Shown here in pieces: positions 1 to 43,061 of a stretch of 43,061 bases of DNA. The stretch lies in NCBI GenBank assembly GCA_945883495.1, contig CAMCXS010000051.1, positions 1-43,061 on the forward strand, in the 5' to 3' direction. A program made the translations under genes and the position numbers. The notes beneath the pieces are model-generated. The model was not told the origin of the DNA and did no database searches. It worked only from the letters and a program-made list of their open reading frames with translations. The stretch is from Akkermansia muciniphila (GTDB taxonomy: Bacteria; Verrucomicrobiota; Verrucomicrobiia; Verrucomicrobiales; DEV007). Numbering within the stretch: the first letter of the stretch is position 1; every line of letters starts with the position of its first letter.

Positions 1-80
1 AACTCAGCCATGGAAAGACCGCTCTCTTCCAGTTCGCGGAGCAAAGCATCGTGTCGGTCGGGGGCACTGTCAGATCGCAT
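1..80 (-). CDS. Partial N-terminus, possible IS66-type accessory protein
   Basis: An open frame starts with ATG at position 80 and runs off the left edge, giving only 26 residues. The visible part contains LLRELEESGLSMAE. This resembles the start of the helix-turn-helix accessory proteins of IS66-type elements, in which a short helix ending in SGLSxAEFC is common. The piece is too short to decide, and the base order just upstream gives no well-spaced ribosome binding site. It could equally be another small regulatory protein. The neighbouring 360 bases are rich in repeats and carry no convincing gene, which would fit a decayed mobile-element edge. Confidence 0.3.
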   Translation of the reverse strand, partial: MRSDSAPDRHDALLRELEESGLSMAE

Positions 81-138
81 GCCTTACGATGCCTGACGGA
101 AATCGCCGCGCAGCGTGAAACCGATGGTGGTCCGTCGA

Positions 139-150
139 AGGTTTACCGAG
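139..150 (+). repeat. 12-bp direct repeat, copy 1
   Basis: The sequence AGGTTTACCGAG occurs here and again at 441-452, about 300 bases apart. It may be a remnant of an insertion or duplication. The copies are short, so chance cannot be excluded. Confidence 0.4.
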
Positions 151-280
151 CACGAGCACGAGGTTGAAAATGAACTTCGCCTCCTTCCATCGGCACTTCG
201 CATCTTCCCTCGTGCTCAGCGAAGCGCTGCTCGTACTCGTAATCGAAACACCGTTGAACCTAATCCGGAAGTGGAATCAT

Positions 281-306
281 CTCACGCGGAGGCGCGGCGA
301 CGCGGA
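281..306 (+). repeat. Dispersed repeat CTCACGCG...GACGCGGAG, copy 1
   Basis: This element has the form CTCACGCG, a short spacer, then GACGCGGAG. A related copy in inverted orientation lies at 401-420, and another inverted copy at 25809-25834. All three are in non-coding DNA, which suggests a small dispersed intergenic repeat family. Copies are imperfect and the spacer varies. Confidence 0.5.
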
Positions 307-400
307 GAATCAGAGAGGATATTGGTTTTGGTGAACTTGAGGCGCTCACTCACCAAGTGGGCGCCGGCGGACAAGTCTTCCAGCAGTCAAAATCCCCAGT

Positions 401-420
401 CCTCCGCGTCTACGCGTGAG
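401..420 (-). repeat. Dispersed repeat, inverted copy 2
   Basis: Read on the minus strand this is CTCACGCGTAGACGCGGAGG, matching the ends of the element at 281-306. The two form an imperfect inverted pair about 95 bases apart and could fold into a long-loop hairpin downstream of the TolC gene. Confidence 0.5.
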
Positions 421-440
421 CCCAGACCATTCTCGTTTTT

Positions 441-452
441 AGGTTTACCGAG
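441..452 (+). repeat. 12-bp direct repeat, copy 2, over the tolC stop
   Basis: Second copy of AGGTTTACCGAG. Read on the minus strand it supplies the last arginine codon and the TAA stop of the TolC-like gene, so the present C-terminus of that protein lies inside the repeat. Confidence 0.4.
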
Positions 453-1815
453 TAAGCTCGGGGCTTGGCTCCCGGGCGATGGTTCCGACGGCCTGACGGA
501 GCCGGGCGACGGCCACGTTGTAGGTATGCAAAGATTGAACCTCCTCTAACTGCGCGCGGGTGAGTTCCAGGCGGGATTGAAGAATCTCCAGCTGGGTCAG
601 GGCTCCAGCTTCGAACCGATTCTGGGCAAGCCGAAGCGCTTCGCTGGCTTGTTTGACCACGAGCTGGGATGTCTCCAGGATGTCAGAGGCCTCGTCGTAG
701 TCGAAGTATGCCTGCCGGACCTGCCCCTCGATCTCCAGGCGCTGCTGATCTTCCTGTGCCTCGATTTGCTCCAGCCTGGCGTTGGCTTGTTGTACCTGCC
801 CCCGAGTCCGTCCCATGTCGATTAGGGGCACGACCACACGGACGCCAGCGGTAGCGCCGTTGATGTTGTCGGCGGAGTCTCCACTGAAACGCAAACTTTG
901 CGCTCCATACGTGCCAAACATTTCGACCCGAGCCCGGTGGGTCGCTTTGGCGGCGTTAACATCGGACGTAGCGGCGCGGATCTCCTCGGCCAGCTCAGTC
1001 AACTCCGGCCGGTTGGTGAGCCCCTGCAGGAGGAGATCACCCAGCTGCTCGTTCACCTGGGCGTTGGGCCAAGACTGCGTGAGCCGGACCTCATCAGCAT
1101 CGCATCCCTCCGGATATGGCAGACCAATCCCCCTCCGCAACCGATCGATCGCGAGCCGATACTCATTGCGCGCCCGGATGACTGGCGGCTTGGCGTTGGC
1201 CAGCGCAACCTCGGCTTGGAGGACATCAAACTGCGGACGCGCCCCCGCATCAAAACCCGCCTTGGCGGTTTGCAACTGACGCTCCAAGACACCAACCGCA
1301 TCTTCTTGAACCTGGATCCTCTGCCGGGCGAGCAGTCCGTCGAAGTAGTTCCGGCTGGTCTCCAGCAACAAACCATCCACGACGGTTCGCATCCGTGATT
1401 CGGCGGCGGCCACTCGGGCCTTGGCGGATCTGTTGTTCGCAATGCGCGCTCCACCATTGTACAGAACGTGACTGAGCTGAACGTCCACGTTCCAGCCCTG
1501 TTGATCGGCCACCACAATGTTGCCGAACCCTTCGATGCGCCCGCGGCCACTGGCGTCGTAGTTGCTCACTCCATCGAGCCGGGGGAGCCGCTCGGCACGG
1601 GCCACGGTGAGGACGCCCTCCTGTTCTTTGATCTGGGCCCTGACTTGGGAAATCAGCGGACTGTGCCGCAGAGCCAGCACCAGGGCAGTCTCCAGTTCAA
1701 GATCCTTCGGAAGCGTTTCGCTGCTCGTGGAGTCACCATCGGCTGCTGCCCAGAGCGGCCCAATGAGTCCGGGGAAGAGCAACCAACTCAAAATCGTGCG
1801 CGCGAGAGTCGTCAT
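445..1815 (-). CDS. TolC-family outer membrane efflux channel
   Basis: A 456-residue outer membrane factor that would form the exit duct of a tripartite efflux pump. A signal peptide is visible at residues 1-24 (hydrophobic stretch ending LWAAADG). The body shows the two repeated outer-membrane-efflux-protein halves, at about 35-235 and 265-445, rich in long amphipathic helices with heptad-like Ala/Leu/Gln spacing. The conserved segment near the C-terminus reads RFEAGALTQLEILQSRLEL, typical of the family. The length matches the usual 430-490 residues. It lies 7 bases after the RND pump gene and is the last of three genes in the unit. The stop codon falls in a 12-base repeat, so the very C-terminus may have been altered. 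Substrate cannot be told from sequence. Confidence 0.93.
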   Translation of the reverse strand: MTTLARTILSWLLFPGLIGPLWAAADGDSTSSETLPKDLELETALVLALRHSPLISQVRAQIKEQEGVLTVARAERLPRLDGVSNYDASGRGRIEGFGNIVVADQQGWNVDVQLSHVLYNGGARIANNRSAKARVAAAESRMRTVVDGLLLETSRNYFDGLLARQRIQVQEDAVGVLERQLQTAKAGFDAGARPQFDVLQAEVALANAKPPVIRARNEYRLAIDRLRRGIGLPYPEGCDADEVRLTQSWPNAQVNEQLGDLLLQGLTNRPELTELAEEIRAATSDVNAAKATHRARVEMFGTYGAQSLRFSGDSADNINGATAGVRVVVPLIDMGRTRGQVQQANARLEQIEAQEDQQRLEIEGQVRQAYFDYDEASDILETSQLVVKQASEALRLAQNRFEAGALTQLEILQSRLELTRAQLEEVQSLHTYNVAVARLRQAVGTIAREPSPELTR

Positions 1816-1822
1816 GATGAAA

Positions 1823-4800
1823 CTACGAGTGGGGAGCCGTTTTCGTCCGAGTCTTGGCGATGAGCGTATAGATCACCGGAATCACAATCAGGGTAAGAAC
1901 CGTGCTGGTCACCATCCCGCCCACCGCCACCACACCAAGCGGCCGGCGAGCTTCTCCCGCTTCGCCGAAGCCAAGAGCGATTGGCAAGATCCCGGCGATG
2001 GTGGCCAAACTGGTCATGAGAATGGGTCGAAGCCGGATCAAACCCGCCGTCTTCATCGCGGTCTTGGCATCGACGCCCCGCTCCATCTCTTGATTGGCGA
2101 ACTCCACGAGCAGGATGGAGTTTTTGGTCACCAAGCCAATCAACAGCACCAGACCAACTTGGCTGAAGATATTCATGTTCATCGATGCGATCCGCGGAAC
2201 GAACCGGGAAAGCACCTTCGCGAACTCCGGCGGATTGGGCACATAATGCGTGAGCGCATAAAAACCAGTGCCGAAATGATTCACCCAGGAAAGCACATAG
2301 AGAAGGCCAAACGCGCCCAGCATGGCCAGCGGCAACGCCAGCATCACCGTGAAGGGGTGAACGAAGCTCTCAAACTGCGCTCCGAGCACCATATAGACAA
2401 CGATGATGGCCAAAATCATGAAGAGGTAGACATCTCCACTCGATTCCCGCAGATCCCGTGCCTCACCACGCCACTGATAAATGAATTGCTGGGGCATGGA
2501 TTTGATGATGGCTTCCGCCTTCTCGACCGCCGTGCCGAGCGGAACACCGGCGGGAGTCCCCTGGATCGTGGTGGATCGTTGGCGATTGAAGCGCTCAATC
2601 CGATTCGGACCAGCGCCTGGTTCCAGCCGGATGACGTTACTCAATTGCACCAACGCCCCCGATTGACTGCGGACGAAGATCTGTTCTAGGGCGGACGGGG
2701 TGAGCCGTTGCTCGCGCTCCAATTGCACGATCACGTCATACTGCTTGCCCTCTTTCTTCAGCGTGCTGAGGTCCTGTCCGCCGAACAGGATTTGCAGCGT
2801 CCTGGAGACATCAGACACCGCCACGCCCAACGCACCGGCCCGATCCCGGTCAATGCTGACCCGCAGCTCCGGCTTCGTAATCTCAAACGTTGAACGGACG
2901 TTGGCCAAGAACCCGCCCTGTCTCAGCCGGTTCATCAATTCCGTTGTGTATTCCGAGAGCTCCTCCAGATCTCCGTGACTCACCACCAACTCGAACGGCT
3001 GACTGAATCCAAGGTCGACTGCCTTGGGCATAATGGGAATCGCCAATGCGCCCTCCACATTGGAGATAAAGTTGAAGCCTAGCCCGGTGGGACCGCCCAC
3101 AATATCCCGGTGATGCGGGCGGTGTCCCTCTTCCAGACGGACAAACATAAATCCCAGCGTGGGATCCCCTGGCCCATTGAATGGCAGCGCGACAGCCGAA
3201 AAATAACCGTCAATATGCTCCGTATCTTCGGCGATCTTCTCCATCTGCCGGACCATCCGGTCCGTGTAATTCGGCGTGGATCCTTCCGGCGTGATCGCCA
3301 TCGCGATAAAGCGGCCCTTATCTTCTTCAGGGAGGAATTCGCGCTCTAGGTTCTGGAAGAAATAAAAGGAGAGACCCAAGGAGGCCACCGCCAGGAGGAC
3401 GATCCAAAACCGGTGATTCAAGGCCCAGGTCAGAACCTTGTCATACCGCTCCGTAAGCCGGTCTAATTGTGCTTCGAAGAATCGGAAAAGCCAAAATTGC
3501 TCGTGTGCTGGCTTTTGGTGCCGCAATAGCCGCGCTGCCGCCATCGGTGTCAGCGTCAACGCAACAAACGCAGAACAAACCACCGACGCCGCCAAGGCCA
3601 CGGCGAACTCCACCAACAGGCGCCCTGTAATTCCACCCACGAAGGCCAGGGGCAAGAAGACCGCCACCAATGACAACGTGATGGTGATAACGGCAAAGCC
3701 AATCTCCCGCATGGTCTTGATGCTGGCCTCGAACGGACTGTCCCCCGCTTCAATGTGCCGGTAGATATTCTCCAGCACCACAATCGCGTCATCGACGACA
3801 ATCCCAATCGCCAAGACCAGTGCCAAGAGCGTGAAAATATTGATGGAGAACCCGAGCAGGTAGAGGACACCGAATGTGGCGATCACCGACACCGGAATCG
3901 CCAAGCTCGGAATAAACGTGGAGCGGACGTCGCGGAGGAAAATGAAGATCGTCAAAACCACCAGGACGAAGGCCAAGCCAAGCGTCTCGAAGACCTCGGA
4001 AACCGCCTTATCCACGTAAATCGACTCATCGTAAGGAAAATCGAACTCAATCCCCTGCGGCAAGGTCGTCGCGATCTCCGCCATGCGCTTTTTCACCCCT
4101 TTGGCGACATCAAGCGTGTTGGCCCGGCTCTGGCGGACGATCCCGAGGCCGATGGCGGGCTTGCCATTGAATCGGGCCACGGCGCGTTCGTTCTCCACTC
4201 CCTCCGCCGCGCGGCCGACGTCTTTGAAATAGATAGTCGAAGTACCCGTTTGCCGAATAATGAGCCTTTCGAAGTCCTCCACGGACTTGAGCTGGCCACG
4301 AGTTTGGATGGTCAGCTCGCGATCTACGTTCTGGACCCGCCCACTCGGCAGCTCCACGTTTTGCTCCCGCAAGGCGCGCTCAATGTCGAGAACCGTGACG
4401 CCCAAGGCCGCCATCTTCAGGGGCTCGAGCCAAAGCCGCATGGCAAACTTCTTCTCCCCGCCCAAGATCACGGAACTGACGCCGGGGACGGTTTGCAAAC
4501 GATCCTTGACCAGCCGATCGGCGATTTCAGTGAGTTCCTCCGTGCTGAATCGCTCACTGAAAAACGACACCCAAATGATGGGCTGCGCGCTCGCTTCCTG
4601 TTTGGCGACCACCGGCTCCTCAATGTCTGGGGGCAGCTCGCCGCGCACCCGGGCCACCCGGTCGCGAACATCCTGAGCCGCGACGTTCTGATCCGTCCCC
4701 GCGATGAACTCGACGGTGATCGCGCTGGCGTCTTCCCGGCTCTCGCTGACGAGCTGTTTGATATTCTCCGCGCTGCTGATGGCATCCTCGAGCCGCTCGG

Positions 4801-5056
4801 TGACCTCCGTTTCGACGATCTCAGCGCTCGCTCCCGGATAGACGGTGAGGACGTTAACGATGGTTGGATCGACATCGGGAAGCTCCCGGACCGGGAGGCG
4901 CATCAAGCCGAGCAGCCCGAACACCACGAGGGCCGCACTCATCATGATGGTCATGACGGGGCGGCGGACGCAGAGTTCGAAGAAGGAGTTCAACTGGGCT
5001 GGATGATGATCGTTGAACTCACGGAGCGACTGGGGCGGTCTCAGGACTGCTCCCAC
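1823..5056 (-). CDS. RND efflux pump inner-membrane subunit (HAE1/AcrB type)
   Basis: A 1077-residue proton-driven transporter of the hydrophobe/amphiphile efflux family. The N-terminus reads ELCVRRPVMTIMM followed by the first membrane helix, as in AcrB/MexB. The pore-domain start LPDVDPTIVNVLTVYPGAS is classical. The transmembrane helix 4 motif AIGIVVDDAIVVLENIYRH carries the paired aspartates (about 422-423) needed for proton relay, and the second half has GLVTKNSILLVEFANQ. These intact residues make an active pump likely. The start is GTG at 5056, overlapping the adaptor gene by 38 nt; a TTG just before NSFFELC is possible but has no better ribosome site. The usual AcrB length is about 1040, so this protein is slightly long. 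Confidence 0.95.
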   Translation of the reverse strand: MGAVLRPPQSLREFNDHHPAQLNSFFELCVRRPVMTIMMSAALVVFGLLGLMRLPVRELPDVDPTIVNVLTVYPGASAEIVETEVTERLEDAISSAENIKQLVSESREDASAITVEFIAGTDQNVAAQDVRDRVARVRGELPPDIEEPVVAKQEASAQPIIWVSFFSERFSTEELTEIADRLVKDRLQTVPGVSSVILGGEKKFAMRLWLEPLKMAALGVTVLDIERALREQNVELPSGRVQNVDRELTIQTRGQLKSVEDFERLIIRQTGTSTIYFKDVGRAAEGVENERAVARFNGKPAIGLGIVRQSRANTLDVAKGVKKRMAEIATTLPQGIEFDFPYDESIYVDKAVSEVFETLGLAFVLVVLTIFIFLRDVRSTFIPSLAIPVSVIATFGVLYLLGFSINIFTLLALVLAIGIVVDDAIVVLENIYRHIEAGDSPFEASIKTMREIGFAVITITLSLVAVFLPLAFVGGITGRLLVEFAVALAASVVCSAFVALTLTPMAAARLLRHQKPAHEQFWLFRFFEAQLDRLTERYDKVLTWALNHRFWIVLLAVASLGLSFYFFQNLEREFLPEEDKGRFIAMAITPEGSTPNYTDRMVRQMEKIAEDTEHIDGYFSAVALPFNGPGDPTLGFMFVRLEEGHRPHHRDIVGGPTGLGFNFISNVEGALAIPIMPKAVDLGFSQPFELVVSHGDLEELSEYTTELMNRLRQGGFLANVRSTFEITKPELRVSIDRDRAGALGVAVSDVSRTLQILFGGQDLSTLKKEGKQYDVIVQLEREQRLTPSALEQIFVRSQSGALVQLSNVIRLEPGAGPNRIERFNRQRSTTIQGTPAGVPLGTAVEKAEAIIKSMPQQFIYQWRGEARDLRESSGDVYLFMILAIIVVYMVLGAQFESFVHPFTVMLALPLAMLGAFGLLYVLSWVNHFGTGFYALTHYVPNPPEFAKVLSRFVPRIASMNMNIFSQVGLVLLIGLVTKNSILLVEFANQEMERGVDAKTAMKTAGLIRLRPILMTSLATIAGILPIALGFGEAGEARRPLGVVAVGGMVTSTVLTLIVIPVIYTLIAKTRTKTAPHS

Positions 5057-6173
5057 CAGGAGGCGCCGGCGGCGGCGGCGGAGTGATTCCGTATTGTGCC
5101 GACTCCGGGGAAATCAGCACGGTGGTCCCGGGCCCCATCTTTTGGTATCCCTCGACGACCACACGGTCGCCCTCTTCTAGCCCCCCGGTGATCTCCGCTT
5201 TCCCTTGGAGCCGCAGGCCAGTCTCCACTTCGCGGAACTCGGCCTTGCCGGCGGGATTCATGACGACGACCGACGCGCGATCGCCCTGGTAGCTGATGCA
5301 GGCTTCCGGGATGGTCAAAACATTCTCGCGAAGACGGAAGATGAGGTTGAGGGTGCCATACATCCCGGGCTTGAGAAGCCCCTCTTCGTTCCCGATACGC
5401 GCCTTCACCAATGCCGTCCGTGTACTTTCATCCAGGCGCGGCGAGACATAATCGACGCTCCCAGCAAATTTCCGGCCAGGAAAAGCGACGGACTCGATCT
5501 CAACCTTCTGCTGTTTGGCGACTTGGCTCACATACCGTTCCGGCACGTTGAACTCCACTTCCAGAGGCGATGTCTGCACCAACCAGATCAGCTTCTGCCC
5601 CCGAGAGACAATTTGCCCAGGACTGAGGTCGTGCTCCGCCAGGACACCATCGAACGGAGCCGAAATCACCGCGTCATCGAACTGCTCCTGCGTCATGCGG
5701 ACCGCGGAGTCGGCACTGCGCTCCTGAAAGCGCAAGCGATCTGCCTCTTGCTCTGTGATGGTCTTCTTCTCCAAGAGCTCCTGCCCGCGCTTCAGCTCCG
5801 AGACCGCCAGGGCCAACCTCGCCTTGGCCTCGTCGAGGCTGGCCTTGAGTTTGGCATCATCTAAGACGATAAGGACCTGCCCCTTTTTGACCCGCTCGCC
5901 CTCCTGGAACTTTAGGGCGACGATCTGGGAATCGATCTCGCTGACGATTTCGACCTGCTCCCCCGCCCGAAGATTGCCGACTAGGCGCAGGCTCTCCTCC
6001 AGTCCCCCGCGAAATACCGGGGCGACGACGGCCTGGACCGGGAAGTCCATGCCCCCCTGACCCGGCGCAACTGGCTTGCCGCAGGCCGAGAGAAGAAAGG
6101 CGACCAAAAAAATGGGGAGCGGGAAGACCTTGATCGTCATCTTGGAGTGCGACGCACCATGCTTGTCGCACAC
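5019..6173 (-). CDS. Periplasmic adaptor (HlyD/AcrA-type) lipoprotein
   Basis: The membrane-fusion subunit of the efflux pump encoded just downstream. The lipobox is LSAC followed by Gly (cysteine about residue 31 from the GTG start), so the mature protein is predicted to be lipid-anchored. Domains follow the family order: lipoyl half (QIVALKFQEGERVKKGQVL), a short coiled-coil hairpin at about 105-160, the second lipoyl half (APFDGVLAEHDLSPGQIV), the beta-barrel and the membrane-proximal domain. A proline-rich tail (PPPPPAPPGG) ends the protein. Two starts are possible: GTG at 6173, which has AAGGGGGG a few bases upstream, and ATG at 6140, which gives a more standard signal peptide (MTIKVFPLPIFLVAFLLSAC) but has no clear ribosome site. 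I list the longer form. Confidence 0.92.
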   Translation of the reverse strand: MCDKHGASHSKMTIKVFPLPIFLVAFLLSACGKPVAPGQGGMDFPVQAVVAPVFRGGLEESLRLVGNLRAGEQVEIVSEIDSQIVALKFQEGERVKKGQVLIVLDDAKLKASLDEAKARLALAVSELKRGQELLEKKTITEQEADRLRFQERSADSAVRMTQEQFDDAVISAPFDGVLAEHDLSPGQIVSRGQKLIWLVQTSPLEVEFNVPERYVSQVAKQQKVEIESVAFPGRKFAGSVDYVSPRLDESTRTALVKARIGNEEGLLKPGMYGTLNLIFRLRENVLTIPEACISYQGDRASVVVMNPAGKAEFREVETGLRLQGKAEITGGLEEGDRVVVEGYQKMGPGTTVLISPESAQYGITPPPPPAPPGGSSPETAPVAP

Positions 6174-6240
6174 GCGCCGCCCCCCCTTACGCCCAAAATC
6201 TAATTTCCGCTACAGACAATTCTTACAGATATCTAAAAAA

Positions 6241-7008
6241 TCAGGCAATGACAGTTTCGGCGGCGATCGCAACCGCGTAATCGCGATTCAGGCGGCCGAT
6301 GAAGTCAACGCTGATTTCCTTGGGGCAAACTGCCTCGCACTCGTATTGGTTGGTGCATCCACCGAAGCCCTCGGCGTCCATTTGTTGAACCATTTTGATG
6401 GTGCGGTCGTTCTTCTCCGGTTTTCCCTGAGGAAGAATATTGAGGTGACTCACCTTGGCGGCGACGAAAAGCATGGCCGAGGCATTCTTGCAGGCCGCCA
6501 CGCAAGCGCCGCACCCGATGCAGCTAGCCGCGCGGAAGGCGTGATCGGCATCGTCCTTTGGAATCAGAACGGAGTTCGCCTCGACGGCTGAACCAGTCCG
6601 GACGGAAATGAAACCGCCGCTCTGCTGGATTCGGTCAAACGAGGAGCGATCCACCACCAAGTCCTTGATCACGGGAAAGGCACGAGCGCGGAAGGGCTCG
6701 ATGTAAATCGTGTCCCCTTCCCGAAAGCTGCGCATGTGGAGTTGGCAAGTGGTCGTCGCTCGCTCCGGACCGTGGGGCACCCCGTTGATCACCAGAGAGC
6801 AGGCGCCGCAAATGCCTTCCCGGCAATCGTGGTCGAACGCAATGGGCTCCTTGCCGCCAGAGATCAACTCCTCGTTAACGATATCGAGCATCTCCAAGAA
6901 CGACGCCGTCGTGGGGATCCCTTTGGCCGGATACGTCTCGATATGCCCTTGGGAGTTCCGGTCCTTTTGGCGCCAGACTTTCAGCGTGAGGTTGAGCGTG
7001 GATTCCAT
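6241..7008 (-). CDS. sdhB: Succinate dehydrogenase/fumarate reductase iron-sulfur subunit
   Basis: A 255-residue electron-transfer subunit linking the flavoprotein to the membrane quinone site. The plant-type [2Fe-2S] ligands are Cys62, Cys67, Cys70 ([10 protein letters not shown]) and Cys88. The bacterial ferredoxin-type half has [11 protein letters not shown] and [12 protein letters not shown] for the [4Fe-4S] and [3Fe-4S] clusters. It is the last gene of the sdhC-sdhA-sdhB unit, 20 bases after sdhA. The sequence style (short subunit, [12 protein letters not shown]) matches the class found in Bacteroidetes, Chlamydiae and Verrucomicrobia with a single cytochrome b membrane subunit. Confidence 0.96.
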
Positions 7009-7028
7009 GACTCTGAGTCGGTAAGGGG

Positions 7029-8963
7029 TTATTTATAACTGCGGACGGCGAGTTTTACGTTCTCGAAGGCGAGCGACTCTTGGTGCAGCTTCGGCGCCAC
7101 GTTCTCCCCGGAATACTCCCAGGCGGCGACGTAGGCGTATTTGTCATCGTTGCGCAACGCCTCGCCATCGGAGGTCTGGTATTCCGTGCGGAAGTGGCCC
7201 CCGCAGGATTCCTCACGCTCCAGGGCGTCGAGACACATCGTTTCCGCGAACTCGATGAAGTCGGCTACGCGGCCCGCTTTTTCGAGCTCCGGGTTGACTT
7301 GGTCCGCGCCGCCAGGGATGCGAACATTGCTCCAAAACTCTTCGCGGATTTCCGGCAGCCGCTTGAGAGCCGCCTGCAGCCCTTCGCGATCCCGCGCCAT
7401 CCCGCACTTGTTCCACACCAGGAGACCAAGCTCCTTATGGAAGCTATCGACGGACCGCTTGCCGTTGATCTGCAAGAAACGGTTGATACGCCCCCGGACC
7501 TCGTTCTCGGCGGCGCCAAAGGCATCATGCGTCTCCTTGATCTTGCCGGGTGTTTCCGGCGCGAGATAATTCGGAAGCGTCGTCGGGATGACGAAGTAGC
7601 CGTCGGCCAAGCCCTGCATCAGCGCCGAGGCGCCCAGGCGGTTCGCTCCGTGATCGGAGAAATTCGCCTCACCCAGCACGTGCAAACCTGGAATTGTCGA
7701 CATCAGGTTGTAGTCCACCCAGAGGCCGCCCATCGTGTAGTGGACAGCGGGATAAATCCGCATCGGCGTCTTGTACGGATTTTCCCCGGTGATCCGGGCA
7801 TACATCTCAAACAAGTTCCCGTAACGTTCGCGGATCGTGTGCTCGCCGAAATCGCGGATCGCCTCGGCGAAGTCCAGATAAACCCCTTCCCGGTGCTCCC
7901 CCACCATCGGCCCCACGCCGCGGCCATCATCGCAGGCTTCCTTGGCGGCCCGGGAGGAGATATCGCGTGGCGCCAAGTTGCCAAAGCTGGGATACTTACG
8001 TTCCAGGAAGTAGTCGCGAGCGTCTTCCGGAATCGAACCTGGGTCCTTGTGGCAATCCTCGGCCCGCGTCGGCACCCAAACCCGGCCATCATTCCGCAAG
8101 GACTCGGACATCAGCGTCAACTTGGACTGATAGTCGCCGCTCCGGGGGATGCAGGTCGGGTGAATTTGGGTATAACAGGGATTCGCAAACCAGGCGCCCT
8201 TCTTATGGGCCCGCCACGTCGCGGTGACGTTGCAACCCATGGCGTTCGTCGAAAGGAAGAAGACGTTGCCATAGCCGCCGGTGCAAAGGAGAACGGCGTC
8301 GCCGGCGTGGCGCTCAATCTTCCCGGTCGCGAGATCGCGGGTGATGATCCCCTTGGCGTGTCCATCCACCAAAACGACATCGAGCATCTCGGTGCGGGGA
8401 TACATCTTCACCGCGCCCGCTGCGATTTGCTTGTTCAGCGCCGAGTAGGCGCCGAGAAGCAACTGCTGCCCCGTCTGACCGGCGGCGTAGAAGGTCCGCG
8501 ATACCTGAGCGCCGCCGAACGAGCGATTATCCAGCAAGCCTCCGTATTCTCGGGCGAAGGGAACGCCTTGGGCCACGCACTGGTCGATGATGTTGACGCT
8601 GACTTCCGCCAAGCGGTACACATTCGCCTCGCGAGAACGGAAATCGCCGCCCTTCACCGTGTCGTAGAACAGCCGATAGACGCTGTCGCCGTCATTCTGA
8701 TAATTCTTGGCTGCGTTGATCCCCCCTTGCGCGGCAATCGAGTGGGCCCGGCGCGCGCTGTCCTGGTAGCAGAAGCACTTCACCTTGTAACCGAGCTCAG
8801 AGAGCGTTGCGGCGGCGGAGGCCCCGGCCAAACCGGAACCGACCACCAACACGGTGTAGCGGCGCTTGTTCTTCGGGTTGATCAGCGCGGACTTGAACTT
8901 GTGTTGGGTCCACTTGTCCTGGATTGGACCGGCGGGGATCTTTGCGTCGGGAAACGAGCTCAT
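7029..8963 (-). CDS. sdhA: Succinate dehydrogenase flavoprotein subunit
   Basis: A 644-residue catalytic subunit that oxidises succinate to fumarate. The N-terminal FAD-binding fold is clear ([21 protein letters not shown]), followed by the segment carrying the histidine that binds FAD covalently ([19 protein letters not shown]). The capping domain and the substrate-site region [19 protein letters not shown] are present, and the C-terminal helical domain has [19 protein letters not shown]. The length fits the 630-660 residue type seen in organisms with a diheme cytochrome b. It lies between sdhC (21-base gap) and sdhB (20-base gap), so the three are almost certainly one transcript. Confidence 0.97.
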
Positions 8964-8984
8964 CTCGGAAAACCAGGCTAGAAA

Positions 8985-9701
8985 TTAATGAACGATGGGT
9001 TTGATCAGCCCCGCGAGGACGCTGAGAGGGATGGAGACGTTCCCCACAAAGATGATGAGGGCGTAGGCGCCGCCCAACAGCTTCAAGACCTCGCCAGTCC
9101 GGGCGCTCCGCAGGCCCAGTGTTTGAAACACACTGGCAAAGCCGTGACTCAGGTGCGTGCAAAGAAGCGTCATCGCGACAATGTAAAAGGCGCTGACCGG
9201 GACGCTAGAGAACCCCATTACGACCTTGGAATACACATCCGGCACCGTATGGCCATGGAGATCATAGGTCAGAGCGTCGTAGCTCGGGTCAGCCACGTGA
9301 ATCGTGAAGTGCAGGATGTGGTAGACCACGAACGCAAGGATGATCAACCCGCTCATGATCATGGTTCGGGAAGCAATCGACGCCTGCACCGTGGATGGTT
9401 TTTTGTAGGCCTGCGGCCGGGCGGCCCGGTTCTCCTTGGCCAAGGCAATCGTGAGCGCCACGTGAACCACAAAGGCAGCCAACAGACCTCCCCGGGCGAT
9501 CCAGACGAGACTGCCATGGAGAGCCGTGTGCAGTTCGTGTGCATACGCATTCAATTCCTCTGGCCCACGATAGATGAGGAGGTTGCCCGCCAAATGGCCT
9601 GCGAGGAACAACAGCAAAGCGAGGCCGGTAAGGGCGACCAGCAACTTCTTGCCGACGGAAGAGCCGAGCGAGGAAAAGACAACTTGGACCAGGGACTTCA
9701 T
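8985..9701 (-). CDS. sdhC: Succinate dehydrogenase cytochrome b subunit
   Basis: A 238-residue membrane anchor with five predicted helices (about 15-40, 60-82, 108-132, 158-182 and 208-232). It belongs to the cytochrome b558-type family (TIGR02046-like) used with single-subunit anchors. Heme-ligand histidines are plausible in the helices (AGHLAGNLLIY, AFVVYHILHFTIH, LLCTHLSHGFASVFQTLG). It is the first gene of sdhCAB. The 79-base gap to the lolA-like gene upstream holds a weak promoter-like pair on the minus strand (TTGCAA, 17 bases, TAAAGA), which I do not call separately. Confidence 0.94.
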   Translation of the reverse strand: MKSLVQVVFSSLGSSVGKKLLVALTGLALLLFLAGHLAGNLLIYRGPEELNAYAHELHTALHGSLVWIARGGLLAAFVVHVALTIALAKENRAARPQAYKKPSTVQASIASRTMIMSGLIILAFVVYHILHFTIHVADPSYDALTYDLHGHTVPDVYSKVVMGFSSVPVSAFYIVAMTLLCTHLSHGFASVFQTLGLRSARTGEVLKLLGGAYALIIFVGNVSIPLSVLAGLIKPIVH

Positions 9702-9780
9702 GGGCGTGCGGTTCTTTACCCATTACGCCCTGGAATTGCAAGAAGGAGCGCCAAGGCAAAAGGTTTTGTCGCGCGAGCCT

Positions 9781-10440
9781 TCAGATTCCTTTTTCCTTCA
9801 CACGCAATCCTTCGAGCGAAACGTCGAAGGTCGAGCGCGGCACCGGCACATCGCGCTGCACCCCTGAAAAACTGGTACGCATCTCCGATCCGTCCTTCAG
9901 ATCGAGAACGAACGCCAGGGTGGCAAAGGATTCTGCATCGATTTCGAAACTGATGCCCCGCACGCCACGCGCGGCCCCGGCGTCCAACGGTTCCAGGCGC
10001 GCCAGGAACACGTTGCCGGTGCGATCGACGGAAAGCACTCGAAACTGGCGCTGGAAGCTCTCCCAATCCCGGGGAAAGCTCATTTGCAAGTAGGCGGCCA
10101 TCCGGCTGGAATCGGGCTCCGCCCCGCTCACCTGGGCTTTTCCTTTCTCCAGATCGATGACGGTCAATTTGTCCGCGTTCTGGATCGCCACGCTTCTCGC
10201 CGGATCGCCAATGTCCCACCGGAACCGGTCCGGCGCCTGATACCAGAAGCGCCCTGGAGCGACCAAGGTTTTACGAAGGACCTTTAGTTTCCGCTCTTGG
10301 GAGAAGCAGCCGGTCAGCGAGTTGATCTCGCCTTGCGCCTGAATCCACGTCTTCAGGACCGTCACATCCGATGCAAACCCGGCTGGCACCAAGGTTGACG
10401 TGAAGAAAAGAGTGAGGGAAAGAAGCCGCGAGCAGCTCAT
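9781..10440 (-). CDS. LolA-like outer-membrane lipoprotein carrier protein
   Basis: A 219-residue periplasmic protein with a signal peptide (residues 1-23, ending LVPAGFA). The mature part begins like LolA-family proteins: a helix (VLKTWIQAQGEINSLTGCFSQER), then KTLVAPGRFWYQAPDRFRWDIG, which matches the family pattern of a GRFWYxxPDRFRW strand. In the classical system LolA ferries lipoproteins across the periplasm. Here it is divergent from an MMPL exporter with a 48-base gap. LolA-like and MMPL/COG4258 genes also occur together in lipid and aryl-polyene export clusters, so a lipid-carrier role is possible. I leave the gene symbol empty for that reason. Confidence 0.85.
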   Translation of the reverse strand: MSCSRLLSLTLFFTSTLVPAGFASDVTVLKTWIQAQGEINSLTGCFSQERKLKVLRKTLVAPGRFWYQAPDRFRWDIGDPARSVAIQNADKLTVIDLEKGKAQVSGAEPDSSRMAAYLQMSFPRDWESFQRQFRVLSVDRTGNVFLARLEPLDAGAARGVRGISFEIDAESFATLAFVLDLKDGSEMRTSFSGVQRDVPVPRSTFDVSLEGLRVKEKGI

Positions 10441-10488
10441 AGAGGAGGCGCAAGTTCATCTGGGACCGCTTCCGCTGGCAAGGAATTC

Positions 10489-12903
10489 ATGGCAAAAACC
10501 GAAAGCGCAAGCAAGCAGAGCCCACTCCGTACACTGGCATTGGCCGTCGCCTGGGGCGCAGCCGCCGCCATCGTGATCGCCGGCGGCAGCCAGATCCGGC
10601 TCGATGTGAACCCTTTGCGGATTCTCCCTCAGTCGCTGCCCGAGGTGCAAGGACTCAGCGCCTTCCTCGATCGGTTCTCCCGGCCGGACGAGTTGATACT
10701 CGCCGTGGACGGCCCTGACGCCTCCGCCGTCGAAGCCGCGACCCGCTCTCTTGCGGATGAGCTCCGGAAGGAACCTGGCCTCGCAAGCGCAGTGATCGAT
10801 CGACCTCCAGGCGAGGAGGATCCCGCCGGGATGGCAGACCTCATGGCGCACCTCTTAGTCAATCAACCACCCGCGCGACTCCAAGCCCTGGCGGACGATC
10901 TACAACCGGGTCGATCAAAGGCTCGAATCGAGAGGACCATCGAGATGATGACCTACGATCTCTCCCCCGCCGTCGCCTTGCTGGGAGCATATGACCCTCT
11001 GCGTCTGGTGGAAGCCGCCTTCGGCTCGCCGGGTGGCCCAGGGGGCGAGGGGCCGATGGGTGGAGCCAAGTTCGGATCTAAGGACGGCACGCTCCGGCTC
11101 ATCTATCTCTGGGCGCCGCAGCCTTTGGCCCGCAAGGACTACCTTCAGCTCATTCGCTGGACTTCCGAAGTCCGGGCAAGCGTGCGCGATTGGCAAACCC
11201 AGCCGCAAGCACCCGGCAGTGTCCGCGTCCGCCTTACCGGTGAACCAGCGATCATGGCCGAAGTCTCCGCGAGCATGCAGAGCGACCTGATGGGCTCCGG
11301 CTTCTCGACTTCGTTGCTGGTCGCCCTCGTCTTTTGGGCGGTCTACCGGCGATTCGCCCCGCTTCTTGCTATCCTCGCGATGCTGACTCTGATCGGGCTA
11401 TTGACCTTCGGTCTGAGCGGGCTGCTCGTCGGCGATTTGAACGCCATGAACGCCGGATTTGGAGCCATTTTGATCGGCCTGACAGTGGATTACGCCATAT
11501 TGATCTACCAACAAAGCTTGGCCACACCAGGTGATCTTCAGACCATCCGCAAGGGCGTCTTGACGGGAATCAGCGGCGCCGCCTTGACCACGGCGGCCTG
11601 TTTTGGCGCCCTTCATGCCGGTAGTCAACCCAGCCTGGCGGCACTCGGATCAATTGTCGTCATCGGAACCCTGCTCGCTGCCGCTCTCATGCTCTGGATC
11701 TTCGTTCCTTGGAGTTCACGGCTTTCCCTCCAGGCTCGAGCGCCAGTGGCAACTCCCGCCTGGTTGCTTCTCGGCCCCATTTCTTCCAGGGTTGTGGCCG
11801 CCTTGGTTGCGCTATCGATCCTCACCTCCCTCGGCGTACTGGCGTCGAGGGGAATGCCCGGTATCGACGGAAGCGACCGCGCGACCCGCCCCCGGGTTAG
11901 CGAGGGCTACGATGCACTGGATGACCTCCAGCATGCGCTCACCGGCGATGACTCTGCGGCCAGTATAGTGGTGACCGCTCCATCCGCCTTCGAGCTCCGC
12001 GACGAGCTGGAGAACCTGCGTGGCTCACTTGAAGCCTCAGTGGCCGCCGGGAAAATCCGGTCTTTTTTTCTTCCCTCACTCTTCGTGCCCGTCGAGAGCC
12101 ATCGCTTGGAGAATGCGGACGGCCCAATCCCGCAAATCGTCAGCTCTCAAGAGCGCCTGAAGGTTGAGCTTACCGAGGCAGGCTTCGATGACGGAGCAGC
12201 CCTGCTGTTGGTGGAGACGCTGAAGCGATTCCCTCGTCCAGGTCAAGAAACGATCGTCACTCCTACCGCCAAGTGGTTGTTGCAGCGCCTCTACCACGAG
12301 GAGGCTGATGGAACTGCTTGGGCGACCATCCCGATCGACCCCGCCCCAGACGCGGACTTGACGCCCCTGCTCTCGGATTCGGTGCTCTTGGCGGACTGGG
12401 ATGCGACGACCAGAGCCATCCGCAGGCATCTGCCGGCGGAGTTTGGGCGCATTCTGGGAATCCTGCTGGTGCTTGCCGTGCTGATTCTGGCACTGACTTT
12501 CCGGCGCCCGCAAGAGCTTCTTTGGACCGGATTGAGCCTCGCCTGCTCCTCCGCAATCACCCTGGGCTGGATGACCTTGGCCGGCTGGAATTGGAACTTC
12601 GTGAACGCAGCGGCGCTGATGATTTGCCTGGGAGCTGGGGCGGACTACAGCATCCACATGCTTCTAGCCATGCAAAAAGGGCAGTCCGTCCCGCAAGCAC
12701 TCGACGACACCGGTCGCGCCATTTTGGTCTGCGCCATGACCTCCGTGGCCGGGTTTGGATCTCTGGCGTTTGCCAGCAATCTCGGTCTAGCAAGTCTGGG
12801 TCAGGTTTGCGCGCTTGCCCTAGGCGCCAATTGCCTTGTCGCGACGTATCTGCTGCCCCACTTGTGGTATTTCGTCCACGGAGCCAAGCCCCCCACCTCA
12901 TGA
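10489..12903 (+). CDS. MMPL/RND-type exporter (COG4258-like)
   Basis: An 804-residue membrane protein with the two-fold RND layout: a helix at about 15-35, a large external loop, a five-helix bundle at about 262-412, then a repeat (helix near 427, loop, bundle at about 655-800). Each bundle carries the acidic residue expected for a proton relay, Asp334 (GLTVDYAILIY) and Asp719 (GAGADYSIHML). Relatives of this exporter are linked to lipid or polyene export. The ATG at 10489 is preceded by AAGGA at good spacing. The gene overlaps ribBA by 4 nt (ATGA) although the two functions look unrelated, so that coupling is probably only transcriptional. Confidence 0.88.
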   Translation: MAKTESASKQSPLRTLALAVAWGAAAAIVIAGGSQIRLDVNPLRILPQSLPEVQGLSAFLDRFSRPDELILAVDGPDASAVEAATRSLADELRKEPGLASAVIDRPPGEEDPAGMADLMAHLLVNQPPARLQALADDLQPGRSKARIERTIEMMTYDLSPAVALLGAYDPLRLVEAAFGSPGGPGGEGPMGGAKFGSKDGTLRLIYLWAPQPLARKDYLQLIRWTSEVRASVRDWQTQPQAPGSVRVRLTGEPAIMAEVSASMQSDLMGSGFSTSLLVALVFWAVYRRFAPLLAILAMLTLIGLLTFGLSGLLVGDLNAMNAGFGAILIGLTVDYAILIYQQSLATPGDLQTIRKGVLTGISGAALTTAACFGALHAGSQPSLAALGSIVVIGTLLAAALMLWIFVPWSSRLSLQARAPVATPAWLLLGPISSRVVAALVALSILTSLGVLASRGMPGIDGSDRATRPRVSEGYDALDDLQHALTGDDSAASIVVTAPSAFELRDELENLRGSLEASVAAGKIRSFFLPSLFVPVESHRLENADGPIPQIVSSQERLKVELTEAGFDDGAALLLVETLKRFPRPGQETIVTPTAKWLLQRLYHEEADGTAWATIPIDPAPDADLTPLLSDSVLLADWDATTRAIRRHLPAEFGRILGILLVLAVLILALTFRRPQELLWTGLSLACSSAITLGWMTLAGWNWNFVNAAALMICLGAGADYSIHMLLAMQKGQSVPQALDDTGRAILVCAMTSVAGFGSLAFASNLGLASLGQVCALALGANCLVATYLLPHLWYFVHGAKPPTS

Positions 12904-13994
12904 ACGACACCATTTTCAGCCCCATCGAAGCCGTCATCGCCGACATTGCCTCTGGCCGGATGGTGATCGTTACCGACGATGAGGACCGTGAGAATGAGGG
13001 GGATCTTGTCGCCGCAGCCTCACTCATCACCCCCGAGACTGTCAACTTCATGGCCACCCACGGCCGCGGATTGATTTGCGCTCCCATTTCCGAAGAGCGC
13101 GCCCGGGTTCTCTCCTTGGGACCAATGGTTCCGAGGAATGAGGAAGCGTTTGGAACTCACTTCACCGTTTCGGTCGATGCCGCCACTGGAATCACCACGG
13201 GGATCAGCGCCCACGATCGAGCCCGCACCATCCGCTTGCTTGCCGATCCCACGACGCAGACAGCTGACCTCGTCCAACCGGGCCACATTTTCCCCCTTCA
13301 GGGCAAGGCGGGCGGCGTGTTGCGCAGAGCGGGACACACGGAGGCCGCCATCGATTTAGCGCGCCTCGCGGGACTCGCACCAGCCGGCGTGATTTGCGAG
13401 ATCCTCAGCGCGGACGGCACCATGGCCAGGCTTCCAGAGCTGATTGAAGTCGCCCGACAGCACCAGCTGAAGATTTGCACCATCGCCGCACTGATTGAAT
13501 GGCGCCAAACCCGCGAGCGCCTGATTGAGTTCGAGGAAGAACATCCGGTGCACACACCCGCCGGCCCCTTTCGCCTGCGGATCTATCGGAGCACGGTCAA
13601 TGGTAGCTACCATTTCGCGCTGATTCTGGGAACGGTTGAGGCCAACCAACCAACGCTGGTCCGCGTACACCGCGAAGATCTCCTGGAAGACCTCTTCGGC
13701 CCCACTCTCCCAGAGGTCACCACCTCTTCGTTGCAGCTCGCCCTCCATCAAATTGCGGTTCAGGGCGCTGGCGTGTTGATTTACATGCAGCGCGATTCTC
13801 CAGCCGCGTCGATCCAGGAACACATCTCCGGCAAGCGACGGGCACCGATGGATCTTCGCGACTACGGAATCGGGGCGCAAATCCTCCACGATCTCGGCAT
13901 CCGGGACTTGCGGCTGATTTCCAATCATCCCCGCAAGGTTGTCGGCCTAGAAGGGCACGGGTTGAGAATTATTGAGGTGATCGACCTCGGCTAG
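12900..13994 (+). CDS. ribB: Dihydroxybutanone-phosphate synthase with degenerate GTP cyclohydrolase II domain
   Basis: A 364-residue RibBA-type protein. Residues 1-200 are the RibB domain, which converts ribulose 5-phosphate to the riboflavin precursor 3,4-dihydroxy-2-butanone 4-phosphate. Its signatures are intact: DDEDRENEGDL, THGRGLICAPIS, SAHDRARTI, GHIFPLQGKAGGVLRRAGHTEA. Residues 205-364 keep the RibA fold (RVHREDLLEDLFG, DYGIGAQILHDLGIRDLRL) but have no cysteine at all. The three zinc cysteines of GTP cyclohydrolase II are absent, with LPEVT where RCDCG is expected, and the RQEGRG motif is replaced by MQRDSP. GTP cyclohydrolase II activity is therefore very unlikely and a separate ribA should exist elsewhere. 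The ATG overlaps the exporter stop (ATGA). The frame is open further upstream, but that part is antisense-like and not protein-like. Confidence 0.9.
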   Translation: MNDTIFSPIEAVIADIASGRMVIVTDDEDRENEGDLVAAASLITPETVNFMATHGRGLICAPISEERARVLSLGPMVPRNEEAFGTHFTVSVDAATGITTGISAHDRARTIRLLADPTTQTADLVQPGHIFPLQGKAGGVLRRAGHTEAAIDLARLAGLAPAGVICEILSADGTMARLPELIEVARQHQLKICTIAALIEWRQTRERLIEFEEEHPVHTPAGPFRLRIYRSTVNGSYHFALILGTVEANQPTLVRVHREDLLEDLFGPTLPEVTTSSLQLALHQIAVQGAGVLIYMQRDSPAASIQEHISGKRRAPMDLRDYGIGAQILHDLGIRDLRLISNHPRKVVGLEGHGLRIIEVIDLG

Positions 13995-14107
13995 GACCTC
14001 GCCTTAGACGTGGGCCGTCAAGTGCGGACCTAAAGATTTTTCTAGCCATGCAGTGAATGCGTGTGGTAGCACCGATATGGCTTTCGAGAAAACCCCTTTG
14101 ACGCGCC

Positions 14108-15109
14108 ATGAAGCCTAAATCCCACCCTGCCGCTATTCCTGCGGTCATCGTCGCCGTCGCCCTGACGCCCCTCCTTGCCTTCTCCCAAACAGCGACCACA
14201 AGCCCGGCCGCAGTCATGGAGATCAACATCGCCGCAAACGGTTACACCTACATCGGACTGCCCGTCTACACTGCCGTCCGCTACCGTGGAGCCCTCACGG
14301 CAGTGTCCGGTTCAACGATCTCGCTCGACGACACCCCCTTCGACGGCAAAAACTTCGGCACAATCGCCATCGGCACGGAGCAATTACCCCAATTCTTCGT
14401 AGAGTTTCTATCAGGCACGGATGAAGGCACCATGATTCCAATTTTGTCGAGCACCGCCTCCTCTCTGACGCTCAGTGAGGACGTCTCTTCATTCGCCTCC
14501 GTTGGGGACCTCATTCAAGTTCGTCGCTTCCACACGTTGAACTCTCTGTTCCCCGACGGCAAGCCCTTGCGCGGAGGAACCTCACAGACCACCGCAGACG
14601 AGGTGATCATTTACGACGCCTCCCGGCAGAAGTCCTTTTCCCACTTCTACTTCACTACGGCCAACGAGTGGAGACAGGGAACAGTCGCGAACGGCAATCG
14701 GCCGATCCTTCCGAACCAAAGCATCTACGTCAACCGCAAAACGGTGGCCACGAAACTTCGAGTCGCAGGGACGGTGAAGCTTGGGCTCACTGGAATTGAT
14801 GTCCTCCCAGGGAACAATCTCGTACCAAACCCTTACCCCGTGGCCTACACCCTGCAGCAGTCCAACCTTTTCACCGGGAACGCCACGACCGGTGTGAAGT
14901 CAGGCACATCAGCGACAAGTGCCGACCAAGTCACCATCTATGGCCCCGGGCTCATCCCGCGTACCTATTTTTATCACAGCGGACTCTCCCAATGGCGAAC
15001 GGGGACGACCCCCTCGGATCAAGCCTTGATTCCCATCGGCGCTTCCATCCTGATCAACCGGCGGTCACCATCCTCACCCTTTACCTGGACGAAAGCCCAG
15101 CCGTTCTAG
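14108..15109 (+). CDS. Secreted protein, possible TIGR02597-like family
   Basis: A 333-residue protein with a signal peptide (AIPAVIVAVALTPLLAFSQ, cleavage near residue 27). It resembles a family known mainly from Verrucomicrobia (TIGR02597, recalled from memory), whose members begin with a short motif on smooth surface strands and contain paired segments. Here two halves repeat the pattern: GGTSQTTADEVIIYD..FSHFYFTTANEWRQG..ILPNQSIYVNRKT (about 158-215) and KSGTSATSADQVTIYG..RTYFYHSGLSQWRTG..LIPIGASILINRRS (about 265-322). Function is unknown. It stands directly upstream of the giant DUF1800 gene but is separated by 170 bases with a possible promoter, so it may be a separate unit. Confidence 0.75.
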   Translation: MKPKSHPAAIPAVIVAVALTPLLAFSQTATTSPAAVMEINIAANGYTYIGLPVYTAVRYRGALTAVSGSTISLDDTPFDGKNFGTIAIGTEQLPQFFVEFLSGTDEGTMIPILSSTASSLTLSEDVSSFASVGDLIQVRRFHTLNSLFPDGKPLRGGTSQTTADEVIIYDASRQKSFSHFYFTTANEWRQGTVANGNRPILPNQSIYVNRKTVATKLRVAGTVKLGLTGIDVLPGNNLVPNPYPVAYTLQQSNLFTGNATTGVKSGTSATSADQVTIYGPGLIPRTYFYHSGLSQWRTGTTPSDQALIPIGASILINRRSPSSPFTWTKAQPF

Positions 15110-15161
15110 CCCCCCGCTAGCCCATGAACTGTCCTGCGCTACACAATACCTAAGTGTTTCC

Positions 15162-15190
15162 TTGCACCGCATTGTCAAATTAACTAGACT
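15162..15190 (+). promoter_or_regulatory. Possible sigma70-like promoter before the DUF1800 gene
   Basis: TTGCAC and TAGACT are separated by exactly 17 bases. This is a moderate match to the -35/-10 consensus and lies about 90 bases before the ATG at 15280. No operator is evident. This is pattern matching only, and promoter consensus in this phylum may differ. Confidence 0.35.
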
Positions 15191-15279
15191 CGCCATGCCA
15201 GGGGTGAACTTTGCATCTGAGTTCTATCTCTATGTGTGACGCCGTCATCTGCCCCCCTTAGCCCCACAAAACCACCAAT

Positions 15280-18200
15280 ATGGGCACGACTCGCCTATTG
15301 TCCTACAGCCCGTCTCCCGCGAGAATTCTTCTCGCGAGCGCCGCTCTCGTTGCGCCATGGATACAATCACTGCCCGCGCAAATCGATCAAGCCGTCACTC
15401 AGCGCATCTGGCAGAATCACTATGGTGTCACCGACGCGCAACTGTATCAGGATGCCGATCCTGCCAACGGCACGAACTCCATCTGGCTCGCGCAGGACGC
15501 GGATCTTGACGGATTGACCAATGGTGCCGAGATTGCGAGTGGGACCAACCCATTCGACAGCACCAGTTTGATCGCCGTCAGCAACATGACGCTTGATCAG
15601 AACTCCGTCGCGATCGAGTTCCCGACGGAAGCGGGCAAGCTGTATCGTTTGGAGTCTAGCGCAAGCCTTACGACGCCAAATTGGACCATCCATTCCCAAT
15701 CAAGTCCGGCGCAAGTCATTGGAGACGGGTCCTCGAAGGTGATCGCGGTCCCCTCTGGAGGTAACACGTTTTACAGGGTCCGCGTTGAGGATGCAGACCA
15801 GGATAGTGATCGCCTAAGCGATTGGGCGGAATTAGCGATTTCACTCAGCCCTCTCACTGCCCAAACCACTCCTGGGGTGAACGACTACTCCTATGTGACC
15901 GAGCAGCTCACGATCCCGAACGTGGTATCCATAGAAGCTGTTCAGTCATTCGCAGCGGAAGATGGCCCCGTTCCTGGGGCATTCACGGTCAGCAGAACCC
16001 GCCGCCTCTTTGCGGATGAGGTTTCCCTTGAACTCTCTGGGACCGCCCAGATGAACGTTGACTATGCGGCCATTCCAACACCGATCATACTTAGCGCCGG
16101 CACGGAATCGGAGTCCGTGGCCGTTAATCCCACATCAGTTGGCGGTGTGGAGGGCAGTGAATCCGTAACGGCGACGATTCTTCCTTCGACGGAACCGGTT
16201 CCTGCATTTTCGGTCGGGGCAAAGGACAGCGCGACAGTCATCATCGAGGATTCCACTGTTCCAGTCGGCACAGGGCTCCTCGCTCGTTACTACGATCACG
16301 CGAACACGAACTATGTGGATGCCGCGAACTTCGGGAGCACGGGCACTTACGTCTTCACCCGTGGAACTCCGACGACAACCGGAAGCATTGTCGTCACCGC
16401 CCCCGCGAATCAGTTCACCGGGCTGCAACAAGGGCACCAGGTCAAATTGACATTCACCTCTGGAAACGCCGCGATCGATAACGCAACGTTTGACCACCAG
16501 AACTATGTTGTCACGGCTGTTAGCGCTACCGCTTTCACCGTAGCCGTCTCTTCGACCACGGCGTTCTCTATCGCAAGCACCAACGGAAATTGTGCCTTCA
16601 GCATTCAGTCCTTCCCGCACCCGCCGGTAATTGAACGTGTGGAGATCCTCAACCACGACTGGGGCTTTGGAACCCCAAACAATGCAACGATCGTGGCGGC
16701 AGCTGGCACCACCGTGACCAATGTCCCGGACAACTATTCCAACACCTTTGAGACCTTCCTGAGCCCAACCACGGCTGGGTCGTATCGCTTCCAGTTGGAT
16801 GCGGATGACCGGGCTCGGGTCCTTCTCGACCTAAACGACGGCAACGGGTTACAAGAGATTCTCGAACACGGCTGGGACGGCGCCACGACTCCTGAGACCA
16901 TTGGGACTTTCAAGATCAGTTCCGCGTTTGCGCTCGCCGTCCCCGCCACACCCGCGAATCGCTACCGGATGCGCATCGAGCATGTCGAGACCACCGGCGC
17001 GGCCCGTTGCCGCCTCCAATGGAGCCGCGATGGCGGAAACTTTTCGAACATCCCGCAGGGTGACCAGTTTACCCACACCCAGGCGTTTACCAGCAATTAC
17101 TCCTATACTCGGACCAACGCCACCACTGGCACCGCGACGATCACGGTTACCGGGCACGGGTTGAATGCCGGTGATCAAGTGGCGCTCGCGTTTTCTAGCG
17201 GCAATCTCTTCACGCCCAACACCTCTGACCTCAACGGCTACAGCGGGACCTATACCGTCCTCGCGTCGCCAGCGCCGACGGCGAACACCTTCACCGTGGC
17301 CATAACGGGCTCGGGTTCTGGTTCGGGCCTCCCGAGCAACGGAACTGGAACTGGCTTTCTGGAGAACCGCCCCTCCAGCACCACCACCGGCGTTTACAAC
17401 AAGGTTTACACCACCACGAATTTCACCCGCACGCCTGCAAGAATCGGGATCGAAAGCGCTGTCACCTCCCAAAGCAACGGCATTTGGGGCGCTGGTTCCC
17501 CCGACGGTTCACTGATCAACCCTGAGACCTTCACCGCACGTTGGACTGGCCAGGTGCAACCACAGTTCACCGAGGAATACACGCTTGTGCTGCACGCGGA
17601 CGACAGCGCCATCTTGCGGATCAATGGCCAGGTTCAGGAACTGAAGACCAATGTCTCGACCGATTCCGGGAACGCCAACTACACTTACGACGCCGCCACC
17701 GGCAACACGACGGTCACTTATCCAAATATGGTGGTGAAGGCGGGCAGCTTCGTCGTCGGCGAGACCGTTAGACTCAACCCCACCTCCGGCAATCTCAGCT
17801 ACAGCTCCGGCTCCACCTACAGTTACGACTCGAGCAACGGCGAAATGGTCATCACGTATTCTGGGATGACAACGATCACACCTGGATCGTTCCTCTCTGG
17901 TCAAACCGTTTTCCTCGATCCCACCAACGGGAATCTATCCAGCCTCGCATCCTTACCCTACACGATCACCGCAGCCACATCCTCCACGTTTACGGTCAAC
18001 GCGGGTGCCGGTCTTTTCGCTACCGGAACCGGAAACATCGACATCTCCGACACGATGGACTTGGTGATTACCCAGGCCACGTCCACCTCGTTCACCGTGA
18101 ACCACGGTGCAGGTAAGCATGCCAACGCGAGCACGGGGAACACGAATATCGAGATCGTCAACAAGCCGCTCAAGGATTGGTCTTCTATGGGCAATGAGCG

Positions 18201-21200
18201 TTATGTTCGGGTTCCTTTCGTCGGAGGAACACGTTACGATATCGAGGTTGAGTATTATGAGAACGGCGGCTATGCGCGCTGCTTCCTTTACTGGCAGAGC
18301 CCGAGCCAGCCCAGGCAGTTCATTCCGGCGGAACGCCTCTATCCCTCCACGGGCACGGTTCAGGCTCCTCCGGCACTCGTCAGCAACACGGAAGCCACCG
18401 CCCTCGTTGGAGGCCCGTTTTCCTACGCGGTTCTTGGCAGCAACGGCGGGACCATCAATCTCAGTGGCCTTCCGCCTGGATTGACCTACAGCAACGGAGT
18501 CATCAGCGGTTCCGCGACCACACCAGGAAATTACCAAATCCTCATCACGATGACCAACGCGGTGGGCACCAGCACCTCGCTGCTCAACTTGCGAGTCGAA
18601 GACACCGGGGGCTCCGCTACCCGGGAGCTCTGGACCGGAATCACCGGCACTGCCATCTCCAGCATCCTCGTTTCCACCACGCCCAACAATTCCGGGACTG
18701 TCAGCTCTCTCGCCGCCCCCAGCAACGCCGCAGATAACTTCGGCGCCCGGATCCGCGGCTACATCACGGCTCCCACCACCGGCAATTACTACTTCTGGCT
18801 CTCCGCGAGCGAGTCGGCGGAATTCTGGCTGTCCAACGATGCCGAGTTGGTGAATGTCTTCAAACGCGCATCGATCACTGGTGGCGGCGACACGCCGCAG
18901 CAATGGTCCTCGGCCGCCAAGTCCCCATGGATGGCCCTGGAACAAGGCAAGCGATATTACTTCGAGATTCTGCATAAATCCAGCACGGGTGTCGATCACC
19001 TGGCACTGGGCTGGTCCAAACCCGGCGAGAGCACCACCTCCCCCACCGAGGTTGTCCCGGGCTACGTCCTCTCTCCCTACGAGGCTCCGTCGGCCGGAAG
19101 CTATGGAGGCACTCTTTACGTCGCCACTCTGCTCCGCCAGAACGGCGCCATTGATCCCCCGGGCAGCACCCTGCGAGGCATCGGCACCGCGACCCTTCGC
19201 ATCAGCGAAGATGAGTCAACCGCTGAGGTGCGCGTCACCTACAGTGGCCTCTCCGGAGGAGCGCTAATGGATGGCCCGGTTGCTGGTCAGGCGGTCGCGG
19301 CCGACGGTACCGCCTCCCCAAATGGTGTCATTGATCCCACTGACTGGCACGTCCATTCGGATCCGTTCCTCGGTAACGAATCTTATATCATCTACGACGG
19401 AGCCGAACCGCTGACCGGCGATGGTCCACAGTTCGCGCCGGACGGTTCATTCCTCTACCACAAATGGAACCTCGCACCCGCGGGCACGCTCGGCGTGAAC
19501 GACATTCGAGAACTCATCAAGCAAGGCAAGGCCTACATCAACCTTCACACCGCATTGAACCCCGCAGGTGAAATCCGGGGGAACTTTACCTTAGCCAACG
19601 GTTCCCGCACATTCTCCCCGCCTCCGCCTCCGCCGACTTGGACCGATGACAGCCACACGGATGCAGGGGCTGCTCGCTTCCTTTCTCAGGCCTCCTTCGG
19701 TGCCAGTCCGGCCGATATCACCGCCCTGAAGAATCTTACCCCCTCAGGCGAAAAGAGCCGCTACGAACTCTGGATCGAGGACCAATTCTCGAAGCCCGCC
19801 AGCCAATCCTTACCCGAGGTTCTCCGCACCCGCCGAGCCGATGCCCAGGGCGGTTCGCAACTCGACGAAACGCTGTTCTTTAACTCGTGGTGGCGGAATT
19901 CGATTTCTGGCCAGGATCAACTGCGCCAGCGCATCGCGTTTGCCCTCAGTCAGATCCACGTCATCTCTGGTCAAGGCCCACTCGACAACCGAGGGGAAGC
20001 TATCGCCTTCTTTTATGACAAGCTCGCGGAGGGAAGCTTCGGGAACTTCCGCGAGATTCTCGAAGCGACCACTCTGACTCCTGCAATGGGTCGATACCTC
20101 GACATGCGGAACAACGACAAGCCGGACCTCGCCAGCGGCCGGATTCCGAATGAGAATTATGCCCGTGAGATCAAGCAACTCTTCTCCGTTGGCCTCTACC
20201 GGGTGTGGCCGGACGGCACCTTGATGCTCAACTCCAACGACCAGCCAATCGACACCTACACTCAACGCGAGATCGTTGGCTATTCCCACGTGTTTACGGG
20301 CTGGACGGATGGATATGACGGCGCCTACCGCACCGGGCTCAATGCACCGGCGAATTGGCTACGTCTCATGCGCGAGGTTCCGGCTCGTCACTTCACCGGG
20401 CAGAAGCGTATCTTGAACAACGAAGTGCTACCGGGCTTGTCCGTCGTGGGCGGGCAACCCTTGGATCCTTTCGCCGTCCATAACAGCACTCACTGGAACC
20501 AGCCAGCGTATCAGCAGCTTGCAGCCCAAGAATTGGAACTTTCCCACGACCAACTTTTCGCTCACCCCAACACTGGCCCATTTATCTGCCGCCAGCTCAT
20601 CCAGCGCATGGTGACCAGCCATCCCTCGCGCGATTATCTCTACCGTGTCGTGAAGGAGTTCAATGACAACGGATCCGGCGTTCGTGGCGACATGCAGGCG
20701 GTGATCAAAGCCATCCTTCTCGATTACGAAGCTCGCAGCACCAACATGATCGCCAATCCGTCTTTTGGAAAGCAACGCGAACCACTTCTCCGCGTCGCCA
20801 TGGCGGGCCGCGCTTTCCGTCCGAAGACCTACGGCGGAACCTACACGCAATCCGGAACCCGTCTCATCACGATTGATACCACCCCGGCCGGAACACCACA
20901 CGGCCTAGCCAACGGGAACAACGTCCTTTTAGAATTCGTGTCCGGCGACGGAGCGATGGCCCCATGGACCGGCCCTTACAGCGTAGTCAGCGCCGTCGAC
21001 GCGGACACCTTCACGGTCAACGCCACGGGCTGGGCCACCGGCACCTACACCATCCCGGCGAACTCCACCACCTGCACCATTTCCATGACCAACCATTGGT
21101 TACAGGTGGGGAATCAGTTCTTCATGGACTTCACCTCGGGTGCAGCGGACGGCACTTCCATCGACAACCAGGTCTACACCGTCTTGACCAACCCGAATCC

Positions 21201-22407
21201 TGCTAACAATGGAGACAACGGAAGTTCGTTCACCTTCAATGTCGTCGGGACCTCCGCGTCCGTGCGCAGCGGCAACTGTATGCTCCCACGCTTTAATCCT
21301 GGAAGCATGACGATCGCGAGTTCCGGTCTGCCGGCGCCCAACGACCGGCGGGTTACAATGCGCACTGAGCAGGACCACCACCTCGCCGTCGGCAATCAAG
21401 TGCAACTCAACGTCTATGCCACCCAGGCCACGCCGCAGCCCATCGACCTGGTGGCCACGGTGGATACCGTCGTAGACCTGAAGACCTGGACGTTCCTCGT
21501 CTCCAGCGCCACCACCGGCTGGAGCAACACGCAGGGGAACAACAGCGTCTACCAGTTCCCGCTCGTTCCACAACCCCTGGCACGCTCTGGCACCATCAAC
21601 TCCCGTTCCAGCACCTACCAAGTCGGCAGCACCGACGGTGACCTCGATCAATCACCGTTGAACGCGGATACTGTATTCAACTTCTTCTTGCCCGACTACA
21701 AATTCCCGGGGCAGCTCGCTTCGGCCGGTGTCACCACTCCGGAATTCCAAATCACGGCGGAGACCGGTGTAATCCGGCAGACAAACTATCTTTATAATGG
21801 CGTCTTCAACCCCAACACCACCAATGGCTACAGCAGCTTCAATGGGGGAAATAACGCCGTAGCGCTGGACTATTCTCAATGGATCATTGGGAACGCCACA
21901 ACGAACCTCGGCCTCGGTGCCGCCGTCAACGTGAACCTGCCCTGGACGCACAACGAGAACCTCAGTCGTCTTATCGATCACCTAAGTGTGCTCTTGACCG
22001 CCGATCAGTTGCCGGCCGGGGCCAAAACAATCATCCGCGATCTTGTCTCCCTGCCGATCAGCTCGATCTCCACGGGGAATCCTTGCCGGGTCACGACCAT
22101 CCGCCCGCATGGCTACAGCACAGGACAAAGCGTATGCATCAGCGGCGTAACGACGGGCACCTTCTCGCCGACTGTAAATGACACTTCTTCCACGCGCACA
22201 ATTACCGTGACTGGACCCGATACCTTCACAGTCACTGGCGTAAACTGTACCGCTGCGCCGAATTCGACTGGTCTCGCCAACGCGCACGTCTCCCAAATCA
22301 TTTACAACCAAGGTTCCAGTAACCCAACGGCGACGCAACGCCGCGACCGGTTCCGGGCCATTCTCCACCTGATTCTCACCAGCCCAGATTTCATCATTCA
22401 GCGCTGA
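15280..22407 (+). CDS. Giant secreted DUF1800 protein with PA14, CHRD and nested beta modules
   Basis: A 2375-residue protein. Order seen: signal-like helix (about 14-34); calcium-type D-rich repeats (DADLDGLTNGAEI near 74; DADQDSDRLSDWAE); Calx-beta-like domain (215-326); PA14 (330-600); PA14 (704-1025); Ig-like domain with GLPPGLTYSNGVISG (1033-1108); PA14-like (1112-1267); CHRD domain (1274-1442) ending NLHTALNPAGEIRGNF; proline linker; DUF1800 domain (1464-2375) starting ARFLSQASFGA and ending LTSPDFIIQR. About eight small beta modules (GHGL..GDQV..F.SGN..YTV..TFTV type) are inserted, several of them inside the PA14 and DUF1800 domains. The DUF1501 gene follows 8 bases later, the usual partner. 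Enzymatic function of DUF1800 is not known. The protein is likely exported and surface-exposed. The start has no clear ribosome site. Confidence 0.9.
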   Translation: MGTTRLLSYSPSPARILLASAALVAPWIQSLPAQIDQAVTQRIWQNHYGVTDAQLYQDADPANGTNSIWLAQDADLDGLTNGAEIASGTNPFDSTSLIAVSNMTLDQNSVAIEFPTEAGKLYRLESSASLTTPNWTIHSQSSPAQVIGDGSSKVIAVPSGGNTFYRVRVEDADQDSDRLSDWAELAISLSPLTAQTTPGVNDYSYVTEQLTIPNVVSIEAVQSFAAEDGPVPGAFTVSRTRRLFADEVSLELSGTAQMNVDYAAIPTPIILSAGTESESVAVNPTSVGGVEGSESVTATILPSTEPVPAFSVGAKDSATVIIEDSTVPVGTGLLARYYDHANTNYVDAANFGSTGTYVFTRGTPTTTGSIVVTAPANQFTGLQQGHQVKLTFTSGNAAIDNATFDHQNYVVTAVSATAFTVAVSSTTAFSIASTNGNCAFSIQSFPHPPVIERVEILNHDWGFGTPNNATIVAAAGTTVTNVPDNYSNTFETFLSPTTAGSYRFQLDADDRARVLLDLNDGNGLQEILEHGWDGATTPETIGTFKISSAFALAVPATPANRYRMRIEHVETTGAARCRLQWSRDGGNFSNIPQGDQFTHTQAFTSNYSYTRTNATTGTATITVTGHGLNAGDQVALAFSSGNLFTPNTSDLNGYSGTYTVLASPAPTANTFTVAITGSGSGSGLPSNGTGTGFLENRPSSTTTGVYNKVYTTTNFTRTPARIGIESAVTSQSNGIWGAGSPDGSLINPETFTARWTGQVQPQFTEEYTLVLHADDSAILRINGQVQELKTNVSTDSGNANYTYDAATGNTTVTYPNMVVKAGSFVVGETVRLNPTSGNLSYSSGSTYSYDSSNGEMVITYSGMTTITPGSFLSGQTVFLDPTNGNLSSLASLPYTITAATSSTFTVNAGAGLFATGTGNIDISDTMDLVITQATSTSFTVNHGAGKHANASTGNTNIEIVNKPLKDWSSMGNERYVRVPFVGGTRYDIEVEYYENGGYARCFLYWQSPSQPRQFIPAERLYPSTGTVQAPPALVSNTEATALVGGPFSYAVLGSNGGTINLSGLPPGLTYSNGVISGSATTPGNYQILITMTNAVGTSTSLLNLRVEDTGGSATRELWTGITGTAISSILVSTTPNNSGTVSSLAAPSNAADNFGARIRGYITAPTTGNYYFWLSASESAEFWLSNDAELVNVFKRASITGGGDTPQQWSSAAKSPWMALEQGKRYYFEILHKSSTGVDHLALGWSKPGESTTSPTEVVPGYVLSPYEAPSAGSYGGTLYVATLLRQNGAIDPPGSTLRGIGTATLRISEDESTAEVRVTYSGLSGGALMDGPVAGQAVAADGTASPNGVIDPTDWHVHSDPFLGNESYIIYDGAEPLTGDGPQFAPDGSFLYHKWNLAPAGTLGVNDIRELIKQGKAYINLHTALNPAGEIRGNFTLANGSRTFSPPPPPPTWTDDSHTDAGAARFLSQASFGASPADITALKNLTPSGEKSRYELWIEDQFSKPASQSLPEVLRTRRADAQGGSQLDETLFFNSWWRNSISGQDQLRQRIAFALSQIHVISGQGPLDNRGEAIAFFYDKLAEGSFGNFREILEATTLTPAMGRYLDMRNNDKPDLASGRIPNENYAREIKQLFSVGLYRVWPDGTLMLNSNDQPIDTYTQREIVGYSHVFTGWTDGYDGAYRTGLNAPANWLRLMREVPARHFTGQKRILNNEVLPGLSVVGGQPLDPFAVHNSTHWNQPAYQQLAAQELELSHDQLFAHPNTGPFICRQLIQRMVTSHPSRDYLYRVVKEFNDNGSGVRGDMQAVIKAILLDYEARSTNMIANPSFGKQREPLLRVAMAGRAFRPKTYGGTYTQSGTRLITIDTTPAGTPHGLANGNNVLLEFVSGDGAMAPWTGPYSVVSAVDADTFTVNATGWATGTYTIPANSTTCTISMTNHWLQVGNQFFMDFTSGAADGTSIDNQVYTVLTNPNPANNGDNGSSFTFNVVGTSASVRSGNCMLPRFNPGSMTIASSGLPAPNDRRVTMRTEQDHHLAVGNQVQLNVYATQATPQPIDLVATVDTVVDLKTWTFLVSSATTGWSNTQGNNSVYQFPLVPQPLARSGTINSRSSTYQVGSTDGDLDQSPLNADTVFNFFLPDYKFPGQLASAGVTTPEFQITAETGVIRQTNYLYNGVFNPNTTNGYSSFNGGNNAVALDYSQWIIGNATTNLGLGAAVNVNLPWTHNENLSRLIDHLSVLLTADQLPAGAKTIIRDLVSLPISSISTGNPCRVTTIRPHGYSTGQSVCISGVTTGTFSPTVNDTSSTRTITVTGPDTFTVTGVNCTAAPNSTGLANAHVSQIIYNQGSSNPTATQRRDRFRAILHLILTSPDFIIQR
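16345..16614 (+). other. Inserted FCCH-like beta module 1, inside PA14 domain 1
   Basis: Residues about 356-445 of the giant protein: SIVVTAPANQFTGLQQGHQV, then LTFTSGN, YVVTAVSATAFTVAV. It lies between the PA14 start (GLLARYYD) and its continuation (PPVIERVEILNHDWGFGTP), so it interrupts that domain near its first strands. Confidence 0.6.
17095..17370 (+). other. Inserted FCCH-like beta module 2, between PA14 domains 1 and 2
   Basis: Residues about 606-697: TATITVTGHGLNAGDQVALA, FSSGN, YTVLASP, NTFTVAITG. This is the clearest copy of the module, with GHGL starting at residue 625, and it sets the pattern used to find the others. Confidence 0.65.
17680..18165 (+). repeat. Two modules, one apparently nested in the other, inside PA14 domain 2
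   Basis: Residues about 801-962 split PA14 domain 2 between ADDSAILRINGQVQELK and SMGNERYVRVPFVGGTRYDI. The order of half-repeats is first half, first half, second half, second half. NYTYDAATGNTTVTYP..GETVRLNPTSGNLS is followed by YSYDSSNGEMVITYSG..GQTVFLDPTNGNLS, then ITAATSSTFTVNAGAG, then ITQATSTSFTVNHGAG. This order fits one module inserted into another. Confidence 0.6.
20840..21585 (+). other. About 250-residue insert of three modules inside the DUF1800 domain
   Basis: Residues about 1854-2102, between AGRAFRPKTYGG and SRSSTYQVGSTDGDL of the DUF1800 domain. Three successive module-like units are visible: TPHGLANGNNVLLEFVSGDG..DTFTVNATG; NHWLQVGNQFFMDFTSGAA..SSFTFNVVG; and DHHLAVGNQVQLNVYA..KTWTFLVSSATTG. 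Confidence 0.6.
22072..22320 (+). other. FCCH-like module inserted just before the DUF1800 C-terminus
   Basis: Residues about 2265-2347: RPHGYSTGQSVCISGVTTG..TITVTGPDTFTVTGVNC. It lies between IIRDLVSLPISSI and the conserved final segment RDRFRAILHLILTSPDFIIQ. Of all copies this is the closest to the E1-FCCH-like repeats seen in bacterial and phage proteins. Confidence 0.6.
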
Positions 22408-22415
22408 ACGCCCCC

Positions 22416-23987
22416 ATGCAAACGAAGCAAGTTCCCAATATCATCACGCGTCGCAGCATGCTTTGGCGCGCCGCGATGCTCGGCGGTGCCTTCTCGACGA
22501 TCCGCGATCTGAAGCTCATCAACTCGCTGGTCGCGGCAGAGACCCCAAACGACTACAAAGCCCTCGTTTGTGTGTTCCTCGCTGGCGGCAACGACGCGAA
22601 CAATTGGATCGTTCCCACGGATGAAACGACTTATGGGGAGTACGCCGCCACTCGCGGGAACCTTGTCCTTCCCCAATCGTCGCTGCTCCCCCTCCGCACC
22701 GGACCGAGCGAGTCGGATCCCGCCTACACCTACCAGGGCAGAACTTACGGATTTCACCCCAGTTGCGCCAACCTCCAGACCCTCTTTGGCGAGCGCAAAT
22801 TGGCGATCGTCCAAAACGTGGGCACCTTGGTCCGGCCCACGACCAAAGCCCAATACAATTCTGGACTCGCCGCCTACCGGCCGCCGCAACTGTTTTCCCA
22901 CAGTGACCAAGTCACTCAATGGCAGACCTCCATCCCGGATCAGCCTCCCGCCACCGGTTGGGGCGGACGAATTGCGGATATCTACAGCTCGACCGCCAAT
23001 CCCGACGGCAAAATCTCCATGTCCGTCTCCTTGAACGGGGCGAACACGCTGCAAATCGGCAACCTCATCTCCCAGTATCACGTTTCCACCTCCGGCGCCC
23101 TCACTCTCACAGGAGGTACTGGAGGTCTGATGGGTGCGACGGGTGTCAGGCAGAAGGCGGCGCAAGGGATTCTTGACCTAAATCACCCCAATCTCCAGCG
23201 CCAAGCTTATGCCGGGGTGCTCGACAACGCCATGTTCACTGGCGATCTCCTCAACAGCAACATCGCCGCTTACCTCGACCCGACGGATTCTCCGGCAAGC
23301 TACACCGCCCAGAGCGCGACCGCTCCCTGGCGCTGGGACACCGGACTATCCGGTATCTACACCCCCGCCGTCAAAGCCGACGGCCTCGGCGGCTTTCCGA
23401 ACTCCACCCTAGGAATTCAGATGAAGATGATCGCCCGCCTCATCGCCGCCGCGGGCCCCAGCGGGTTTAACATGAAGCGGCAGATCTTCTTCTGTTCCCT
23501 CGGCGGGTTTGATACCCACACCGCTCAAGTGGATGGCACTGGGTTCACCAATAATCCAACAAACCCAGCGGGCACTCACTACGGGCTTCTCCGTCAAGTC
23601 AGCGAAGCCATGTTCGCGTTCCAACGCGCCATGGAGCAACTCGGCCTTTCCGACAAGGTCACCGCGTTCACCGCTTCCGACTTCTCCCGCACCTTCCCTT
23701 CGAACAGCCAGGGCAGCGATCACGGTTGGGGCAGCCATCACATTATGGTAGGTGGCGGGGTCGACGGCGGAAAGATCTTTGGCAAACTCCAATCCCTGGC
23801 CATCAGTGGGCCCGACGATACCGGCACCGGGCGGTGGATCCCCACCCTTTCCGTCGATGAGCACACGGCAACGCTGGCCAAATGGTATGGTTTGAATCAA
23901 AACGAGATCGGAGCCGTTCTCCCGAATCTCTCCCGCTTCAACACCTCGCACGCCAGCAACTATATCGGTTTCATGAAGCCGGCCTGA
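22416..23987 (+). CDS. DUF1501 protein, partner of the DUF1800 protein
   Basis: A 523-residue protein of the DUF1501 family, whose fold is thought to be related to sulfatases/alkaline phosphatases. The N-terminus has a twin-arginine-like export signal (TRRSMLWRAAMLGG, then INSLVAAE). Family features include ALVCVFLAGGNDANNWIVP near 50-65, a GGFDTHTAQ segment that would supply an acidic/histidine site, VTAFTASDFSRTFPSNSQGS and DHGWGSHHIMVGGGV. DUF1800 and DUF1501 genes are adjacent in many genomes, and here the gap is 8 bases, so cotranscription is likely. Its biochemical role is not established. Candidates are hydrolysis of sulfate or phosphate esters on surface polymers, or assembly of the giant partner. 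Confidence 0.9.
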   Translation: MQTKQVPNIITRRSMLWRAAMLGGAFSTIRDLKLINSLVAAETPNDYKALVCVFLAGGNDANNWIVPTDETTYGEYAATRGNLVLPQSSLLPLRTGPSESDPAYTYQGRTYGFHPSCANLQTLFGERKLAIVQNVGTLVRPTTKAQYNSGLAAYRPPQLFSHSDQVTQWQTSIPDQPPATGWGGRIADIYSSTANPDGKISMSVSLNGANTLQIGNLISQYHVSTSGALTLTGGTGGLMGATGVRQKAAQGILDLNHPNLQRQAYAGVLDNAMFTGDLLNSNIAAYLDPTDSPASYTAQSATAPWRWDTGLSGIYTPAVKADGLGGFPNSTLGIQMKMIARLIAAAGPSGFNMKRQIFFCSLGGFDTHTAQVDGTGFTNNPTNPAGTHYGLLRQVSEAMFAFQRAMEQLGLSDKVTAFTASDFSRTFPSNSQGSDHGWGSHHIMVGGGVDGGKIFGKLQSLAISGPDDTGTGRWIPTLSVDEHTATLAKWYGLNQNEIGAVLPNLSRFNTSHASNYIGFMKPA

Positions 23988-24542
23988 ATGGGCGGCCTCT
24001 GCTGCATGGGCAAGTTACCGTACATCCCTGTTGCGCTGGCTGCTCTCGTTCTCGGCGTCGCCGGTTGGTTGTGGTGGTCTCGTCCATCCCGGCCAGCCCC
24101 GCCGCCGCAACTCCCCCAAACGCCAGCTCCCGCCGCACCCTCCCGGCTGATTCCTCCGCCAGTTCCTCCAACGAGTCCCACCGTATCTTTTCCGCCTCCC
24201 GCGCCCGTCGTCATTCCACCAGGCTACCTTGAATCCCTCCGGCAAGGTCCCGAACAGCAAGAGGCCGAAGAGATCGCGCTGAATTTGCGGAACTTCGGTG
24301 CACGCTTTGGCGGCAATCCCTCCGGCACCAATGCGGAGATCGTCAAAACCCTGAACGGCGGGAATCCCCAAGGCGTTCGCTACCTGCCCGACCAGCTTCT
24401 CCGGCTCAATGATCAAGGAGAGCTTCTCGATCCCTGGGATACCCCCTATTTTTTTCACCAACTCTCCGCTAAAGAGACAGAGATTCGATCCGCTGGCCCG
24501 GACAAGACCATGTGGACCCCGGACGACATCCTCGCCAAGTGA
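23988..24542 (+). CDS. Anchored proline-rich protein with pseudopilin-like C-terminus
   Basis: A 184-residue protein whose ATG follows directly on the DUF1501 stop codon; Met7 is an alternative start. One membrane helix (about 10-30) is followed by a proline-rich linker (about 33-82). The C-terminal part reads LLDPWDTPYFFHQLSAKETE and then SAGPDKTMWTPDDI. That DPWxxPYxF plus xxGPDxxxxTxDDI arrangement is like the C-terminal end of GspG-type pseudopilins, where it forms a calcium-binding loop. The N-terminus lacks a prepilin peptidase site (no G-FTLxE), so this is not a standard pseudopilin. I infer a membrane-anchored periplasmic domain. Function is unknown. It overlaps the next gene by 4 nt (GTGA). 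Confidence 0.7.
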   Translation: MGGLCCMGKLPYIPVALAALVLGVAGWLWWSRPSRPAPPPQLPQTPAPAAPSRLIPPPVPPTSPTVSFPPPAPVVIPPGYLESLRQGPEQQEAEEIALNLRNFGARFGGNPSGTNAEIVKTLNGGNPQGVRYLPDQLLRLNDQGELLDPWDTPYFFHQLSAKETEIRSAGPDKTMWTPDDILAK

Positions 24543-25783
24543 AGCGCGCGCTTTCTCTCCTGGCCTTTGTCTACTGCATCGCGAATTCAGCCTTCGGCGA
24601 TCTGCCCGTTCCGCCTCAGGTCTACAACCCGCAAACGCCAGCCGAAGCCTGGAACGTAATTCGGCTGGCACTGGCAAACACTCACCGACTGCTCGCCGAG
24701 AACCGCATCCAGGAGATCACCGATCAAGTCTCTCTGTGTAGTCCGGCTCTCCGAGCCCTGGCCCGGCACCATCCGGCGGCCGATGCCGAGTCCGTTACTG
24801 CCTACCGGGCCATCAATGACGTGGCCCAAACCTCGTTGGCCGGAGATCGCCACGCCGCAGCGCTTGCCCTCTCCCGCCTTACGGAATCCTTCAAAGCACT
24901 CGAATCCTCATTTTCAGGGGAAGACGTCCGCGCCGAAATCTTTGCCTGCGCAGAGCATCCCGAAGTCCTCACGACGAAGGACGGCGCGACTTGCCCGATT
25001 TGCTCCGCTTCCCTCCGCGTGCGCCGCATCCCGTACACGGAGATCTGCCCCCTCCCCGTCGCGCCGGTCGCTCGCCTTTCCGTCTCGCCGCTTCGCTCCC
25101 CGGTCATCCCAGGGACCGAAGCCACGTTGCAAGCCAGCATAGTCGATGCTGTCGGCTCGCCGATTCAAGGAACCCGCCTTGTCCCGCTGCATGGGGAAAC
25201 GTTGCTGTTCTTCATCACAGATTCCAACCTGCGTGAGTTCCATGTTCTTCGCCCCAAGGCGAATCCCCAAGGATTGTTCGAACTCTCCTTCGTGCCTCAG
25301 CTCCCCGGTCCCCATCGTCTTTGGGCCGGTCTCGTCCCAGAGCAAACAGGACTGGCCGAGTATCCTTGGGCCAATCTGGACAACCGTTTTCAGGTCGCCG
25401 CAACCTCCGGATGGCCGAACGCAGTCACCGCCACCGTCGAGGGTTATGCGATTGCAATGAGTTTTTCCAGCCCCGGAGGCTCTCCTGCCGCCAAAGAACT
25501 GAGCCTTCTGCGCCTTCATGTCGCCGATCCGCAGGGACAGCCCTGCACTGCATTGGAACCGATCGACCGTGCGTTCGCCCAGCTCACCGGCTTTTTTGAC
25601 GACGGCGAGACGATGATTCGACTCCACCCCTTAGGTCCCGATATCCTCCGCGAGGACCTGCGCGGCGGCCCATGGCTCGCCTTCAAAATCTATCCCCCTC
25701 GCGCCGGATACCTGCGCCTCTTTTGCCAGATCAAAGTCAGGGATCAGATCCTAACGGCAAATTTGGGGATTTGGGTGAGGTGA
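24539..25783 (+). CDS. Secreted protein with heavy-metal-binding motif and YtkA-like domains
   Basis: A 414-residue protein. The GTG at 24539 overlaps the previous stop (GTGA) and gives a clean signal peptide (KRALSLLAFVYCIANSAFG); an upstream ATG frame would add a non-signal extension. After a helical part (about 25-130) comes FACAEHPEVLTTKDGATCPI followed by CSASL, the pattern of the heavy-metal-binding domain found in copper-handling proteins (CxxHPEV..CPxC..L). Two beta domains follow. LLFFITDSNLREFHVLRPKA with GLFELSFVPQLPGPHRLWAG is a variant of a unit often seen with YtkA-like proteins near copper resistance genes. The last repeat has IRLHPLGPD. Some metal histidines seen in relatives are missing. 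Metal binding is likely; copper is a guess. Confidence 0.7.
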   Translation: MKRALSLLAFVYCIANSAFGDLPVPPQVYNPQTPAEAWNVIRLALANTHRLLAENRIQEITDQVSLCSPALRALARHHPAADAESVTAYRAINDVAQTSLAGDRHAAALALSRLTESFKALESSFSGEDVRAEIFACAEHPEVLTTKDGATCPICSASLRVRRIPYTEICPLPVAPVARLSVSPLRSPVIPGTEATLQASIVDAVGSPIQGTRLVPLHGETLLFFITDSNLREFHVLRPKANPQGLFELSFVPQLPGPHRLWAGLVPEQTGLAEYPWANLDNRFQVAATSGWPNAVTATVEGYAIAMSFSSPGGSPAAKELSLLRLHVADPQGQPCTALEPIDRAFAQLTGFFDDGETMIRLHPLGPDILREDLRGGPWLAFKIYPPRAGYLRLFCQIKVRDQILTANLGIWVR

Positions 25784-25808
25784 TTCTGCGTGGCGGCCGG
25801 TCTCCATC

Positions 25809-25834
25809 CTCCGCGTCTGTGCATCGCGCGTGAG
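25809..25834 (-). repeat. Dispersed repeat, copy 3
   Basis: On the minus strand this reads CTCACGCG, spacer, then GACGCGGAG, the same ends as the pair at 281-306 and 401-420. It lies in the intergenic space between the convergent metal-binding and MbnP-MauG genes. Confidence 0.45.
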
Positions 25835-25894
25835 GCAAACCATTCCTCGGCTTGGACAGCAAACCGCACTCAGTTGCGCCTGTGGTCTCTCGCT

Positions 25895-25967
25895 CAAGTA
25901 ACCACCTGCGCAATTGCCCGGAAGCCCACTTTCACGCAAGTAGCCAGCTGCGCAGTTGCCCGGAAGC
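25895..25967. repeat. Two 31-bp tandem repeat copies with a 42-bp period
   Basis: Copies at 25895-25925 and 25937-25967 differ at only three of 31 positions (CAAGTARCCASCTGCGCART then TGCCCGGAAGC). The 42-base period is a multiple of three, so short open frames through it show a 14-residue repeat on either strand (for example LPGNCAGGYL on the minus strand). No ribosome site or longer gene supports expression. A weaker third copy may lie at about 25862-25880. Confidence 0.7.
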
Positions 25968-25990
25968 TTTAGATCCGAGGCGCGCTCGAT

Positions 25991-27727
25991 TCATCGGCCA
26001 GTCAAATAGCGCGCATCGCTCAGCGTCTTGAGAAAGGCGATGACCTCCGCCTTCTCACTGGCACTGAGGTGAAGGCCTCCATCCGGATGTTTCGCCAAGT
26101 TCGGATCGAGAGTATCCGTCCGCTGCACTCCCTCGCTGTAGTGATCCAGCACTTCTTCCAGGGTGGCGAATCTGCCGTCGTGCATGTAGGGGGCGGTCAA
26201 GGCGATGTTCCGCAAGCTCGGCGTCGCGAACGTCCCCCGATCTAGGCGGGAACCAGTCACCCGGTAGCGCCCTAAGTCCGCTTCATCGATTGGCAGTCCA
26301 TTGTTGCGAAACTGGTGATCGGTAAAGAGCGCCCCGCCATGGCAATGAAAACAATCCGCGCCCAAAATCCCCAGGCGCGGATCTCGCTCCGTCATGAACA
26401 GCCGGAAACCGCGCTCCTCCTGCTCGGTCAGCTTGCCCTCCCCGCGCATGGCACGATCAAACTTCGAATCATTGGCCGTCAGGGTGAGAAGAAAACTCTC
26501 CAGAGCTAGGCCAATCCGCTCCGCCGTCATTTCGCTTGTCCCAAAAGCCTTCTCAAACGAGTCCATATAACCGCCAGCCTCTTCTAGCTTCCGGAGGACA
26601 CTCTCCAAGGTCTCATTCATCTCCAATGGATCCTGGATCGGCATCAATGCCTGCTGCCGCAGCGACGGGGCTCTTCCGTCCCAAAAGAACTCACGCTTCC
26701 ACGCCAAATTGAACAACGGCATGCCGTGACGCGTGCCGAGCTTTCCCTCAACCCCCAAACTGAAGCGTCGTGGATCCGCAAAGGCGGTGACCTGAGGATG
26801 GCAACTCGCGCAGGAGATGCTCTCATCCCGGGACAGCATTCTCTCATGAAACAAGCGGCGGCCCAACGCAATCGCCGCATCGTCGGAATCCTGTGACTGC
26901 GCCGAAGCCGGGAATGCACTCTCCCACGGACTCGCTCCGGGGAGCACCGCACGACGCATCCCGACCTTCGATCCAGTGTCGCCAAGATTCCCTCCGGCAT
27001 CTCTCCAGGCAAAAGCCCCCGGCAAATTCGCCACCAGTGCTTCGGCCACCGGATCCCCAGGTTGGGAGTGCGTCGAAGAGCCATCCTTCGCGATTGAGAT
27101 GGGGCGGGCACCACGGAGAATCTTACCCAGATCGAACTCGATCCCGACCACCGCTGGCGAACCCGGAACAACCGCCAAACTTCCATTCAAAACGATCTCC
27201 GTCCGATTCTCAGTCCGGCCTAAGTGGTAGGCAAAACCGGACGACGCTACGCCCTCGGCTTGGTTCCAAAAGCCCTCAAACGCAAGAAAAATGAAGCCCC
27301 CCTGCCAGCTCCAGTGCAAACCATTGAGATTCGGATCCAGCGGGTGTCCGGCTGGGATGCGGGCCGGGTCGGTGGCGTTGGTCTCAGCATCCAGTCCGAT
27401 CGCAAAGCGGATCTGCGTGTAGGTGCCGACGGGCGCCTCCCCCAGGGAAGCCTCGGTTCGACTCTTCCCAGCATCCAGCCAAGCGACTCCGCCTTCCAAC
27501 TCTTGCCAGCCGCCATCCGCGCGACACAGAGCGAAGTCGCTGAGCAGGTAACTCGCCCTCGTGACGGAGTACCGCTCCCCCGAATCCGTCCGGTAATCCA
27601 TCTCCCCGGGGCGAAAGGGAGAACCCACTACGCCATGCTCCACCCGCAAGGTCAACGGCTCAGCCCTCAGCCCCCCAGAGCCGATCCAGCCACCGCATGA
27701 GATCAAGACTAGCCGCAGGAACCACAC
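25991..27727 (-). CDS. MbnP-like domain fused to MauG/MbnH-like di-heme enzyme
   Basis: A 578-residue exported protein. Residues 1-22 form a signal peptide. Residues about 24-215 match the MbnP pattern: SYLLSDFALCR, PVGTYTQIRFAIGLD, then HWSWQGGFIFLAFEG with Trp139 and Trp141, and YHLG. Residues about 280-578 match the bacterial cytochrome c peroxidase/MauG family: RRLFHERMLSRDESISCASC with heme 1 at Cys306-Cys309-His310, heme 2 at CFHCH (459-463), and TPSLRNIALTAPYMHDGRF. The position usually filled by methionine in peroxidases is here Tyr530 (LDHYSEG), as in MauG/MbnH. In known pairs MbnH converts a tryptophan of MbnP to kynurenine and MbnP binds copper. The GTG start at 27727 has AGGAGG upstream. 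It is convergent with the metal-binding gene. Confidence 0.82.
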   Translation of the reverse strand: MWFLRLVLISCGGWIGSGGLRAEPLTLRVEHGVVGSPFRPGEMDYRTDSGERYSVTRASYLLSDFALCRADGGWQELEGGVAWLDAGKSRTEASLGEAPVGTYTQIRFAIGLDAETNATDPARIPAGHPLDPNLNGLHWSWQGGFIFLAFEGFWNQAEGVASSGFAYHLGRTENRTEIVLNGSLAVVPGSPAVVGIEFDLGKILRGARPISIAKDGSSTHSQPGDPVAEALVANLPGAFAWRDAGGNLGDTGSKVGMRRAVLPGASPWESAFPASAQSQDSDDAAIALGRRLFHERMLSRDESISCASCHPQVTAFADPRRFSLGVEGKLGTRHGMPLFNLAWKREFFWDGRAPSLRQQALMPIQDPLEMNETLESVLRKLEEAGGYMDSFEKAFGTSEMTAERIGLALESFLLTLTANDSKFDRAMRGEGKLTEQEERGFRLFMTERDPRLGILGADCFHCHGGALFTDHQFRNNGLPIDEADLGRYRVTGSRLDRGTFATPSLRNIALTAPYMHDGRFATLEEVLDHYSEGVQRTDTLDPNLAKHPDGGLHLSASEKAEVIAFLKTLSDARYLTGR

Positions 27728-27851
27728 CCGCTGATCCTCCTGCTTTCGGCTGCGGGCGTCAAGATCCGGACGCCTTCCGCGATCGGTTCACCCCTGGCCC
27801 CAAAAACTTTCTTGTCCGAAAACTCCCGGCACCGGACCTTGAGGAGGAGAA

Positions 27852-28397
27852 ATGGATCACGACGCGAACGCGGCCAAGATGGAAGAATTCCTTCGGCTCC
27901 TCGGGGAACACGAGCGCTCCCTGTCGGCGTATGTCCACACGTTGGTGAACGCGGCAGCGGATGCGGACGATATTCTGCAGGAATGCCGCGTCGTCCTTTG
28001 GCGCCAATTTGCCGAATCAAAGTTTGAACCCGGAACAAACTTTCTCGCCTGGGCCCGCAAAATCGCCCTCCACCAGATCTTGAATTATCGCCGAAGCCAG
28101 AAGCGACGCCCCCTGTCCGCCCTGGATCAAACCTTCATCGAATCCGTCGCCGCTGAAATCGATCATCGTTCACCCGATCTAGAACGCCGCGCCGAAGCCT
28201 TGCGTCACTGCCTCCGAAAACTTCCCCAAGGCCACCTCCAAACCATCGCTTGGCGCTACTACGACGACTGCCCGGTCGAGGAGATCGCCGGCAAAACGCA
28301 GCGCACCGAGGGCGCCGTTTACCGGCTCCTCAGCCGCATTCGCCAAGTCCTTAGCGAATGCGTGACCCGCACATTGACCGCTTCTTCCCAGCCATGA
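27852..28397 (+). CDS. ECF-type RNA polymerase sigma factor
   Basis: A 181-residue sigma70-family protein of the planctomycete/verrucomicrobial group. Region 2 (about 12-80) includes VNAAADADDILQECRVVLWR and NFLAWARKIALHQILNYRR; region 4 (about 115-175) includes YYDDCPVEEIAGKTQRTEGA and VYRLLSRIRQVL, the DNA-recognition helix. The ATG has an excellent ribosome site (GAGGAGGAGAA). No classical zinc anti-sigma factor is encoded. Instead the gene overlaps the FecR-like gene by ATGA, so the FecR protein is the likely regulatory partner. It is divergent from the MbnP-MauG gene with a 124-base gap that may hold both promoters. Confidence 0.92.
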   Translation: MDHDANAAKMEEFLRLLGEHERSLSAYVHTLVNAAADADDILQECRVVLWRQFAESKFEPGTNFLAWARKIALHQILNYRRSQKRRPLSALDQTFIESVAAEIDHRSPDLERRAEALRHCLRKLPQGHLQTIAWRYYDDCPVEEIAGKTQRTEGAVYRLLSRIRQVLSECVTRTLTASSQP

Positions 28398-29764
28398 CGC
28401 CCAACGAACGCATTGACCTGGCGCTGGAAGACCGGCTGCCGCTTGAGGACCTGGAGGAGTTTCAACGCGATGTGCTGGGCAATCCCGCCTTGCGGGCCGC
28501 CTACGTCGAGCGTGCTTGGCTGCACGGTCAGCTGCATGCGGAGCGCGACCTGCTGCGCACTCTCGTGGAGCAACCAGCTGCTCCTGTGATTCGCTTCCCT
28601 TCTGTCTGGAGCCACTGGGGAGCCGCGGCTGCGGCGGCTGTCCTTGGCCTCTGCGTGGGACTTCTGATGCTGCGAGACGCTCCCGTGGCCGTGCTCGCGG
28701 AGGCAGAAGGCTGCAAGTGGGCCGGCTCGGAGCTTCCCACCGCTGAAGGCTCGGAACTGGGCGCGGGCACGCTCGCTCTGGCAGAAGGCATGGCCACCCT
28801 GCGCTTCGCGAACGGTGCCACCCTTACCCTGGAAGCCCCCACCACCCTGCAAATCATCAACCGCATGCATTGCCGACTCATCGACGGATCGCTCGTCGCT
28901 GATGTGCCTGAAACCGCCCATGGGTTTACGGTCGATACCCCGGAGATGAAAGTGGTCGATTTGGGGACCCGTTTCGGTGTGACGTCGAGCGGAGTCGGCA
29001 GTTCCCACGTCTTGGTCTTCGAAGGAGAGGTGGATGTCAAAACCGGCTCCAGCCAGAAACGATTGACCACAGGCAAAGCCCTGCTCCTGGGCCAGTCTCC
29101 TCCCCAATTTAAAGATCAAGAAGTGGTGCGTGCTCCGGCCAGGCTTGTGGAGGACGATGGCTGGACCGTTCTTTCCACCTCGGCCGGCCGTGGCAAGGAT
29201 GCCTACGTCCGAAGAGGCGATGCGGACAAAGCGACCGGGAGCCACCCGTTGATTTTGGTGAAGCAGACGGAGTTAGTCGAAGAGAACCAACGGCGCGCCT
29301 ACCTCACGTTTGATCTGGCCTCATTCGCCTCTCAGCTTCGGGGTCTTGACGACGCCGAACTGGTGCTCGACGTCGAGTCCAGCGGCCTCGGCTTCTCCGC
29401 GCTCGTCCCGGACTCGCGTTTTGCGGTTTACGGGGTGATCGCAGACGCTCTCGACAGCTGGGACGAATCCGCCGTCCGCTGGAACAACGCGCCGGCTGCC
29501 AGCAACTCCGGACTGGAGCCCACCTTGGTTCGCCGCCTCGGAACGTTCACCATCCGCCGAGGCGCCGCACCGGCCCAAGTCAATTTTTCCACGCCAGATC
29601 TCCTGGAATTCATCCGCAACGACAAGAATCAACTCGTCACCCTGGTGTTGTTGCGGGAGACCGGGGAGAGCGAGGTGCAAGGCTTGGTCCACGCCTTTGC
29701 CGCCAAGGAGCACCCCACAGCTCGCCCGCCTGCACTACGGTTAAAGTTTCGTCAAAACCAATGA
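28394..29764 (+). CDS. FecR-like membrane protein with C-terminal DNRLRE domain
   Basis: A 456-residue single-pass protein. The ATG overlaps the sigma factor stop (ATGA); a longer in-frame start at 28358 would be inside the sigma gene. A cytoplasmic helical part (1-70) is followed by one membrane helix (about 77-97). The FecR-like beta domain (about 105-235) contains MATLRFANGATLTLEAPTTL, GFTVDTPEMKVVDLGTRFGV and VLVFEGEVDV. The C-terminal part (about 255-456) has DAYVRRGDADKATG, YLTFDLASF, LDSWDESAVRWNNAPA and the final LRLKFRQNQ. This fits the DNRLRE (CBM96-like) domain, found in surface and carbohydrate-binding proteins. I infer a sensor whose outer part may recognise a polymer and pass the signal to the sigma factor. 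Confidence 0.85.
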   Translation: MTPNERIDLALEDRLPLEDLEEFQRDVLGNPALRAAYVERAWLHGQLHAERDLLRTLVEQPAAPVIRFPSVWSHWGAAAAAAVLGLCVGLLMLRDAPVAVLAEAEGCKWAGSELPTAEGSELGAGTLALAEGMATLRFANGATLTLEAPTTLQIINRMHCRLIDGSLVADVPETAHGFTVDTPEMKVVDLGTRFGVTSSGVGSSHVLVFEGEVDVKTGSSQKRLTTGKALLLGQSPPQFKDQEVVRAPARLVEDDGWTVLSTSAGRGKDAYVRRGDADKATGSHPLILVKQTELVEENQRRAYLTFDLASFASQLRGLDDAELVLDVESSGLGFSALVPDSRFAVYGVIADALDSWDESAVRWNNAPAASNSGLEPTLVRRLGTFTIRRGAAPAQVNFSTPDLLEFIRNDKNQLVTLVLLRETGESEVQGLVHAFAAKEHPTARPPALRLKFRQNQ

Positions 29765-32700
29765 AAAAGCCCTCTCTTTTCTTATGGCTGTTCGCGGTCA
29801 CCATTTCCCAGGCGGCCCCAGATCGTGAGGCGATCGCTTTCTTCGAAAAAGAAGTCCGGCCCGTCTTGGCGGAGCATTGCTTCGAGTGTCACGGCCCAGA
29901 GAAGAAGCGCGGTGGACTGCGCTTGGATTTTCATGAAGCACTTCTTTCCGGAGGAGACAGCGGCCCAGCGCTTGTTTCAGGCAAACCTGACGAATCGCTT
30001 CTCATCACCGCCGTCCGTCGCACCGAGTCTGACCTGGAGATGCCCCCGAAAAAGGCGCTTCCGGCCGCCGCCGTGGCTGCGTTGGAGAAGTGGGTGGCCA
30101 TGGGAGCTCCTTGGCCGGACTCTGGCGCGCCACGTCCAGCTGTGAGCAAAGATCGCTTTACGGATCAAGAGCGCGCTTGGTGGGCCATCCAGCCTGTGCA
30201 GAACCCAGTTCCGCCGGATGCCAACAGCCCCTGGGTGCGCAATGAGATCGATCAGTTTGTCCTCGCTGGACTGCAGAAGGCTGGCCTAAATCCTGCGCCC
30301 GAAGCGGACCGCATCGAATTGCTCCGGCGCGCCACGTATGACCTGACGGGGCTGCCGCCGACACCAGCACAGATCGAAGCGTTTTTAGCCGACACGCGGC
30401 CAGATGCGTGGGAGCGCCTCATCGATTCCTTGCTCGCCTCGCCGCAATACGGAGAACGCTGGGCCCAACACTGGCTCGACGTCGTCCGCTGGGCGGAAAG
30501 CGACGGGTATCGCCAGGATGCCTATCGGCCCCAAGCGTGGCCTTACCGGGACTACGTCATCGGCAGTCTCAACGCCGACAAACCCTACGACCTCTTCGTC
30601 AAAGAACAGCTCGCCGGCGACGAGATCGATCGTGACAATCCTGATGTCCTTATCGGCACGGCTTTCCTGCGCAATGGGATCTACGAATACAACCAGCGGG
30701 ACGCTCGATTTCAGTGGGATTTGATCGTGAACGAACTCACAAGCGTCACTTCGGAAGCGTTCTTGGGACTTGGCCTCGGTTGCGCTCAGTGCCACGATCA
30801 CAAGTTTGACCCGCTTTTACAGAAGGATTATTACGCGTTACAAGCCTTCCTTGCGCCCGTGAGCTGGCGTTTTGACCTGCCGCTCGCCACCCCCGTACAG
30901 CAAGAGGCCTACGCGGAGGCGTTGCAAAAATGGGACGCGGCCACCACGGAAATCCGTGCTGGCATCGATGCCATCCTGGAGCACCGCATTCTCAAGGCGC
31001 AGGACGCAAATCGAAAAATGTTCCCCGAGGACATCCAAGCTCTCATCGCCAAGCCAAAGCAGCAACGCACCGCTTTGGAGCAGCAGTTGGTGGAGCTCGT
31101 CGAAGTCCAGACCCGCTACGAGCGGGAGCGCTTCGATGAACGATCCATCAAGGGCGAAGAGGCGGAGAAGCTGAAGACACTCCGGGCTGAACTGGCCAAG
31201 TTTGACCATCTGAAGCCCAAACCGCTCCCCACCGCCTTCGTGGCCACCGATGTCGGACCGCAAGCGCCCGAAGTCCTTCTCAAGAACCGACGCGGCAGCA
31301 CGGCGATCGAACCAGGCTTTCCGTCCATTCTCAACGCAGGGACCCCAGAAATTCTCCCGACCCGGAGCGATTCTACAGGCCGCCGTCTTGCCCTGGCCAA
31401 TTGGATCGCCCGAACGGACAATCCGCTCTCCACACGGGTCATAACCAACCGGATTTGGCAGCACCATTTCGGCACCGGATTGGTATCGACGCCCAACGAC
31501 TTTGGAACGCTCGGAGAAGCCCCGTCGCATCCGGAACTACTGGACTTCCTCACGACCCGCTTTGTCGCGGGCGGCTGGAAGATGAAGTCCCTGCATCGCC
31601 TGATCCTGACCTCGGCGACCTATCGGCAAACCGCCCGCCGTGAACCCGGCCAACGCGAACTGGTCGCCGATCCATTCAATCGGTTGTTCTGGCGTTTCCC
31701 GCCCCAACGTCTCGACGCCGAACAGATCCGCGACACGTTACTTGTGGCCAGTGGCGAGTTGATCAGCGGCGGACTCCAAAGCTCCGTCGATGGCGCCACT
31801 CCGCGTCGCAGCATCTACGTGCGCAAGCTCCGCAACACCCCGGACCCAGTGCTTGCCGCATTTGACCTTCCGCTCGGCTTTAGTTCCAGTCCGACGCGAC
31901 CCGCCACCACCACTCCGCTGCAAGCATTGCTGCTCGCCAATGGAGAGTGGCCCCTGCAACGGGCTCGCGCCATGAGCCAGGGCCTCCTCAAAACGACCCC
32001 GGAGAATCCAGCAGGCGCGATCCGACGGGCCTACCAGGCACTCTTTTCCCGTGAGCCAAGTCAAACAGAGGCGCAACATGCGCTCAACTACCTGACCAAG
32101 GAAACCACGCTGGCCAAGGGCCAAGCCGAAACCGCTGAGCCCTATCCCGGGGAAACCGGACTTCGGCCCGCCAGCCAGAACTTCGCGAAAGCGGCTGTTC
32201 CAGGATTGGGAACTCACGCCCTCTGGTTGCAACCCGGAAGCCGGTTTGAGCGACTCGAAGCCTCGCTCGCGGACGCCGGGGACCATTTCACGATCGAGGC
32301 CGTGGTCCAGCTCGATGGCGTTTATCCCGATGCCTCGGTCCGGACTTTGGCGTCACGTTGGAACGGAAGCCCGCTTTCGCCCGGTTGGACGCTGGGCGTG
32401 ACCGGCGCGAAGTCGAAGTATTCAGCGAACACCGTGATTGTCCAACTCACTGGAGAAGATGACCAAGCCAACACCGTTTACGAGGTCGTTTCCTCCGGTT
32501 TGTCGATCCCCGTCCGCAAGCCGGTCTATCTCGCCGCGGAGATCCACACCCCGCGCGTTCCCATGCCTGGTGCCAGCCAGACCGGCACCGTCACCTTCCA
32601 CCTGCGTGATTTGTCCCAACCTGGCGCCCCTCTTACCTCAGTCACGGTGGAGCACGCCGTGATTTCGCCGCCCCACACCCCATCCACACGTTTCATCGTC

Positions 32701-32991
32701 GGCGGGCGCGATCAGAATGGGCATCTCTGGGACGGCCAGGTGGCTCGATTCCGCGTGACTCCGGGTGGGCTTCCTGGGGGCGCGCTTCTCAAAGACAATT
32801 CGACTCCGGCCGCACCGCTGCTGGACTGGGCCTTTGCCGCTCCAGACGGTGATGTCCCCCAACCCGGAGCTCGGTGGGTGCGCCCCTTACCTCAGCCGGG
32901 CAACCGCACGGCGCCCTCGACGGAGGCCGATGCATTGACCAGCTTCACCCATGCCCTGTTTAACTCCAGCGAGTTCATTTACCTCCAGTAA
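29761..32991 (+). CDS. PSCyt1/DUF1549/DUF1553 cytochrome-like protein with LamG-like insert
   Basis: A 1076-residue secreted protein (signal MKKPSLFLWLFAVTISQAAP). Order seen: planctomycete cytochrome C domain with CFECH (Cys40-Cys43-His44) and GPEKKRGGLRLD; DUF1549 (about 155-365) with a second CxxCH at 341-345 (CAQCHDHKFDP); a coiled region (about 385-490); DUF1553 (about 535-788) with TRVITNRIWQHHFGTGLV; a LamG-like beta domain (about 789-1046) with AGDHFTIEAVVQLDG; then the usual DUF1553 end (SFTHALFNSSEFIYLQ). The LamG-like part is inserted just before that last helix. Two CxxCH motifs suggest bound heme c. The protein is likely exported; its reaction is unknown. It is joined to the FecR gene by an ATGA overlap and followed 9 bases later by DUF1501. 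Confidence 0.92.
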   Translation: MKKPSLFLWLFAVTISQAAPDREAIAFFEKEVRPVLAEHCFECHGPEKKRGGLRLDFHEALLSGGDSGPALVSGKPDESLLITAVRRTESDLEMPPKKALPAAAVAALEKWVAMGAPWPDSGAPRPAVSKDRFTDQERAWWAIQPVQNPVPPDANSPWVRNEIDQFVLAGLQKAGLNPAPEADRIELLRRATYDLTGLPPTPAQIEAFLADTRPDAWERLIDSLLASPQYGERWAQHWLDVVRWAESDGYRQDAYRPQAWPYRDYVIGSLNADKPYDLFVKEQLAGDEIDRDNPDVLIGTAFLRNGIYEYNQRDARFQWDLIVNELTSVTSEAFLGLGLGCAQCHDHKFDPLLQKDYYALQAFLAPVSWRFDLPLATPVQQEAYAEALQKWDAATTEIRAGIDAILEHRILKAQDANRKMFPEDIQALIAKPKQQRTALEQQLVELVEVQTRYERERFDERSIKGEEAEKLKTLRAELAKFDHLKPKPLPTAFVATDVGPQAPEVLLKNRRGSTAIEPGFPSILNAGTPEILPTRSDSTGRRLALANWIARTDNPLSTRVITNRIWQHHFGTGLVSTPNDFGTLGEAPSHPELLDFLTTRFVAGGWKMKSLHRLILTSATYRQTARREPGQRELVADPFNRLFWRFPPQRLDAEQIRDTLLVASGELISGGLQSSVDGATPRRSIYVRKLRNTPDPVLAAFDLPLGFSSSPTRPATTTPLQALLLANGEWPLQRARAMSQGLLKTTPENPAGAIRRAYQALFSREPSQTEAQHALNYLTKETTLAKGQAETAEPYPGETGLRPASQNFAKAAVPGLGTHALWLQPGSRFERLEASLADAGDHFTIEAVVQLDGVYPDASVRTLASRWNGSPLSPGWTLGVTGAKSKYSANTVIVQLTGEDDQANTVYEVVSSGLSIPVRKPVYLAAEIHTPRVPMPGASQTGTVTFHLRDLSQPGAPLTSVTVEHAVISPPHTPSTRFIVGGRDQNGHLWDGQVARFRVTPGGLPGGALLKDNSTPAAPLLDWAFAAPDGDVPQPGARWVRPLPQPGNRTAPSTEADALTSFTHALFNSSEFIYLQ

Positions 32992-33000
32992 CCCACTGCC

Positions 33001-34425
33001 ATGTCCTGCGATCAATTCGACCATTTCCATACCCGTCGTGAATTCCTCTCCCGGGCTGGCGGCGGCTTTGGGGCGGTGGCCTTAGCGGCGTTGCTTGGCC
33101 AACCCAATCTCCTCCGCGCTGCCAGTCCGGCCTCTGGGGCATCCAAGATCCCGAATGCGATTGGTCGAGCCAAGAACGTCATCTGGCTCTTCATGGAAGG
33201 CGGTCCCAGCCACATCGACCTCTTTGATCCCAAACCGTTGCTCCAAAAACTCGCCGGGCAATCCTTGCCCCCCAGTTTCGGAAAACCGGTCACCGCGATG
33301 GGCGAGGTGAATTCTCCTCTCCTGGCCAGCAAGCGCACCTGGGCTCAACACGGACAGTGTGGACATTGGATTTCCGATTGGCTGCCCCGCCACAGCACGA
33401 TCGCCGATGAGCTTTGCGTGATCCGGTCCTGCGTTTCGGACGGCATCAATCACGCCGGCGGAGTCTGCCAGATGAACACCGGATCGGTCTTTGGCGGACG
33501 TCCCTCGCTCGGCGCTTGGCTGACCTACGGCCTCGGTTCGGATAACAATAGCATGCCTTCGTTCGTGGTCCTCAAGGATAGTGATTCCATGGTGGTAAAC
33601 GGCGTGCGCTCCTGGGGTGCAGGCTTCATGCCGGCGGTCTATCAGGGCGTGCTCCTAGACCATGGCGCGGAGCCGATTGCCAATCTCAATCCGCCCCCTT
33701 CGGTCTCCTCTGCCCAGCAGACGAGCAAACTGGCGTTCATCAACCAGCTCAATCGACAGCACCTCGCTGGCCGGGAGTCCAACACCGAACTTGAGGCCCG
33801 CATTCGGAGCTACGAGCTTGCCGCCCGGATGCAGGCCGAGGCACCTGAAGCCGTCGATCTGGGGGCCGAGCCCGCTTCCATCCGCCAGCTCTACGGGATG
33901 GATCAAGAGCATACCGAGGTCTTTGGCCGGAACTGCCTGCTCGCCCGCCGCTTGGTCGAGCGTGGCGTTCGCTTTGTTCAACTCTATCACGGCGCCGGCA
34001 GCAAGTGGGACAGCCACGCCAAAATCGAAGCGAACCACTCCAAGCTCTGCGCCGCCGTTGATCAACCCATTGTCGGTCTCATCACCGATCTCAAACAACG
34101 CGGTCTCCTCGACGAAACCCTCGTCATCTGGGGCGGAGAATTCGGCCGCACCCCGATGAGCGAAAAAGGCGACGGCCGCGACCACAATCCCACCGGTTTC
34201 ACGATGTACATGGCGGGAGGCGGCGTCCGAGCGGGCCACGTCGTCGGCGCCACCGACGACCTCGGCCTTTACGCCACCGAGGACAAGGTCCACGTCCACG
34301 ATCTCCACGCCACGATCATGGCGCTCATGGGGCTCGACCACACCTCCGTGATCTACAAGCACAAAGGTCGGCCCGAGCGGGTCGACCTCAACGAGGGCCA
34401 TGTGAAGACTTCGATCCTCGGCTAG
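33001..34425 (+). CDS. DUF1501 protein, partner of the PSCyt protein
   Basis: A 474-residue protein with a twin-arginine-type signal (TRREFLSRAGGGFGAVALAA), so it may be exported folded. Family marks are NVIWLFMEGGPSHIDLFDPK near 60-80, NHAGGVCQMNTGSVFGGRPS, VRFVQLYHGAGSKWDSHAKI, WGGEFGRTPMSEKGDGRDHN and VVGATDDLGLY. These resemble the metal-site motifs of the alkaline-phosphatase/sulfatase fold, with Asp and His residues in DHN and DSH. It differs clearly from the DUF1501 protein at 22416 and is the form normally paired with DUF1549/DUF1553 proteins in Planctomycetes and Verrucomicrobia. Substrate unknown. Confidence 0.93.
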   Translation: MSCDQFDHFHTRREFLSRAGGGFGAVALAALLGQPNLLRAASPASGASKIPNAIGRAKNVIWLFMEGGPSHIDLFDPKPLLQKLAGQSLPPSFGKPVTAMGEVNSPLLASKRTWAQHGQCGHWISDWLPRHSTIADELCVIRSCVSDGINHAGGVCQMNTGSVFGGRPSLGAWLTYGLGSDNNSMPSFVVLKDSDSMVVNGVRSWGAGFMPAVYQGVLLDHGAEPIANLNPPPSVSSAQQTSKLAFINQLNRQHLAGRESNTELEARIRSYELAARMQAEAPEAVDLGAEPASIRQLYGMDQEHTEVFGRNCLLARRLVERGVRFVQLYHGAGSKWDSHAKIEANHSKLCAAVDQPIVGLITDLKQRGLLDETLVIWGGEFGRTPMSEKGDGRDHNPTGFTMYMAGGGVRAGHVVGATDDLGLYATEDKVHVHDLHATIMALMGLDHTSVIYKHKGRPERVDLNEGHVKTSILG

Positions 34426-34677
34426 TTCGCAGTCACCGAGGCAAATCGCGTCCCCACCCCGCAAGAAGGCTCCAGAAACTGCCCCCACTTCGGCGCCGTC
34501 GATCCCGCTCGGCGGCGTGGGCCATGCTTCGTGCCGCGAACCTTAGCCCATTCGCTTCAAGAGGAACAACGGCAGTCGCGAAGCCGCATCGCTTGTTCCA
34601 ATGACTCCCATCTGGGTTTACCCCTCCCCCAAGCAAGGCCGACTTGCAACCCGCCCGCCACCATGGAAAGTGCGCCC
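34426..34677. other. Intergenic region before dapF, nothing recognised
   Basis: These 252 bases separate the DUF1501 gene from dapF. An open frame in phase with dapF extends through it but the predicted residues are Ser/Arg/Gln rich and unlike DapF, so I treat it as untranslated. No clear terminator hairpin with T-run and no recognised riboswitch was found. A promoter for the dap unit is expected here but I cannot place it. Confidence 0.5.
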
Positions 34678-35487
34678 ATGGAATTCTGGAAGATGAACGG
34701 GGCCGGGAACGATTTCGTGGTGATCGACAACCGCGAACTCCGCTACGACCTCAACCGTGACAGAATCGCCCGCATCTGCCATCGCCAGAGGGGCGTCGGC
34801 GCGGACGGCTTGTTGGCGGTGGAACCACCTCAACATGGAGGTGATTACCGCTTCCGCTACTACAACGCGGACGGCGGGGAAGCGGAAATGTGCGGGAACG
34901 GCGCCCGATGCTTTGGCCAGTTCATCCGCCACCAGATCCATAGCGGAGATCTCGAGTCGGCTACCTTCGAGACCATTGCGGGCTTGGTCTCCGTGCAGTT
35001 TCCCGGAAACGAAGTCCAGATCGGCCTCAGCACGCCGCATAGCTTGAAGTTGAGTCAGGTCGTCGAGATGGAAGGCCAAGCGCTCACGGTGCATTCGGTG
35101 AACACAGGGGTGCCCCACGCAGTCATCCCCGTCGATGATCTCGACGCGGCGGAGGTGTTCCGCATCGGACGCCTCGTGCGGCATCACGAGGCGTTCGCAC
35201 CAAAAGGCACCAACGTGAATTTCATGAAGGTGCTCGCCCCTGGAAGCATCTCGATCCGCACCTACGAGCGCGGCGTTGAGGACGAGACCTTGGCCTGCGG
35301 CACAGGGATGGTGGCTTGCGCGATTGTTCATCACGAACTTTCTGGAGCGGCGGCTCCGGTCTCGGTGCGGGTCCGTGGCGGCGATACCCTCCGGGTGGAC
35401 TTCACCCGGAACGGCGATGCCTACGAAGACGTACGGTTGACCGGTCCGGCCGACTTCGTTTTCCGGGGCACTTTGTCCTTGGATTGA
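34678..35487 (+). CDS. dapF: Diaminopimelate epimerase
   Basis: A 269-residue enzyme that interconverts LL- and meso-diaminopimelate for lysine and peptidoglycan. The N-terminus FWKMNGAGNDFVVIDN is standard. The two active-site cysteines are present: Cys72 in NADGGEAEMCGNGAR and Cys207 in EDETLACGTGMVACA. I chose ATG 34678 because GGAAAG stands 7 bases upstream; ATG 34663 would add five residues. It opens a run of biosynthetic genes on the same strand (dapA, dapB, folK, panB). Confidence 0.96.
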   Translation: MEFWKMNGAGNDFVVIDNRELRYDLNRDRIARICHRQRGVGADGLLAVEPPQHGGDYRFRYYNADGGEAEMCGNGARCFGQFIRHQIHSGDLESATFETIAGLVSVQFPGNEVQIGLSTPHSLKLSQVVEMEGQALTVHSVNTGVPHAVIPVDDLDAAEVFRIGRLVRHHEAFAPKGTNVNFMKVLAPGSISIRTYERGVEDETLACGTGMVACAIVHHELSGAAAPVSVRVRGGDTLRVDFTRNGDAYEDVRLTGPADFVFRGTLSLD

Positions 35488-35577
35488 GCCAACCTGCATC
35501 TTCGTGCAGGTGCGGCTTGCAGTTTGCTCCGCCTGAAGTTCCTTGGCAGGCTTCCGAACCGGGAATCACCAGATCAG

Positions 35578-36456
35578 ATGTTTGCAGGAGTTCATACCGC
35601 CCTCGCCACCCCTTTTCGCAACGGTCAAATCGATGCAGCCGCTTTCAAACGCCTGATCGACTACCAGTTCGACAACGGCATCCAAGGAGTCGTGCCCGCC
35701 GGGACCACGGGGGAATCTCCCACTCTGACCTACGAAGAGCACGATCGCATCGTTGCATTGGCGATCGAATACACCGGCGGCCGCGGGCTCGTCATTGCGG
35801 GGACGGGTTCCAACTCGACGGCGGAAGCGATTCAGATGACCCAGGCGGCCGAAAAGGCGGGCGCCCATGCCTCGCTCCAGGTTTGCCCATATTACAATAA
35901 GCCGTCCCAAGCCGGCCTTGTCGCGCACTTCAAGGCCATCGCTGAATCAACCTCGCTCCCAATCATTCTTTACAGCGTGCCCGGCCGCTGCGGCGTGGAG
36001 ATCGGCGTTGATACCGTGGCGACCCTGGCGATCACTTGCCGGAACATCGTCGCCATCAAGGAAGCGGGCGGCAACGCGGAGCGAGTCAGTCAATTGGTCG
36101 ATGCCACGCCCGAGGGTTTCCAAATCCTCTCCGGCGATGATTCGCTGACTCTCCCGTTCATCTCGGTGGGCGCTTGCGGAGTGATCAGCGTCGCTTCCAA
36201 CCTTATTCCGGGCGTCATGAACGAGTTGGTCGCCAAGGCGAACGAAGGGAGATTCGCGGAAGCATTGGCAATCCACGAGCAGTACTACGCGCTCTTCAAT
36301 GCCTTCCTCAAGCTCGACTCCAACCCGATCCCGATCAAAGCGGCGCTCGCGCTGCGGGGCATGATGGAAAACGAGTTGCGCCTCCCGCTGGTCCCGATGG
36401 ACGCGGCCCGGATGGAGCAACTTCGCGGTTTGCTCGGCAACCTCAACCTGCTCTGA
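35578..36456 (+). CDS. dapA: 4-hydroxy-tetrahydrodipicolinate synthase
   Basis: A 292-residue aldolase that condenses pyruvate with aspartate semialdehyde. The Schiff-base lysine is Lys161 (NIVAIKEAGGN) and the catalytic tyrosine is Tyr132 (LYSVPGRCG); GTTGESPTL binds pyruvate. The length equals the usual 292. ATG at 35578 matches the family start (MFAGVHTALATPF); a frame extending further upstream lacks similarity. The 90-base gap after dapF carries no visible terminator, so readthrough is likely. Confidence 0.97.
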   Translation: MFAGVHTALATPFRNGQIDAAAFKRLIDYQFDNGIQGVVPAGTTGESPTLTYEEHDRIVALAIEYTGGRGLVIAGTGSNSTAEAIQMTQAAEKAGAHASLQVCPYYNKPSQAGLVAHFKAIAESTSLPIILYSVPGRCGVEIGVDTVATLAITCRNIVAIKEAGGNAERVSQLVDATPEGFQILSGDDSLTLPFISVGACGVISVASNLIPGVMNELVAKANEGRFAEALAIHEQYYALFNAFLKLDSNPIPIKAALALRGMMENELRLPLVPMDAARMEQLRGLLGNLNLL

Positions 36457-36462
36457 ACCGCC

Positions 36463-37203
36463 ATGTCCGCCACGCAAATCGTTGTCACCGGATGCAAAGG
36501 CCGCATGGGCCAAGCCGTCCTCGAAGCCGCTCAGACCGCCGGTGTCCAAGTCGCCGCCGCGATCGATGTCGGAGATTCGCTCGATCAAGCCCTTGCCAGC
36601 GGCGCCACGGTGATTGATTTCACTGCGCACGGCTTCACCCCGACACTCCTGAAGGCCTGCCTGCACCACGGCAATCGCATCGTCATGGGAACCACCGGTC
36701 ACACGGACGAGGAATTGACCCAGATCCGCGACGCCGCCCAAACGCTGCCCATGGTGTTCGCCCCGAATTTTAGCGTCGGCGTCAACGCGCTTTTTTGGCT
36801 GACGGCGAGAGCTACCGCCATTCTGGGGCCGGATTTTGACCTTGAAGTTGTCGAAATGCATCACCGGCACAAAACCGATGCCCCAAGCGGCACCGCCCGC
36901 CGGCTCGCCGAGATTCTCGCGGACGCTTCGGGACTGTCGTATGAGCGGGATTGCCGTCACGGCCGCTTCGGCGATACCGGTGCGCGCACGCGAACCGAAA
37001 TCGGCGTCCATGCCGTGCGGGGCGGCGATGTCGTCGGGGATCACACAGTCATTTACGCGGCCGCCGGAGAGCGGGTCGAGTTGACGCACAAGGCGTCCAG
37101 CCGACTCACCTTCGCCAGTGGCGCAGTGCGGGCCGCCGTTTGGCTGGACGGCAAAGCGGCGGGACTCTACGACATGCAAGACGTGCTGGGTCTACGGACA
37201 TGA
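36463..37203 (+). CDS. dapB: 4-hydroxy-tetrahydrodipicolinate reductase
   Basis: A 246-residue NAD(P)H-dependent reductase, the step after DapA. The nucleotide-binding motif is VVTGCKGRMGQAV. The substrate-binding segment EVVEMHHRHKTDAPSGTARR contains the catalytic His and Lys. GRFGDTGARTRTEIGVHAVR and GGDVVGDHTV are typical of the C-terminal domain. It begins 6 bases after dapA and overlaps folK by 4 nt (ATGA), so these genes are translated from one message. Confidence 0.97.
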   Translation: MSATQIVVTGCKGRMGQAVLEAAQTAGVQVAAAIDVGDSLDQALASGATVIDFTAHGFTPTLLKACLHHGNRIVMGTTGHTDEELTQIRDAAQTLPMVFAPNFSVGVNALFWLTARATAILGPDFDLEVVEMHHRHKTDAPSGTARRLAEILADASGLSYERDCRHGRFGDTGARTRTEIGVHAVRGGDVVGDHTVIYAAAGERVELTHKASSRLTFASGAVRAAVWLDGKAAGLYDMQDVLGLRT

Positions 37204-37709
37204 AGAAGCATCGCGTTGCCATCGCATTGGGGAGCAATCTGGGTGACCGATTGGAAAACCTTCGGTTCGGAAGGAAGGAACTCCTGGCCCGTGGCGAACT
37301 CAAACACGTGGATTGTTCCCCCGTGTATGAAACCACGCCGGTTGATTGCCCACCTGGTTCCGGCAATTTCCTCAACGCCGTCCTCTTGGGCGAAACCATC
37401 TTCGAGCCGGAAGAGTGGCTCGACCTGTTGCTCGCGATCGAGGAAGACGCCGGACGGATCCGCAACGGGGATTTCAACGCACCACGCCCGCTTGACCTGG
37501 ATCTACTCACTTGCGGCGAGTTCCTCCGTGACACTCCGCGCTTGGTGATTCCGCACCCGGGCCTGCGGGCCCGCAAGTTCGTCCTGCAGCCGCTTTGCGA
37601 TCTTGCGCCGGATCTACTGGTTCCTGGGTTCGATCGTACCGTCCGGGAAATGCTCAATTCCTGCAATTCCCACGAACCCTCACCCGTTCTATACCTGCAG
37701 GACTGGTGA
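37200..37709 (+). CDS. folK: 2-amino-4-hydroxy-6-hydroxymethyldihydropteridine pyrophosphokinase
   Basis: A 169-residue kinase that activates the pterin for dihydropteroate synthesis. Motifs: ALGSNLGDRLENL at the start, SPVYETTPVDCPPGSGNFLN, and the magnesium/ATP segment NAPRPLDLDLLTCG where two conserved aspartates lie; VIPHPGLRARKFVLQPLCDLAP closes the fold. ATG overlaps the dapB stop. The usual GPRxxDLDLL is here APRPLDLDLL, a mild variant. Confidence 0.93.
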   Translation: MKKHRVAIALGSNLGDRLENLRFGRKELLARGELKHVDCSPVYETTPVDCPPGSGNFLNAVLLGETIFEPEEWLDLLLAIEEDAGRIRNGDFNAPRPLDLDLLTCGEFLRDTPRLVIPHPGLRARKFVLQPLCDLAPDLLVPGFDRTVREMLNSCNSHEPSPVLYLQDW

Positions 37710-37717
37710 TTTCCGCC

Positions 37718-38473
37718 ATGACCACCCTGGACCGTATCGCCAAGCTGCGTGAGAACCGCGTGGTCGCCCTGACCGCCTACGATTACCCCACCGCGCGGAT
37801 CTTGGACGAAGCCGGGGTCGATCTCATCTTGGTCGGTGACTCCCTCGGCATGGTTTTCGCCGGCAATCCCGACACCACCTCCGTAACGATGGAGCAAATG
37901 ATCTATCACACGTCGGTCGTCCGTCGTGGGGTCCGCAATGCGTTGCTTGTTTCCGATCTGCCGTATCACAGTTACGACACCGTCCGGGAAGCGGTGGCCA
38001 ACGCCCAACGCCTCGTTGGCGCCGGGGCCGACGCGGTGAAGCTGGAGGGCGGCGTCGCCATCATCGAAAAGGTGAAGGCCATCCTCGCCTCGGGCATTCC
38101 CGTTTCCGGTCACATCGGCATGCTCCCGCAGAGCGTCCATCGCGAAGGAAGCTACAAGAAGAAAGGGAAGACCGCGCAAGAGGCCGCCCTGCTGTTGGAA
38201 GATGCACGTGTGCTGGAAGAGGCCGGAGTCTTCTCCATGGTTCTTGAAAGCATCGTCCCCGATGTGGCCACCCAAATCACGCGCGCCGTGAACGTGCCCA
38301 CGATCGGGATCGGAGCGGGCTCAGGTTGCACCGGTCAGATCGCCGTGGTCCACGATCTTGCCGGATTTTATCCCTGGTTCACGCCCCCATTTGCCAAACC
38401 CAAGGCGAACTTCGCCGACCAACTCCGGCAAGCTGCTCAAGCCTACGCCGCTGAAGTGCGAGCGCAGGCCTGA
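37718..38473 (+). CDS. panB: 3-methyl-2-oxobutanoate hydroxymethyltransferase
   Basis: A 251-residue enzyme of pantothenate synthesis that adds a hydroxymethyl group to 2-oxoisovalerate. Motifs: VALTAYDYPTARILDEAGVD, LVGDSLGMVFAG with the metal-binding aspartate, DAVKLEGG, VSGHIGMLPQSVHREGSYKK and the catalytic-loop region ESIVPDVATQIT followed by TIGIGAGSGCTGQ. The start ATG 37718 gives the family N-terminus (TTLDRIAKLRENRVV). It is the last gene of the unit and is convergent with accA, 16 bases away, with no hairpin terminator visible between them. Confidence 0.96.
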   Translation: MTTLDRIAKLRENRVVALTAYDYPTARILDEAGVDLILVGDSLGMVFAGNPDTTSVTMEQMIYHTSVVRRGVRNALLVSDLPYHSYDTVREAVANAQRLVGAGADAVKLEGGVAIIEKVKAILASGIPVSGHIGMLPQSVHREGSYKKKGKTAQEAALLLEDARVLEEAGVFSMVLESIVPDVATQITRAVNVPTIGIGAGSGCTGQIAVVHDLAGFYPWFTPPFAKPKANFADQLRQAAQAYAAEVRAQA

Positions 38474-38489
38474 CTCAAGCCGAGGCGGG

Positions 38490-39452
38490 TCATTTCGCTT
38501 CCTGGAGACGCCCATAGGAGCGCAGCCGCTCGTAGCGCTGATCCAGAAGCTTCTCGACGGAAACGCTCTTCAAATCATCGAGATGCCGGACCACGGCATC
38601 CTTCAGTCGGGCTGCGGATTCGAAGTGGTCGTAATGCGCACCACCCGCTGGTTCCGGGATCACCTCATCAATGATGTTCAGTTCCTTGAGATCGCCGGCG
38701 GAAATCCGCAGGGCCTCGGCGGCTTCGGGGGCCTTTTTGCGGTCTTTCCAGAGAATCGCCGCACAACCTTCCGGGCTGATGACGGAGTAGTAAGAATTCT
38801 CCATCATGAGCACGCGGTCCGCGATGCCGATCCCCAACGCACCGCCGGAACCGCCTTCCCCGATCACCACGGAAACGACCGGGGTCCGCAGCAACGCCAT
38901 CTCGCGCAAATTGAAGGCGATGGCCTCGGCGATGTTTCGCTCCTCAGCCCCAATCCCCGGAAACGCACCCGGAGTGTCAATCAAGGTGACGATCGGCAAA
39001 CCAAACTTCTCGGCGAGGCGGAAGAGGCGCAATGCCTTGCGGTAACCTTCTGGGTGCGCGCTGCCGAAGTTGCGGTGCAGGTTCTCCTTGGTATTCCGGC
39101 CCTTCTGATGCCCAGTTACAATCACCTTGTGCTGGCCGATGGTAGCGAATCCGGACGGCATCGCGGCATCGTCACCGAAGTGGCGATCTCCGTGCAGCTC
39201 GACAAAGTCTTTAAAGCTGTGCTGAATGTAATCCAGCATGAACGGTCGCTGCGGATGGCGAGAGATCTGGACACGCTGCGCTGGCGTGAGCTTGCTGTAG
39301 ATCTCCGCTTTCGTCTTCTGTAGCTTGCGCTCAATTTCTTCGAATTCGGGTTCCACCTCCAAGCGCTGGCCCGAGGACTCGCGTTTCAACTGCTCCAGTT
39401 GGCGCTGGATTTCAAAGATCGGTTTTTCGAAGTCAAGAGGCTCAATGTTCAT
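38490..39452 (-). CDS. accA: Acetyl-CoA carboxylase carboxyltransferase subunit alpha
   Basis: A 320-residue subunit of acetyl-CoA carboxylase, the first step of fatty acid synthesis. The N-terminus MNIEPLDFEKPIFEIQRQLE matches the family, so ATG 39452 is preferred over GTG 39464, which would add four residues. Carboxyltransferase motifs: KENLHRNFGSAHPEGYRKAL, LIDTPGAFPGIGAEERNIAE, VIGEGGSGGALGIGIADRVL and SVISPEGCAAILWKD. The beta subunit is not in the window. Fatty acid synthesis links it to acpP about 2 kb away on the same strand, but other genes lie between. Confidence 0.97.
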   Translation of the reverse strand: MNIEPLDFEKPIFEIQRQLEQLKRESSGQRLEVEPEFEEIERKLQKTKAEIYSKLTPAQRVQISRHPQRPFMLDYIQHSFKDFVELHGDRHFGDDAAMPSGFATIGQHKVIVTGHQKGRNTKENLHRNFGSAHPEGYRKALRLFRLAEKFGLPIVTLIDTPGAFPGIGAEERNIAEAIAFNLREMALLRTPVVSVVIGEGGSGGALGIGIADRVLMMENSYYSVISPEGCAAILWKDRKKAPEAAEALRISAGDLKELNIIDEVIPEPAGGAHYDHFESAARLKDAVVRHLDDLKSVSVEKLLDQRYERLRSYGRLQEAK

Positions 39453-39494
39453 TGTCTGGCGCACACGAAAGGTTTGAATATCTCAGCAGTGCCG

Positions 39495-40424
39495 TCACTC
39501 AGCGAGACGCAGTGCGGTTCCGGTCCGGATGTAGGTGTAAAGTTCGTTGATGTCCGACGGCGCCAGGAGAATTCCCGATTTCCGCTCGATGGAGGCGCTC
39601 TCTGGGTCTTGCGGCGCGGCCTGAATCACCAAGCCAGGCCGCGCGGTTTGCAGCCAGCGGTGCGCCCCATGATAACCGGCAGTCCCAAACGAAGCGCGCC
39701 GGCCATTTGGCAGCCAAGCTGGTTTGTCGTTGATGTCGGCCGCCGAAGGAACTTTCACGGTCGGTGGCAGATTGGCGTCGAGAATCGGATAGGACTTAAA
39801 GAACGTCTCCACCACCGCCGGCTCCGCCGCTTTCGTGGCCGGTTCGTTGCTGGCCAGTTCCGGACTTTCCACCCTGTAGACGATCAGCTCCCTTTTGGAC
39901 AACTTCGCCTCAAGCACAAAGATCAGCGTGGAGAGCCAATACTCATCCCCGGGGTGGATGACATTGCTGCTCAATCCATTCGCCCGGACGATGTAATCCA
40001 CCGTGGTTTTGTGACGGCTCGCGATTGCCGCCAATCCGGCGTCGCCACTTTTCACGACGTACTTGATCTTGCCCGGGGACGGGACATCGGAGAGCAGAAG
40101 ATCCAAATTGATTTCCCCGAGCACCCTCTTGGCTTCCGCAAACTTCGCGGATTCGGAGTAGTAGCGCATCAGGTAGGCAAGACGATCCCGCGCCGTGACC
40201 ATTTCCCCCGCTTTAATCATTTCGATGGCTGCCTCGTACTCCTTCGCTCCAGGATCAGGAAGGGAATCTGGGGCGCGCTGTTGCTGTTTGATGGTTTGCA
40301 GGGCTACGGTCTCCGGCTTCACGACCTGCTCGAAAAAGTAGGCAACCCCGACAATGGCGGCACCGAGAATGCCCAGTGCCACCACGGCGATGAGGATGGT
40401 GAATTGCTGGGCTCGTGACGCCAT
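39495..40424 (-). CDS. LysM protein with cysteine-less L,D-transpeptidase-like domain
   Basis: A 309-residue protein with a membrane helix (9-31), a tetratricopeptide-like helical part (58-112), a LysM domain (about 120-165; IKYVVKSGDAGLAAIASRHK, VDYIVRANGLSSNVIHPGDE) and a C-terminal part (168-309) with the L,D-transpeptidase (YkuD) layout: SKRELIVYRVES, FFKSYPI, KPAWLPNGRRASFGTAGYHG, and a final segment SGILLAPSDINELYTYIRTG. In active enzymes this last place is SHGCxR..NxDxxELY. Here the catalytic His and Cys are gone and the whole protein has no cysteine, so it cannot act by the usual mechanism. It probably binds peptidoglycan as a pseudoenzyme. ATG 40424 has CGGAA upstream. Confidence 0.8.
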   Translation of the reverse strand: MASRAQQFTILIAVVALGILGAAIVGVAYFFEQVVKPETVALQTIKQQQRAPDSLPDPGAKEYEAAIEMIKAGEMVTARDRLAYLMRYYSESAKFAEAKRVLGEINLDLLLSDVPSPGKIKYVVKSGDAGLAAIASRHKTTVDYIVRANGLSSNVIHPGDEYWLSTLIFVLEAKLSKRELIVYRVESPELASNEPATKAAEPAVVETFFKSYPILDANLPPTVKVPSAADINDKPAWLPNGRRASFGTAGYHGAHRWLQTARPGLVIQAAPQDPESASIERKSGILLAPSDINELYTYIRTGTALRLAE

Positions 40425-40443
40425 ATTTCCGTTCTGGACAAGC

Positions 40444-40968
40444 TCAAAGCAACCCGCGGCGCTTGAAATCGAAATGGTTGATGGCCTGGGAGCGCTCGAT
40501 CATCTGCAGGGTAAAGCGTAGCAACGATATTTCCCAGGCTTCGTCAATTCCAGAAATTACGGCTACTGAAGGATTGCCCTGAGCGCGTACCTCACTGATG
40601 ATCCGGTCCGCGACCACCGCCAGGGTGTCATGGACGATCATCTCGGTGATGTCCGAACGCCGGAACTGGAATCCATATTGCAAAAAGGCGAACTTCCCCC
40701 GGTTTTGCCGCAACCAATCGGCAAAAACGCCCGCCTGTTCGCCGAATCCTTCAAACTCAAAGTCCGCGAACGCCTCCGGACGGAGAATCTGCGGTTTCTC
40801 CGCACTGATCCGCCCTTCCCGGACGCGCACCCGGTGCACGTCGTCAAGCATCTCCGTCACCAACCGGAATTCGAAGTTGGTCGAACCAAAAGTGTCGATC
40901 CTCCGGTCAGGCTCATAGAGAACCTGGGTGGACTCGAACGCGAAATGCATGTCGTCTTCCGAGTACAT
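40444..40968 (-). CDS. Unrecognised soluble protein
   Basis: A 174-residue protein I cannot assign to a family. The start ATG 40968 is preferred over a TTG three codons earlier. It has no signal peptide or membrane helix. The first half contains an acidic/aromatic stretch (HFAFESTQVLYEPDRRIDTF) and a beta-like segment (NFEFRLVTEMLDDVHRVRVR). The second half ends in a helix with many charged residues (AWEISLLRFTLQMIERSQAI). Codon use and length look like a real gene, and it lies 19 bases upstream of the LysM gene on the same strand, so the two are probably one unit. Confidence 0.7.
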   Translation of the reverse strand: MYSEDDMHFAFESTQVLYEPDRRIDTFGSTNFEFRLVTEMLDDVHRVRVREGRISAEKPQILRPEAFADFEFEGFGEQAGVFADWLRQNRGKFAFLQYGFQFRRSDITEMIVHDTLAVVADRIISEVRAQGNPSVAVISGIDEAWEISLLRFTLQMIERSQAINHFDFKRRGLL

Positions 40969-41057
40969 TGGGCGCAACCGGTCACGCTAGACTCGCGATC
41001 CTCGCCAATCCAGCAGTATTTCATGATGAGACGCCGCCAGGGTGACTTTCCTGGCAC

Positions 41058-41087
41058 AAAAAAGAGGCACCACCCGAAGGTGGCGCC
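41058..41087 (-). terminator. Rho-independent terminator of acpP
   Basis: On the minus strand the RNA would fold as GGCGCCACC, loop UUCG, GGUGGUGCC, then UCUUUUUU. The stem is nine base pairs with one G-U pair and the loop is the very stable UUCG tetraloop. It lies about 35 bases after the acpP stop. Confidence 0.92.
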
Positions 41088-41120
41088 ACGTTCATTTCCA
41101 CGTTGTCCGCAGAGAGCCGA

Positions 41121-41363
41121 TCAGGCGCGCTGCTTCTCTTCGACGTATTTGTAAACGTCGCCGACGGATTGCAACTTCTCGGCGTCCTCGTCGGGAACTT
41201 CGATTTCAAACTCCTCTTCGAAGGCCATCACCAACTCGACAGTGTCGAGCGAATCCGCTCCCAAGTCTTCGATGAATTTTGCTTCTGGAACAACTTGCTC
41301 GGCGTTTACGCCCAATTGCTCGACGATGATGTCCTTGACCTTCTCCTGAATGCTGTCAGCCAT
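41121..41363 (-). CDS. acpP: Acyl carrier protein
   Basis: An 80-residue acidic carrier that holds growing fatty acids on a phosphopantetheine arm. The attachment serine is Ser38 in [20 protein letters not shown], and helices I and III are normal. ATG 41363 is preceded by AGGGA at good spacing. A strong terminator follows it and another hairpin precedes it, so acpP appears to be transcribed alone, unlike many genomes where it lies in the fab cluster. Confidence 0.98.
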
Positions 41364-41423
41364 AAAAAAGTTCCCTGGGTGAATTTCGGGTAGCCATACA
41401 GGCCCCCCCCGGGGAGCGCAACC

Positions 41424-41458
41424 AAAAAACCCCCTTTCAAGGAGAGAAAGGGGGTTTT
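41424..41458. terminator. Bidirectional hairpin terminator upstream of acpP
   Basis: A perfect 13-bp stem (AAAACCCCCTTTC / GAAAGGGGGTTTT) with a 7-base loop, A-rich on one side and T-rich on the other. On the minus strand it would stop transcripts from the glycosyltransferase gene before acpP. On the plus strand there is no gene for it to end. Confidence 0.88.
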
Positions 41459-41501
41459 GTGAGGAGTTTTACGGTATTTCGCCCCCCATCCATTCCAAAA
41501 G

Positions 41502-41702
41502 ATGCACTTGGAGATCAACGGACACCCCACCCAGATACCCGATTCTTGCCACGACGTAGAGCGCCTTCTGGCCCATCTTCGTCTCGGATACCCTGTCCTG
41601 GTCGAACTCAACGGTCTCGCCCTCTTCCCCCGAGAGTTCGCTTCCAGCCGCCTCCAGGACGGCGACAAGCTGGAGCTGATGCGGATGGTGGCCGGCGGTT
41701 GA
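41502..41702 (+). CDS. thiS: ThiS/MoaD-like sulfur carrier protein
   Basis: A 66-residue beta-grasp protein that ends in Gly-Gly (MRMVAGG), the tail on which ThiS carries sulfur for thiazole synthesis. The pattern LEINGHPTQIPDS, VLVELNGLALFPREF, LQDGDKLELMRMV fits ThiS. The ribosome site is weak. No thiG, thiF or other thiamine gene is nearby; the next gene is on the opposite strand and ends 12 bases away. It might serve another sulfur-transfer pathway. Confidence 0.8.
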   Translation: MHLEINGHPTQIPDSCHDVERLLAHLRLGYPVLVELNGLALFPREFASSRLQDGDKLELMRMVAGG

Positions 41703-41714
41703 ATCCCCGCCCGC

Positions 41715-43061
41715 TCAGCGGTCTTTCGGAACACAAACGACCATCTCCACCCAACTGGCACGAGCCACGTTGAACCCCTTCAGCTTGCGAGTCGAGAAGC
41801 CTTCCCCGTCCAGCGCCGCGCCAATCGCCTCCCGGTGATCTTGCGAAGGCGCGGTGGCAAAGCCTCGTCCAGCGCCAATCGATTCGATCTGATCCTGCAA
41901 GCGCCACTCCCGGAGCAGGAAAATCACCGCCCGCCCCCTTTTCTTCCCCGCCCACTGGATAGATGACACGATCTCCTTCGGTTTCCCTCTGAACTCCACC
42001 GGATGGGTGACGTAGAACACGAGGTTCGGCTCTTCGTAGCCCCATGCTCGCAACTCCTTAGGCCGCATCCCGATATCGTCAAACGCCGCCAAAATCTGGG
42101 GCGCTGGATGCACGGAGCGAATCACCTCGCAGAGAGACGCGGTCAGGATGCCGCCAGCTACCACTCCGCCCAAGGCCCAACGCCAGAGCCGGTAGCGGAT
42201 CAAGATCGCCCAAACGGCCAAGCAAACAAAGAGCAAAGCCCCAAGAACCATGATGGTCCGGATCGCCACCGCATCTGGAGCGATTTTGATCTGCGAGGCA
42301 CCGATCGCCACCGCCAACGCCGGTATAGCGACGCTGCCGACCACAAACCAGAACCACTTCCCGGCGTTGGAGAGCGGTCCCGGTCCCGCGCGAAACAGGA
42401 GCAGGAAGAACGCAGGAAAGCCCGGCATGATGTAATGCGGCAACTGCGTCGCGTAGAGACTGAAAATCAGCAATGGCCCCAGCAACCACCCAAGCAACAA
42501 GGCTTCGCGCCGCTCCCACTTCCACCGTCCCTTTGATTTGGGCCACGCCGCCGGCCAAAACGCGCTCCATGGCAGCAACGAAAGGTTCACGAAGAACAGA
42601 TAGTAAACCACCGGAATCCGAACCCGGCCGTTGAACGATTCCATGCCGCGGTGCACGACGTGCTCGCCCATCCCCTCGTCCCAGAACTCCCCCTGAGTCT
42701 TGATCAAGGCGGGAATGCCCCACAGGCCCACCATCACAAGCACGACGGCGGTCAGCGAAAGCGGTTGCAACCGGCCCCATGGGATTGGTCCGCGATAGAA
42801 CGCGAATCGCGCGAGGAGAAACGAGAGAAGCGGCACCGCCAAAGCGATCGGCCCCTTGGCCAGGAATCCAAATGCCAATCCGCCCGCAAAAACCCAGAAC
42901 CATTTCCCCCACCGAGCCGGCTCCTCAGGTGCCTCCAAGAGCCGCAACATGCCCCAAAACGCCACCGTCACGCCAAAGAGCATCGGCATGTCCGCGACGC
43001 AGAGCCGACCGTGGATGAGCACTTGGAAGCAGCTTAACCACCCCACCGCAGCCCAGAAGCC
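41715..43061 (-). CDS. GT39-type membrane glycosyltransferase, N-terminus cut off
   Basis: The C-terminal 448 residues of an integral membrane protein whose start lies beyond the right edge. The frame is open to position 43061. The visible part has about eight or nine membrane helices and the segments LCVADMPMLFGVTVAFWGML, GFLAKGPIALAVPLLSFLLA, LPWSAFWPAAWPK and YATQLPHYIMPGFPAFFLLL, a pattern typical of ArnT-like and protein-mannosyltransferase-like GT-C enzymes that move sugars from polyprenyl phosphate. A soluble C-terminal part of about 130 residues follows. Acceptor and donor cannot be told. It ends 12 bases from the convergent thiS. Confidence 0.88.
   Translation of the reverse strand, partial: GFWAAVGWLSCFQVLIHGRLCVADMPMLFGVTVAFWGMLRLLEAPEEPARWGKWFWVFAGGLAFGFLAKGPIALAVPLLSFLLARFAFYRGPIPWGRLQPLSLTAVVLVMVGLWGIPALIKTQGEFWDEGMGEHVVHRGMESFNGRVRIPVVYYLFFVNLSLLPWSAFWPAAWPKSKGRWKWERREALLLGWLLGPLLIFSLYATQLPHYIMPGFPAFFLLLFRAGPGPLSNAGKWFWFVVGSVAIPALAVAIGASQIKIAPDAVAIRTIMVLGALLFVCLAVWAILIRYRLWRWALGGVVAGGILTASLCEVIRSVHPAPQILAAFDDIGMRPKELRAWGYEEPNLVFYVTHPVEFRGKPKEIVSSIQWAGKKRGRAVIFLLREWRLQDQIESIGAGRGFATAPSQDHREAIGAALDGEGFSTRKLKGFNVARASWVEMVVCVPKDR

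Follow-up and report, generated by a model that had tools for sequence, protein, structure and literature searches.

A single gene of a bacterium belonging to the Verrucomicrobiota, whose nearest named relative is Prosthecobacter, encodes a giant protein with about eight small beta modules scattered along its length. This locus raises the question of whether such segments are ordinary parts of their host domains or inserted units and, if inserted, how they came to occupy so many places. The window (the whole analyzed stretch of 43,061 nucleotides) contains the host gene at 15280..22407 (+), which is one unbroken frame of 2375 aa. Pfam detected PA14, CHRD and DUF1800 in the protein, with TSP3 and E1_FCCH below cut-off. 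The protein is a member of both DUF1800 (PF08811; 203.6 bits vs. a cut-off of 26.1) and PA14 (PF07691; 107.9 bits in four stretches vs. a cut-off of 24), and an N-terminal Sec-type signal sequence read by eye indicates that it is probably secreted. A DUF1501 gene lies directly downstream (22416..23987, +; Pfam), DUF1800 and DUF1501 genes being known neighbours (PMC5122149).

A TIGR02597 family protein is encoded just upstream of the giant gene (14108-15109). Further along, a PSCyt1/PSCyt2/PSD1 gene followed by a second DUF1501 gene occupies 29761-34425, so that two DUF1501 genes are present in the window. One protein encoded at 25991-27727 (-) matches both MbnP and a MauG-type di-haem peroxidase.

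The preliminary description of this DNA had located eight copies of a recurring beta unit in the protein, all of which were confirmed as homologous modules of about 80 aa. We have set the limits of modules M1 to M8 on the basis of seven aligned orthologues and run hhalign on every pair of modules, including a module M9 from two relatives. Each of them was linked to at least one other module at ≥88%; not all pairs were linked (M3 vs. M5-M8, for instance, gave ≤14%). Of the four rows in the M3 profile used here, two were natural and two were joined halves. Against the modules, six segments from host parts of this protein scored ≤7% (61% was obtained once, between two host segments), and column-shuffled modules, which served as control, did not exceed 1.7%. 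The unit had been described by the pattern GHGL-x-x-G-...; it does recur, but its motif is looser than proposed, the literal GHGL being found in M2 only.

The modules are low in lysine and glutamate and high in threonine. Identity between the window protein and its relative L054 was 43% for M1, 62% for M2 and 83% for M7, compared to 83% for the DUF1800 core and 37% for the host N-terminus. Divergence between relatives is greater for most modules than for the DUF1800 core, but some host parts have diverged as much. A search of the own genome (96% complete) with the module profile gave eight matches at E ≤4.3e-5, all within this ORF, and no match elsewhere at E ≤0.1 (the next best had E 0.18). 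When a module HMM (E <0.01) was run on 102 DUF1800 proteins, domains were found in 11 and in none of the other 91, a count that is partly so by construction, five of the 11 having supplied modules for the HMM.

We have then placed the modules relative to the host domains, all features of the gene being on the + strand. As had been proposed, the sites fall within other folded domains: seven of the eight modules are inside PA14 or DUF1800, and M2 separates PA14-1 from PA14-2. The N-terminal strand of PA14-1 (residues 328-355, 16261..16344), recognized by alignment with the uninterrupted PA14 of relatives, is upstream of M1 (residues 356-446, 16345..16617), and the PA14-1 remainder (residues 447-600, 16618..17079; Pfam, boundary set by eye) comes after it. 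M2 (residues 606-700, 17095..17379), defined like M1 by alignment, hhalign and profile, precedes the first part of PA14-2 (residues 709-797, 17404..17670), which is separated by M3 and M4 from the second part (residues 962-1028, 18163..18363). PA14-3 (residues 1140-1255, 18697..19044; Pfam) had no match to the module profile inside it, and the CHRD domain (residues 1293-1435, 19156..19584; Pfam) follows.

The empty counterpart of the PA14-1 site is provided by the sequence of the relative L057, in the alignment with uninterrupted PA14 domains; the window PA14-1 searched alone had no solved relative at E up to 1. PA14-2 matched the solved RsgI3 PA14 (6qe7) as two pieces, residues 735-785 with chain residues 31-80 and residues 967-1027 with chain residues 85-146. 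There are 181 window residues where the solved structure has four, whereas the uninterrupted PA14 of L057 gave a gap-free match to a solved PA14 (chain residues 13-143). The AlphaFold model of the PA14 part was poor (6 sequences, mean pLDDT of 54, with most module stretches scoring above the rest), and the placement of M1-M4 is thus based on sequence. In a Foldseek search with this model, the top entry was the RsgI3 PA14 (E 3.0e-4), and E1 enzymes appeared with E-values of 0.015 or worse.

The region of residues 801-962 had correctly been assigned two copies, but the nesting had been missed. These copies are not in tandem: M4 (residues 845-923, 17812..18048) is enclosed in M3, whose N-half (residues 798-844, 17671..17811) and C-half (residues 924-961, 18049..18162) lie in the PA14-2 loop (alignment, hhalign, profile and rejoining test). 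A single continuous module occupies this site in L035, L037, L203m9729 and L222. In the rejoining test, both outer pieces were joined and scored against host-tail controls masked for modules, with a profile made without M4, M9 and the joined M3 of nested proteins. The rejoined halves beat 500/500 host tails in seven of ten proteins, the window protein included, and 499, 499 and 495 in the other three. In an earlier run with unmasked controls, 47/500 controls were equal to or above the window protein, and for six three-level proteins with an incomplete outer half 145 to 450 of the 500 were equal or better.

The length of the PA14-2 loop changes stepwise over the 21 proteins having both flanking motifs: 50 residues in L216, 143-147 in four proteins, 226-235 in four and 312-330 in twelve. 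This loop holds zero to three modules among relatives, in steps of about 90 aa. The third level consists of an M8-type module inside M4 (L199, L204 and L206). These three copies group together (99/97) while their hosts are not one clade on the core tree, meaning that loss or exchange must also have contributed. The module number at this loop underwent at least six changes over 22 proteins (20 from the loop-length count plus L055 and L194 from HMM hits), and much of the variation at this site may read more easily as repeated loss.

The DUF1800 part (residues 1455-2375) was modeled by AlphaFold from 61 sequences with a mean pLDDT of 82.9 and a pTM of 0.80. In this model, the helical core is broken by the all-beta M5-M7 block (loop A) and then by M8 (loop B). 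The core up to loop A comprises residues 1466-1851 (19675..20832; Pfam and AlphaFold). Loop A contains M5 (residues 1852-1919, 20833..21036), M6 (residues 1920-2005, 21037..21294) and M7 (residues 2006-2095, 21295..21564), all three delimited by hhalign, profile and AlphaFold, and M5 also by alignment; it appears as an all-beta stretch (model positions 398-655) between helices 381-391 and 664-668. The middle helical part (residues 2113-2258, 21616..22053; AlphaFold) has a conserved TVFNFF motif and is followed by M8 in loop B (residues 2259-2341, 22054..22302; Pfam, hhalign, profile and AlphaFold) and by the end of DUF1800 with its last helices (residues 2342-2375, 22303..22404; alignment and AlphaFold). 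The strands of loop B (806-864) lie between helix 792-802 and the last long helix (897-912), the model also having a short low-confidence helix at 875-880. With the DUF1800 model, Foldseek matched no solved structure at E ≤0.001, and its best rows followed the beta modules.

The anchor motifs around loop A are 40-78 residues apart in insert-free DUF1800 proteins, those in which a motif was not found being left out, vs. 301 in the window protein. A DUF1800 paralogue from the same genome (G000:C103, row L048), with 2253 aa and repeated matches to the PA14 part, has 48 residues at loop A and no module match. We have also considered a split of M5 around M6 and M7, which was suggested by a structural range of 393..657 with about 72-77 aligned residues. 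Rejoining of the last strand brought no gain, either with unmasked controls (mean rank of about 101 of 200, 29 proteins) or with masked ones (mean fraction 0.49, 21 proteins, as for random tails), and this candidate split was not adopted.

Regarding the module fold, the likeness to E1-FCCH repeats put forward in the preliminary description was supported on M8 by Pfam E1_FCCH (PF16190) at E 3.3e-6, yet with 27.5 bits the window protein stays below the curated cut-off of 29.5. Among five other hosts of related genomes, L150, L154 and L157 pass this cut-off and L148 and L153 fail it. At E 1e-4, the Pfam model detected 5/288 genomes of the phylum, the window's genome not being among them. The M8 model superposed on the UBA1 FCCH with a Z of 7.4 and an rmsd of 2.4 over 74 aligned residues, a Z below 8 possibly reflecting a common arrangement; the FCCH matches in general had a Z of 7 to 8, the level that the tool terms common. 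The structure list of M6 was headed by five endosialidase entries, and its match to the endosialidase barrel 3ju4 (Z 9.1, rmsd 1.9, 73 residues, 23% identity), obtained with a predicted model, is slightly above the common level. The window protein does not reach the End_beta_barrel cut-off (PF12195; 13.1 vs. 35 bits). When 18 module sequences were searched at E up to 0.1, five matched End_beta_barrel (best 1.6e-4) and four E1_FCCH. The endosialidase barrel, which had not been named before, fits at least as well as E1-FCCH. M7 resembled riboflavin synthase (Z 8.2) as well as lumazine protein, reductases and F1-ATPase (Z 6 to 7.6), so the barrel likeness may partly be a common arrangement.

Predicted viral proteins gave 48 structure matches at E ≤0.001, many of them to uncharacterised proteins. 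The named ones were largely phage tail, fibre, baseplate and structural proteins, and the best match carries the annotation of a phage DUF1800 protein. A tblastn search of M8 against phages yielded five weak matches (E 0.3 to 0.5) to baseplate-J-like and hypothetical proteins, and the window protein had no PHROGs match below E 0.27. In related genomes, FCCH-like modules are also present in proteins with sortilin/BNR, lamin-tail and CotH domains.

To describe the variation among relatives, we have used the module profile at E 0.001, which matched 19/114 relatives, and at E 1e-6, which matched at least 60 of 386 genomes of the order. Forty further regions were added, chosen for holding module matches. 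Three loci judged to be duplicates, frames below 1500 aa and frames without DUF1800 or module were dropped, leaving 49 proteins and 11 outgroup rows. These 49 proteins were recovered as one clade (96/89) when a tree was built from the DUF1800 core, a region lying outside loops A and B. Module matches in loop A were found in 48/49 of this larger set, where occupancy is biased upwards because most added members were chosen for carrying modules; L221 is the exception, its frame being broken and four modules lying in the second part. A fairer figure comes from the first clade: its 11 members, collected for their similarity either overall or in DUF1800, all have loop A occupied. Loop B is occupied in 21/58 rows (three changes) and a third loop, C, in 4/60 (one change), the latter in L200, L201, L205 and L210, which also have extra M8-type modules in loop A. 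Three loops of the DUF1800 fold hence accept whole domains. G398 has three DUF1800 genes bearing modules.

The M8-type copies amount to 43 in 24 proteins and are distributed over loop B, loop A, loop C, the N-terminal sites and the inside of M4, where the label "Bloop" used for the count follows a crude rule that takes in the loop A copies of L200, L201, L205 and L210. No N-terminal module match was obtained in eleven rows located below or between module-rich branches (L056, L057, L212, L217-L219 and L223-L227); the modules missing from L220 and L221 were not counted as absences because their frames are broken. Automatic labels of the N-terminal sites were doubtful for L216 (S2, with sisters S1), L200, L206, L215, L203m9729 and L222. 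Given these labels and the splitting of M3 hits into halves, the change counts for S1, S2 and S3 were set aside.

In the sister clade (L039-L044, 6 rows, 100/99), loop A is occupied by an insert of another kind. The inserts of five of the six scored ≤1% against all eight modules by hhalign. We have scanned four sister-clade proteins against PHROGs, and the insert matched phage head decoration in L043 (2.1e-11, insert residues 1191-1390), L040 (3.1e-7) and L039 (0.0028), and a tail fibre in L042 (3.9e-5). Since PHROG matches also occur elsewhere in these proteins, such as a tail protein at L043 372-459 (3.6e-8), the insert match alone does not prove a phage origin. L040 and L041 have another long insert at loop B, the place of M8 in the window protein, which looks jelly-roll-like by eye.

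The modules are homologous, interrupt host domains, include one lodged inside another and vary in number and place among relatives. The best explanation, which we regard as quite likely, is the in-frame insertion of barrels of the E1-FCCH/phage-endosialidase type into a probably secreted multi-domain protein, with later copying within the gene. The ancestor shared by this clade would have received a block of modules in loop A of DUF1800. Subsequent copies, at least in part from the same gene, would have arisen by duplication and insertion into other loops, namely those of PA14-1 and PA14-2, loops B and C of DUF1800 and the modules themselves, with clean losses taking place repeatedly alongside the gains. 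Insertion would be tolerated because the module folds on its own, and across the relatives at least six sites (PA14-1, PA14-2, loops A, B and C, and M3 itself) agree with the idea of a module that tolerates or favours insertion into loops. Within-gene copying is favoured by DNA traces, by the fact that this clade's M3, M4 and M9 group together (100/100) and by the confinement of the modules to one gene in their own genome. The traces are old: nine weak DNA self-matches were found over 49 genes, six of them between modules. Traces of this kind come from L194, L200 (N-terminal vs. loop-C module, 76% over 109 nt), L054 (M3 vs. M4 N-halves, 70.5% over 139 nt) and three other genes. No near-identical copies and no recent DNA-level duplication were seen in the 49 genes, so that this part of the explanation relies on old and weak DNA similarity. 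An outside origin of some copies is possible.

If the segments were instead regular components of the PA14 and DUF1800 folds in this lineage, one would expect what the first tree shows, a loop A filled in each of its 11 clade members, and at this loop the site is indeed shared; at most other sites occupancy varies. This interpretation is hardly credible, given the all-beta units that break a helical fold in the AlphaFold model, the insert-free relatives, among them the paralogue L048 with 48 instead of 301 residues, the gap-free fit of the L057 PA14 to a solved PA14, and the homology of the segments to each other across unrelated hosts. A mobile DNA element jumping in frame into coding sequence, for which the palindromic elements of Rickettsia are a precedent, would be compatible with in-frame copies at differing sites and with a module inside a module. 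The confinement of all own-genome matches at E ≤4.3e-5 to this ORF (the next at 0.18), the presence of only weak direct and inverted repeats within the gene and the strong sequence divergence of the copies make such an element very improbable.

Pure loss from a module-rich ancestor also deserves consideration, as the third nested module of PA14-2 looks lost several times on the core tree. We nevertheless find it improbable that deletion produced the whole pattern: the eleven rows without N-terminal module match lie below or between module-rich groups, M8-type modules sit at sites that differ from lineage to lineage, including inside M4, and loop C is occupied in only 4/60 rows with one change. 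Somewhat unlikely, in our view, is that the insertions are neutral decoration, a functionless ratchet allowed by fold tolerance. Module number does differ between close relatives, and most modules differ more than the DUF1800 core between the window protein and L054 (M7 being an exception, and some host parts such as the N-terminus differing as much); against this, nearly all relatives have kept an intact frame (those of L220 and L221 are interrupted, possibly an assembly effect), and the sister clade has another virion-like insert in the same loop.

The insertion and within-gene copying that we prefer can be compared with known systems. M6 shares the fold of the K1F and phi92 endosialidase beta-barrel (End_beta_barrel), which is inserted in the catalytic propeller, and M8 resembles the FCCH of ubiquitin E1 (E1_FCCH), which likewise interrupts another domain, in motif and possibly in fold. 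The hosts are different, a phage tailspike in the first case and PA14 and DUF1800 here; unlike E1, the window protein has no E1 adenylation domain detected by the Pfam scan at E up to 1, and its E1_FCCH score is below the cut-off. The clostridial RsgI3 PA14 (6qe7, 6qdi), the closest solved relatives of the host PA14 by sequence, are without inserted modules.

Closer in behaviour are the HABAS domains of the RNA polymerase beta' subunit (insert Si3) and the BEAN domains, described as inserted at several places (PMC11515920); as in our case, small domains occur at several places of one protein in different lineages. HABAS insertion is reported to be recursive, mostly ancient and of unclear mechanism (PMC11515920). 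Copies inserted into copies of the same domain are found here too, as judged from sequence, in another host and with a fold set apart by description only (HABAS is a four-stranded sheet with a GD-box motif). In contrast to the mostly ancient HABAS insertions, number and place vary here among species of one order. A general survey describes nested insertions of up to six levels (PMC13114784). Self-insertion of a domain family is already known, and the present case differs in its host, in its fold as described and in its variation within one order; among the openly available papers searched, no title or abstract start concerned these modules.

As to function, PA14 is counted among carbohydrate-binding modules in a study of Verrucomicrobia (PMC5615132), and the endosialidase barrel is described as glycan-binding (PMC12632334). 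In the phage tailspike Gp49, an inserted six-stranded barrel shapes the substrate groove (PMC6966330), a beta-barrel inside another fold that resembles our modules in its arrangement, and barrels inserted in phage depolymerases contribute to glycan binding (PMC12632334, PMC6966330). By analogy, PA14 carbohydrate binding and the depolymerase barrels suggest, tentatively, that the modules might broaden or mould a face of the PA14/DUF1800 protein that binds polysaccharides or surfaces.

With the balance even between yes and no, a broader picture can be proposed, in which one domain family would behave as a gene-internal mobile insert, spreading among the loops of unrelated folds and entering copies of itself to a depth of three levels (PA14 > M3 > M4 > M8-type in L199, L204 and L206), with the sister clade filling the same loop with a phage-virion-like domain. 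DUF1800/PA14 would then serve as a scaffold whose loops can be used repeatedly as landing sites by surface modules of phage origin. As module numbers of zero, one, two and three are present at one loop and empty sites are kept, junctions, donors, gain and loss can be compared directly, and the family hints at phage tail-type barrels as a source of in-frame surface decorations.
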